Positions 1-64,000 of a stretch of DNA of 64,000 nucleotides are shown here, piece after piece. The stretch covers positions 3,224,001 through 3,288,000 of the forward strand of contig CM074703.1 of the NCBI GenBank assembly GCA_037367355.1, given 5' to 3'. The notes under the pieces are model-generated. The model saw only the letters and a program-made list of their open reading frames with translations, did no database searches and was not told the origin of the DNA. The stretch comes from Neoscytalidium dimidiatum (taxonomy: Eukaryota; Ascomycota; Dothideomycetes; Botryosphaeriales; Botryosphaeriaceae). Each line of letters opens with the position of its first letter. The stretch's first letter is position 1. Both the position numbers and the translations under genes were made by a program.

Positions 1-157
1 AAATGCTCTGCCGCGGCTCCTAGGAGCCCAGGACCATCCATCACCATGACTGATGGGCATGTTGTACCACTGAAAACTGAACCACGCGCAGATAATTCCC
101 ATGAACGAACCGAACATGATGTCGAACCCGTGGTGCCGGAAATCAGAGTAGCGAGTC
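1..157 (-). pseudogene. PAP2 lipid phosphatase, 3' part of exon 3 (disrupted gene, runs off left edge)
   Basis: Read on the minus strand, these bases encode RYSDFRHHGFD, the third PAP2-phosphatase motif (R-x5-H-x3-D). It is followed by a membrane segment and the WSWAPRSRGRAF tail typical of fungal lipid phosphate phosphatases of the DPP1/LPP type. The frame continues exactly from the fragment at 17943-18911: ...SGT ends at the GACTC duplication (minus strand) and RYSD resumes here. Removing 158-17942 plus one GAGTC copy restores the frame. The stop codon lies outside the window. No stop or frameshift is visible in this fragment, so decay since the insertion is slight. Confidence 0.88.
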
Positions 158-278
158 TGTTATGGCAGGTACGCTTAGCGCGGCGCTAGCGCCGCTGGGT
201 AGTTTAGCTCCTTCGCTCTCTTCTATACAACGAAGACCAGACAACGAATATAGATGCATACGAGTTTTTACTCTAATA
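158..278 (+). repeat. 5' LTR of outer element
   Basis: 121 bp. It pairs with 17822-17942. The outer end (TGTTATGGCAG) is unmutated, while the inner end reads ACTCTAATA where the other copy has GCTCCAACA; all three differences are RIP-type transitions. The core contains the GC-rich palindrome GCGGCGCTAGCGCCGC. Confidence 0.92.
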
Positions 279-296
279 ATTAGTAGCTGCGAACTT
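279..296 (+). other. Primer binding site of outer element (probable)
   Basis: Right after the 5' LTR comes TTAGTAGCTGCGAAC. Undoing one G-to-A change gives TGGTAGCTGC, complementary to a tRNA 3' end GCAGCUACCA, which I recall for filamentous-fungal initiator tRNA-Met. The location is seen in the sequence; the tRNA identity is from memory. Confidence 0.55.
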
Positions 297-377
297 TTTC
301 GACTATTATCCGCGCGCTACTCGCTTTAGGGTAGTACTATAGGGCACCTACGGGTAATATTAAAAGACTTTATACTA

Positions 378-522
378 CTATATAGCTATAGTAGTAATAG
401 CTAGAACGCCTATACCGCTATACTAATAGTTAGAACGTCTATATAGTTATAGTAATAATAGTTAGAACGCCTATATAGCTATAGTAGTAATAGTTATATA
501 GCTATACTAATAATTAGAACGT
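378..522 (+). repeat. Tandem repeat in leader of outer element
   Basis: About five imperfect copies of a roughly 30-bp unit built around CTATAGTAGTAATAG and TTAGAACGCCTATATAG lie just downstream of the 5' LTR, before gag. Copies differ mainly at transitions, as expected if RIP acted on an older tandem array. Confidence 0.65.
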
Positions 523-2039
523 TAGCGAGCTAGATAACATTATCGCGTATTATCTTAATAGGATTATTACCTTAATAGGACCGATTAACGCTAGCTACGG
601 TTAAATTAGTACGGGTTTCTATATCCCGCTACGTTAGTCGTAACGAGCTTCGGAACCTTAAGCTTTCTAATATTTAAGTAATAAATAGGCGAGGATAACG
701 ATATTTTCCTCCGTTCCTAGAACGCTTTTCTTCGTATTTACGGCTATTATTAGATATATTTCTAGGAGATTTACGGTCGGCTATTTACGAAGCGGCGAAT
801 ACTCTAGCCCGTTAATCGAGTAGTTCTAAGATACGGGTTAAACGAGTATAAAAATCGTCGTCGTCTAACGAGATCGAGCTTCGTTTCTAGCCTTAAACTC
901 CTATTAAGCTAGTATTTAATTACTACCTTACTCGCTCTTAACCCCCGCTACCGATACTAAAACCGAGGCGTATAGACGCCCCTCGATAAGAAACTCTAAT
1001 TATATTTAACGGAAGTATAGATACGAACCGACTATAATAGACGTAAGTTATATTACTAGAATCTATAGATAATACGCTATAAAGGATAATATTAGATAAG
1101 AGGGAAGAAGGTTTAATTATATCTTCTCGGAATAAGAGTAAGTAACGAGTGGAATTAAGACTATTATATAGCTACCCGTTCTAAGGCTATTCGAATAATA
1201 CTTACCGAAGAGACGTAATAGTAGTAAAGATTCTAGCTAAAGAGAAAGGTTTTCTCTAGCTAGCCTATCTTACTTTCCCGTAGGATATTCTATTACGGGC
1301 CGATACGGTATATAGTTTAACGCGCCTCTATATAGAATAGCTACGCCCTTAAGTAAAGGCGGTAATTTAAGAGTAGTTCTTAGTACTAGATTTTAACGAG
1401 GAGCGTTTTAATAGGTAGTATAAATAATTTCGAAAGGGTTTAACTACTAATAGCTAGGCTTTAGATAAAATAGTATCGATACCGCCCGAACGGTAGGTAA
1501 TATAATAATAGAAAGTAAGGCCTTAGCGATAGCTACGAGAGTCTTACCGTCCGCCAGAGGCATAGCCTTTTTACGAAGAGAAATAAAAGAGTAACCTACT
1601 AAGACGTCCTTAGAAATAACCTTATAACGTATTATAAGGCGCCGATTTATTACGACTACTAGAAGACCTAATAGTACGCTAGAGGCTAAATAAAATCTTA
1701 CGACTAGAGTTACTAAAACCGACTTAGTTATAACCGTATCGACTCTAGTCGGACTATTAGAAAATAGAAGAGATTAGTAGAACTTTCCCTCCCTCCGGAT
1801 AGTAAGTATTAGTTAAAGAGAACGTACGAGATACGATAAACCCTCTCGATAAGTCTTACTAGCGTCGTTATATACTACCCCCTAAGAAATATAGTATAGT
1901 ACCGTCTATAAGGTCTGTTTATACGATATAAATATAATATAGCCCCCCTCGAATACGCTACGCCTTCGAATATATTCCCTACTATAGTCCTCTACGTCGC
2001 TACGAAGTATATTCTTCGGTATATAGATATAGTAGAGGC

Positions 2040-2840
2040 CGCCTATAGCGCGAACGTAACCGTCGACTATAAGTAGAAGATATAAGTCTATATAAGGGCA
2101 CTACTAGTATATACGTATACGTTCGTCGAATTGTATAGCGAGTTAACGAATATAGGACCGCGCGTATATTAGAAGTATTACCGACGTATATAAGAGGTAA
2201 AGCTACGGACTAGTATAAGTCGTTGCCCGATACTATCTATAATAGAATAATAGAAAATATCGACGAATAATATATCTAATTACGATACCGTTTCGCGAAG
2301 AATCTATTAGAAGCGGAAGAAGAGGCTACGCTTTATAAGTACTCGTTTAAAAATAAATACCTTCTATCCTTACGAGAGTATATTACTAAGAAGTAAACCC
2401 TACTATATAAAGTAGATTACGAGAAAGAGAGCTCTCTTATTCGCCGTATTTAGCGAGATATAGATCTAATTATTATAACTGCTATAGTTATCTAGCCTAG
2501 TATAATAATAGAGTTATTTCTAGACGTAGTCTACGTATAGAAATACGTAGTAAGAACGTAGTACCTCCGTTATAATAGATACTAGGATTAGCGCCGTAAT
2601 TAGTACGGGTAGTTCTAGGCGGTATAAGGCCTCTTCTAGCTAATTACACTAATTATTTATCTACGTATAACCTAAGTATTGACCTCTACCCTAATAATAC
2701 TAGCTAATACTCTACGCCCGATTAGAGTACCTCGATAGACGACTACTAACTAAGAAACCGCCTAACGCTCGGTTCGTTATTTCTACGTATATTATAGTAG
2801 TATAAACTATATTAATCTTTAATATTCTAAGCGTCCTAAG
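2040..2840 (+). pseudogene. gag relic of outer element (capsid to zinc knuckle)
   Basis: Codons starting at positions divisible by three read coherently with scattered TAG/TAA codons. Around 2163-2260 the frame gives TYIRGKATD-stop-YKSLPD, matching the capsid signature in which a tryptophan follows the aspartate (TGG to TAG by RIP). At 2784-2825 the 14 codons YVYYSSINYINL-stop-Y fit a CX2CX4HX4C zinc knuckle if each Cys (TGC/TGT) became Tyr (TAC/TAT), His became Tyr and Gln became a stop. The N-terminal limit is unclear; gag probably starts nearer 900. The Gag frame differs from the pol frame, so a programmed frameshift or similar recoding was needed. Confidence 0.7.
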
Positions 2841-3149
2841 CTACTTACTACTACAGCTAATTACGCTAGTAAAAGCGAAGATAACGACTAAATAAATAAG
2901 GACGGTTAAGCGGACTATACGCTAACTAGACTAAATATAAGGGACTATTAGATCTACGCGGTTAGTAACGATTTATCCGAGTCGTCCGATACTTTAAACG
3001 ACTAGAGAAGCTATCTAAGAATAGAGATAACTCCTTAGTATAGAAACTACTAGGACTTATAAAGAAAGTTCCCCCTACTAAAATATCTAAGAAACCGAAA
3101 ATATATCTATAGACCTTATCTACCCTAGAATAATAATATACCTCTACTT

Positions 3150-6100
3150 AAGCGTATTATTTATCGGATAAGAACGAGCCTATCGAATTTTATTCTAATA
3201 TAGGTTCGGGCTCGTTACTAATCCGTAAATCTACTTTATAACGTTTTTTTCTAAAGTTAGTAACGTATAAGTTACCCGCGGACGGTAGAATAACGGTAAA
3301 CGGCGTCGGTAAGAATACTTCTACCTAAACCTAGTATTTTATAAATTTTATACTTCGAATACGCGCTACCGACGGCACGATCTATAAATAGGCCGACTAG
3401 GTATACGTACTTAAATACTTACTAGTTCTAATTTTAATCGGTAATAATTTTCTCGCTATATAAGGGATCGATATTTTATAGTTATCTCCGATAGGCGTAG
3501 TATTATATTATATAGGCTACTATTTTAAGATCTATACGACGTCCGTATCTTAGCGCCGATATACTATTTTACGCGCGGCTATCTCTACGATAGTACTATC
3601 TAGAATAGGAGTTAACCTTTAGATATAATATCGATCGGTTTCTACCTATCTAAAGAGATACTTAGTAGAATTCTAGACTCTAGGCGATTTAGCTATAGGA
3701 ACTTTTAGACGCGTTATAAGCGTAATTATTAAGAAAGACGAACGATAGATTTCTTTTACGAACCTAGGCTAGTCGGACGTACGCGTCTTAAAAGATTAGA
3801 TAATAGACTTCTTAGAATAAGCTTCTATCTCTATCTATCGTAAGATATTAGCCTTTCTATCCCTTAAGAAAATTTTCGAAGAAAAGCTACTAGAGTCGAA
3901 AATAGAAGATAATAACTCTTCGGTAGGTATCCCTTATACGATAGAGCCTATAAAGGAGGCTATCCCGATTAATTAGGCCTACGTCTTAGACTATTAGGGA
4001 CTAGAGTATCGTTAGTAGATACTATAGCTACTAAGGACTTACTCTATACTATTTCGTCTTAAACCGAAAAAGTTTAATAACGGAGTAACTATATTAGTAC
4101 TATTTAAAGATAACGTTAATTTATCCTAACTTAAATAGGCGCCGTATAGCTTATCTAAAAGAGATAAGAAAGTAGTAAACGAGGTACTTAACCCGTTAGT
4201 AGAATAGAAAAAGATAATTAAAGTACCGTTAGATAAGCCTAGTATAGTCGCTTCTCTAGTATTTATAGTATAGAAGAATAATAAGCTACGAGTAGTCGTT
4301 AATATAAGATACGTTAACTAGGCTTTATACTCTAACGCCTATCTACTACTAAAGTAAAATACGATCTTATTCGCGATAAGAAGAGCTACTATTTTCTCGT
4401 CGATCGATTTTACTAAGGGATTCTTCTAATAAGAAATCGACGAGAAGAATCGCTAGAAAACAGCCTTCGTTACCCCCTACCGAGGATAGAAGATATTTAC
4501 CGTATTAACGATAGGTCTAGCTAACTCTCTAAAGTTCTTCTAATACCGAATAGAGGAGTTATTTACTAACTACCTCTAGCTCTTTATACTAGTATACGTA
4601 GATAACGTTATTATTTTTAGCCGTAATAAGGAAGAACACCTATAGTATTTATTTCGGATACTTTAGTTACTAGAGTTATCCGGCGTTATAATTTCCCTAT
4701 CTAAGTATTATTTTAGATATCCTTCGATTTAGGCTTTAGACTACTACGTATCCTAACTAGGTCTTAGTACTCTAGAAGCGAAGATAGAGGCTATTAAAGC
4801 TATAAAGTTCCTAAATAACCTAGCCTAACTTAAATACGTAATTAGATTTCTAGGATACTACCGGAAATTTATAGAGTATTTTACGTATAAGGCGGAGCTA
4901 ATAATACGGGTAAAGACTAAAGGCTTTAAAGGTATACTTAGTAGGAGATACGAGCGTCTTAAGTATATTAAGTCTACGATACTAAAGAATTTACTAACCG
5001 AGAAAGAACTATTCTAATATTAGTAGTCTTTTAATTACGTACGTAAATTAGTTTATAATACGCTAGTTTTAATATTCCTAGATTTTAATCGGGGTTTTAT
5101 CTTATATATAGATAGGAGCTAAGAGAGAGAATTTAACTATATAGTATATTAGTTAGACCTTACGGGTCTAAATATACCTAAGGAGCGTCCGGTATTATTT
5201 CTATCTAAAAGCCTAACGCTAGCGGAATATAGATATTAGCTAATAGAACTCGAGACTACTACTCTAGTATAGGCTTTATAAAAGTTACCTTAATATACGG
5301 ACTAGAACTAGATTATAGTTTTTACGGATTATTAAGTACTTTAGAATACTTTTAAGAATAAGAGTCTAGCTAAAGGTAAGCGGTCTAAACGTTTAACTAA
5401 CTAGAGACTATTTCTATTTAAATATAAAGACCGTATAGAGGTTAAATATATCGCTAGAAAGGAGTATCGTAATACCGACGGTTTATTCTAAATATAGACT
5501 ATATACTACGCGATCTTACTCTAACTAACTACGTTATCTAGATATTAAGCCGTACGTATTCTTTATACTTCGCTATCTACGACGGGAGAAATATAGCGAT
5601 AAGACCTACTAAATATTAGTCTAGAGTTAAAAGAACGAATTATTAGAAACCTTCTAGCGGATCTAAAGCTTAGAATAATATACTAGGCTATTCGAGAGTA
5701 AATTAATAAGAATTCTAACGAGCCTTAGACGACTATATAATTCTTTCGACTAAGTTAGAACTCTAGATTACTCTTTTAAATAGCTTCGAATAGCTATAAC
5801 CGGTTATATATACTATAGAAGATATACGTAAGTATATTCCGCGTTATATATAATAAGTACGCATATACGGGTATTTACTAGACTTATATACGGATTCGGA
5901 CGAATTTCTATCTACTAGGACTTTATAAATTAGCTTACTAGTATATTACTACTTATCCTACTTATTAAACTATAAAGGCCAACCGCTAGTTATCGTTAGA
6001 AGAGCTATAGCCTATTAATAGCCCTACTATTCCGTTTTATACTATTACTATAGATTTTATTATAGGATTACCGCTATCTTACGCTAAGTTTAATATACTA

Positions 6101-7155
6101 TTAATAGTAACGGATAAGTTTATAAAGGCTATTAAGCTAGTACTAGAAATTAAAACTTAGAATATATATCGTTAGATAGTAGCGGTCTATAATTACGTTT
6201 TCTTATAATAGGAACTACTATAAAAGATAATTAGTAATTAAGACCCTCGTTTCCTATTAGTATTCTAGACGGCCCTTTTTTACCGAATAGAAACCTAGCT
6301 AGCGTTTACGTTAGTATACTACCCCTAGGCGAATAGATAGAGTAAAAGAACTAACTAGACCGTAGAAACTACGTTACGAATATTTATTACCGCGGAATAA
6401 AAAGCCTAGTCTAAATAGAACGAGTTATTACCCGATACTAAGTTTATTCTTAATACTTTATCTAACGCGTCTATTAGTAAAACTCCGTTTAAGCTTATAT
6501 ACGGTATTAACCCTCGTAATAATACGGCTTTAATTAAAACTATACGATATAAACTAGCGGAGTACTTTTAGGGAGAACGAGAATAGATTTAAAAAGACGC
6601 TTCTAATATACTCTAGCTAGCGTAAGTAAAAATAGCTATAGAGTATAACTCGCGCTATCGACCGCTCTAATATATAGATAAGATCTTCCTTAAGATCGTT
6701 CGTAGAATTAAGTATAGTTATCGATTATCGTACTTAATAGTATTAGATATTATTAAGATTAGACTATTCCCCGTACTTAAAAAAGTCGGAAAGAATATAT
6801 ACTAGCTAGAGCTACCCGAGTATATTAAGATCTACTCGGTAGTTTCGATTATATATTTAGAACTAGTAGTTAATAATCCTTACTATCGTAAGTAGGCCCT
6901 AGTACCTCTAGTAGAGAGTACTATAGACGTAAAACCGATTAAGTACGACGTCGATCGTATTATTTATAAAGAGTAGCGACGATAGCCGGGCGATAAGAAA
7001 AGACGATAGTATTACCGCGTTCAATAGAAAGAATACGAAGTAAAAGACGATACGTAGATTCCCGAGGAGTAGCTTAAGAAAGACGTACCTAAAATCGTAG
7101 ACTAATTCGAGGAAAATCTTTCTCGACGCCTACGATATTTAACGCGTCGTTAAAA
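3150..7155 (+). pseudogene. pol relic of outer element (PR-RT-RH-IN-chromodomain)
   Basis: Protease, RT, integrase and chromodomain motifs all fall in one frame. The protease active site near 3194 reads NIGSGS where D-T/S-G is expected. RT begins near 4255 with LVFIV-stop-KNNKLRVVVN, then SSIDFTKGFF near 4394, and the catalytic YVDD box near 4590 reads YVDN, a G-to-A change at the second Asp. RNase H follows around 5050-5450. The integrase core has TIDFIIGLP near 6047 and an HPQ-like stretch near 6320. A chromodomain begins near 6941 (KYDVDRIIYKE) and ends near 7155. Frequent stops at CAA/CAG/TGG-type positions but no frameshift where I read it indicate an intact polyprotein before RIP. It cannot be functional now. 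Confidence 0.85.
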
Positions 7156-10100
7156 TAGCTAGTAAATTTCGAGCGTTTAAATATTTTTATTACCTCTTAC
7201 TTTTTCGTTTTCTACTTTCCTCTTATTTAACTATATTATCTTTATTAGCGTTTTTATTAGCGTTGTTTAGATATTTATTCTACGAGGATTCTAAGATAGT
7301 TTTAGACGATATATATTACGACAGTACGCTATATACGTAGACTAGTAGACTATTCTTTAGACCGTTAGTATTTTCTCTTTAATAATACGAACCTCCGTAC
7401 CGACCTACTATTATTAGCCGGTAATATTTTCCTTAATACTATAAGCGACGCTATAGTAAGCGTAACTAAGATATATACTTTAGAACGATCTACTAGGTAG
7501 CTATTTCCCCTTTAGTATCTTTTTCTTTATCTATTTTCGGCTCGCCTTAGAATCGTCTATAGAGCGTCTAGGGGTAAGAGATTACTATTACTATTAAAAA
7601 TATCTTATATAGCTAAGGCCGTTCTTTTATATATAGATCGACGCCTATTATTAGTTCGCTTAATAAGTAGATAAAAATTTTTTTACTTTCTAAAGAATTA
7701 CCGATAAGCGAGGATATCTAATCTAAAATCGCAACCGGGTTAGCTCTACTAATATAATATCTATATCTCTAAATATTCGTACTACTCTTATACTTATATT
7801 ATCGATTCGATATATCCCTACTAATTAGTACGCGTTCCGCTATAGCGTCGGCTTATTAGATCCTATTAGATATAAAGACCGACCCGTTCTTAGCTTCTAA
7901 AGACGAGATATATACCTATATTCTTAGCTTTTAGGCTTATACCGGCGAGTACGCGTATATAAGAGAATTAACTATTAACCTCGCCTTCGAGTTTAGCGAA
8001 GTAGGCCCGAAGCGTAACGCTAAGTAAGCTAAGCTTAATAATTATTAAAATCTTAATAACGAGCTAAAAGTTCTAGAGTCGGTCCGCCCTCTAAACGGCT
8101 TTTATATCTTAGTTACTTTCTTATTATTTAAGGAATATAACTCTACTATCGAGCTTCGAATTATATAATACTAGCCTTACCTAACTAAGCCTAACCGATA
8201 AAAGTTACGCGTTATATTAATTATAGGTAACTATAATAGTATTAACCTAGAAATTCGTTTTAGCGGTTTCCGTAATAAGGCGAGTAAATAGGCTACCCAG
8301 TATAAAATAACGCGTAACTAGATCTTCTAACTATATAAGGCCGCCGGTTTATATAATAACCGGCTTTAGGAAATCGAGATCCCTTTCTACGAGGACTTAC
8401 TCTACTTCTAGAGACTATTTTCTACGAATAAAGAGTACGAAGATCTTTTCTAAGAATAACTACGCGAATATATATACGGCTCTAGAGTATTTTATATACT
8501 AATTTAAAGCTCTAGTATCGAAAAGACGGTTAATCGAATAAACGATAAAATAGCTAAGCTTCGAGAAAATAATCTACTTAACGCCTAGTTTCCTACGTCT
8601 AAGAATAAGAAGTTTATTTAGAAAGGTATAATTAAAAGTAAGAAGAACCGCCCTAAGATTAAGCTAGAAATATCTAATATCTTTTTAACGTTTAACTACT
8701 ATCTAACTACGGTTGGTTTTATAACGGTTTAAAAGTAAGAATATAGCGACGAGAATAGCTAGCCTTTCCTTACTAATATTCGTTTTCTAGAGATACCCAG
8801 TAGCTATAGTAACGCTTTTTTCGGTTTTCTATCCGGCTTCCCTAACGGAATTTATTTAAACGCGAGAGATAGCCTTAAGATCTACCCTACGAATACGAGC
8901 GAAGAGATCGATAATAAAGCTTAGAATAGATTTATCCTTAATTCTTTACTATTTATAAGGTTAAGCGATATCTCCGCTATTCTCTATCGCTACTAGTATA
9001 AAGGCGTATAGGATTAAGTTAACGTAGGTAACCTAGCTAGAATCTAGGATCTTAATACTTTCGATAAAGCTCGTAAAGCTATTATATAAGCCCCGGCCTT
9101 ACGATCTATCCTTAAGATCTATAACTCGTCTAAGTTCTTTAAACTATAGGTAAACTCCTTACGATAAATTATAGATAACTAAAAGGAAGCTTTTAAGCTT
9201 AAGCGCGAAATCTTACTAGGTAACTATCCGTTACGTCTATCTTACGTAAACCTATACGCTTAGATCGTTACTAAACCCCGCCTATATAAAATAGAAAAGC
9301 GTATTTACGATAAGTTTAATAAGAGCTAAAGAGCTATAGCGAATACTTATTAAAGCCTACTCGGCGGTATTAATATTATTAAAGGTCCCCCCGGCACTAG
9401 AAAAACGTTTATAGGAAATTAGATTATTTAACCTCTACTCTATTTAGATAAGAGCCTAGAGCGTTAACCCGTTCTATTAATCTTAGCCTCTAATAAGTCT
9501 ACTAATATACTTATAGAACGCCTAAACTAACTTACGGTCTAAACCTTTAGAGAGATAGGCCCTTAGACTCCGCCGATAATTATTCGTATATTTCTAACGT
9601 AGGTAGAAGACTAAATCGTAAAACGGAAGGTAGAAGCGGTACGACCTAATAAGAGGCTTACTCGTTTTAATAATACGCTTCTAAATCTTAGTTAAATATT
9701 AGCCGCCTAGATCTTTATAGAGCGATATAATAAAGCTACGTACCGTCCTATTACCGGAGTTAATAACTAGCAAGTTAAGGAGATTAGTCTTACTCTCGGT
9801 TTCCGTATACTATAGATAAGCGGTTTCTCGGATATACTCTTTACTACTAAGGATAACGAATAGTACTAAGAGTTTTAAAGAATATTCGTAGAGTATAAGA
9901 GTAGTAAAGTCTTTATAGAAAAGAAAAAAGAGTAGTTTACCCTAGCTATTAGCGAACTCCGCGTCGTAATACTTTAACGCGCGGAAGCTATCGTTATAAC
10001 TCCCGCTATCGTCGGCCTTTTTAAGTTTCGCGATGTAGTATAGCCGAGAGTTATCCTAGTAGACGAAGCCGCCTATATTAATAAGGCTAACCTATAGTAT

Positions 10101-10253
10101 TATTTTAACTAGTTTCTAGAAGTAATTCGTATCCTCTTAAGCGATACTCGGTAACTACACCTATTTATATATCCGTAAAATAATCTATACGCTTAGGCTA
10201 GCGTTTTACTTATACGTCGCCTAGTACGTATAGGCTTTCGCACTATCTAGCTT

Positions 10254-10638
10254 TGTTACGCCGGGACTCTTTCTGGGGGAGTCGAGGCGCGTCGTCAGGC
10301 AGCTTGGGCTTTCTAGGGGCCAATACAGTGGTAGGCAGGGGAGGTTCGTACAATAGTAGGGTAGGAATCAATTGACAAGTTGACCACGAGGGTCCTAACT
10401 ACGATAAATGAGTGTGGTCTATATACATGGAGTGATCGGTACGATCAGTAGTGATCTGTAATGTTAACCCACTGATCAGTACTGATCGGTGGTCCGAGCT
10501 TTGCTGAGCGAGTGTGCGGTGGTCTGGTGCATCAGTGTCGGTAGGTATTCTGCCGAGTTAGGCCCCGAGTTGGTCACGTGGGCGGTGAGTAGTCGTAGGG
10601 TTTCGTTATCCGCCTTTCTGGGCGACTGTGCCGTAACA
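10254..10638 (-). repeat. 3' LTR of inner element
   Basis: 385 bp. I compared it base by base with 16391-16775 and saw no difference. It contains a TATA-like TATATA on the minus strand and a cluster of GATC-containing inverted repeats (around 10430-10485). Confidence 0.95.
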
Positions 10639-10650
10639 CTATCCCCCCTC
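10639..10650 (-). other. Polypurine tract of inner element
   Basis: Minus strand GAGGGGGGATAG abuts the left LTR, marking it as the 3' LTR. Confidence 0.8.
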
Positions 10651-10918
10651 TAGGCAACCTTCGGCCCGAAGGTCGAGTATAAAGGTAGTTGAGCTCCCTC
10701 CTTAGTTCCCTTGAGATTATTTCTCTGCCGTCATGTCCAGTTCCGCTCGTCGACGCGCGCTTCTCGCCCGTATCCTTCGTAACGGTACTGACGCTCCCAG
10801 ACGTTGTTCCTTTGTGTGGAGAGACCTCGTCTTCGTTGTCTTGTGTCGCCGGATTCCAAGAGGTGTTACGAGTGCCAAGCGAGGCCACCTTTGTTCCTTT
10901 CCTTCTGACATGGCTTCC

Positions 10919-13900
10919 CTATTGAGTTTCGTCGTGTGGATCAACAACGGGACCGGGTGGCTCAGATTGAGCAGACCCAGCGCGAGATCGAAAGGGATGA
11001 GGCCGAGATTCAGCGGTTGCAAGAGGAGGCTCAACGTTTGGTTCGTCGTACCGCCACTTCTCGGTCCAAGGTGATCCGCCTGTTGCGGACACTTTCCTTC
11101 CTGGATTCCCGGAGTCAGGAGTTGTTTGAGCGGGAGTTGGCGGCCATTGAGGCTGAGGAGGCGCAGGAGGCGCGGGCGGCTCAGGGGTCCTTGTTATCTG
11201 GTTCAGGCGGTGGTGACGTGGCGGGTTCCGACGGGCTGGTTCCTCGAGAGGCACCGGTGGACCAGTTTCAGGTGTCCTTGACGCCTCCTCCGGGGTTTGC
11301 GTCGTGGGAGGATGCTCTGGGTTTGGGCGGTCAGGGTTTCGTCGGTGGTATTCATGGATGAGTTCCTCGCAGTTAAGGTAAGAGATTGGTTCCCATGAGG
11401 GTTCCCACGGGTTCCCGGCGGAATCCGCTCCTTCCCATTTGATGAGGTACTTAAATTGACCGTCGATCCAGTCTCCATCCAAGATTTTCTCTACGTCCCA
11501 TTCTTTGTCGGCGTCATCGGGGTGTATTTCAAGTTCTGGGTCAGGTTCGGCGTTGCTGTGTGCGGGTTCAAGTAAAGAGATGTGGAAAACTGGGTGTATA
11601 CCCACTTGTTCTGGCAATCTGAGTTTAAAGGAAACAGGTGAAAGTTTTTTCTCAATTTGGTAGGGTCCGATTTTCTGGTCCAATTTGTCGTTCGATCGTG
11701 TTGTTTTGATGTTTTTCTGAGGAGCCAGACTTTATCCCCTCCTTCAGGGGCGGCGACGCCTGGCGCCGTCTGTCATGGTACATGGCCATTCGGTATGCGG
11801 TGAATTTGATGTCTCGGGCCAGTTCCTGGTGTAGTTCACGTAGCTGGTCTGCTCTGAGCATAGCTTTTGGGCGAGTACTTCGCAGATCTGGGGTTCTCCG
11901 AAGGCAGTAGGGTCGAATCCGTAGTTGGCGTAGAAGGGCGTGGTTTGTGTGGCTTCCGTTGATGTGCTGTTGTACGCGTATTGGGCTAATGGTAGGAGTT
12001 CGACCCAGTTGTTTTGCCTGTAATTCAGGTAGAATCTTAGGTACTGTTCTAGCGTTTGGTTGGTTCGTTCCGTTTGTCCATCGGTTTGCGGGTGTGCCGT
12101 TGTTGACATCTTGTGTTTAGTTCCTAACTTGTGGACCAAGGTTTGCCAGAACTTAGCTCTGAATCGTGGGTCTCGGTCCGTGATTAGTTCCTTGGGCATC
12201 CCGTGGTGGGCGAAGACATATCTGAGGAAGAGGTAGGCGCAGCCTTCTGCTCCGATTTTTTTGTTGCAAGGGATGAAGTTTGCCCATTTTGTCAAACGGT
12301 CGACAATGACCAGGATGGCGTTGTGTCGCGCTTTAGTCACAGGGTCTACTGAATTTGGCAGGTCGGTGATAAAATCCATTGTGACCGATTCCCAGGGTTT
12401 GGTTGGTGTTGTGATGAGCTGTAGTTGTCCGTATGGTGCATGTCGTGCCACCTTGTTTTTTGCGCATTCGTCACATTCCTGGATGACTTTCTCTACTACT
12501 TTCCTCATTCGGGGAAAGTAGAAGTGTCTTGCAAGCCGTTCCAAGGTTCTTGTCATTCCTGGGTGTCCGTGAACTGCGGACTCGTGGTATTCCTTTGTCA
12601 GCCGTTTGCGCAGAGGTGTGGGTACGTAGATTTTTCCGCGGAATAGTATGTTGCCTCTATGGTCTTGGACTAGGTCGGGGTCGTCATGTTCGGGGTGCCT
12701 ATTCGTTGAAGCAGTTCTTGGATAGCGGATCATTGTTATATTTTCCTTGGATGATTTGTTCCCAAGTGGCGGTGTCATCTTCTTCCTCGTTTACTGCCTC
12801 TTCCGTGGTTTCTTCAAGTGTTGGTATGGGTTCCTCGTCCTGCGGTTCCTCTTCGTCCTCCGGCTCCTGCTCTGGTGTTGGGTTTCGTGGAGGTTCGTCG
12901 TCGTCGATGGGGCTCCCAGCCTTATGATGGGTGCCAGTATTCGTTCTTCCCAGGGTGCGTCGGATTCTTCAATGATTCGGGGCGGTTGGGCCTAACGTGC
13001 CGTCGTCATTTTGTCGTAGTACTGCTGGTGATAGTTCTGGCTTTCCTTCCACGTGGTCGGCTCTGCGGCTAAGTGCGTCGGCCTTGCCGTTTTCACCCTT
13101 GCGGTAGTGGATCTTGAAGTAGAAGGGGGCGAGTTGTTCTGCCCATCGTACTTGTCTTCTGTTTAACACCTTGGTGGTTGTGAAGTATCCCAGGTTCTTG
13201 TGATCCGAGTATACCGTGATTTCGTAGTTAGCTCCCTCAAGGTAGTGTCGCCATTCCTTGAACGCTGTGACGATCGCAAGCAGTTCTTTGTCGTGTATCT
13301 CGTAATTGAGCTCGGCGGGTGACATTTTGCGAGAGTAATACGCGATAGGGTGTAATCTTCCTCGTCGTCTGGCTGGCTGAGGGTAGCGCCAATGGCATAG
13401 TCGGATGCGTCAGTTTCGAGGTAGAGTGGCTTGTCAGGATCGAACATGAGGAGTACCGGCGCTTCTACGAAGGCCCTTTTGGAGTTGATCAAACGCCTCT
13501 TGTTGGGGTGCTTCCCAGGTGAAAGGGGTATTTTTCGGGTGAGTCGGATTAGGGTTCGGCTACATGCGAGTATCGTTTGATGAATCGTCGGTAGAAGTTG
13601 GCAAACCCTAAAAGGCTTGTACTTCTTTGACGTTCCTTGGTTCTGGCCACTTCAGGATGTCTTCCACCTTTTTTGGGTCCATGACTATTTTTCCTGGTTC
13701 GATGATAAAGCCTAGGAATTCTACCCTTTGGGCATGGAAGGTACATTTTTCTGGTTTGACGGAGAGGTTGTATTCGAGTAGTTTCTGGAGGACTTTGGAT
13801 ACATGTTCCTTGTGTTCTTCAAGGGTTTCTGAGTAGATCAGGATGTCGTCGAGGTAGGCTGTGCAGAATCGGTCCAGATATTCTCGTAGGACGTGGTTGA

Positions 13901-15150
13901 CAAGGGCTTGGAATGTGGCAGGGGCGTTGGTAAGTCCGAAAGGCATTACAAGTACTCGTACAAACCGTATCGAGTTCTGAATGCGGTTTTCCATTCATGT
14001 CCTTCCTTGATTCGGATAAGGTGGTACCCATCCCGCAGGTCTAACTTGGTGAAGAATCGTGCCCCGGAGAGGCGATCCCTTAGTTCATCGATGCGGGGTA
14101 GAGGGTAGCGGTCTTTGATGGTAATGTCGTTCAGGGATCGGTAATCCACACAGAGGCGTAACTTGCCTCCGGGCTTTGGTACGAAGAGGACGGGGAATCC
14201 TGCTGAGGATTGAGAGGGTCGGATGTATCCCTTCTTCAGTAGTAAGTCCAAGTGTTCCTCATTGCTTGTAACTCCTTTTCCGACATTGGATATAGGGGTC
14301 CAAATCGGGGTTCAGTGCCTGGTTTCAAGTTGATCTCGTGGTCCCATGGTCTGTGTTCCGGTAGTGCGTCTTCGATCTTTTCTCTGAAAATTTCCTTGAA
14401 CCGGTGGTATTCCTTAGGAACGCCATCAAGGTACTGTTCGTGTATCCTGGTGGGGTCATCTCCCACGGGTGTCGGGTAGTCTGGTTTTTCTCGTCTGGTG
14501 GCACTAATCTGTCGGGTTCTTTCTTTGTTTGTAGTGGTGGGGCGATACCACATCATTCCAATTGCTTGCCCCTTCTTTCGGGTCCTTTCCAGCGCAGCTT
14601 TCGAAATTAGGCTTACGTGGGTAATCGGTTCGGCTATGGTGCGTGGTTTCCATTCTGGTTCTTGGTTTCGTTCTCTGGACTTGAGGGTAATTCCTCCATT
14701 GTCCCAATCGTATTGTATTTTCCATTTCTTCTGCCAAGGGATGCCGAGAATGACATCATACTTGGGGATCTTGGTAACGTCTAGACAGATACGTTCCCTG
14801 TGGTTTTTGTATTCGAGGGTCAGTTTCGGGGTTTCGATGATTACCTTTCCATCTCCAAAGGAGCTGGGGGATCCATCAACAGTTCTCAGCTGATATGGTT
14901 GGTCCTTTCTCTGGGTTTTAGGTTGGCTTTTTCTGCAAATCGGTTTGAGACGTAGTTCCCTTGTGATGCGGAGTCGATGAGGGTGAGCGCTCGGCGTCCA
15001 TTGATTTTTGTCACGACAACCCAGTGGTTCCCGTATTCTGCGGAGTCTCCTTTGCTTTCTGGTGGGTGTCCTGTGGTTTTTCCGGTCGATGCTGCTATGG
15101 TCCTGTGGGGCAGGGGCCTCGCCTGCTGTAGCCCCAGTTCAGTAGGCGTT
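10919..15150 (-). pseudogene. pol of inner element (frameshifted as given)
   Basis: Successive domains on the minus strand are RT ([14 protein letters not shown] near 14150, [12 protein letters not shown] near 13930, YLDD near 13850), RNase H ([15 protein letters not shown] near 13420, [12 protein letters not shown] near 13290), integrase zinc finger (HxxxxH...CxxC, 12500-12600) and core (MDFITDLP near 12370, TDRDPRF near 12170, QTDGQTERTNQ near 12070), then a chromodomain (EWDVEKILDG near 11500) and a proline-rich tail ending at 10919. All catalytic residues I can see are intact. About nine frame changes separate the pieces. Nearly all can be explained by one missing base in a short homopolymer, so this may be an intact gene with sequencing errors. 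If real, the copy is non-autonomous. Confidence 0.85.
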
Positions 15151-15199
15151 TCTAGTTTTTTGGGTGGTACCCGCTGATGTTCTTAGCTTCCTGGTGAAT

Positions 15200-16335
15200 G
15201 GGGCAGGCTTCGATGCTAAGTGGACCAGTGGATGGTGTCATGGTTGGGGTCTCCGGTCGTCCTTCAGTAGCCGAGGTGGTTTTCTTGTCGTTGGTTCGCT
15301 GGTTGCTGGTTCGTTTGTCTGGGCAGTTTCTGCTGATATGTCCGTGCTTTCCACAGTGGAAGCAAAGACCTTTTCACGCCGTCGCTGTTCTTCCCCGGCG
15401 CCAGCCGAGGGTTTCGTCGTTGGTTGGCATCTAAGTCCATGGGGTCCCCCGGGGGTAGGTTGTTTCGAGGTTGCGCGGTGTTGGCCGAGTATCGGGTTTG
15501 GCCTGTCTCTTGTCTGAAATTGAACAGTTGTTGGTCGACTCGGATGGCCGTGTCGATGGTCTCGCTAAGGTCCTTGGGTAATCCGGTGCGGGCGAATTCG
15601 GCCTTCACATTGTGCTTTAGGCCCTTGTAGAAGATGTATTTGAGGGATTGGTCGTTCCAATTGAGGTAGGAGGCGAGCATGCGGAATTCCGTGACATATT
15701 CCGAGACTGATCGGGTTTGTCGGAGGTCCTGAATTCGAAGGGCGGCCTCCTGCTCCTCGTTCTTGCTACCAAAGGCTTGTCTGATTGCGTCGGCGAAGCG
15801 ATTGTAGTTGGCGAACAGGCTACTGGTTTCCGTACGTGGGATGGCCGAGCGGAAATCCTTTCGATAGGTACCGTGCTGCGTTACCTCGGAGGTAGGTTCC
15901 TGCAAAGCGGACCCTTTCCTCATCGTCCTTGAATGATGCTTTGTAGAATTCGAAGTAATTTCTAGTTGGGCCAGGAAGTCGTTGAGCTTACGCCGATCCC
16001 CATCGTAGGTGTCGGGGTCTTGATCTTTAGTTTGGTGTTGTGGGGTCGATTCTGATGTCGCGGGGTGGCTGGTGGAGGGCCGCATAGTACGGTTGACAGT
16101 AAAGGCTTGTCCTCGAATGAAGTACTCCAGAAGGACTTGGCCGCAGTCCTCACTGGCGTTCTCTGGTACTCTGGGTCCGTTGATTGCTCGACTCAAGGAG
16201 GCTATGCCCGAGGAATATGCCCGAAATGAGCAGCCTCATGTTAAGAGCTGGGTTTCCAGGGATCAAGGGACGGATTGACTGAAGCTGTTCCTCCTCCGTC
16301 GGAAGGTTGTTCCTGATTTCGGTCCAGGATGTCAT
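15200..16335 (-). pseudogene. gag of inner element (frameshifted as given)
   Basis: It starts MTSWTEIRNNLP at 16335, just inside the 5' LTR. The capsid region includes YFEFYKASFKDDEERV and RGNAAR, then LFANYNRFADAIRQAF and YVTEFRMLASYLNW, as in Retrotrans_gag domains. A CX2CX4HX4C zinc knuckle (CFHCGKHGHISRNC) is encoded around 15325-15367. These pieces lie in different frames, so the sequence as given has at least three or four one-base frame changes. One is explained by loss of a T in a T run (LEI-YFEFY junction). The product would be the particle-forming Gag protein. Confidence 0.8.
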
Positions 16336-16390
16336 GGTTAGTAGTTTTCAGGGTGGGGTTACCTCCGGTGCCTAAGAAAGGTGGTCAAAG

Positions 16391-16775
16391 TGTTACGCCG
16401 GGACTCTTTCTGGGGGAGTCGAGGCGCGTCGTCAGGCAGCTTGGGCTTTCTAGGGGCCAATACAGTGGTAGGCAGGGGAGGTTCGTACAATAGTAGGGTA
16501 GGAATCAATTGACAAGTTGACCACGAGGGTCCTAACTACGATAAATGAGTGTGGTCTATATACATGGAGTGATCGGTACGATCAGTAGTGATCTGTAATG
16601 TTAACCCACTGATCAGTACTGATCGGTGGTCCGAGCTTTGCTGAGCGAGTGTGCGGTGGTCTGGTGCATCAGTGTCGGTAGGTATTCTGCCGAGTTAGGC
16701 CCCGAGTTGGTCACGTGGGCGGTGAGTAGTCGTAGGGTTTCGTTATCCGCCTTTCTGGGCGACTGTGCCGTAACA
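16391..16775 (-). repeat. 5' LTR of inner element
   Basis: 385 bp, apparently identical to 10254-10638. As the upstream LTR in the minus orientation it should carry the promoter: a TATATA box lies near 16556, and transcription would run leftward into gag at 16335. Confidence 0.95.
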
Positions 16776-17498
16776 AGCTTACTAAATAATAGCGCTACGG
16801 CTAGAAAATCTATAAAATTATTTTAGAAGTCTAGTACGAGAGTCTTCTTACTACTACGTAGTATCTCGTTAATAAGCCTTATAAGGAAGATTAATAATTT
16901 CGGTTATAGTCTAAGAAGTTCTATAGTATAAAGACTTAAATTCTCTACGTTAATATTAAGAATAGTATTACCATTAGAGATTCTTTTAAATCCTTCTTTA
17001 ACCTTTAGTATACTTACTTAGGTAGAGGAATTATTTGTAGCCTACTCGATAAGGGTTTCTAGCTAAAGTAAATTAGTATTCTCTATACGTACTAGGCCTA
17101 ATTTAATTTATACGACTGGGTTATTACGTAGATTTAGTATAAAAGACCTAACTAAGATCTTCGTATAATTCGTAATAAAAAGATCGACGGATTCTAAAGC
17201 GATAAGATTCTAGTTATAATTATTAACCTATCTACGATCTAGACCCTAGATTTTCTAAGAGATAGCTATCGTATTAATACTACTTTATCTCGTAGACGTT
17301 CGGGTATTATTTTAATCTATAATTACCGCGGCCTATCGTTAGATCGGAAGTACTAACGCTCTAATCTCTAGTCGGTTTTCGGGATTATACGCTAGAAAAG
17401 AAGGTTTACTACGATAAGTAAGAAGACTATCTAGAGTCGTTTTCCTAAGCTCTAAAAGAACCTAACGAGCGCTACTAGTTTTAAAATAGAGGAGGACT

Positions 17499-17585
17499 CT
17501 CCTATAGCGGATATTCCTTAGGATAATAGTAGTAATTAGAAAGCTCCTATAGCGGATACTTCTTAGGATAGTAGTAACTAGGAAG
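17499..17585 (+). repeat. In-frame tandem duplication in helicase C-terminus
   Basis: Two copies (45 bp at 17499-17543 and 42 bp at 17544-17585) begin CTCCTATAGCGGAT. They encode PIAD-(I/T)-(P/S) followed by an acidic, Ser/Asn-rich stretch. The 3-bp length difference keeps the frame, as expected for coding sequence before RIP. Confidence 0.65.
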
Positions 17586-17807
17586 CTTCTAGAAACTAGA
17601 ACGGCTAAGATACTAATACTACTAGCCTAGATCTTAATATTAAGGAAGAGGCTACCTAGCTTTCGAGGGAACGTAATAGTAGTTACTAATAAGAGGGCGA
17701 GGCTTTCTTTCTTTTTCTTTTCTTACTTTTTAAGTTAATAATAGGAGGACGAGGTTTTCTTTTTCTTTTTCTTCTACTCTCTATAGTTACTAAGAATAGT
17801 AATAACT

Positions 17808-17821
17808 AGGGGAGGGGCAGA
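17808..17821 (+). other. Polypurine tract of outer element
   Basis: AGGGGAGGGGCAGA lies directly against the 3' LTR, the usual site of plus-strand priming, and fixes the orientation of the element. It survived RIP almost unchanged. Confidence 0.75.
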
Positions 17822-17942
17822 TATTATAGTAGGTACGCTTAGCGCGGCGCTAGCGCCGCTAGGTAGTTTAGCTCCTTCGCTCTCTTCCATACAACGAAGA
17901 CCAGATAACGAATACAGATGCATACGAGTTTTTGCTCCAACA
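17822..17942 (+). repeat. 3' LTR of outer element
   Basis: 121 bp. Its inner end reads TATTATAGTAG where the left copy has TGTTATGGCAG (two G-to-A and one C-to-T change), while its outer end GCTCCAACA is unmutated. Together with the left copy this defines the full LTR. The GAGTC target duplication follows immediately at 17943-17947. Confidence 0.92.
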
Positions 17943-18911
17943 GAGTCCCAGACACGTAGACTGCCGCGGCCACTGGAATGGCGGCGATAAACCACAAATA
18001 TATCGGTGGCGCAGCGGCTTTATGACGAACGCTTCTGATGTTCAATTCGGACGAGGAGCCTGTGAACTGCCTGCCTAGAGACAAGCCACCGCTGACAACT
18101 GATTGCTGTCGTTCATCTTGTAAAGTGCGAGGAGAGCGTTTGTCGTAGGGTTGCAGGGGAAACATAGGTAACGCGATACGGAGTTTCGCACAGATGAAGA
18201 GCGTCAGGTAACCAAGACCTGCGAACGAGACTTTGTGGCGTCAATAAGTCGATGGTACGTGAGTGAGTCTTGGGGCGTGGCTTACACGACGAGTGGCCGC
18301 TTGGAAAGCTACTGAAGCCATCCTTGAGCAAATCCTTTCTCTGACAAATACCTGAAGACACGAGATTCGTTCCCTCAGGAAACGAGTCGCCCACGCCGCC
18401 GACCACGAACTTCGACAGCTGGCTTATGTCAGGGGAGCACCGACTGATGAGGTCCGGCCGAGGCTTGCCGAAAACACTCTTCATCCCCATAGTGAAGACG
18501 AATGCAGTCGCCAGGGACAGAGCAAGACCAAGCCATCCAACATGCCATTCCCAGAGCTTTGTTCGCAGCTTCGAAGAGGAGGGCTGAGTGCTGACAGCGG
18601 CATCCGGCACGCGAACAAGACAGATGATGGGAATGATGACTGCCGGGACTAGCAATGCTATTGCAGCAAGAAGCGTGAGCGGTATCGTCTCATGCTCCAC
18701 ATATGGATAGGATATATCGGTGTTGATGAGAGAGAATGGCCGTTCGTTCGGAGTTATCGCTGAGAACGCGGCGCCGACTCCTAATGCGACTCTAGTGAAC
18801 GGTCAGTGACGGGTTTTGTGGGTCGCAGGCGAGAACCCACATGATCACTATCCAGTCGAGTATGTACGATGCGACGAGCAACTTCGAGAAAGAGCCGCCC
18901 CAAGAAGGCAT
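17943..18911 (-). pseudogene. PAP2 lipid phosphatase, 5' part (exons 1, 2 and start of 3), truncated by transposon
   Basis: An integral membrane phosphatase of the PAP2 superfamily; relatives dephosphorylate phosphatidate and diacylglycerol pyrophosphate. My exon model on the minus strand is 18911-18841, 18791-18286 and 18230 onward, with introns of 49 bp (18792-18840) and 55 bp (18231-18285). It starts MPSWGGSFSKLL, followed by a membrane segment with DWIVI. Motif 1 is KSVFGKPRP (K-x6-RP) and motif 2 is FPSGHSS, cut one codon later by intron 2. Exon 3 continues through HKAAAPPIYLW to YVSGT and then stops at the inserted element. Motif 3 lies 17.8 kb away at 1-157. As it stands, translation would run into LTR sequence and lose the catalytic His, so the gene should be null unless the allele without the insertion survives elsewhere in the population. 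Confidence 0.88.
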
Positions 18912-21161
18912 CTTGTCTCTGGCGATGGACGGCGCGTTGATAATTGGCGGAGGTGATGAATGAGGGTTTCTCTTGTCATCGAGTCGTCAATCAACCTCAG
19001 CCGGGTTCCTGTGTATTGAATCAGGACGAGGATGAGCTGTTTAGAAAGCAAAGCAAACCCGGTGGGTTGGTCCCAGGAAGGTGACAAGCAGCTAATGCAT
19101 TATTGGCTGGCGGTTTTAGTACGTGCCAAGAGCCCACTTTGTTGATGGTCGAACGAGGCTTAGATGGATGACGACGCTCAGTAGGGGCACAAGATTGGGT
19201 GTTTTGACCAATTAAGCTTTCCATCTTACTAAATCAACTAGGCCTCAAGCAATCTTAAGCATATCAAGCACTGCCTTTGACCAATGTCAAGGCCTGGCCC
19301 CTTGCATCTGCCCCGCTGGGCACAGCGGCTGCACCCTCAGCTTTCAATTTATCCCGCAAATCAAAACTTCCGGCGCGTTCATCATGTCCAAACCTATTAG
19401 ATCTGTCCATCACTGACCATATTCGGTGATGCCTTTGGGTCTGAACAGGCGACAAGGCGGACTATCTGTGAAATGTTGCTGCCTGTTGAAGGCCCATCTG
19501 CCTAAATTCATACTGTCCATATCTGAATGCATGGTCAGTTCGCTTATTAATTCTGCTTCCTGTGGGGTAAGTAGGATTATTCTCGAAAGCGTATCGTCGG
19601 CCACACAAACGCCGCCCCTAAGCGATGGCTTGCATCGATGGAGGTGGCTATGCTGGCTCGCTCGTATCAACGGAAGCTAATCACACCGCCTCCCCCTTGC
19701 TTCCCATATATTCTACATCGACACTGGAAGCCTTATTTGCCTCGGACATTCGGCTATCTTTCGTATCCGCATCTCGGGAATAAAACAAACTACTCGGAAA
19801 TAAGCTTTGCAACTCCAAAGACTGCTGGAACTTTCAGCAGCTGAGAAGAGCGATACTAAAGCACAATGACAAAAATGACTTATAGCAACGATAACTGCTT
19901 GAGTCTACATCGTGGAATTGCTATTTGTCATCTTGTAATGTGTGTAAAGCTGCACAATCATGAGCTCTCCATCGCCTGACAACGCATAGACAACTATAGC
20001 TGTGACCATCGGTATCGTTTTGCATGAAAAAAAAAGCATTGTACAGCTGAGGACTAAGGTAGACATGTAGATAACGCTGGCGAAGGCATCGATCTCACAA
20101 AATTGTCACCCTTATCCAGAATGTCATTGACTTGTATGACACAGTTCTCGACCAGCAGATGAAAGATGTGTAGTTAGAAGCATCACGTGGTGGAGCCCGG
20201 TGGCTTGTGCTCAAGTAACCGCGATAAAGATGAACACAACAATGCAATCGCTGCCCATTCTTTACCGATGCCATCTTAACCTACCGTGTGCTGGTAGCCA
20301 AAAAAAAAAATCTCCGTATGTAATCCATTATTGTCCAACCAAATTTTTCCAAAAAAAAAAAATTAGAATAGTATCTCAACGATACACTCGCCTTGGGCTG
20401 AGGTGAACGCATGGAGAGGAAACGTAAGCGCTACTTCTGTTCTTCTTTTGATTGCATGATAAGACCTCTACTGGAAGATCTATAGAGCTTCTGATGATGA
20501 TACGTATATAGATGAAAGACTAGGAGGCTGCGTGATATGAGAAGAGCGAGATAAATGATATGCAGAGAGAGGGAGAGAGGAGGTAGAAAATCAGATCGTG
20601 GAGGAAATTGACATGTAATCTCGGGCATGGAGTTTGACGCAGGTAAGAATTAGGTGACTGCGACTACATTCATTAACCTGAGCTTGGTGCGATTTTACAA
20701 CTCAATAGATGGGAAGGGTGTTACTAAGATTAGAGAATTGTATATAGTAGCAGGATAAAGGGGTGGATATACGCAACCTAGATTGCTAGTATGGACCCAC
20801 TAAATCTTTATCTATAGCGCGCTGCGAATCGCCACATGATAGTAGTACTCTTGATGCAACCAAGCGAGACGTTTGGCGGTGCACGAACGAAGCAAAGAAA
20901 CAACAGGACGCGAGCGGGGAAAACGGCCAGGACTTTCTCGGGCCGGTCGTGGCATCGGCATGCCTATCAATCCGCAGCCCTCTCCACTGATAACAGCCGA
21001 AACCTGCACTTTAAGACTTCACCACAGCTCCTCCCCGACGCCGTCTCACAATGCGCCTGCCGCTCGCCAACCATATATCTCGGGCGCCGCCCAATCCTCC
21101 CCCCCCAAACGTGCGATACGACCCGCATTGACCGTCCACCACCACCACCACCACCACCACA
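18912..21161. other. Intergenic, no gene recognised
   Basis: About 2.2 kb between the start of the broken PAP2 gene and the dihydroorotate dehydrogenase. Short frames are scattered and resemble nothing known. It has A runs near 20022, 20300 and 20350 and, directly before the next start codon, a CCA repeat (about 21137-21163). Confidence 0.6.
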
Positions 21162-22217
21162 ATGCCACTCACAATCGATCCACCCCTCCTCAACTCCGCC
21201 AACCCATGGGCAACCGACCTCTCGCACCTCCGCCCGCTCTACGCCTCCCCCTACACCGGCGCCATCACAACGCGCACCAGCCTCCTCCACGGCTTCCCCC
21301 ACAACGACGCCACCAACCAATACACCTTCTTCTCGCCCACGACCCAGCAGCCCGTCCCGGGCGGCGCGCCCAACCCGACCCCGGCCGCCACGCCGCCCAC
21401 CCACGCCGCCAGCCTCAACACGCTCGGCTACAGCCCGCTCCCGCTGCGCGCCTACCTCTCCTTCGCCTCCGCCCTCTCCGCCGAGGCCTCCCGCCCGGGC
21501 TCGCCGCTCCGCGCCGACAAGCCCATCATCCTCTCCGTCACCGGCACCCCCGCCGAGGTCGCCGAGTGCTACCGGCAGGTCGCCGCGCACGCCCGCGCCG
21601 TGTGCATGCCGCTCGCCCTCGAGCTCAACCTCTCCTGCCCCAACATCCCGCACAAGCCGCCGCCCGCCTACGCCCGCGCCGCGCTCGTCGAGTACCTACG
21701 CGCGCTGGCGGCCGTCGTCGACGACGAGGAGGAGGAGGAGAAGGGGCCCAGCCGCGTGCCCGTCGGCGTCAAGGTGCCGCCCTACACGCACGCGGGCATG
21801 TTCGCCGAGTTCGTCGGCGCCCTGCGCGCGGTGCGGCCGTGCCCCGTGGCGTTCGTGACGGCGGTGAACACGCTGGCGCCGGCGCTGGTGGTTCGGGACG
21901 CGGCGGGCTTGGAGCCCGCGTTGGGCAGCGCGAGCGGGTCGGGCCTGGGCGGCATGGCGGGCGCGCCGCTGCACCCGTTGGCGTTGGGCAACGTGCTGAG
22001 CTTGAGGGAGGCGCTGGCGGGGGAGGAGGAGGAGGAGGAGGAGGACGGGCTGCGGGATGTGTTGCTGATTGGGGTCGGGGGCGTGGAGGATGCGGATGGG
22101 TTTAGGAGGATGAGGGGGGTGGGCGCCGGGGCTGTGGGCGTGGGGACGGCGCTGGGGAGGTTCGGGGTGGATGTGTTTGAGAAGATTTGGAAGGGCGTGG
22201 ATGTGGCGAAGCTGTGA
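21162..22217 (+). CDS. Class 1A dihydroorotate dehydrogenase family protein
   Basis: A single-exon protein of 351 residues. The family oxidises dihydroorotate to orotate in pyrimidine synthesis, using FMN; class 1A enzymes are cytosolic and pass electrons to fumarate. NLSCPNIPHKP (about residues 155-165) carries the Cys that acts as base in class 1 enzymes; class 2 uses Ser. FMN and phosphate contacts are suggested by VPVGVKVPPY, FVTAVNT, GLGGMAGAPLHPLALGN and IGVGGVEDADGF...GAGAVGVGTAL. No mitochondrial presequence or membrane segment is seen, consistent with class 1A. Two acidic runs (DDEEEEEK and EEEEEEED) encoded by GAG repeats enlarge surface loops and make it longer than the roughly 310-residue norm. 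The start ATG has ACA just before it. Near residue 36 TTRTS replaces the usual Lys-containing FMN loop, so the substrate might differ. Convergent with the next gene, 180 bp apart. Confidence 0.88.
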   Translation: MPLTIDPPLLNSANPWATDLSHLRPLYASPYTGAITTRTSLLHGFPHNDATNQYTFFSPTTQQPVPGGAPNPTPAATPPTHAASLNTLGYSPLPLRAYLSFASALSAEASRPGSPLRADKPIILSVTGTPAEVAECYRQVAAHARAVCMPLALELNLSCPNIPHKPPPAYARAALVEYLRALAAVVDDEEEEEKGPSRVPVGVKVPPYTHAGMFAEFVGALRAVRPCPVAFVTAVNTLAPALVVRDAAGLEPALGSASGSGLGGMAGAPLHPLALGNVLSLREALAGEEEEEEEDGLRDVLLIGVGGVEDADGFRRMRGVGAGAVGVGTALGRFGVDVFEKIWKGVDVAKL

Positions 22218-22397
22218 GGGGGTGACGAGGGAGGAAGCGGAGAGCGAACGTGGCTTGACATTACATAAGAGGTGATTATCAACTACATCGTATACTGCTG
22301 ATGGTGCTGTCGCAGCGCTGACTAAATGGCAGGATTATGCACATACTTTTCCCACGCGACTGGCCCTCTGAGGACGCGTCCTGCTTTCATGCACGCG

Positions 22398-23460
22398 TTA
22401 CAACTCCCATCCTTCAAGGGCAGCCTCGTCTGTGTATACCGTGAGATCCTGTATATGAACGAACCTCGTTCCTCCCCTGCCAAATTGGCCGATGGTGATG
22501 TTCAACAGCATCTCCGAATTCGCGCTGTGCCTATCGGGGAACCGCTTGTCGAGGACCTCGTACAGCTCATCAGGGGTGTAGTAATCCGGGCCCTTCGCCT
22601 CGATCTCGCTCTGCCAGAAACCCAAGTACTCCCGCGTGTACTCCAGGTCCGCCGTACCCACCCACGACCCGTTGTTCAGCGCGTGGCCCGGCACGACGAC
22701 CTCCGGCTCCAGCGTGGCCAGGAAATCGAGCGTCGAGATCCAGGAAGCGGTCAGCGCGGGCGTCAGCATGTCGGCCATGTACGGGTGGATGGCGCTGCCG
22801 AAGACGGTGTCGCCGGCGATGATGGTGCGCGTGCTGGGCAGCCAGAAGATGGTCTCGTCGATGGTGTCGCCGGTCAGGGGCTGGATGAGGTGGACCGGCT
22901 GATCGCTGTCGCCGGGGAGCGCGAAGAAGGTGAAGTTGTAGGGCGTCGGAACCGTTGCGTTGCTGACGACGTCGGAGGGGCCGACGATGGGGCCCCAGTA
23001 GGCAACCTGACGGTTGGAAACAGGACGATCAGCGACTCTGCCCCGGGTGAGTAGGAGGAGCCTGGCATATGCGACTTACCTTTGCAGGGGCTTCGATCGC
23101 GATGCCGCGCACGGATTCAGGGCTGGCGTAGTACGTTGCATTGGGGAAGGCGTCCAGGACGATGCGTGCACTGAGGTAATGGTCGGGGTGGTTGTGAGTT
23201 GTGAAAGCCGACACAATTGGCTTGTCCGTCTTGGTTTTGACCCAGGCAATGAGGTCTTTGGCGCTCGATATGGTGAGCGGAAGGTCGATAATTGCAGCTG
23301 CTTCGGAGCCGATGATCAGGGAAGAGACGGCGTCGAGGGAGGCACCATGGTTGATGAAAGTCTCAACACGGAGAGGCTCTTTGGCGGTGGTGTTGGTGCT
23401 CCATGGAAGAGCGCACGCACCGCTCAGGAGCACGGCGGAAGTGAAGAGGGAAGAGAGCAT
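22398..23460 (-). CDS. Secreted metallo-beta-lactamase-fold hydrolase
   Basis: Two exons on the minus strand: 23460-23080 and 23006-22398, with a 73-bp intron (23007-23079, GTAAGT...CAG) in phase 0; about 329 residues. I chose the ATG at 23460 because MLSSLFTSAVLLSGACALP is a clean signal peptide; an in-frame ATG ten codons upstream (23490) is possible. The metal-binding motif THNHPDHYLSAR corresponds to HxHxDH, with later ligands plausible in IIAGDTVFG and VVVPGHA. Several N-x-S/T sites suggest glycosylation. The family includes lactonases, thioesterases and other hydrolases; the sequence does not say which substrate is used. Without the intron the first exon would read into a short nonsense tail, and the spliced product restores VAYWGPIVG. 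Confidence 0.85.
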
Positions 23461-25072
23461 AGTGGTTGGAGTGTGTATGCGAAAGGCCACGAGTTTTCGA
23501 AGCTGATGACCGAAGTATGGACTGAAACAAACACGCGGCTCAATTCTATATATTTCTCATTTCGAGGCTCTTACTTGCGGCTCTTTCTTCTGGCAAAGTC
23601 GATGGGGTTCGCTGGGGTGTTGAATTCCGTGGGCTTACACAGCTCGTACGGCAGTATTCCGGTGGCTTGATAATTCTCCCGGGGGGCGTGCTGTCCTTGC
23701 GCTAAAAACATCCGGAAGGTGTTACTCTTGGCATACTTCATTCAGTCCAAATTCGAATAGCGAATCCGATTGCCTCTAATGCTCAATTCCGCGTCTTTGT
23801 CAGGCATGGTCCGTGAGCAACCTCAAAGTTCTCCACAATACATAAATGTTTGGGCCCGAATTTTGTAAGGCAACGCATCCCATCGGGGGATGATTAAAAA
23901 TGGCACGAATTATACTAATCGTTGATGGACATCTAAGACGTGCTAGTGCTGGGGACAAGGTGCAATAGGACCTAATTGAAATCTTATGGCGCGTGTCGTA
24001 CGATATTGGTCGTCGACAGTGAACATGCAAGGAGAGGCTATATGGAGCCGCTGCGTTTATCCATAATGTAGGCTTTTACTTCCCTAGAGATCAGGCTCAT
24101 TGATGTCTCACTCATTTACGTCTTCATCGTGTTCCATGCAAAAAGTATCCCGTATCGTTTCTCCGAGCCTTTACAGAGCTAGAGACGCTGAAATAGTAGA
24201 GTATGGAAGAATGCACTAGTTCCATGTGCGCAGCTGACATAATCTAGAAGTACGATATTCTTGTTGCAGACGATGTATAGCCTGATTGATGCGCAAGTCT
24301 CTTGGCATGTGCTTCAGTTCCGGTCATGGCAGACGCCTTGCGGTGCCGAGGAACAATCCACGACTGCAAATAGTTCATCGAATTAGCAGAGCGCCAAACA
24401 AAATTTGCTCAGGACTTCTTGCCCGAGGAAGTGACCGATGACCAGCTCGCGCAAGCTCACCGCGGAGTCAAGCACGCAACCAATGACGTCTCTGGCGTGG
24501 ATACCGGCCACTAGACTGTCATATGAATGTTGCTAGAGCAATGGGTGCTAAGTGGCGTGCTATGAGTACGAATTCGCTACTTCACACGCGTAAAGTCTGT
24601 GCACACAGCAGAAAACGTCGTCACCTCGTGCCGCCGTGTCGTAGCTTCCGACCTACCTCGAGAAAAGTCTCTCCAAGACCTAGCACCAAAGTCAAAGCAA
24701 ACATGATATCTTAATGATTTCGTTAAAAGCAGACCGTCGCAGGAAGCCCTCGCTCGATTCAGGACCTCCTTAAAGAATGCTGTATCGTGCAAATCCTCGC
24801 GCAAAAGTAGCTATAAGGACTCTTCAAACTTCATCTACGATGGATTACATACCGCGGGATCTAAAATTTACCCAGTCTATAGACACATCTCCAATGACTC
24901 CTTGGCACACATGAGACGGGCGACCAACCACAAAGACAAGCGCCCGAGACATGTCGAGTATCCCAATCAAACGCCCTTCTCGCAACCAAGATCCTCAAAT
25001 AATTATCATCTAGAAAGGAGAGATCAATCCGAAAATATGAGGCGTGGCGGAACGCACAAGGCGGATCCCAGC
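23461..25072. other. Intergenic, no gene recognised
   Basis: 1.6 kb between the 5' end of the metallo-beta-lactamase-fold gene and the 3' end of the thioesterase gene. Only short frames occur, none resembling a known protein. Confidence 0.55.
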
Positions 25073-26269
25073 TCAGGGGTTGGGGGTGTAAATCTTGGCC
25101 ATTGACTAGACAAAAAAAAATCCCAATGTCAGCATCTCCAGTCAAAAACAAAGTCATCCTCAGATGGGACGGGAGGGGGAGAAAAAAAAAAAAACTTAGG
25201 AGCCCAAACTTACCGCCGCCTGTCTCGGCTCAATGAACAGGGCCTCGGCCTCATCCAGCAGCACGGCCTTCTCGCCCTTCGCCTCGTCCGCCAGCGTCTC
25301 CAGCCGGCCCTTGACCCACGCCTTGCGGCCCTCGACCTTGGTGGTCTCGGCGCGCAGCACGATGAACTGGCCGGCCTGGCACGGCGCCTTGTAGTTGATG
25401 GTCAGGCTGGCGGTCATGCCGATCTTGTTGGGCAGGGCGGGGAAGCAGCAGCGGGCGAGCCCCTCGTCCAGCAGCGTGGCCAGCAGGCCGCCGTGCACGA
25501 CGCCCGGGTGGCCGCACAGCGCGGGCCCGACGTAGTGGATCGACACCATGCGCGAGCCGTCGGGCGCCTGGAACACCAGCGGCGGCACGCCCAGCGTCTC
25601 GTCGCCCAGCAGCGTGCCCGCCGTCAGGTTGTTGTGCCGCAGCGCCGCGGGGATGCGCATGTGCGGCCGCGCCTCGCGCAGGCCCGCGTCCGCGCGCAGC
25701 GAGGCCACGAGCGGGTGCGCCTGCAGCTGCGCCTCCAGCTCGGCCGCGTGCGACGCCGGCTCCGGCTGCCACAGGGACAGCGTCTCCGCGTCGCTGGGCG
25801 GCGTGAGGAGCTCGTTCGCGACTTGTACGGCGGGCGCGGCGGACATGGTGGCGCCGAGGGTGAAGGAGAAGGCCGCGAGGAGGACGAAGCGGAGGATGCG
25901 GACGGGGAGGGAGCGGCGAGGGGTGGTGTCGGTGGGTTTTGGCGCTTCACCGAGGGTGGTGGGTGGTGGTGGTGGTGGTGGTGGTGATGATGATGGTGGG
26001 GTAGGGGTCGAGACTTCTATGCAAATGGGTTAATTGAGGGCGCGTTCTGGGATATTATTTTCCACGCTTGCGGTTTTGTTGGTGCCTGACGTACCGGCGA
26101 CAGTACTCTGGAGGCGAGCGTGCGCTCTCGGTGCGTTCTGGAGGGTGCGGAGGATGTGCAGGGAATTGTTTGGGCGGAAGAGGACCGGGTTTTGTGAGAT
26201 GCCGGGCCGAAGAAGAACAGAACGGATCGTACGCGCCGGGCAGATTGTTGAGCCACGAGGGATCGACAT
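25073..26269 (-). CDS. Mitochondrial hotdog-fold (PaaI-like) thioesterase, FMP10-like
   Basis: My three-exon model on the minus strand is 26269-26095, 26016-25214 and 25105-25073 (336 residues). Introns are 26017-26094 (GTACGT...TAG, with a CTCAATTAAC branch region) and 25106-25213 (GTAAGT...TAG); phases agree. The N-terminus MSIPRGSTICPARTIRS... is Arg-rich and ends ARLQSTVA, a typical mitochondrial presequence. A Ser/Pro run encoded by a GGT/CCA repeat follows, then one hydrophobic segment (VRILRFVLLAAFSFTLGAT). The 4HBT domain contains HPGVVHGGLLATLLDEGLA. This layout matches fungal mitochondrial-membrane thioesterase-family proteins such as FMP10 (family knowledge). The last exon adds only SMAKIYTPNP. 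The longest single frame (25196-25846) would miss the presequence and read through the last donor site. Confidence 0.8.
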
Positions 26270-27565
26270 ACGGACGTACGGGCTATCGCGAAAAGAAGAT
26301 CTGGAAAGGCGGTGGGAGGAGCGCCGGGGGGTGGCGGGCAGGACGTGGGTTTGCGCGCGCGCTGGGCGGCGGACTTCGATGTCGGAGGTCCGCCGAGGGT
26401 CCAGTACCTCGGCAGAATTGCCCGATGCGATTGGTTGGGGTACTGCTACCCAGTGCTTCCCGACTGTTCAACAGGGCCAGGCACGGGGGCGTCTGCCGAG
26501 AATCCAGGGCACGGGGCTGGTGCCCTGACTAATCTTGGATGTGGAGCAGAAATTTGTAGAAGAAATGTTCCCTCGTGGTCGGCGATTAGTTTTTATGCTG
26601 GGTAAAATCCAACGTCAGCCTGTTATGGCACGGACCAGCCAAGCTGCCTAACCTTCTTTGGTAACCGGCTGTCTGCACCCTTGCATCTGCTGTATCTTAC
26701 TTGCGCTTGTCGTGACTCACTCTGCACGTCATTTTGCATCCTTTAATAGGTAGTTACTGATTTAAAAGAAAAAGAAAGTAAGAAAAAAGGGTGATCATGC
26801 AAGGTGGTGACGACGACAGCCATACTGGACGGTGCGAACTTGCTTGCTAAGAGGACTGCTCTGTGTCCGCGGCGAACCTTCGAGAGACGGAGGCCAAGGG
26901 TCGCCGCTGCGCCCGTACTGCGCAACGAGATATCGATGGGAGATCTTCCTCAGTAGCATGGAGAGAAGCAGTGGAGAAAGATGTTTGCAAAGCAGTCCTG
27001 TCAATGTGCTCCTTTAGAATGTCATCACGCATGACATAGCTGTAATCGGCTATTCTTACGCGCTGTGAGGGAGTGCAGTAGATTCTGGCATGCAGCAGAG
27101 TCAAAGGCACAGAATACTGATATACAGTCTGTGTGCTTAGCCTCTGGATGAACACAGACTGAGTTATGGGCGACTCACGGTTTAGGATCAAGTCTTTTGA
27201 CACCGAAAATCCTTCATGTGTCGATCATGGTTGTCAATCTTCACATTCGTAAACGTCGAATAACATAACAATATCGTGCATTCCTAAGCACATTAGGGAG
27301 TTCTCTATGCAAAGGCATCTAGCTAAAGTCTATAAGTCGGGTGACCATATGCAATATGCTACCTGCAGCAATCTCGCGGCCAAGTCGATGAATCTGCAGC
27401 TCAGCTGCCATCATCATGCCGCGAAGATTTCCGCAGATACAAGCAAATTCATGTCTGTGACGGTCAGTCCCGCCGCCCTACGCCACGTCATCGGAAAGAA
27501 AAAGAGCTGAAGAATCCAGAATTGAACATGTGCCGAAACCCATTCGTGCCGTAGGCCCGAGCCGA
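26270..27565. other. Intergenic, no gene recognised
   Basis: 1.3 kb holding the upstream region of the thioesterase gene and the 3' flank of the DDT/PHD gene. Overlapping GC-rich short frames near 26030-26600 are on the opposite strand of the thioesterase exon or its promoter and look like shadows. Confidence 0.55.
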
Positions 27566-30463
27566 TCACTGACCGGTGGAAGGACCAGAAGTGGCATTGC
27601 TGCCAACCTGCGCTGCAGGCGCAGCGACATGAGCAGCTGATGGAACGGAGGGTTCGGACGGCGGAGAACTTTCGGCAACCTCATTTTGCGAGCTCTCCGG
27701 AGTCTTCTTGCTGGGAGGAGTCAAGATAGGAGGATTGGCACTTGGTGCTAAGGAAGCTACTGGCGGAAGTACTGGAGCTTCCGAAAGAGCCTGGCTCGAG
27801 GGCGGTGCATTACCGTGCTTCTCTGGCGAAATGCCTGCCGATGGTTGAGGCAACAGTCGGGAGTTGCCATCCACAAAAGGAGAAGAATGATGCGGAGGAG
27901 GGGAAGACGATTGTTTGACTGGCGAGAATGCAGGGCGTTGGATCGGAGCTGGGGGAAAAGAGGTGCCTGGGCTAGAAAACGGTGCCGTCATGGGATAGCC
28001 ATTGCCCTGGTACGGTGATGATGCCGGGGGAGGCTTTGATGGCGATGCTGCGCCGTATCCAGATGACATCGGGCGCTTGTGATCAACAGGAACACTGGCT
28101 TTGGAAGGTGATCGGGCCCCAAAACCGGATGACGGAGAGCGTTGCTGGTCGTGCGCATTGGGTGCAGGGTTGTACGTAAGAGGCCTGCTAGGGGATGAAA
28201 TGACGGAAGGGTTAGGGTGTCCATTGGGCTGCCCTTGATAGGAATGATCTGGAGAGTATGATGACGGGTTCCAGTTTGGCGAGCCAGCCATTACGTGGGT
28301 TCCGGCCGAACCGCCGGCAGAGAAGCGTGGCGGCGAAATAGATTGGGCGTTCGCGGCTTGCAACTGATGCATGGGGGCATGCTGGGCTTGGGACGGCGTG
28401 CTATGCGCTGAGCCATATCCCGGACCTGAATTATGCATCCCGGGTGGACCTGAAGTTTGACCATGAGGCGACAGGCTAGGCCCGTTAAGGATACCATTAG
28501 CAACTGGAGGGTGTTGCTGATGCGGATGAGGTAGATGAGGTGGTCGAGCCTGTTGCGCTTTCTGAGGAATGGCACCGGTTGGCTTCTTGTTCTCAATTGG
28601 AGATAGAGCAGACGATGATGCATGAGAGCTGTCAGGCTTAGGAGAAGCAGAAGCTCCAACCTTGAACTTGAGCGGGGGCAGTTTGGGCCGTGCCGCTTCC
28701 TCGTCCTTGCGTTTGCAGTCGGAGCAGATAAAGTGAAAGTCATCTCGTTCTGCTTGCGCCTTGGCAATTCCGTGGCAAGCACTATGCTGCCAGACATTAC
28801 ATCTTTCACATGCAATACTGTGCGAGCCATCGTCCTATTGCCCCGTCAGTTTTTGTCTGCATGATCGGGTGCAGACCTCTTACCAAGTTCTCGCCGTGAA
28901 CACCGCAAACAGCGCAATCAAAGACCCAATTCTCCTCTTCTTGTGCCATTTCCTCCAGTTCTCTCTGGCGTCTCTCCATCTCCGCTTTGAGATGACGTTC
29001 AGACATGCGCGCTTCATTGCTCTCCGCCTTCTTGCTGTTCTCCTCCAGCCTCTTGAGCTCTTCCTCATGCAGAATGCGCCTAACTTCACGCTCTTTCAAC
29101 CGCTGCTCGCGCGTCATCATGCGTGATTCGCGTGCCTTCCGAATGTTAGTATAATGATCATACCGGTCGGCTGAGAGAGACACATACCTCTTCCATTTGC
29201 TTTTGCTTCTCCTGCTCCTTCTTCGCCATTTCGAGATCTGCCACACGTTTCCGTTCGGCCTCAAGAGCTGCCTCGTGTTCTTTTTGTTTCTCCAAACGGC
29301 CAGCGATCCGGCTTGAGCGCTTCGCATTTGCCATTTTCTCCATATTCTCCAATTCCCTCTGCTTCTTTAGGGCCTTTTGGCGTTGTTGCTCTGCCCTCTT
29401 CTCAATAATGGGGACAACATCTGCTTCTAGTCGCTTCACGAGGTCCTTCTCGTTGGGATCCCTACTCCTGCGAATAGAGTTCACGAAGCTTTGGTATTCT
29501 TCAAGAGTGACAGCAACACACTCCCATGTCATCCCGCCAAATGTGTCCTCTTCTTGAGCAGTGCTCTCTTGCTGTGTCTGTTCCTCCTGCTCTACATCAC
29601 TTTCCGGAGGTGTTGTTGATAGTCTTCGACGCTTACTCGCCCGCGTGCCCTTAGCCTTCCTAGGCTTTGGCTTCGCTTTCGACTTTGACTTCGGCGGAGG
29701 GTCGGCGGGCAAAGGGGGATCAGTGCGACGATATAGGCGATCATCATCGAGGACGAAGTAAGTGCGGTCCTCCTTGTCCCATCCGATGGGATCGACGCGC
29801 TGGTCGGCATTAGCGTGGCGCAAGAACGCAGCCCAGGGAAAGCACCCACCCAGTTTGTCTGCTCAACATCTTTTGTCTCGGGCATCTTCTCACGTATGCG
29901 ATCGGGATTATTCAAAGTCCACGTAGAAAGCTGCTGCAACACGCGCAGCTTCGTGAAGGTGTCCATCTCGTTGAATTTCTTGGGCTCTTCCTCGACTCCG
30001 AAGGGGTTGCGCTGGGGCGCCTTGGCGACATACTGGCGGCGCGCATATTCGTCGAAGAGGTCCAGCCTAAGGAAAGTCAGCGGACAGCGACAGGACGGGG
30101 GTTGCAACGTCCTCACGTCAAACCCTTGTGCGAGGATACGTATTTGAGAAGCGCCAGGCCAATCTGCGCAAGCTTTTCAGACGGAGTGGGCTTCAGGCAT
30201 TCTGCTTCCAGCTCCTACATCCAGTCAGCGTTGCTCGGCATTTAGATACGCGACGTGCAGGCCGGCTAAAGAGGAAGGCGGATGCTCACATCGACATCAA
30301 TATCCTCATCGATCTTCACGACAGAACCAAAGATATAAATGTATTGTACAAGGCTTGCAAATTCCCAAGTATTGCGCAGCTTCTGGAGCTTCGTGGGTTC
30401 CTGCGGCGGCGGGGGTTCCTCGTGCTCGACTTCCTGACGAGCGCGCTTCCTGGCAGCAGGCAT
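27566..30463 (-). CDS. DDT/WHIM/PHD-finger chromatin protein
   Basis: Six exons on the minus strand: 30463-30290, 30214-30117, 30066-29850, 29799-29188, 29135-28884 and 28834-27566 (873 residues). Introns are 75, 50, 50, 52 and 49 bp and all phases agree. The start MPAARKRARQE follows a good Kozak context (GGCACCATG). A DDT domain (about 33-110: NTWEFASLVQYIYIFGS ... LDLFDEYA) and a WHIM-type segment (about 162-190: NWRVDPIGWD...DDDRLYRRT) are the ISWI-binding modules of remodelling subunits. Basic KR-rich stretches and a long charged coiled coil (about 250-435) follow. The PHD finger (about 440-490) reads CAVCGVHGE...CERCNVWQHSAC...CSDC, a C4HC3 pattern. The last 370 residues are Ser/Pro/Gln-rich and probably disordered. 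It is probably a nuclear reader subunit of an ISWI-like remodeller. It is divergent from CCH1. Confidence 0.85.
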
Positions 30464-32098
30464 GGTGCCGTGCGGCGACGCGTTTGCGGTGGGCGCGAGG
30501 GGGGCAAACAACGCGATTGGCGTGCGATGCGACGGTTCGAGGTCGGGCAACGCGGAGGGGAAGTGGGAGGGTGCGCAGGCGGCCGCGCGAGGCACGATCG
30601 GCTCAGGTGGTGCAGCGGACGAGTGGTTCTCGAAGTTGTACCTGATGTCTTGAGAAATGAATTGGAGTCCGTCGTCACTTCGGACGCGGCGACGGGCTAG
30701 CGCTCTTGGCACAGCCGCCGCTTTCCCTTTCCGCCCGCAAGCGCGCGCACTCGGCGCCGGTGCCAGCATCCCTCGCTCAGTCCGCAAACGCACGTCTACT
30801 CTGTCGAAGCTATGTCAAAATTCACCTGCCGCAAGAGCACCGCTGTTGACAGCGTAGAGGGTGCTCTGTGCTGCCGTTTGAGATCACTCGTATGTGTCAT
30901 AGCGAGCGTTTGCTGATTTGCCCCTGCGTAAAAGCAAGCAAATGATGGCGCCGAGAAGCAATATGGGTGCGCAAACTCCGTCTCAGGCAGTTGTTTGATG
31001 CTGCAAACGCGCCCGAATCAAGGCTGCGCGACTCCGCGATGATGGCCGCCCGCGCGCAAGCACCGCGGCGACGCGCACATAACCACGCAGGCCGTAGGGC
31101 TGAAGCGGGATCTTCGCGGAGAGTGATCAAATAAGGCTGGTCCTTATCTCGTACCACGCCGCTGCAGAGTCATTGCGCGGGTGCGCGGCACAGCAACAGC
31201 TGACTGCGCGCGCGAAATGAGGGCTGTTGCTGGGATGGGCTCGTCGCGCGTCCATGGACCTGAGCCAGGCAGAGAGGCGCAGAGACACCTGGGCCTCAGG
31301 CAAACCGTCCACACACACTCGATGCTCTGGTTCCGCCCGACTCGGCAAAGTTCGTCCTTGCATGTCCAGGCCCATCATTTGCGGTTTCAGCTGGCGATGG
31401 AGACGCATGCCGTGCCTGCCGGGCGACGCCTCCACTGGCGACAGAGCGCATGCCGAGAGCCGTGGGAAGATTGGCACACAAATAGGGACACAGGCCCGCC
31501 CAGCAGCACGCTCGGCGGCCGAGCAAACGCAGCTTCGTGACGTCTCTGCTTTTCTTCTGGCTTCGCTGCAGCGCCTGGGGTGTCGACGCCGACGCGTGGC
31601 GGTGCTGCTAAAAATATTCGGTGCGTGCTGACGCTCTGGCCTTGGGTGGCTTGCTGCACAGGTAACGGGCGGTGGTCCCTGAACTGAGAGCTGCCCTGCC
31701 CGCCCGCTGCCCAGCCAGCCGTCTCTGCTTCGTCGGAAGCCAGGCCGTATTGTATGCACAATCCCGCGCCAAGCTGCTGCGATCGCCGTGCCCGCGACGA
31801 GACATTTCTCCCACACCTCGACCAACATCTCCTTCCCCCCGCCGACACGCGCGCCTGACTGCTGCGCTGCCCTCGCCTCCCTCCCAGCGCGCCGCCGAAC
31901 CCCCCCGTTTGCCCGCAACACCACGCTGCGGCGCACAGATCACCCGCGATCTGTGAAGCCCGCAGTGCTGTTTACCCCAGATTCGCGCATACCCGCTCCG
32001 CCGCCCGCCCAACCGGGTCCCGCTCGACCTCCAACACGCCTCAGTCCCGATGACGAATTGGTGCGCGTAGAGACTGAACGCTCCTGTCGCTCGTTACC
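30464..32098. other. Divergent promoter region between the PHD gene and CCH1
   Basis: 1.6 kb shared upstream region. GC-rich, with several long overlapping frames on both strands (for example 31127-31936 minus and 31227-31631 plus) that are mutually incompatible, low-complexity and unlike known proteins; I treat them as chance frames. The CCH1-proximal 300 bp is pyrimidine-rich, as expected for a leader. Confidence 0.55.
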
Positions 32099-35000
32099 AT
32101 GGCCGACCAGCACGATAACCCTCGCTATCCCCGCGACCAGTCCGCGCCGCAGTCGATACCGCTACAGGACCTGAACCGGCCCCCTGACGCCGTCGACCCG
32201 CAGGCACAGCATCGCAGGACCCTCAGCGACCGCGGGAGGAGCTTGCTGCGGAGTCGCGACTCGCGGAATGCCAGATATGCCCCGATAAGTGAATCGAGCC
32301 CTCCGCGGGACGGAAATCGGCCGTCGCCCCTCCACCTGTCGACCCAAGGACTCCACAACGCCGGTGGCGGTGCTGGCTCGTCGCCGATAAGTCCTGTGGG
32401 AGATGTGGGAGCTTTTCAGAATGCCATTGGATTCGCTGGCCTGTCGTTCGAGGGCGACGGCTCCCACCAAGACCGGCCCTCGATGGTGTCGCCTGGGAAT
32501 CCTCGCAGCCCGCCTGTTTGGCTACACCCTAGCGACGATACGCCGTACAATAGCCGTATTTCTGAGGAGGGGACAACGGAATACTTCAAGGCGCCCGACA
32601 CCGACTCGGCACCCCAGAGCAGCACTCGCCACCTCACACCTACGACGCCCGGGCCAGAACCGAGGACTCCCGTAGAGCAGACCGGACGTTCTAGCTTCCA
32701 GAGTGTCCACTTCCTAACCCCGGAGCGGGCATCGCCAGGAAATGCCAGACTTGGAGACGATCTCAACCAGGCTGAAGCTGGTCTTCGCGTGTCCACTGCT
32801 GGCCTTGGACGTTCTGGCTCGGGCGGTCGTACAAGGTCCCTGTCTCCATCAGCAATTGAATCTCCTCTTCGGCGGGCTGGAACCATTATGAGGAATATTT
32901 CTCAGCGTGTCGTCAACATCAGTAACGAGCCTGAGCTGATCGAACGGGCCATTCGCCGGAAGTCTTCGCAGAAAAAGCAGGGAGAACAGCAAGCAACACT
33001 TGAGGAAGATGAGTGGTCATCGGCCAACCACGGGTACGGGCAGGATGGCGCCCCTCCTTCTCCACGTTCACCCCGCTCTCCAATCTCTCCTGGATCTCCT
33101 CTGGAGAAATTGCCATCACCTACACACCGACCTTCTTTCAATTGGAAATTGCAGGCAAATCCTCTGAGAGGCAAGTCTCTCGGCATTTTCCCACCAAACA
33201 GCCCCATCAGGATGAAGCTCTGCGATGTCCTCACGCATCCAGCTACGGAACCAGTTCTTCTTCTGTGTATCATTATGCAAACGATTTTGCTCACGATAGA
33301 CTCGGCTCGCAACGTGTACAAATATCCCAGGTCATCTCACTGGGGAACGACACCGATAGACTATTTTCTCTTGGCCCTTTTCGTAATCTACACCATCGAG
33401 ATCATAATACGTGTAATTGTTTCCGGTTTTATCATCAACCCTGTTGAGTATAGTACCATCAACCGTCAGATTGGAATGAGGCAGGCGATCATGGAGAAGG
33501 GCAAGAAGTTGTTTGCCGGACCTCAACGTCAACCGTCCGTGAAACGGTCGGAATCAACCTTTCCTCCGGAGCAGCCCGTGCTCTTCCGGTCTTTCACAAC
33601 CTACCAGATGGACGCCGACGATCCAGCGAACGTACGCCAACAGCAGAGAATTCGCCTTGCCCATCGAGCATTCTTGCGGCATTCTTTCAACCGATTGGAC
33701 TTTGTTGCAGTCGTGTCGTTCTGGATCAGTTTCATCATCGGCGTCTTTGGCGTAGAGGAACACAATCATGCATACGTCTTCCGCATGCTGAGTTGTCTGC
33801 GCATTCTCCGTCTACTTGGTTTGACCAGCGGCACGACAGTTATCCTGCGCAGCTTGAAGAGAGCCGCTCCGTTACTTGTGAATGTCGGATTCCTCATCGG
33901 GTTCTTCTGGCTGCTCTTTGCCATCATTGGCGTCCAGAGCTTCAAATCCAGTCTGAGACGCACCTGCGTGTGGAAAGATCCAACCGGTCAACAAGAAGAT
34001 TACACCACAGAGCAGTATTGCGGTGGCCATTTCAGTCAGAACGGTACAGCGGAACCATGGATAGCTGCTAACGGCCTACCCGGAGCCGACTTCCATAAAG
34101 GCTATCTCTGTCCCTATCCAGCTCAGTGTATCGAGGGCGAGAACCAATATAATGGCACTGTCAGCTACGACAACATTTTCCAATCGCTGGAATTGGTCTT
34201 TGTTATCATGACATCCAATACTTTCTCCGATATCATGTACCACTTGGCCGACAGCGATTATCTCGCAGCATGCCTCTACTTTGCCTTTGGCATTGTTATC
34301 ATGGCTTTGTGGCTGATCAACTTGCTCATCGCCGTCATTACGTCCTCCTTCCAAGTTATCAGAGACGAAAGCAAGACTAGTGCTTTCACAGCTCAAGAGG
34401 TTGCAACAGGACCCGAAGAAAAAGAAGCGGTGAAACCTAAGCGGCGCAAGCCCGCCATGTTGCAGATATACCTCAAGACAAGAGCTTTCTGGATCTTGCT
34501 CATAGTCTTTGACTTGATTGTCCAAGCTCTACGTAGTGACGAGATGAGCAGGAATCGCGAAAAATTCATCAACAACACAGAGACGGTGGTTACCGTATTT
34601 CTCCTTGTCGAGATCCTCTGGCGCTTCGTGGCAGATTGGAGGCATTTTCACAAGCGTCGGAGAAACCTATTGGATCTCTTCCTTGCCGTTATCACTACCA
34701 TCATGCAGCTTCCTTTTGTTAAGTCCCACGAGCGCGCATACGCGTGGATGACCGTCTTCCAGATTCTCCGGATTTATCGCGTGGTTTTGGCTGTATCTTT
34801 GACTCGCGAGCTCATTGTAAGGGTTTCCCACTATTCTTCTTGATCCTGCTACTGATTTGGTCAATAGATGACTGTCTTGGGAAACGTCTACGGTCTTCTC
34901 AACCTCATTCTGTTCGTGTTTCTCTTGACATTCCTTGCAGCTCTGTTCGCCGCACAAATATTTCGTGGAGAACTGCCCCCTGATGATGACGGTGAATCCG

Positions 35001-38000
35001 TGCGAGTGACTTTCGCTACTCTGTTCAATTCATTCCTTGGAATGTATCAGCTACTTTCCAGTGAGAACTGGACGGATGTCCTCTTTACTGTCACCAAGTA
35101 CGAGGTTGGCTACAATACCGCGTGGATTGGAGCCGCTTTCTTGATCATCTGGTACATTCTAGCAAACTGTAGGTCCATCAACATCTTTTTAGTAGTACTT
35201 GGCTTGTTACTGACATTAATCAGTTATTGTCTTGAACATGTTCATTGCTGTCATTCAAGAGAACTTTGATGTATCAGAAGATGAAAAGCGACTCCAACAG
35301 GTCAAGGCTTTCCTTCATCAGAAAGAACTCGGAGGGTCTGCGGCTGGTAATCTTGCACTGTCGACCATCTTCAAAGTAGGAGTTGGCAGAAAAAGAGATC
35401 CGCTCGACTATGGTACTGCTGCTACGGAAATGTTGCTAAAGGATGCCGTGGTTCGCGACTTCCTGGACGAACCGGAGCAACCATTACTCGCCGGAACTGA
35501 TTCCAATGTCCACAGCGGAGAAGCCAGGCCGAACGTTGCAGCCAATATAGTAAAGGTTGGCATGCTTACCAGACTTTGGGACCACTTTGTCCGTAGGGTA
35601 TGGCACCGGGAACCGAATCCATTTTATTCCAGGTTGGAGTTCTCCAAGGCCTATGAGGATCTGGATCCGCGCCAAATGGCGAAGGAGGTCGTTTCGGCGA
35701 CCGAACGCAGGAAGAAGGCGCAACGGGAGTATCTGCAAAAACATCCTTCGTACAACGTCTCGCTCTTTCTATTCAAGCCGCACAACCCCATCCGGAAACT
35801 TTGCCAGCGTATTGTGGGCCCGGGAAGAGGTGATGATCGTATCGAGGGAGTTGCTCCTTCAATTCCGGTCTGGTATGCTTTCTCGGCGTTCATTTATGCA
35901 GCGATCGTTGCCATGGTGCTTCTAGCCTGCATCACCACGCCCGTGTATCAGAAGGAGTACTTTGAAACGCATGGGTACAGCGTTTACAACTGGTTCGTCT
36001 ACACGGATCTAGGTTTCGGTATCCTTTTCACGGTTGAGGCACTCATCAAGGTTATCGCGGACGGATTCTTCTGGACTCCAAACGCCTATTTCCGAAGCTC
36101 CTGGGGTTTCATTGACGGAATTGTGTTGATCACTCTGTGGATCAATATTGCCACTCTTTTGCTCAACGAAGGAGACGTCTCAAGAGCTGTCGGTGCCTTC
36201 AAAGCGCTCAGGGCTCTGAGACTGTTGAACGTCAGCGACAGTGCTCGCAATACTTTCCACCATGTCATTGTTCGTGGCGGATGGAAAGTCTTGTCAGCTG
36301 CGTTCGTTTCCCTGAGCTTGCTCATTCCATTTGCCATCTACGGGCTCAACTTGTTCAACGGCCGCATGTACCTGTGCAACGATTCCGGTTCTGGGATTGT
36401 GGATCTCAACGACTGCACCGGTGAATATCTAAATCAACCGTTCAACTGGGACGTCCTTTCTCCGCGTCAGGCAGCGAATCCATACTACAGCTTCGACAAT
36501 TTTGGAGATTCTTTGTTCATTCTCTTCCAGATTGTCTCCCAAGAGGGATGGATCGACGTCATGTGGTCAGCCGAGAGTATCACGGGTGTTTTCAGACAAC
36601 CGAGCGACTTCGCTTCTCAAGGCAACGCTGTCTTCTTCGTTGTCTTCAACTTGCTCGGTGCAGTCTTCGTTTTGACGCTCTTCGTGTCCGTCTTCATGCG
36701 AAACTACACTGAACAGACTGGTGTTGCCTACCTCACAACCGATCAGCGCTCGTGGCTCGAGTTGAGAAAGCTTCTTCGGCAGATATCTCCATCCAAGAGG
36801 CCGTCATCTATGAAAAGGCGCGAGACATGGGAGGAATGGTGCTATCGACGCGCCGTAAAGAAGACTGGACGTTGGCAGAAGTTCATCACTTTCGTCCTTG
36901 TTCTTCATCTACTACTCCTCTGTCTGGAATACTATCCGGAGCCGTGGCAATGGGAGCGCACTCGAGATTTCGTCTTCTTGCTTCTCACTCTCATCTACAT
37001 GGCCAATATCATTGTTCGAATCATCGGACTAGGCTGGACTCGATTCCGGAGGAGTTCTTGGGACATATATTCGCTGTTTGCGGTGTTCGGAACGTTCGCC
37101 ACTACGATTCTGCTCCTCACAAATTTCGATCAACGCGTCTACGTGCAGCTGCATAAACTCTTCCTTGTCTCAATCACGCTCCTCCTCATTCCTCGGAATA
37201 ATCAGCTCGACCAGCTTTTCAAGACCGCTGCCGCATCGGTTGCCTCAATTGCCAACCTACTCGCCACATGGTTTGTCTTGTTCCTTGTCTACGCCATCGC
37301 TCTTACACAGGCGTTTGGTCTCACCAGATTCGGATCGCAAGAAAGCGGTAATATCAACTTCCGTACCGTCCCCAAGGCTCTCATTCTTCTTTTCAGGATG
37401 AGTAGTGGTGAAGGTTGGAACGAAGTCATGGAAGATTTTGCCGCCATCCAACCACCTTTCTGCACGGTGGGCGATGAGTTCTATGACGGCGATTGTGGCA
37501 GTGCGGAGTGGGCACGCGCTCTTTTCATCTCATGGAACGTGCTGAGCATGTACATCTTCGTCAACTTGTTCGTCTCGCTCATCTACGAGTCGTTCTCGTA
37601 CGTGTATCAGCGCAGTAGTGGTCTTTCGGTCATCAGTCGGGAGGAGATCCGCCGGTTCAAGCAAGCTTGGGCAGAGTTTGACCCCAACGGAACGGGCTTC
37701 ATTCCCAAAGAGAAGTTCCCCAGGCTGCTCGGAGTAAGTTCCGCTAAAAAAAAAAATTAACAAATGGCAGACTTGCTAATCCTTACAGGAACTCTCCGGT
37801 GTTTTCGAGATGAGAATTTACGACGGCGACTTCACGGTGAGCCGGATTATTGAGGACTGCAGCAAGCCCATGGCCGACAACGGTCTCCCGGTTCAAGGCA
37901 GGAAAGAATCGCCCGAGATTGACCTGCGCAAACTCAATATGCGCCTTTCGGAGCTTCCTTGCGAGGAGATCCGTAGGCGTAGAGCACGTATGAACAGGTT

Positions 38001-38975
38001 CTACGAAGAAATGCTGAACGGCGCGGATCCTGACCGAGGCATCCAATTCACTTCTCTGCTCATCACTCTTGCCCACTACAAGGTCATCAACGACAACAAG
38101 AGTTTGAGGTACGTCTCTATCCTATCTTTTAATAGGAACAAGCACTGACAACATATGACAGACTCGAGGAGTTCCTGCGCCGCAAGGCCCGTCTGCAGCG
38201 TGTCGAAGAGTCAGTGCAGCGCAAGATTGTCATCGGCTTCTTCGACACGCTCTTCTGGGCACGCCGCTTCCGTCGCGCCTTGGAAGCCAAGCGGGCAGGC
38301 CGCATGACTGCCGTACCTCAATTCGAGTTCACCATGGTCGAGGACGCCAGCTCCGCAGGCGGTCTCCGCCCCGGCTCAAACGTACCCTCGCCATCTCTCT
38401 CACCGTCCGCAGCCGGCCATCCGTACGGCACGCCCGGCGGAGACGGCGGTTACTTCGACTACCGCACCCCGAGCCCACCGACCATCGACACCGAGGCCGC
38501 GCTCCGCAGCCGCGCAAACAGCATCCAGAAGACGCCCGTGCAGAGCCGCGCGAACAGCATCCAGGCCAGCCCCATCATGAGCCCGACGCGCGGAGGCGCC
38601 CTGCAGAACATCCCGCTCAGCCCGACCATCAGCCCGACGACGTCGCCGCACGCCAGCCAGGCGCCCGACCCGGCCGACCTCAACTGGCAGCTCGCCAGCG
38701 CGCTCAACCTCAGCCGGCCGTCCAGCCCGCACGAGAGCTTCGCCGGGCCGAGCGCTGGAGGGGCTGGTTTGGGCCGGTCGAGCACTGTGCCCGGTGGCAG
38801 CTCCGGCGGTGCCGCGGCTGGTACCAGGACGAGCGGCGCCTCGGAGGGCCAGACGCGCAGCAGGCAGAACAGCGACGTCAGCGCGCAGGATGTGCTCGAG
38901 GTGCTGGACAACAGCATTTGGGGCGAGAGTATCAGGAGGAGCTTCACGATCAGGCGGCCGGGACAGGGTAGATGA
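32099..38975 (+). CDS. CCH1: High-affinity calcium channel pore subunit CCH1
   Basis: Five exons: 32099-34816, 34868-35168, 35224-37733, 37789-38108 and 38162-38975 (2,220 residues). Introns are 51, 55, 55 and 53 bp with consistent phases. This is a plasma-membrane voltage-gated-like Ca2+ channel with four six-helix repeats; with MID1 it forms the high-affinity calcium uptake system in yeast. A roughly 365-residue disordered N-terminus precedes repeat I (from about 370). Repeats II, III and IV start near 794, 1220 and 1555. Pore residues are MTSNTFS (about 703), SSENW (969), SQEGW (1443) and SGEGW (1733), giving the N-E-E-E filter known for fungal CCH1. S4 segments are Arg-rich in repeats I-III (LRILRLLGL, ILRIYRVVL, LRALRLLNV) but poor in charge in repeat IV. 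An EF-hand-like DPNGTGFIP lies near 1825, and a Ser/Pro-rich tail ends the protein. Repeats straddle exon boundaries, so single-frame calls would split the gene in five. Confidence 0.97.
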
Positions 38976-39730
38976 GGATGATTGAGGAAGCGAGAGAGGG
39001 AGATGGAGAGTCTTGTCCCGAGGTTTGGAGGTCGAGTCGTCGCTCCACCGGGATGATGAGTGTGGTGGCATCGGATCCAATCGTTCCCGTGCTTTGTGTG
39101 TGTGTGTCTATACCCCACACTTCCCTCACACCATCAAAAGGAAGAAGATGGATCCGTACGGGAAGAGAAACTATGTTAAGCGAGATCCTGGTCCTCTGTT
39201 TTTGTCGAGAAGCATTTCCCGTTCCCGTTTAGTCGCCTTTTCGCAGAAAGCGTTCGAACATTTCCGTCCCGGTTGTTTCTCCCTCCCCCTTCTCTCACCT
39301 TTCTTTTGGGGAAAGAGCGGTTACGGGAGAGTTGCTGAGGCATGTTGTGTTTGCGATGCGCGACAGGTTGGAGTTCTCTTGCGCCGTTAGTAAGGGGGCT
39401 GTTGTCGATGTTGTCGTTGTTGTTCGTCGGCGCAGGATTTGTTTTACGACGGGGCTGCGCTATGATGACTACTGCTGCACCACCATCACGCCGACGTCGC
39501 CGACGCCGCCGCCGCCGCCGCCGCTAACGGACGGGACGGGAAACCGGATGGGTGAAGAGAAAAACAAAAATAAAAGAGGAGGGTGTGGGCTAGGCTGCAT
39601 AGGGCTCATGTTCCGTTCACCGCAGGGGGGTGGTGGGAGGAGAAGGAGCAGTCGGCTGTGCGCGCGCGCAGACGGCATTATTGGCATGGGGAGTTGGTTC
39701 TTCCCCTCGGGATTTCGCATTATGCAGACG

Positions 39731-39806
39731 AAGTGCAAGATGCAAGATGCAATGCAGGGCGCGGCGCAGGGTGCAGGGTGCAGGATGCAGGATGCAGGAT
39801 GCAGGA
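39731..39806 (+). repeat. GATGCAG-type minisatellite
   Basis: About ten imperfect 6-8-bp units with core TGCAGG/TGCAAGA; the last copies are GATGCAG in tandem. Confidence 0.75.
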
Positions 39807-40532
39807 CGGGGGGAGGAAGCGTTGTGCAGATGCAGGAGGCGTGCAGAACAAAAAAAGTGGTAGTCGACATCTTTTTTTTTTTTTCCCTCTTTCTTTCTTT
39901 CCTTTCCGTCGAAGAGACACAGCTTCTTCCGCGCTTCTCTTTGGCCAAGGAGTGTGCGGGTTGGGTCGGATGGATGGATGGTAATAGTGCTCTCCCTTTT
40001 TTTTTCCCGTTATTCTTGGGGAGGGGGAATCTTGGCGCAGGAGGTTGCGACGGTGGTGTGCAGGGAACTTGGGGGAGGCGCGGTCGCAGAAGGGGTCAAA
40101 AGGTGGGAAGTGAAACTGGAACTTTTCTCTTCTTTCCCTTTCCTTGGCTTGGGGGGAAGGAGCAACACCATGTTCCGTTAGCATAGCGATGGCGTTATTG
40201 TCTTTTTTTCTTTTCGTGTGTGTTCTATCTCTCTATCTTGCCTACTTTGAGCAATCGGTCTCGTTTCTGGTGCGCGAGGTAATAGTGCTAGGGTTGTTCT
40301 TTTATTAGATTGTCACAGATATTGTACTGAGAATGTCCAGCGTCGGAGCTAGGGCGAAACTAGAATGGAGCGGGAGCTTTTTTTTTTTTTTTCCTTCCCC
40401 CTCGACTGAGATACGACGTGTGGCTGCTTCGGCGGTTTGATGCGTTGTTCATCCCGTGCGAGCAGTGCGTGATGGGGAACAGTGTGATGGGGTGGTGAGG
40501 TTTGGGGCGGTGTGCGTTGTGCGTGCGGACGG

Positions 40533-40561
40533 GCGTGCGTGCGTGCGTGCGTGCGTGCGTG
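40533..40561 (+). repeat. (GCGT)n microsatellite
   Basis: Seven uninterrupted GCGT units. Confidence 0.9.
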
Positions 40562-41863
40562 CTCGCCCTCGCTTGGGCCGTTCTGACGCAATAAGTGAAG
40601 GGATTGGACGGATGGAAAAGCAATATACGGAAGTGAGTCGGGGGGGTTTGGCTCGAAGAAATAGGGAAAACGGCGGGTCTATCACGCGGGTCGGCAAGAT
40701 TTCAGGTGGGTGGCGAGAGGGTGCGCGTATGAGAATTTCCGCGTCGGCCAACGGATGGGAGAGATGGTGGGCGAGGTGAGCGAGAGCGCGATAAGAATGG
40801 AAGAGGCGGCAGCAGCCGGGGGGGGTGCGGAGAGGCAGCCAGTTGTCAAAGCGGGAGTGGAGGTTCTGGTCGGCAGCACGCACTGCGTACAGCAAACAGG
40901 TCATTTGGCGGAGAGTGCGCGCGGGCAGTCACGCGGGCGCGGCAGCTGCGACGGGTTGCCGCCAGCTGGCGGGGGGCGTGGCCGATTTGGCGGCCGCGAC
41001 TAAAGAATACGAGGCACTTGAGTGGTGGCAGCAGGCGACGGGCGGGGCGAGGCCGGGCGGGGCGAGGCCGGGCAAAGGGCTTGTGGTGAGGGTGGTGACT
41101 GTGGTGAGTGATGGCAGCGGGAGTGCGGCTTGCAGAAGGGCGAGATTGAGCGGATGGTGAGACGTCGCACATGTCTGGTAGCGCGTCTCAGCAGGGGGTG
41201 CTGCGACGGGGATACCGCGACTGGGGCTCGCTTGTTGCGCCATATGCCGTGGGAGCTGGGAACTGGGCCTGTTTGCCGGGCAGACGGCCTGGACGACCGA
41301 CGCGGTAGGGCAGAGACGCATGCAGCGGGCGGCGGGCTGTGTTGCACGCCTGTTATGCGGGCTGAGACCACGGCGTCGGCCGGCCATGGACCATCTGACG
41401 CGGTGCTGAGGCAGTCCAGCTTGCCCGTACGGGCTCTCGACGACGTGACGCGGCGAGCATTCCCCGCGCCCGGTGCGCTCCAGGGGCCGCCCGCCGCCTG
41501 CAGGCCCAGCCCGCGACGCAATCTGGGGCCCAGCTCGCAGCTCGCAGCTCCCAGCACGCCCAGCTGCACCCTCCCGCTCCGGCTGCCTCTCCATCTTCGG
41601 CACATCCGCAGGGTATAAGGACGTGCCGGGGCCGCGTGCATGCAAAGGAAGAAAGAAGGGGAACAAAAAAGATAATACCACGCCTGCTGCTGCTGCACCA
41701 ACCGCGCCCGCTACCGCTACCGCTACCGCTCCCGCTCTTCCTCCACCCTCCCCTTCCCTTACCTTCGTGCCCATCACGCGCCAGGCGCCGTTGCTTTCTT
41801 TTCCAGCGCTGCCGGTGGCTTGGACCCTGCAGCTGCTCGCCACGTCTGCCCGCTGCTAATTGA

Positions 41864-41926
41864 CGCGCTCGCGCTCACGTTCACGCTCACGCTCTCGCTC
41901 TCGCTCACGCTCTCGCTCACGCCCAC
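41864..41926 (+). repeat. CTCACG/CTCTCG hexamer array
   Basis: About ten hexamers of the form CTC(A/G/T)CG in tandem, upstream of the small unknown protein gene. A shorter CTACCG array lies at 41709-41731. Confidence 0.8.
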
Positions 41927-42571
41927 GACACGCATCCACACGACCTTCCACGCCGCCACGCATCCGGCCGGATCGCCCTCGCAACCTGCACTCCCAGCAC
42001 AGGGGCTAGACGTCCTTTTCCTGTTCCTGAGCCTCCCGTTGCACCTGCCCGCGCCTCAGCATTCCGCAAGAAATTTGCTCGACCCGCCAACCCGCCTGCC
42101 TTGCCTCACCAACCATCCGGCTAGCGAAATACGCACTCTAGCTGCAACACCCTCCAGATCCTTATTTACCTGCCAACGCCCCGCCCGCACCGCCTGCTCT
42201 CCCAGCTGCACGCATCCCACCATCTTCTCCTGCTGCAGGCCGCCATTCACTTGGAAGTCTCTGCCCACCCACGGAAAGATACGCCACTCTTTGCACACGC
42301 GCTGCTCCACTTCGCAAGCCACTCGAGCCTCAGTGCAGGTCACCCGCACTAGCCTCCGTCACGCTCTCACGCCACGGCCCAATTCAGCACCACCGACTCG
42401 TCTGACCAGCCGAATTTGGTCCCGATCTCGCCGGAGACAGCACCTTATCTTGCTCTGCTTGTACCCTTTTCGACGTCACTGAAAGCATCGGCATCTGCGA
42501 TCTCTCGATCTCCCTCCCTCTCACTCCATCTCCACCACCTATCATCGACCGCGATCGGTGCAATAATCAAG

Positions 42572-43066
42572 ATGCCGCGCCACGCCTTCCGCCTCCCCTC
42601 CCTCCATCGCCTCAACACCAAGGACCTTGCCGCCCCTCCCACGGCAATTAACACGTCGCCCTCCGGCTCAGGCTACCAACCCCTCACCACGCCTCCCGCC
42701 GCCACCAACCCCCACTCGCACCACCACCATCACACTGACTCGACTACCCTGTCGCCATCTTCGACAACCTCGTCCGTTCCTGACAGCTTCACCTCCATCA
42801 ACTCCAACAACTCGTCGAGCAGCTCCTCATCAAGCTCGTCATCATCATCATCGCACCCTCGCATCCGCCACCTTCTCGCTCTGCGCCGCAAGCAATCGCG
42901 CATCAACATCGAGCGCGAGATTGCCGACGAGCAGGAGCGTTTCGGCGGCCCGGCTGGCGGCTTCTTGAGCGTCATGGAGCCAAGGCCAGGCGTCGCGCGG
43001 GTAGATGGTGGCGCTGGAGGCGTGGTTATGGGCGGCATCTTCGAGGTGCTTGGCGGCAGCCGTTAG
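42572..43066 (+). CDS. Small conserved fungal protein of unknown function
   Basis: Single exon, 164 residues, starting MPRHAFRLPSLHRLN after AATCAAG. The frame is open upstream, but this ATG begins the recognisable basic protein. The middle is Ser/Thr/His-rich and includes a run of about 14 Ser encoded by mixed TCN and AGC codons, so this is not simply a DNA microsatellite. The C-terminal part is charged: RHLLALRRKQSRINIEREIADEQ..., followed by GGFLSVMEPRPG. I recall this RRKQSR-type segment from small hypothetical proteins of related fungi, but no function is attached. No membrane segment or signal peptide is seen. It could be a small nuclear or cytosolic regulator; the sequence does not tell. 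Confidence 0.6.
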   Translation: MPRHAFRLPSLHRLNTKDLAAPPTAINTSPSGSGYQPLTTPPAATNPHSHHHHHTDSTTLSPSSTTSSVPDSFTSINSNNSSSSSSSSSSSSSSHPRIRHLLALRRKQSRINIEREIADEQERFGGPAGGFLSVMEPRPGVARVDGGAGGVVMGGIFEVLGGSR

Positions 43067-46000
43067 ATGATAGAGCTTAGAAAATGCGGAGGGATGGTAT
43101 CGGGGAATTTTGACGGGGGTCATTGGGAACGGAGTTTTCGATTGTCTGGGGAACGTTACATGATGGGACGGCTACCGAATCGCCTCCACAAAGATACCAA
43201 ACTTTACGGGTGCTCTGGATGGAGGCCAATTTACAATCCTCAAGGAAGAGGAGGAAACAAAAAGTTGATTGCCGCATACCGACAACGATAATGAAGTACT
43301 GAACAAAGCTTTTAGAAGATGAAAAATTCTTCCCGGCTTCCACCACTTACTCTTCTCTACTTCATTCTTTTGCTCTTCCACACGTTCGCTTCTACTTCAA
43401 CCAACTTTCTACATTCTTTTGCTGCTTACCAGTCAGTTGTCTGACTTGGTTTGCTTTTTTTTCCACACTTTTCTCTTTTTTTTTCCGGCTGTTCCGCCTG
43501 CCCTCGCAATCGGGCTGGGCGAACGCCGTTCTTACACAGGGTGTTGTTGAAGATTTGATGACTTGTATGTAACGGATTTTGGCGTTATTTCTGTTCGGAA
43601 CATTGGGGAGTTGATTTATTTTTTCTGCTACCTCTTTCATCCTCCCATGTTGCCCACAACATATTGGCAACCTCTCTCAAATATTACCTCTTTAAGTGCG
43701 ATGTTCGATGCCTCCTATCACTCCTCTGCTGCTTATTCTTTTCCGAACCCCCAGTGAAAAGCAAAAAAGAAAGTGGGCGACGCTACTTCCCTGTGCGCTT
43801 CTACATTTCCTCTCTGCCTCTCGGCACTTGTGTGGGTGCGTGGTCTCGTTCTACCTAATTGTGCTGGGTGGCTGGTCCGTCCAGCTTTTCTTTTCTCCAC
43901 TGTCTCTCATTCAACCTCCGACGCTGGTTTTCCGACTATTGTTTCTCTTGTTGGTGGGCGCGAGACGCGGTCGTTGTTCTTCCTGCGAGCCGGGAGCAAC
44001 AGCGCGCCTATGCGTCTCCCAGTATCCTTAATCGTAATAATCTTTGTTCCGCCGTTTCTACCTGGCGGCCCATCTACGCTGAGCATTGGTGCAAACGTGA
44101 ATGTGCACGTTCCTTTGTGTTTGCCGGCCTGGTCTGCATGCCTGTGACACATGGCCAAATAGGGAGCCTCGTGGACATGGTGGATTGCCAGCCTGCCCAC
44201 CATCTTTCTGGTAGGTATTTTCCGCGGTTTCTCTAGTTGGCACCGGGCGAGTACCGGTCAAGGCTGGTCCTCCTGACCTTCTTGCGCAAAAAAGAAAAAA
44301 AAAAAAAAGGCCAGGGTAAGACATGCGTGATCACACCAACCACTCACGACCTGATTGCGCCTGCAGCGAGCTCTACCCATCGTACCGGCCGGTCGCGTAC
44401 CCAGCACAGCCTGTGCTCGCGATAGCGCCCTGGCCTCCTGCACACAGCCCATCGTAGAGAAATAAAAATAGCGACGGGGACGAGCTGGCCGCACGCCCGT
44501 CACATCCCTGCCCTCCTCCGAGATTTGCGGATCAAGCGGTCTTCATGCGGTCTATGCGCACGTGTGTACGTCATCTTGCATCTCCTCTTCCTTTAAGTTT
44601 TTTTTTTTTTCTATTCACTTTGACCAACAATTGAGCAGAGAAATAGAATATTCGAGATACTTTTGAGGAACTTTCCCGTTTCTGGTTGAGTAATTTTTTA
44701 ACGGGATGTTGAACTTATGTGTGGGGAGGGGGGGCAACATTCGCTGCAGCGGGAGGATGAGCAGTAGCGGCCGTAAGTGCCTACAGTAGTTTACCGTACG
44801 TAGGGCGCAGGGCTGGCCCGGTTTCCGCCTTGCGGGGATGTCCTTGGTCTTGGGCGAGCGCCCCGCAAGGCTAATCTTTCAAGGGTTGCGCTCTCACATT
44901 CTATCGGGCCGCCGCCGCCGCCGTAGTAGCACTAGTAGCGCTGCGGGCCCGCGGGTCGGGGCTGAACGGAGGGCTGATTAGGATGGAAGGGTTTTGCCAT
45001 GTATCTCTCTCCCGTACTTCTCGGTTCCTCGGTAGGATTGGCCTGCGGGATGTTTTGCGGTTTGGCTTTTTTTTTTTTTTTTCTTTGGGCGGTGTGTTGA
45101 GGGAGGGCGATGTTGGCATTCCTATTGGACGATTGCATCACTCGTTTCTCTCTCTCTTTTTTTGTTGCCTTTTTTTTGGCGTTGACGATTTCTGGCAAAA
45201 GGGCTGACGTCTTCCGCATACGCAACGCAACGCAACAGCTCTGCCCCACTCCAGCCCTACGCGGTCTGGCCACTACCACCACCACCACCACCACCGGGGA
45301 GTTCCTCCGCCCGCCCCCTCCCCCTAATTCTGCCTTCTCTTTCCGCCCTCCCCAGCCGCGCACACCCAGTGGCTGGTGTTCTTTTCATGCAAGGCGTCTC
45401 GGGCGGTGCAATCGACGACGGCCACAAGGGAGGGGGGGAGGTGGCCTTGTGACAAGTGTGGCGCAGGCTAAATGCACCACCACCACCAATTTTGCGCAAA
45501 TGGGGGAGGAGACGCAGACGTGCTGGTCGCGCGTGTGAGTACGTAGACCTCTCGCTGACGCAAGAAGAAGAAGAAGAAGAAGAAGAAGAAGAAGGTTCTC
45601 CGTGCCAACCGGCCACGTGCGTCGTGGATTTTTTTTTTTTTTCATGCTCCACCCGTCTTCGTGCAGTCGTTCTGGACCGCGGTTTCGAGGGACGCTCTGT
45701 TTGGTGTGGGGGGAGGTCGATCGAGGGTCGAAACGAAACGAAACGGACTAGCACGGTTTTCTGGGCCACGGTTTTGGCGTGCGCGCCTGATGCGGTGTGA
45801 CCCTTTCGTGAGGACCCTGGCAGAGGCCGAGGCTTGGGTTGAAACGGGCTCGACCGAGGTTGAGGAGGGACGGGCTGGGCGGAGGGGTAGGGAGGATGAG
45901 GCGGGTTTTTGCGTTTATGCGTCGTGTGCTGGTGGTGGTCGATCCGTTTGATCCGGTCAGCCGTTGGCTTTCGGCATGCTGTTTAGCCAGACTTTGGTTT

Positions 46001-47438
46001 TTTTTTTTTTTCCTGCGCGGTGGATCTGCCCATGATGCTGGTGGAGATTGGCGGAGCTGATTGAAATTGGCGATTGCATTTCTGGGTGAAAATCTCCAGT
46101 AAATCAAAGTCGACACTGCAATCTTCGTTGAAGCAAGGAGGGTTCTTCGAAAGTCCCTGGGAGACTGCTCAATGTAGGAATCGAGGGAGATGAAAGCTAC
46201 GTGGATAGGCGCTATTTGCTCTGCCATTTAGTGCTTGTTCTGAAACTAGCCTTTTCAGGTGACTTTCCATAGTTAGTCTCAAATCATCCAACCGTGATGT
46301 TGTTAGAGCGTTATGCAATGGAAAGCAACGCCGTCTTACGGCCAGCTCCGGCCGAGCTTGTTTAGAATACTTACTGTGGCTGCATTCGGACTGTTTGCAC
46401 ACTCTCCTACCTACAAGAGACAGCTGATATCTTGTTTCGTAGTTTGGGTACGGATTTCTGTGAGATTTTCGATACCAAACCCCGACGGACTCCATCCAAA
46501 TAATATAAAAAAAGAAAACTGCGGTGGTGAGATCTAGACAATATGCACACTATCCTTTCTTCGAGAGGGATGCGGCTGTATGCAGGTCGATGTTGCGTGT
46601 GGAAGTGATATGGAGGGCAATACTTCTTTCAACAATCCTGGTTTATACAATGTGGGCGGGTTCAATGAAGTGTAAGGAGAGCTAACAGCCCAGTTTCTCA
46701 GGTTAACAGACGGCCGAACAACGTGAAAAGGTGCGGGAGAAGGAACACAGCGTAGAGCGACAATCGAAAGAAGAGAAAGAGAGAGGGAGATAAAATGTTT
46801 TGGAATGAAGATTTAATTGATGACTGAGACGATACCGTTCTTGGTCCTCCGTACCCAAGGTATATAGCTCAGACTAATAGATGCAGTGTAGAAACCATAC
46901 CTGAGTCGTTTGCCCACATACTGGCACTCGCGGTCTATTGAGATGAATTCTGTAGTGTATGCTGCATGTGCAACATTGATTGGGAGTAGAAAGGCTTGAA
47001 AGATAATGATTGATTGTATAAGAAGTCAATTCAATTACTCCAGCGATAAGTCTGGAGAAGTGTTGTGCGGGGCAGCCTTGGCTCTCGCACAGCATTCACC
47101 CGAGATGCAGGATGCCAGCCCACCGGAGAAGCTGCTGCACAACACCGCCAAACCCCACGCCACGTAGCGCGGTGGGATGACTTGGCCGCGGGGTATGCAT
47201 TACAGACAGACGTGGATGTACCACTGCCTTCCTGCCTTGAAAGTCGCACTTTGAGAAGAGCGGCCTCTTGAGCGAGCGCTATCCATTGTCTTGTAGAGTA
47301 TGGCTTGAGCATTCTGAATCCCACATTGCCCATTTAGTCCCCCAATTTCCTTTTAGGGTAAGCTGCACTCAGTACTACCAAATTTCACCGAACCACATCA
47401 TAACAACCCAACAATACAAGACTCTCCTCCCTACAAAA
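43067..47438. other. Intergenic, microsatellite-rich, no gene recognised
   Basis: 4.4 kb, the longest gap. It holds many T runs (for example 44600-44611, 45068-45082, 45631-45642, 45999-46010), a CAC array (about 45275-45295) and an AAG array (45562-45594). Short frames on both strands are explained by these runs. Confidence 0.6.
45562..45594 (+). repeat. (AAG)n microsatellite
   Basis: Eleven AAG/GAA units without interruption. Confidence 0.9.
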
Positions 47439-49628
47439 ATGTTCACCCAGGACGGCTCCCGGCTCGTTTACCGCTACGACGCCGAAACGCTCTGGATCGA
47501 GCCCTGGGGCCCGAACGCGCTCCGCATCCGCGCCACCAAGCAATCCCGCATGCCCACCGACAACTGGGCCCTCGACGCCGATCCGCCCCCCGTCCCCAGC
47601 CCGGCCATCCACATCGACAACACCGCCTCCTCCTCCGCCGCCGGCGCCTCCCTCACCAACGGCGCCATCCGCGCCTCCCTCACCCCGCGCGGCAAGCTCA
47701 CCATCCACAACGCCCGCACCGGCGCCCTCGTCCTCGAGGAGCTCGCCCGCAACCGGCGCGACGTGACGGACCCGAAGTGCAGCGCGCTGGAGCTCGAGGC
47801 CCGCGCGTTCGCGCCGCTCCCCGGCAGCGAGGCCGGCCGCCTGACCGCGCGCTTCGAGCCGCCGCCGGCGCCGCCGGCCGCGCGCGAGAGGATCTACGGC
47901 ATGGGCCAGTACCAGCACGGCCTGCTGGACCTCAAGGGCTGCGACGTCGAGCTCGCCCAGCGCAACTCGCAGGCCAGCGTGCCGCTCGCGGTCAGCAGCC
48001 TCGGCTACGCCTTCCTGTGGAACAACCCGGCCGTCGGGCGCGCCGTGTTCGGGCGCAACGGGACGAGCTGGGAGGCGTGCGCGACGAGGGGGTTGGACTA
48101 CTGGGTTGTGGTCGAAGGCGGGGAGGAGGACGGGGGCGGTGGTGGGGGTGGTGGGCCGCGGGAGCTGGTGCGGGCGTACGCCGCGGTGACGGGCAGGGTG
48201 CCGATGATGCCGGAGTACGGGCTGGGGTTTTGGCAGTGCAAGCTCAGGTATCAGACGCAGGAGGAGCTGCTGGGCGTGGCCAGGGAGTACCGGCGGAGGG
48301 GCTTGCCGATCGATGTCATCGTGGTGGATTTCTTCCACTGGCCGAAGCAGGGCGAGTGGCGGTTCGATCCGACGTACTGGCCGGATCCCGACGCGATGGT
48401 GCGGGAGCTGAAGGAGCTGAAGATCGAGTTGATGGTGAGCATTTGGCCGACGGTGGATAAGCTGTCGGAGAATTACGAGGAGATGCTCGAGAAGGGGTAT
48501 CTGATTCGGACGGACCGCGGGATCCGGACGGCGATGGACTTCCAGGGCGACACTGTGCATGCGGATTTTACGAATCCAGAGGCCTGCGAGTACGTCTGGA
48601 AGAAGGTCAAGCAGAACTACTGGGACAAGGGGATACGCATCTTCTGGTGCGATGAGGCGGAGCGTGAGACACACCACCACCTTTCAAACTCGGGACACTT
48701 CCGCGTCTCTTCACTTTTCAGCCCCCTCCAAGATGAATTTCAGTCCCCAAGGTTGCGCACAGTAAAAGTCACTGTCCCGATATTGCTGACATCGTTCCCA
48801 GCCGAGTACACGGTCTACGACTTCGACAACTACCGCTACCACGCCGGGCCCAACCTCCAGATCGGCAACCTCTACCCGCTGCACTACGCGCGCGCCTTCC
48901 ACGCGGGGCAGACGGCGGCGGGGCAGGCGCAGGTGGTCAACCTGCTGCGCTGCGCGTGGGCGTCGTCGCAGCGGCACGGCGCGCTCGTGTGGAGCGGCGA
49001 CATCGCCTCGTCGTGGCCGTCGTTCCGCGCGCAGCTGGCGGCCGGCCTGAACATGGGCCTCGCCGGCGTGCCCTGGTGGACGACCGACATCGGCGGCTTC
49101 CACGGCGGCGACCCCGCCGACGCCGGCTTCCGCGAGCTGTTCGTCCGCTGGTTCCAGTGGGGCGCCTTCTGCCCCGTCATGCGGCTGCACGGCGACCGCG
49201 AGCCCCGGCAGCCGCAGCACGGCGAGACGGGCGGGGCGGCGTGCAGGAGCGGCGCGCCGAACGAGGTGTGGTCGTACGGGGAGGAGGTGTACGGCATTTG
49301 CAAGAAGTGGTTGGGGGTGAGGGAGGGGCTGAGGGCGTACACGAGGGAGGTGATGAGGGAGGCGCACGAGAAGGGCGATCCGGTGATGCGGACGTGCTTC
49401 TATGAGTTCCCCGAGGATGAGAGGGCGTGGGAGGTGGAGGATCAGTATCTGTTCGGGTGGAAGTATCTCGTTGCGCCGGTGCTGTATCCGGGCGTGAAGA
49501 CGAGAACGGTGTACTTCCCGAAGGGGGCGACGTGGGTGGCCTTTGAAGGAGATGCAAAGTACGAAGGTGGCTCTACGGCTGAGGTGGAGACGCCGATCGA
49601 ATCGATGCCGGTGTTTGTGAGGCAGTAG
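47439..49628 (+). CDS. GH31 alpha-xylosidase-like glycoside hydrolase
   Basis: Two exons: 47439-48663 and 48802-49628 (683 residues). The ATG at 47439 follows CTACAAAA and begins MFTQDGSRLVYRYD. The N-terminal beta-sandwich is followed by a GH31 barrel: GMGQYQHG, PEYGLGFWQCKLRYQTQEE, DVIVVDFFHWP, then the nucleophile Asp in IFWCDEAEPEY. The acid/base Asp is probably in VWSGDIASSW, and MRLHGDREP follows. The pattern fits alpha-xylosidases that remove xylose from xyloglucan oligosaccharides. No signal peptide is visible, so it is probably intracellular. The 138-bp intron (48664-48801, GTGAGA...CCCAG) is a multiple of three and has no stop, so the locus also reads as one uninterrupted frame; splicing joins E-P-E-Y right after the nucleophile. 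Composition is very GC-rich. A Gly run (GEEDGGGG...) is encoded by a GGT/GGG repeat. Confidence 0.92.
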   Translation: MFTQDGSRLVYRYDAETLWIEPWGPNALRIRATKQSRMPTDNWALDADPPPVPSPAIHIDNTASSSAAGASLTNGAIRASLTPRGKLTIHNARTGALVLEELARNRRDVTDPKCSALELEARAFAPLPGSEAGRLTARFEPPPAPPAARERIYGMGQYQHGLLDLKGCDVELAQRNSQASVPLAVSSLGYAFLWNNPAVGRAVFGRNGTSWEACATRGLDYWVVVEGGEEDGGGGGGGGPRELVRAYAAVTGRVPMMPEYGLGFWQCKLRYQTQEELLGVAREYRRRGLPIDVIVVDFFHWPKQGEWRFDPTYWPDPDAMVRELKELKIELMVSIWPTVDKLSENYEEMLEKGYLIRTDRGIRTAMDFQGDTVHADFTNPEACEYVWKKVKQNYWDKGIRIFWCDEAERETHHHLSNSGHFRVSSLFSPLQDEFQSPRLRTVKVTVPILLTSFPAEYTVYDFDNYRYHAGPNLQIGNLYPLHYARAFHAGQTAAGQAQVVNLLRCAWASSQRHGALVWSGDIASSWPSFRAQLAAGLNMGLAGVPWWTTDIGGFHGGDPADAGFRELFVRWFQWGAFCPVMRLHGDREPRQPQHGETGGAACRSGAPNEVWSYGEEVYGICKKWLGVREGLRAYTREVMREAHEKGDPVMRTCFYEFPEDERAWEVEDQYLFGWKYLVAPVLYPGVKTRTVYFPKGATWVAFEGDAKYEGGSTAEVETPIESMPVFVRQ

Positions 49629-51557
49629 CTGGATACTGGCGTTTCATTTAGATGTTCTCTGTGTGTGCGAGGACGATTTCGACGTGTCGAGACTTGAGAA
49701 GGCCGAGGGTGTATCGAATTGTTGAGATGATGAAAAGGGCTGTAAAGGAGGATAGTGATCCAGCCAATTGATGAGAGAGAGGGGGGAAAAAAGGGTGCTA
49801 GAACGAGAGTCGTGGTCGTTGCAGATGCCCGTCCCAAAAGCTAAACAGATGACGGGCATGGAATCAACCAGATTGGTGCCCAAGCATGGCTATCTCTGTC
49901 TGAATAAAAGCTTCCATCTCTTCGAAGGTACCGTTCCCCTGAAATCTGATGATATTGCTGGGAAGAATTGGGAGCAGTTTCTAATATGGTGATCAGGTAG
50001 TGTAACCAGTGCTCGCAGCCAGTTGTTCCCTTTTAATTTTCCATCTGATCTGGCTCCTGAGTTTACGCAAGAAGAATGTAGGTGATAAGATTAAACTGAT
50101 GATGCTGCAGAGCCATGTACAAGCGGAGAAGGATCCGCTGCGATCCAATTGGCGGTTATCTCAAATCATTGCCACAAAACCAAATACTGGCGGCGGCCAC
50201 AAACTCAATAGCTTGGTCTGTAGCAAGACGTGTTGCGACGTGCATGCGATGCTACGCTACAAAGGCTCAGTATTTCGGTGCTGACGGTAAGCGTAGCTTT
50301 GGCGCATCAAGAAGAAGCTCGGGCGCCGATGGATGTCGTCATAGCTGCCTGACCGGGGATCGCGGCCGCGACCGGGGGCGCATCCCGCTGAGCACTGCTG
50401 CGGCGCAGTCGCCGTGGGAACACTGTACTTGACATTTGAGGCTGCTGCTGTCCTATGAAGCCCTCTCCTGTCCGGAAAAGTGAATTGACAGATGAAGAGG
50501 CACCTCTGGGCTTTTTCAGTGTGCGCTATGTCTTGCGAGCCACGATGTCGTCTGGAGGTCGAGTCGAAGCTTTCGGGCTTAAGCGCCAAGTAACGGCGCA
50601 CCAGCGGACCGTCCGGCTTGGTGCAGCTTGTATGGCGGGTACGAGTCTTGCACGGCTTGGACGCTGCAAGCCTCAAGCGCCGTCATCGCCCTCGCTGGCC
50701 ACGGCTTTCGTCGCCGAAAGCCTCTCTTATTCCCGCCCTGCTTATCGTCGCACAAACCATCGGCTTCGGTACCTATGTACAGGAGACGACGGTTGAGAAA
50801 AGTCGCCGAGGTGTTGTTGGCGGGTGCGGTCTGCGATTGATTGGCGCACATTCATCGTGCAGTGCAAATCCGGCCTTGGCGGCCATGCCCGGGGTTGCGT
50901 GGACTTTGGGTTCGCTCGTCCGGCCGTCAGCAAGGATGTCGTTGTTATCAGAGACATGCAGCCTGCCGCTAGACCTTTCCATCGCCGCGGCACCGTCTCT
51001 TGCGCCTGGAGGGGGGTTCCTGCGCCTGCATCTGCTCCTCCCCCTCCTCTCAACCTACTGCCCTGCACTTCTCCTCCCGTCCCGTCCATCCACGCCGCAT
51101 TTTCTATGTCCGGCTGGTGTGACTATGGCGTAAGCCACGCCGACGCTCAGTATTGCCAATGCCCGCGAAGATACAAGGCATATCTTAGCGACCACGCCCA
51201 CGTATCTTGTTTCCCCAGACTGCGCTCAGACCAATCCATGCGGGGAAGGACAAGGGTCGAAACGGCCCCAAAGACCAACCGCCGGGCCTTGAGTGGATCG
51301 AGACGATTCCGCTGTCCAGAGCTGGCCCCGGTCTCACGTCGGACTCTGAGCTGTTTTGGGTGACGGCGCTGACAGATGCCTGCCTCCGCTGCGGCTACGA
51401 TTGTTGGCCCTGTCCCGAGCTCCCGTCAATCTTGTGCAGCTGCACAGAGATAAAGAGGACGGTGGGACCCTGAATTCCGGGCTGACGGTGCTGCTGTTGT
51501 CCACTGTATGCTTGGAGTACTCCCACACCTATTCTCAGAGACACGTGCCACCCAAAC
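49629..51557. other. Intergenic, no gene recognised
   Basis: 1.9 kb between the GH31 gene and the transporter. A 171-codon frame at 50618-51133 has no recognisable domain and overlaps others on both strands; I do not call it. Confidence 0.55.
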
Positions 51558-52129
51558 ATGGGTCCTCCATCCGTCAACGCCTACACGCCTAGCCAGGTGA
51601 CGGAGATCATCTCCAGGGCGGGCGTCCACAAGGGTCGCATGCACCCTCTGAAGGTGTTCCTGTCCTCTGTTAGCGCCGGATGCCTGCTATCGTTTGCCGC
51701 TGCCTCGTGTCTCACCGCCAACACCAGCCCATGGGTACGTTTACACCTTCGAGATGTGCCCCAGGTGATGCTAACGGCACCCGGTAGCTCCAAGAGAACG
51801 CGCCTGGGCCGGCTAGACTTCTCGGTGCCTTCGTGTTTCCTTACGGCTTGGTGTTGATCGTCCTGACTGGAGCTGACTTATGCACCGGGACCTTCATGGT
51901 ACGCTTGACTTACCTCTCCCTCCAGCACTATTTGACCGGGAGCAGTACACAGCCGTCTCCGTCCTGCACCGTCGCCTATCAGTCTACCGCATGCTTCTTC
52001 ACTGGTTTATCACCTTCTGGGGCAATCTGGCAGGCTCACTCTTCATGGTCGCCATCATCTTCGGCTGTAAGTCGAGCCCCCCTTCCTCTCTGTCTCTCTC
52101 TCTCTCTCTGTGTCTCTCTCTCTCTCTCT

Positions 52130-52170
<41 letters not shown>

Positions 52171-52817
52171 TTTCACAAAACCGTCGTTAACCCACTGCTC
52201 TTTCAGATGGCGGCGTCTTCAGCACCGACCCCTACAAATCCGAGCTCATCGCCTTCACCACCAAGAAGCAGGCGACGCCCGACTTCCACATGATCTTCCT
52301 GCGCGGCATCGGCTGCAACTGGCTCGTCTGCCTGGGCTGCTTCTTCGGCATGCAGGGCCGCGACCTGACCTCCAAGGTCGTCGGCATCTGGTGGCCCATC
52401 TTCGCCTTCGTGTCGCTCGGCTTCGACCACGTCGTGAGTATTCCCGCCCTTTCACGTGGAATGGAGGAGCGAAAGGGCTGACTGCGGCAGGTCGCCAACA
52501 TGTTCTTCATCCCGATGGGCATCTGGGAGGGCAACCCGAACATCACGGTCGGTCTGTACATCTGGAAGGGCATCATCCCAGCCCTGCTCGGGAACATCCT
52601 CGGCGGCGCGCTGTTCTGCGGGGCGTATTACTGGTACATGTACCTGTACGAGCAGGAGGCGCCGCTGATTGACGGAGTGCCGTACGGGGAGCATTCGGAC
52701 GTCGAGAAGGGCGGCATGGGTACTCAGCACTTGGAGGATGTGAGGGGGATGCATAAATTCGGAAATGGATCTTCATTGGAGAATGAGGTTAGAGGAGTGA
52801 GGGAGACTGGAGCGTAG
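51558..52817 (+). CDS. Formate/nitrite transporter (FNT) family protein
   Basis: Five exons: 51558-51734, 51788-51898, 51946-52066, 52207-52433 and 52491-52817 (320 residues). Introns are 53, 47, 140 and 57 bp, phases consistent. FNT proteins are pentameric membrane channels for formate, nitrite and similar small anions; in aspergilli a relative imports nitrite. The hydrophobic segments fit about six helices: HPLKVFLSSVSAGCLLSFAA, LLGAFVFPYGLVLIVLTGADL, HWFITFWGNLAGSLF, GCNWLVCLGCFFG, IWWPIFAFVSLGFDHVVANMF and IPALLGNILGGALFC. The paired signatures around GADL and the NWLVCL / FDHVVANMF stretch are typical of the family. The acidic cytosolic tail ends VRETGA. Intron 3 is lengthened by an 80-bp TC repeat. 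The start MGPPSVNAYTP matches the short N-terminus of fungal relatives. Confidence 0.9.
52085..52168 (+). repeat. (TC)n microsatellite inside intron 3 of the FNT gene
   Basis: About 84 bp of TC units with two TGTG interruptions, just 40 bp upstream of the acceptor, so it also forms an extended polypyrimidine tract. Confidence 0.9.
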
Positions 52818-54326
52818 GGTGGTAATGGAAATGAAGGAAGAGGCATAGGAATGTTTACGCTAGGGGAGAAACTGGTGTTTCAGACCAATTTAAGAAAAAG
52901 CGATGCGAACATTTTCAGATAAGTAACAGCCCATGTACGCAGCAACTAAGTGGTACGTTAAATAGGGTCCCAATGGTCTATTTTGAACGGCTCCTGCTTC
53001 GATATTCTCTGACGGATGGCGGGAGGACTTCGGGATGCACGATTCCTGTGGAGACATACTCGTCCTCATGTCTGATAGATGCGTGGAAGGTCACTAGGGC
53101 ATCAGGGAGTGCTCCAGCTGTTTTGGCACTTCTGCCGGACAAGGTTCACAATATCGTTAACATGTACGACTGTCATAACCATATAATGATTTTCGGAACT
53201 GTCCTTCGTCAGAAGTCGGTGGTTTTTTTTTTTTTTTTTTTTTGGGTCAATGTTTGGGTGGTTTGCTGGCGACAGCAGGGTAGAGACCATTTACGCCGAG
53301 GTTAAGGATTCCGGATCTCCCAATGCCAGATTTACCATGATCACAGCCAGCGACTACGAGCATGCCGTTACGCAATATCTCTATACTAGCAATCTTCATG
53401 ATCTGATGTGGTCAGCATTCAAATTTAGAGGTGAGCAGAATTGATTCACCTACCTCTATGAGCACGTTGATATATTCCGTCGGATCTCCTTGGATGGTAT
53501 TAACAACATTGGGGAAGGCTAGAAGTTTGAAGTAGGCCAGAAGTTTGAAGTAGAGATACCGTGAGCCATTCTTAAAGCTGCATCATTCCCATACTAGGAT
53601 CGATGAAAGAGAACTCGAGCCCACCAGTAGAGACAGAATCCCCTTCGCGAAGCCCACCGGATATCTTCTAATTGACTAGAGCTCGCAGTCTTCGTTGTAA
53701 TACCCTGAAAGGAACACTGATGAACTTGAGCGAGGGGCTAGTGTGAGACATTAAGAGTGGTCCCGACAATGATTCTCATAGATGACTGCCCGAGATTTGT
53801 TTGATTAAACTCTTTCCACGCCGTTGGCCGTTCTGTCGATCGATTTATTTTGTAGTTTGCATAGATGCGTCTCGATTCTGTTAACTGCGCACGACTAGTA
53901 AGTCTGCTACTAGTAAGTCTGCTCCATCACCTGCTACAATTTTTTGGAAGAGATATTCTCAATGAGATGATCCGGAAGATTGAAGCAACCAGCTTAAACG
54001 CTCCTCGTTCATTCGCCAAGATGGGGATAAGAGCACAAGAGCGAGACTGGTCGTGCAGAGATATCGACAGAGCGGCAGTGGCGCTGTGTATGCCGATCCC
54101 TGATCGTAGGTCTCATGACGATATTTGAGGAAGGCCCGCGTAGAGCATGCCTTCGAGGAGTGCTCGCTTTGCAGAGTCGATCATCCGCTCCGCGCGGAGA
54201 TTAAAACGCGACCCCGCAGCACGGCGGCCACGACTAACTCGCACCCCCCCACGTCGCCCGAAGCTCCTCCACTCCACCAAACGACCTCTCCCCACTCCAC
54301 AAACCCAATTGCCGCCCACATCGACC
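52818..54326. other. Intergenic, no gene recognised
   Basis: 1.5 kb. It contains a T run of about 20 (53223-53242) and a short duplication, AGAAGTTTGAAGTAG(G), at about 53520-53555. No convincing frame. Confidence 0.55.
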
Positions 54327-55361
54327 ATGTCGCTCAAACGCGCCCGCTCCCCCAGCGCCTTCGGTGCGGAAAAAGACGACGACGACGACGAGCCGCCCAT
54401 CTACCGCTCCGCGCCCCTCACCGACCGCCAATCCACCTTCGTCGCGCACTTCTCCCCCACCCTCGCCGCGCCCGCCCTCCAGGCCCACCCCGCCTTCCGC
54501 ACCGCCACCCACCGCATCGCCGCCTGGCGCAGACCTTCGGCGCAGCGCTCGCTCCTCGGCGCGTCCGCCCGCGTGCTGGAGACGGGCTTCGACGACGACG
54601 GCGAGAGGCACGCCGGCCGCCGCCTCGCGCGCGTGCTCGAGGGCTTGGGCGTCGAGGGCGCGGTGTGCGTCGCGCGGTGGTACGGCGGCGTGATGCTGGG
54701 CCCGCGGCGGTTCGAGCACGTCGAGAATTGCGCGCGGGAGGCGGTGAGGGCGTGGAGGGCGGCGACGGCGGCGGCGGCGGCGGCGACGATGAAGGGAGGT
54801 GGCGGGGCTGGGGCTGGGGCGGGCGCGGTGAAGAGGGTGAAGGTTGGGGAGGGGGCGGGCGCGAGGGACAAGGGGGAGCTGGAGAAGGTGTTGGAGGCGA
54901 GGGATCGGAGCATCGAGGTGTTGAGGGGCTTGCTGGCGGAGAAGAAGAGGGTCGTTGGGAGGGAGGATGGTGCTGCGGGTGGCGCGGCGAAGCCGGCGAC
55001 GCCGAAGAAGCCGATGGACTATAAGGCCATGCCTGTGCAGGCGCTGGTGAAGCTGGAGAAGGCGAGAGATGCTACGATTGCGTTCATCTTGAAGGAGTTG
55101 GACAAGGTTGAGGATGAAATCCTGAACGCTATGGGCGATGATGAGGAACCCGACGAGAGTGACACAATGCTTGCTGCAGAGGCCGCTCAGGATGGTCGCT
55201 CAGATGAGAAAGAGGCGAACGAAGTGGCTGCGGCTGACCATGACTCCAACCCACTCAAGCCTGCAAAAGAAGATGAGGAAGATGGACTGAACAACCACGA
55301 AAGCAGTTCTGAAGGGCACGGAGCTGATGAATATACCGAAAAGCCACAAGGCCCTGACTGA
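54327..55361 (+). CDS. IMPACT-family (Impact_N/YigZ-like) protein
   Basis: Single exon, 344 residues, starting MSLKRARSPSAFG at 54327 (CGACCATG); the frame is open further upstream, but the ATG at 54147 would add an Arg-rich tail unlike the family. The Impact_N domain (about 30-135) is recognisable from STFVAHFSP, ATHRIAAWR, GFDDDGERHAGRRLARVLE and VARWYGGVMLGPRRFEHVENCAREA. Yeast YIH1 and mammalian IMPACT use this domain with an RWD domain to restrain GCN2; here no RWD domain is seen, so that role is not implied. An Ala/Gly-rich linker, a predicted coiled coil (LEKVLEARDRSIEVLRGLLAEKKR) and a very acidic tail follow. Codon use is strongly GC-biased in the first two thirds and relaxes in the tail. 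Confidence 0.85.
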   Translation: MSLKRARSPSAFGAEKDDDDDEPPIYRSAPLTDRQSTFVAHFSPTLAAPALQAHPAFRTATHRIAAWRRPSAQRSLLGASARVLETGFDDDGERHAGRRLARVLEGLGVEGAVCVARWYGGVMLGPRRFEHVENCAREAVRAWRAATAAAAAATMKGGGGAGAGAGAVKRVKVGEGAGARDKGELEKVLEARDRSIEVLRGLLAEKKRVVGREDGAAGGAAKPATPKKPMDYKAMPVQALVKLEKARDATIAFILKELDKVEDEILNAMGDDEEPDESDTMLAAEAAQDGRSDEKEANEVAAADHDSNPLKPAKEDEEDGLNNHESSSEGHGADEYTEKPQGPD

Positions 55362-57904
55362 TTCCGTCCCCAAATCTCCTTGATCGCTTACGCTTAAGCT
55401 GGCCGATGCTCTCAGAGCAACATCAGCAAGTGGAATTTGGTATTGTAGAACCCGGCGGCATGCAACGACATATATCGTGATCCGTTTGACCTTGGATGGT
55501 ATACCGGCGGTTGCGACATGGTGAAGAATCGCAAGACTTCGAGCTTCGACAAACTTGGAGGCGATCGAGTTAGTTGGGATCTTGAACTCAGTTTCCGACT
55601 CACTTACGTCACATACAGCGGACGTTGGGTTTGACTGGACAAATGGACTCAACCAGATCAGTGAGCGAGGGTTGAAGTCCACGCATGTATCCAAGAAACG
55701 TGCCCGAATTCACTCGAGAGCCGAGAAATCTTCCAGACACCTCGTACAGCTAAAGGCCGAAGATAGCATGAAAGATATGGGAGAAGGATTTAGACTGAAG
55801 TTTCATCAACGCTGTTTCTCGGTTGAACGCGTGGTCACCCTGCGTCAGCGAGTCAACGAGAGACAGGCTCATGCTGTTACCGCGCATTATGAGACAGCTT
55901 GGCTTGATGGTCAAGCCTAAGGCCCAGAACTCTTCCGTGGGCCCTGTTCAAGTAGCCTTGCCGGGATGTGAGGTTCGAGTTCGTCGTGTGACAGCAACTC
56001 GGAGATCCGCGAAGACGACCTTATCTCCGATGCTCAATTCCAAGTCAGGCAGGATCTGGGGGATGAGCAAGATTGACACGAGAAGAATAGAGAAAGATAG
56101 AGCAAGAAAGACTACCGTTTGTACTGGGTAGGTTTTGCCCGAGTGTTGAGCTTAAAGTGACTCTGTCGCCAGCAAGTTTTTTGACAGAGTTCTCATCGCT
56201 TTGACATCTCCGAACGCAGACCCCGAGCCGACACTCCAGCAGGACAGCCACCTCCTTCTTCGTCGCCAAGAGATCCTCCGTCAGGCATGCCGTGAAACCA
56301 TTTTTTCATCCATCAATGCGCTCTGCCACATTGACAAGGACGAACCTTATGCACGGATAAAACCGTTACGCTACAACGCGCTGTACGCACGGAAGTTGCC
56401 ACTGTAACCTGGATTTCGAACACGAGATTTCTCCGCAGCAATTTTTACATTTACAGCTTCGGTGGGTCAGGGCCTTTGGATGGACCTTAACGAGGCCGAC
56501 CATGTACATGCGCTGAGGCACAGATAGGATGAAGCACGGCGCCCCCCTTGCGCAGAACCCGATAACAGCGACGCCGAGACATGCACACTCGGACCGTCCG
56601 AGGTCAAGCCCTGAAGACAGACCGGGAGCATCACCGAGGCCTCAGCAGACTGCTCTGGAAGTTCAGCGCTTACGTGCTACCCAGAGACCTTAGGACGACT
56701 GATCAGTGACAGCACACTTTCCGCAACACATTTCTGTCGAGATGCATCGAGAAGTACTCAAAAGTGTATGAGATACAGCAGAGATATTGCGACAACGCTT
56801 TCATCTCTCTGTACAGGCTTATAGGTCGCCGAGATGTCGTCCGATGCTAAAAGTTCAATAAAGTGTTCGACAGTCACAAGAAAGCCTCGATCTAAAGTTA
56901 CACTTGCACTTGATTTTGTTGCTTGAAACTTTTGGAATCGACCTTCCATAGCCTTCAGGCAGCCGAAAAGCTCTGAGTTTACGCCTTCCGCTCTGGATAT
57001 CACGTGCCCGGTAGGTCCCGCAGCACTCCACCAATGCCGCGTCAGCTGCCAGCTGTACCTGACGAGCACCCGCATCGATCCCGCATCGATTTTTACGAAA
57101 ACACCCCGTCAAGGACGTCAGCCACAAGTGGCTTCCATCTCGATTGTCGGGATTGCGTGCCGTGCCAAAGCGCGTGGTGCTTCGCCTCTTGAAGCAAGAC
57201 TTCAGGGAGCACGACCACCGTGATACGGCCGACGGTGTTCCAGATGCTATCCGTGACTACGGAACCGGAGTCATGCAGGACAATCCGCTGCAGAACATTG
57301 CCGTCACGGGGTAGCCTGAGACCTTCACCGTTCTTTGCGTATATCACTCAGGAGAAATAAGACACGCACTATTGAATCCAATAGTCCGGCACCAGCGGTG
57401 AAAAAAAAAAAGCTATACTGAAGCTATACTGAATATCTTCTAGAAGAAGCGGAAGAGGATGAAAGAGAAAGATGATCAGCGTAGGGCGGATCAGAGATGC
57501 CGGTGACCTGAGTGCTGTCGAAATGTCGCCGACGTGATCAGCGAAGGTCAGGGCTTCTCCCAGTGAGACACACTAGCAGGACCGCGGATAGTTTCTCCGG
57601 ACCACGTTGGAGCACAGTTCACGAGAAGAGATTTCTTCGACAGAAAAGGTAAGAGTGGGTTGCATGGACAATGTCAATCTTTGCTACTTGACCAATAGGA
57701 ACATGAATTGAGAAGAGAGCAAGGCAAGGAAACGAAGAATGCAAAGTGAATGGGGGGAAAAATTGCCACACTAGAATCTTTTCCCCTCGCGCCATTTCCT
57801 CCCGATCAAGCAATAACGCCCTGTCCCCGTGCGGAGACCATCGACACGAGGAAGAGCCCCGTGCCCAATTCGCTCCACGGTCACTTTCCAGCAGCCGGTT
57901 GCGT
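55362..57904. other. Intergenic or relic DNA, no gene recognised
   Basis: 2.5 kb with scattered medium frames on both strands (55200-55694 minus, 55555-55920 plus, 56758-57075 minus, 57093-57347 minus). On the minus strand at 55800-56130 one frame has a hydrophobic stretch and a single stop, possibly a decayed gene. No domain is recognisable. Confidence 0.5.
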
Positions 57905-58530
57905 TCAGCTGCTGTGAGCCGGCGCGATGGACCTCAGCGAGACCGGCACGCTGCTGCCGTCGTCCGTGTCGGCCGAGTTCCACTTGAGCGTCCACACGCC
58001 GTCCTCGCCGGACGGGGTGGCGTAGAACTTGGACTGCAGGTCGCCGCTGTCGGACTTCCAGAAGAGCCAGTTGCCGTAGAAGATGAAGCCGGTGCTGGTG
58101 TAGTTGTTGGACGGGGCGGAGCTGCTGATCTGCACGCTGTCGAAGGCGTCGTCGTTGGGGTTGATGTAGAAGTAGGCGCTGGTGAAGTTCACGTTGGTGT
58201 TGTTCGGGCTGACGGAGACCGGGCTGGAGGACGAGTCCCAGGAGAAGGTGACGTTGGAGGCCACGGAGACGTTGGAAGGAGGGTTGTTGCCGACGTAGGC
58301 AACGCCTGGTTCACGGTTCAGCTCCGAGTCACGGGTTCCGTGGGGGGTTGTGGGGGTTTCTGCTCACCATCACCGTAGGTCAGGCGGACGCCGCCAATGC
58401 CGGCGTCGGGCTGGGCTCCGTAGGCGTAAAGCATCCTGTTTTCGATGGCTTCGGCGGCGCGAGGTTGCAAATAGGCCGCAGAGGCGATGCCGCTGGTAGC
58501 AAGCAAGACGATGCTGTTGAACGACACCAT
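57905..58530 (-). CDS. Small secreted protein of unknown function
   Basis: Two exons on the minus strand: 58530-58368 and 58305-57905 with a 62-bp intron (58306-58367, GTGAGC...CAG); 187 residues. MVSFNSIVLLATSGIASAAY is a signal peptide, followed by a possible KEX-like site at LQPR. The mature part is rich in Ser, Asn, Val and aromatic residues and has about five N-x-S/T sites (NVSVASNVTFS, NNTNVNFTS), alternating in a way that suggests a beta-sandwich: YFYINPNDDAFDSVQI, FIFYGNWLFWKSD, WTLKWNSAD. It has no Cys in the mature part, unlike most small effectors. No known domain is recognised. It is probably a wall-associated or extracellular protein. The nearest right-hand gene, 1.8 kb away and on the opposite strand, encodes another secreted protein (laccase). 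Confidence 0.75.
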
Positions 58531-60373
58531 GGCTGCTAGAACGAAAGTCGTTTAAAAGTAGGGAGCGTAAAAAGGTAAAAGTTCTTGATGGAGTAACGAT
58601 GGACGTTGAAGATGGCAATGTTGAGGGAGGGAGGCCTTCGTTTCAACTGTCTGGGTCGGGTGGAGGGCTGAGAGGGTATATACGCGCAGGCGAGGCCGAG
58701 AAGTTGCGTAAGTCGACCTTTTTCTCTACCTACAGACTCCGGCGAGCCTTTCCGGCCTGAGTTCATCTGACCCCGGCCGATCAAAGAGGCGCATTCCAAT
58801 GGCGATGGCTTGGCCCACGCGGCTGTGCTCATGCGCCTGGAAGGGAGACAGCCTGGATGCAGCGTCACGAAGGGCACTTGCGCCAGCCCTGCCGGGATGG
58901 ACTGCGGCTGAGGCCGGCGGGACCACGTCGAGCTAGGCTGCTTGTAGATAGAGCGCGACGTGGCCCACCTATTCCGGATCCACATTGGGACGACCAAAGG
59001 CCCGACGAGTCAAACAACAAACCGGGCGGGGGGTTTGGGTTCAGATTGAAACAGGCGTTCGGCTGCTCAGTGGCGGACGTAAGCCTCGTCATGCCGGGCG
59101 AGCACGGATGACGCAGTCCCGAGCGGCTCAGAACTGCAAGCCGGCGGACCGATGCTCGGAGGAGGGCCGGATTAATGCCCACCAGCCGTGCGCATGCGTG
59201 GTCGGGCGGTCGAATAGGGGGGCGCTGCCTGTGCGCTGACGACGACACCAGGAACCCTTCGCCCGCATTGACTAAGTTTAGCTCAGCCCTGCAAGACGGC
59301 CGGGACCAAGCGAGCACATTGGGGAAGATGCTTAGCCGTCAATCGGCTCCCGCGGCGCCAAGATGGCACCCGGCCAGGCCTTAATCAATCCCGGACAAAC
59401 TCTTGACTCTCTCAACGGCCTTCAACGGCCGACAGCACCGGGCCTCTGCCGTCGACACCGCGGCGATTCTCCCTGGACGCCTCCGATTCACCGACCCAAT
59501 TCCCCGCTCGACGGGCTGAACCTTCTCCGCAGCGCGGGCGCAGTGTGGGTGACGCCTCGGCAGCCACTCCCGAGAGCCTCCGCCGCGCTTGATATTCCCG
59601 AACGGGCAACGCTTCGAGCCGCATCAGCGCCTAAGCCTCGCGCTGTTCTAGCGCCCGCTTCAGCTTTGAGCTTGTTCGCAGCGCATCGCGGGAGATCGGG
59701 GAAACGCATGCAAACACCGAGCCTTATTCAGGCACTCTGCTGACGCGTTCAGGCACAAGCACCGCCAGTCTGCCAAGGCCGCGTCAAGTGTTGCGCCGCC
59801 GGGTACGCAGATCATCGGCATAAACCGAGCCAGCGACAGGGAGAAACTGCCTGCACGTTTGGGGCTCTTTTGCAAATGTCGCTGCTCGTATAGGTGCACG
59901 TCCTCCATGCGCTGTACCTGCATCCGTGCCTGACGGACTGCCCTATCGCCCCCTCTTCGCGCGTTCCTGGCGCCAGCCATGCCGCCTCAATCGATCAGCA
60001 CTCTATGCCTCGCTCGTAGCCTTTGCAACCTGCTATCCCCGAGCTGAGCATAGCGGTAAGGCCCCTGCCCTTAGCACACTCTCTCAGCCCACCGCAGCCT
60101 CGACCCCGCCTGCGGCGCCACGCGTTCGTGCGTCCGGACGAACCCACGCGAGGCTATCCCAATCAGGACGTGTCGGGCTGTTGCGATGCATCACTGCTCG
60201 ACGATAAAAGATTTGCCATCTCGCCATGGCTCGGTCTGATCACCATCCATCATCACCACCATCACTCTCTACTCGCCTCCTCACCAGTCGTTTCTTTCAT
60301 TCTCTGGCGTCCGTTCGTTGAAAGGCCATCTTCTCTTCTCTCTTTCTTTTCTGGTTGCTCTTCAATCGCCACG
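58531..60373. other. Intergenic region between two divergent secreted-protein genes
   Basis: 1.8 kb shared upstream region of the small secreted protein and the laccase. GC-rich. The frames seen (for example 59363-59743 plus) are Arg/Pro/Ala-rich and unlikely to be genes. A CAT/CAC repeat (60247-60265) and a pyrimidine-rich leader precede the laccase start. Confidence 0.55.
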
Positions 60374-62175
60374 ATGAGGACTCCGTACCTCCTTGCGGCT
60401 GCTGCCCTGCTGGGCCTGTCAGCTGCTGCTCCGCAAAACGCCGCTGCTTCCTCCACTCTTTCTTCCTCGTCTTCCTCCAGTGCCACTTCGACCTCCTCGG
60501 GAGCCACTTCAACCTGCACTGGCAACACTGCCGACGACCGCACTACTTGGTGCGACTACGACATCAGCACCGACTACTACAACGATGGCCCGGACACTGG
60601 CGTCACCCGCGAATACTACTTCGTCGTGAGCGATGTCACCGTCTCCCCTGACGGCATCTCGCGCTCCGCCATGGCCGTCAACGGGAGCATTCCCGGGCCC
60701 ACCATCTTCGCAGACTGGGGCGACACCGTCAGGGTCACCGTCTACAACGACCTGACCACCAGCGGCAACGGCTCGTCCATCCACTGGCACGGCATCCGCC
60801 AGAACTACACCAACCAGAACGACGGCGTGGTCAGCATCGTGCAGTGCCCCACCGCCCCTGGCGAGACCTACACCTACGAGTGGAAGGCCACGCAGTACGG
60901 CACCTCCTGGTACCACTCTCACATCGGCCTGCAGGCCTGGGAGGGTGTCTTCGGCGGTATCATCATCAACGGCCCCGCCACTGCGAACTACGATGAGGAC
61001 CTCGGCGTGATGTTCCTCAACGACTGGGACCACTCGACCGTCGATGAGCTCTACGACGAGGCTCAGAGCAGCGGTCCGCCTACGCTCGACACTGGCCTGA
61101 TCAACGGGACCAACATCTACAACGACTCCGGCACCGTCACTGGTGAGCGCTGGGAGACCAGCCTGACCGAGGGCACCACCTACAGACTTCGTCTTATCAA
61201 CGGGGCCATTGATACTCATTTCAAGGCGATGCTTGGTCAGTGACCCCCCATTGATGCTAAAGACTCGAAATTGCTAATGTGACTTCAGATAACCACACTT
61301 TCACCGTCATTGCTATGGACCTGGTGCCCATCGAGCCCTACGAGACCACGGTGCTCGATATCGGCATGGGCCAGCGCTACGACGTCATCTTTACTGCTGA
61401 TCAGGCCTCCGTCGCTTCTGATTTCTGGTTCCGCGCCATTCCCCAGACGGCCTGCTCCGACAACGACAACGCCGACGATATCAAGGGTATCGTCCACTAC
61501 GGCTCCTCCACCGACACGCCCACCACGAGCGCCTATGATTACACGGACTCTTGCGTCGACGAGGACTCTTCTAACCTCGTTCCCTATGTCTCCAAGACGG
61601 CGACCTCCGGCACTTCCTTGGCCGAAGCTGTGACCGTCGGCACCAACTCTGAGAACCTCTTCCGCTGGTACATGAACGAGACCTCCATGGAGGTCGAATG
61701 GGAGAACCCGACGCTCCTGCAGGTCTACAACGACAACCTGACCTTCACCGACACGTCCGGCGTGGTGCAGCTCGACAGCGCGGACCAGTGGTACTTCTTC
61801 GTCATCGAGACCGACAACGCCGTCCCGCACCCCATCCACCTTCACGGCCACGACTTCTTCGTCCTCGCCGCCGGCACCGGCAGCTACAGCAGCGACGTCA
61901 CCCTGTCCCTCGACAACCCCCCGCGCCGCGACACCGCCATGCTGGACTCTTCCGGCTACCTCGTCCTGGCCTTCGAGACCGACAACCCAGGCGCTTGGCT
62001 CATGCACTGCCACATCGGCTGGCACACGTCCGAGGGCTTCGCCCTGCAGATTCTGGAGAGGTACACCGAGATCCAGGACAGCTTGATCGACTACGATACC
62101 CTGAACTCGACGTGCTCGGCCTGGACGACGTACGCCGAGGCGAACTCGGTCGAGGAGGAGGACTCGGGTGTGTAA
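60374..62175 (+). CDS. Ascomycete laccase (multicopper oxidase)
   Basis: Two exons: 60374-61235 and 61289-62175 with a 53-bp intron (GTCAGT...CAG, branch TGCTAATG); 582 residues. MRTPYLLAAAALLGLSAAA is a signal peptide, followed by a Ser/Thr/Ala-rich stretch. Three cupredoxin domains carry the four copper signatures: HWHGIRQ, SWYHSHIGLQAWEG, HPIHLHGHDF and HCHIGWHTSEGFALQ. All ten His and the single Cys are present. The axial position of the type-1 copper is Phe (ten residues after the Cys). The protein ends EEEDSGV; ascomycete laccases are processed at or plugged by a C-terminal DSG(L/V/I) tail. It oxidises phenols with reduction of O2 to water; likely roles are lignin-related phenol oxidation, pigment or detoxification. 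The start was chosen for the signal peptide; the frame is open upstream. Confidence 0.95.
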
Positions 62176-62893
62176 TGCTGGTCACATCAAATCAAGCATA
62201 CTTGCGTAGCGGCTCCTCGGCATCTTCCTACCGTCTTTTCGATGTTTTCCTTCTGACTATCATCATTCAATGTACAATGCAACGGATTTGGTGCAGGCGT
62301 TCTTTATCATATGTCAGAAATATACAATTTATGGTCACAAAGTTGAGAAAGACGAGTTGCATGAAGTTCGTGACCGACATACTAATCACTTACTGGGAGA
62401 TTCGTAGTAGGCAGGTTCTTGGCTCTCGGCTTACAGGAGGAACCCTGCGCTCCTCATATCTTCAAAGAGTTCGTATAAAGCGTCATCGTCCGCTGGCTTC
62501 TTCTCTGCTTCCCTGAGATTTCTTGCGGGTTTAAAACTGCAGTACTCAGAGAACGGGACTTCTCTGTAAATTTCTTGGAATGGAATGCTCCATTCACTGA
62601 AAACTCTCCCACACATACGATCGTTAGCATACCGTAGGTCATTCCATCTCGTCTCCCAAGTCTTGGCTGCCTATGTGATGTGCGTATATTTTATGCAACT
62701 CTCTGCAAGGATTAGGTGGGCCTCTGGAAGGTCGAAAGAATGAAGCCAAGCATAGCCTTTGGGTGTTATAGAACGGAGGGAATTAACATTCGACTAAGCT
62801 CTAGGTACAAAAGAAACTACTAGAGAGGAGTGAATTCTAAGAAAGGAGAGGTTTGAATAGAAAAAGAAAATACGCTGGACAGAGAACGAGTAG
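62176..62893. other. Region between laccase and NLR relic, with a possible orphan C-terminus
   Basis: On the minus strand about 62431-62675 an open stretch reads ...WNDLRYANDRMCGRVFSEWS to RSAGFLL before a stop. The amino-acid mix looks protein-like, but there is no start, no domain and no clear exon partner. It may be the tail of a decayed gene. The rest shows nothing. Confidence 0.35.
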
Positions 62894-64000
62894 CTAAACG
62901 AGTCGTACGGAGCTAACCCATGATACGGGGGGTGCCTTTGATTGTGATTGTGGGCGGATCAGGAACTCTCGGGCTGTCTGCTGCAGAAAGTAAACCATTC
63001 GGTGATGGACATGCACGAACAGTCCGCACCATCCCCTCAAATTGTTTGCAAAATCGTCCTCGCTCTCCAGATCGAGGTCTTCTCCAGTTCGTGTCTTCGG
63101 TGTGACTGATAGTGCAATCTGCAATTCTTCGAGGGTTAGGGGGTGGAAAGCTGCCATCATAATGCTTATTGCTCGGCGTGCTTTCTCCACGTCTCTTGAC
63201 TGTTCCAAGATCTTCTCATATACCGAATTGACATCTTTAGGAAGGTTATCAACAGTCGAGTCGATTCCCTTTGGTGTCTTTTTGAAGCCATGATGCTCCA
63301 TAAAGCCGAAGATAAGGTGAACCCGGAGGTGTGTCCTGTGCTCCATGCTGCACAGGTTTTCGCAGAGATGTTGCTTTAGCTCTGGTCCTAATCCCTTCCT
63401 CATGGCTGATGATTCCACTCGATCTATCATGGCCAGGTTGATGTCTTTTGATTTAAGACGTTATTCATCCTCGTCTTCTCCGGGTATCCTGATGTTTTTG
63501 AAAGTTCTTCATAAGGCCCGCAAACTTTCCCGTTACCCAGTCATAAGGTCGGCCCAAAGAGAGGAACTTGAAACCAGTTTCATTTATTCCCGAGGTCGAA
63601 AAACTCTGAAATAGTTCTCATGAAGTCGGAAAATTCGGAGGCCTTACATTCATTCGATCCGTCAACATTAAAGACAACGGGTCCACTGCTCGTGTCCGTG
63701 ATGGCGTTCTTAAGGATGCTCCGCAGCGAAGAGAGCAACTCAGGACGCTTCTCTCCATCCTTCCGATATTGCTCCATGGCATGCTCAAGAAGAGCGAGGT
63801 TCCGAGAGAAAAGTTGATGCAGAAAAGCGCAGAGTGCCTGATTGATGTACTTCTGGTCTTGCCGATTGAGAAAGAAATAGCAAATGGTCGTGGTAGCCGG
63901 CAGTGACTCCAGCAGCTCCTTGTCGACAAGGTGTCTTGCCAGGACTGACTTACGACAGCCAGGATCCGCTGTAACCAGGAGCGGGCATGCATCTTAAGCT
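62894..64000 (-). pseudogene. NACHT-type NLR (STAND) relic, 5' end beyond right edge
   Basis: Read on the minus strand, it begins LLVTADPGCRKSVLARHLVDKELL, a NACHT P-loop in which the second Gly of GxxGxGKS is Arg (codon 63952-63954). The Walker B region reads VVFNVDGSNECKASEF where fungal NLRs usually have VDALDEC. At least two one-base shifts lie between about 63470 and 63600 (around FFDLGNK and the PGEDEDE stretch), and a TAA (63461-63463) sits where CAA would continue. The following frame, 62894-63430, gives the NACHT-associated helical region: GFKKTPKGIDSTVDNLPKDV, MMAAFHPLTLEELQIALSV, NNLRGWCGLFV, YFLQQTAREFLI, then stops early without any repeat domain. Intact members act in heterokaryon incompatibility and innate sensing; this copy should be dead. 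Confidence 0.8.

What the first reader, a model, noticed from the sequence alone, without database searches (positions are those of the whole stretch)
7620..17691. A gypsy retrotransposon that carries its own UPF1/NAM7-like helicase frame
Between the chromodomain (ending about 7155) and the polypurine tract/3' LTR, the outer element holds a roughly 1,180-codon frame with SF1 helicase motifs Q, I, Ia, II, III, V and VI in order. It is in the same orientation as pol, equally RIPed, and free of frameshifts where read, so it was intact when RIP began. Standard Ty3/gypsy elements stop after integrase/chromodomain (family knowledge). I know of no described chromovirus with this gene. It could be a captured host gene or a functional component, for example for RNA handling or evasion of RNA decay.
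Basis: partly seen in the sequence, partly recalled or inferred. Interest (0 to 1): 0.88.

Follow-up and report, generated by a model that had tools for sequence, protein, structure and literature searches.

The report
Fungal retrotransposon carrying a helicase gene
A dead family of jumping genes in a fungus carried, besides its usual genes, a full gene for an RNA-helicase-like enzyme; each of the three complete copies found in this genome has it, which suggests the helicase was a working part of the element.

Summary
The outer element (LTRs 158-278 and 17822-17942, target duplication GAGTC) is a heavily RIP-mutated Ty3/gypsy element with a weakly matched chromodomain. After pol and a ~500-bp spacer it has a sense frame of about 1,160 codons, split by a younger nested element (10254-16775). 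The frame encodes an SF1B UPF1-superfamily helicase: Pfam AAA_11 in the first part and AAA_12 in the second, slightly below cut-off in the window, AAA_12 above it in copy 2. With a three-copy profile all 14 PDB matches at E<=1 are UPF1-superfamily helicases, ZNFX1 best (3.4e-11). All three pol-bearing copies that DNA searches found in this genome carry it in the same order, each with its own 5-bp target duplication. Frame-breaking indels are rare in the helicase frame (1 in about 7,850 aligned bases; 3 with a doubtful homopolymer) but not in non-coding stretches (8 in 1,536), so the frame was constrained until RIP. It is no recent copy of the host helicases compared (best about 19 bits). I found no relative in the protein database and no fungal equivalent in the papers listed. 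Best reading: an accessory ORF3 acting on the element's RNA, probably against silencing or decay; that function is inference (about 0.4).

The parts
153..157 (.). 5' target-site duplication GAGTC
   Evidence: read from sequence, matches 17943-17947
158..278 (+). 5' LTR, 121 bp
   Evidence: 93% to the 3' LTR over 117 bases; 10 differences in 121, all transitions
279..294 (+). primer binding site region; the un-RIPed form next to the C11 LTR reads attggtagctgcgaac
   Evidence: that it pairs with initiator tRNA-Met is recalled, not tested
3881..7153 (+). pol frame: RT (about 4355-4720), RNase H (about 5081-5425), Tf2-1-like SH3 (about 6755-6850), chromodomain (about 6944-7114)
   Evidence: Pfam RVT_1 51.2 and RT_RNaseH 43 bits, over cut-off; SH3_Tf2-1 19.1 and Chromo 16.7 bits, below cut-off
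7154..7680 (+). spacer between pol and helicase frame, apparently untranslated
   Evidence: four indels of 1-2 bp against copy 3, none against copy 2
7680..10253 (+). helicase ORF, first part (phase 0): N-terminal region of no known domain, then motifs I, Ia, II, III; AAA_11 match about 9327-10076
10254..16775 (-). nested younger chromodomain retrotransposon, not part of the outer element; two identical 385-bp LTRs, target duplication AGCTT (10249-10253 / 16776-16780)
16781..17680 (+). helicase ORF, second part (phase 2): motifs V and VI, AAA_12 match about 16802-17320, C-terminal repeat of about 14 codons near 17490-17600
   Evidence: repeat read, 42-bp indel
17808..17821 (+). polypurine tract AGGGGAGGGGCAGA
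   Evidence: read from sequence
17822..17942 (+). 3' LTR, 121 bp
17943..17947 (.). 3' target-site duplication GAGTC

Best explanation
The outer element is a Ty3/gypsy family, most likely chromoviral (about 11.26 kb without the nested insertion), whose genome is LTR, leader/gag region, pol with a chromodomain-like end, a ~500-bp spacer, an ORF3 for an SF1B UPF1-superfamily (ZNFX1-like) helicase, polypurine tract, LTR. Shown: the order, the helicase class, its presence in all three pol-bearing copies found, at separate target sites and with both LTR subtypes, and frame constraint before RIP. Inferred: ORF3 was translated from its own (spliced or internally started) message, and its product acted on the element's RNA, most likely unwinding or remodelling it so that it escaped silencing or surveillance (about 0.4), with help to reverse transcription or RNA export as the main alternative (about 0.3). 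RIP then shut the full copies down; many insertions survive as solo LTRs.
For: Copies at C9:943.8-961.9 kb and C3:3391.3-3420.4 kb, besides the window, hold pol then helicase in the same order. Target duplications GAGTC, TTCGT, TCTAC. Three-copy profile: all 14 PDB sequences at E<=1 are UPF1-superfamily helicases (superfamily membership recalled), ZNFX1 3.4e-11, a 'pre-mRNA-splicing factor' that I take for the Aquarius type 2.6e-7, UPF1 1.5e-4. Non-triplet indels: 1 in about 7,850 aligned helicase bases against 8 in 1,536 leader, spacer and 3' non-coding bases (Fisher p 4e-6; with the indels at 7677/7678 counted as coding 3 against 8, p 5e-5); helicase indels of 3 and 42 bp keep phase. Distinct transversion sites, which RIP does not make: pol 9 of 10 at codon position 3 (p 4e-4), helicase 7 of 12 (p 0.07) or 6 of 11 without the one next to the 7678 indel (p 0.12). 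Both LTR subtypes have helicase-bearing copies. LTR pair of the window without transversions. ORF3s of LTR elements are said to be expressed typically from spliced messages (PMC5408684, passage).
Against: The three full copies are RIPed, so activity, expression and start codon cannot be read. The helicase transversion bias alone is not significant. Three copies in one genome; no relative in other species was found. gag and the integrase core were not matched by Pfam and the chromodomain only weakly. The genome-wide AAA_11 search listed none of the copies and the AAA_12 search only copy 2. Copy 3 has a 1-bp frameshift in the ORF. The spacer indels all come from copy 3; copy 2 has none there. 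One of the 8 non-coding indels (65 bp in the leader) lies in repetitive sequence. The affinity to ZNFX1 is not supported by the tree (branch of 4.8, unplaced). For insect retrotransposon helicases PMC6338049 (passage) sees no essential role in retrotransposition.
Confidence: 0.72

Rival explanations
1. Passenger capture: the helicase gene was transduced once and spread passively with the element, without a role in its life cycle.
For: Only three full copies, a shallow family (few transversions between copies), no known need of such elements for a helicase; the helicase transversion bias is not significant on its own.
Against: Present in all three pol-bearing copies found and with both LTR subtypes; almost no non-triplet indels while the non-coding stretches have several; about 3.5 kb that deletion should remove if useless (inference); no recent parent among the host helicases compared (best about 19 bits).
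Confidence: 0.2
2. Nested independent element: a separate helicase-bearing transposon inserted into one ancestral gypsy copy, and the composite then spread.
For: Helicase-bearing transposons such as Helitrons are reported from fungi (PMC4522978 and PMC10799480, passages).
Against: No direct or inverted repeats of 60 bases or more besides the two LTR pairs (shorter termini would be missed); Pfam finds AAA_11/AAA_12, not Pif1 or Rep; the other matches of the whole-genome AAA_11/AAA_12 searches mostly lie in long open frames, as host genes do (not each examined).
Confidence: 0.04
3. Same architecture, other function: the helicase serves reverse transcription, strand displacement or nuclear export of the genomic RNA rather than evasion of defence. 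This overlaps with the best explanation and differs only in the function.
For: An extra protein of an LTR element can handle genomic RNA: CERV of the C. elegans element Cer1 is required for its export (PMC10309623, title and start of abstract in the listing). Direct help to cDNA synthesis was proposed for insect retrotransposon helicases (PMC6338049, passage).
Against: Most chromoviruses do without one (recalled); the nearest relatives, ZNFX1 and UPF1, are RNA-surveillance or silencing helicases (recalled).
Confidence: 0.3

Closest known systems
Fungal chromoviruses (Ty3/gypsy with integrase chromodomain; Tcn1-like named in the listing, others recalled)
   Same: LTRs, PBS, RT-RNase H, chromodomain-like end, PPT, 5-bp target duplication
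   Different: a separate ~3.5-kb helicase ORF between chromodomain and 3' LTR
Insect LINEs (TRAS/R1, Jockey) and insect LTR retrotransposons with SF1 helicase domains of RNA-virus origin (PMC4686597 listing; PMC5563155 and PMC6338049 passages)
   Same: retrotransposon that acquired an SF1 helicase; weak silencing suppression reported there
   Different: there a viral helicase domain fused to element proteins in insects; here a separate ORF of UPF1/ZNFX1 type in a fungal element, with no match to the viral helicase model PF01443
Bdelloid rotifer LTR retrotransposons with enzymatic ORF3 (DEDDy exonuclease, GDSL esterase; PMC5408684 abstract and passages)
   Same: enzymatic accessory ORF in the env position
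   Different: a different enzyme, a different host kingdom
Phalaenopsis orchid Gypsy elements with an AlkB-type m6A RNA demethylase ORF (PMC9289625 abstract and passages)
   Same: gypsy element with an extra ORF for an RNA-acting enzyme
   Different: demethylase, not helicase; there shown active in vitro
ZNFX1 / UPF1 / Aquarius cellular helicases
   Same: AAA_11 + AAA_12 core; ZNFX1 is the best solved-structure match
   Different: no UPF1 zinc or Aquarius N-terminal domains matched; N-terminal ~500 residues match nothing; encoded in a retrotransposon

Membership tests
Ty3/gypsy LTR retrotransposon | paired LTRs, short target duplication, PBS, PPT | tested here: met
   5-bp duplications in all three full copies found; tRNA match of the PBS not tested
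Ty3/gypsy LTR retrotransposon | reverse transcriptase and RNase H in pol | tested here: met
   RVT_1 1.7e-13 and RT_RNaseH 5.4e-11, both over cut-off
Ty3/gypsy LTR retrotransposon | integrase core downstream of RNase H | tested here: inconclusive
   rve not matched at E<=0.1 in the RIPed frame; SH3_Tf2-1 matches weakly
Ty3/gypsy LTR retrotransposon | gag | tested here: inconclusive
   no Pfam match in the three forward frames of 279-3880
Chromovirus | chromodomain at the integrase C-terminus | tested here: inconclusive
   Chromo E 0.0073, 16.7 bits, below cut-off 25.1, in the expected place
UPF1 superfamily (SF1B) helicase | AAA_11 and AAA_12 domains with motifs I, II, V, VI in order | tested here: met
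   AAA_12 over cut-off in copy 2, AAA_11 below cut-off in the window copy and copy 2; genome-wide AAA_11 search missed all copies
UPF1/NAM7 proper | N-terminal zinc domain (PF09416) and 1B domain (PF18141) | tested here: not met
   not matched in the ORF although a host UPF1 shows both; RIP changes Cys codons, so absence is not certain
ZNFX1-like family | phylogenetic placement with ZNFX1-like helicases | tested here: inconclusive
   best profile match and nearest host rows by path, but the tree leaves it unplaced on a branch of 4.8
Insect-type retrotransposon viral SF1 helicase | match to Viral_helicase1 (PF01443) | tested here: not met
   not among the matches at E<=1 or E<=0.01
Helitron | Pif1/Rep helicase | tested here: not met
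   Pfam finds only AAA_11/AAA_12; the element has LTRs and pol. Helitron termini were not sought

The most novel reading that the evidence does not exclude
A lineage of fungal chromoviruses took up a ZNFX1/Hrr1/SAD-3-type RNA-silencing helicase long ago and kept it as ORF3 to divert or block the host's small-RNA and RNA-surveillance defence, an arms-race gene resembling a host silencing factor, until RIP destroyed the family.
Probability: 0.22. Interest if true: 0.87.

Novelty: new variant of a known kind. Interest (0 to 1): 0.68.

Why it matters
Extra enzymes in LTR retrotransposons are reported as rare, and the known cases (AlkB in orchids, exonuclease in rotifers, viral helicases in insects) each point to a pressure on retroelement RNA. 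A cellular-type RNA helicase in a fungal gypsy element would make 'what limits a retrotransposon's RNA in fungi' testable, in a genome where this family was RIPed while a younger chromodomain family beside it is un-RIPed. Automated repeat libraries might mask such genes or annotate them as host genes (inference).

Tried and rejected
Protein-database searches with the X-masked window helicase and the three-copy profile gave no match at E<=0.01. A control with a host protein shows that fungi are in that database, but only the 7,999 and 7,996 candidates sharing most words were scored, and RIPed words are poor seeds. Recent capture of a host gene: among host helicases found by the AAA_11/AAA_12 searches the best score is about 19 bits. 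A tree did not place the element's helicase (one starred branch of nine; no AU test run). The N-terminal ~500 residues match nothing in PDB (E<=10); Pfam gives one chance-level line in one of three rows (E 0.17). NCBIfam gives IGHMBP2-family similarity at 37.9 bits, cut-off 348.9. Structure prediction was not run: no deep alignment was available. Literature: ten searches showed no fungal gypsy element with a UPF1-type helicase in what was listed; three listings were partial (12 of 642, 12 of 19, 12 of 85 papers). I saw titles and abstract starts, and passages of six papers (PMC4522978, PMC10799480, PMC6338049, PMC5563155, PMC5408684, PMC9289625). Repbase and most subscription journals are not covered. 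An N-terminal alignment in the wrong phase for copy 3 was discarded and redone.
Full report
Setting. The window is C9:3224001-3288000 of a 43.76-Mb, 40-contig genome.

The outer element. LTRs of 121 bp lie at 158-278 and 17822-17942, flanked by GAGTC. They differ at 10 of 121 sites, all transitions. pol (3881-7153) gives RVT_1 and RT_RNaseH over their cut-offs, and SH3_Tf2-1 and Chromo below theirs but in the expected place. gag and the integrase core were not matched in the RIPed frames. A polypurine tract abuts the 3' LTR. A 6,522-bp element on the minus strand, with gag, integrase and chromodomain matches, two identical 385-bp LTRs and target duplication AGCTT, sits inside the helicase ORF. 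It is not RIPed and belongs to a numerous family: 40 exact full-length LTR matches among the 40 candidates scored of 216.

The helicase. Phase 0 from about 7680 to 10253 and phase 2 from 16781 to about 17680 form one frame by position arithmetic. Its 90 stops are TAA or TAG, none TGA, as expected where RIP has removed nearly all CpA/TpG. Pfam finds AAA_11 in the first part and AAA_12 in the second, both just below cut-off. In copy 2 AAA_12 is over the cut-off and AAA_11 below it. Genome-wide, the AAA_12 search lists copy 2 but not the other two copies, and the AAA_11 search lists none of the three. With a three-copy profile, all 14 PDB sequences at E<=1 are UPF1-superfamily helicases: ZNFX1 3.4e-11, a pre-mRNA-splicing factor (taken for the Aquarius type), UPF1, Aquarius, NAM7 and SEN1. 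UPF1's own zinc domain is not matched. The N-terminal ~500 residues match nothing.

Copies. pol matches occur at three places (the C3 copy in two pieces around an insertion) and first-part helicase matches at the same three (the C9:950-kb copy in two pieces), in the order pol-helicase-3' LTR. Target duplications are GAGTC (window), TTCGT (C9:943.8-961.9 kb) and TCTAC (C3:3391.3-3420.4 kb). A fourth place, C2:317384-318424, holds the 3' part of the helicase from about window 10204 on, next to an LTR, preceded by other, seemingly RIPed, sequence. C8:2175.4-2175.8 kb is a fragment with about 150 bp of leader and about 110 bp of the 3' end between LTR stubs, without pol or the helicase core; C11:1438.4 kb is an un-RIPed LTR plus about 160 bp of leader. 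These are DNA searches; strongly diverged copies may be missed. Of 41 LTR matches listed (40 of 142 candidates scored), 30 were fetched: 4 belong to full copies and 26 are solo LTRs without internal sequence. A script recognised both ends in 24 of the 26, of which 19 have exact 5-bp duplications; L008 and L029 also do, read by eye, so 21 of 26. Eleven listed matches were not given loci (two of these belong to copy 2 and the C2 fragment, seen; one lies in L022). The other 8, and 102 unscored candidates, were not examined. The LTRs fall into two subtypes, with and without a 10-bp duplication. The window copy and the C2 fragment are of one subtype, copies 2 and 3 of the other.

Was it a gene in use? 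RIP makes only transitions, so transversions and indels are informative. In pol, 9 of 10 distinct transversion sites are at codon position 3 (p 4e-4). In the helicase it is 7 of 12 (p 0.07), or 6 of 11 (p 0.12) without the site next to the 7678 indel: the right direction but not significant. Indels are clearer. The aligned helicase frame (7,878 bases over copies 2 and 3 and the C2 fragment; 7,850 entered in the test) has, beyond the indels at 7677/7678, indels of 3, 42 and one of 1 bp (copy 3). Leader, spacer and 3' non-coding stretches (1,536 bases) have ten, eight of them not multiples of three. Fisher p is 4e-6, or 5e-5 if the two indels at 7677/7678 are counted as coding. Against: the spacer indels are all from copy 3 (copy 2 has none in 499 bases), and one leader indel of 65 bp lies in repetitive sequence. 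Six of the seven copy-3 spacer transversions are clustered at 7206-7225, so I do not use them as a rate. The spacer's frame-breaking indels suggest that the helicase is a separate ORF and not a read-through extension of pol.

Origin. The genome holds helicases that I label UPF1, SEN1, Aquarius and DNA2-like by their Pfam domains, and four ZNFX1-like ones by best solved match. The element's helicase is far from all: best about 19 bits, to ZNFX1-like proteins. A tree could not place it. So this is not a recent copy of any of these genes. The ZNFX1 affinity is the best current guess, and RIP distorts it.

How it might work. Shown: architecture, helicase class, co-mobilisation, constraint. Inferred: expression from its own message, and action on the element's RNA. 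I favour protection from silencing or surveillance (0.4) because the nearest cellular relatives work in those pathways (recalled) and weak silencing suppression was reported for insect retrotransposon helicases (PMC6338049, passage). Support of reverse transcription or RNA export is next (0.3; precedent CERV of Cer1, PMC10309623, seen in the listing). A passenger is less likely (0.2).

Known or new. Accessory ORFs in LTR elements are a known kind (PMC5408684 and PMC9289625, abstract and passages), and SF1 helicases of viral origin are known in insect retrotransposons (PMC5563155 and PMC6338049, passages). A separate UPF1-superfamily helicase ORF in a fungal gypsy element was not seen in the ten literature searches made, which cover open-licence PMC papers only and were partly listed. 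I file it as a new variant of a known kind.

Noticed in passing
window 10254-16775: Un-RIPed young chromodomain retrotransposon nested in the helicase ORF, LTRs 100% identical; 40 exact full-length LTR matches among the 40 of 216 candidates scored, so this family spread after or despite RIP.
   Followed up: partly
L077 (C8:2175150-2176000): Short, mostly un-RIPed fragment keeping about 150 bp of leader and about 110 bp of the 3' end of the helicase-bearing family between LTR stubs: an internal-deletion, possibly TRIM-like, derivative.
   Followed up: partly
L034 3566-9709 (copy 2, C9:952.6-958.7 kb): A ~6.1-kb insertion inside the helicase N-terminal region of copy 2 with a 13-bp overlap at its ends; no match to the window's nested element.
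   Followed up: no
L022 (C12, around 806146-806252): Cluster of an intact solo LTR, an inverted partial LTR and a second diverged LTR within about 1 kb.
   Followed up: no
L078 (C11:1438250-1439100): Un-RIPed LTR plus about 160 bp of leader, joined to other sequence.
   Followed up: partly
L076 (C3:3397600-3398300): A 99% match to the window's nested element lies inside copy 3 near its 5' end, so the young family inserted into two copies of the helicase-bearing family.
   Followed up: no
window 32099-37760 and 47268-49628: Host genes: two frames of a Cch1-type calcium channel and a glycoside hydrolase family 31 gene; ordinary.
   Followed up: no
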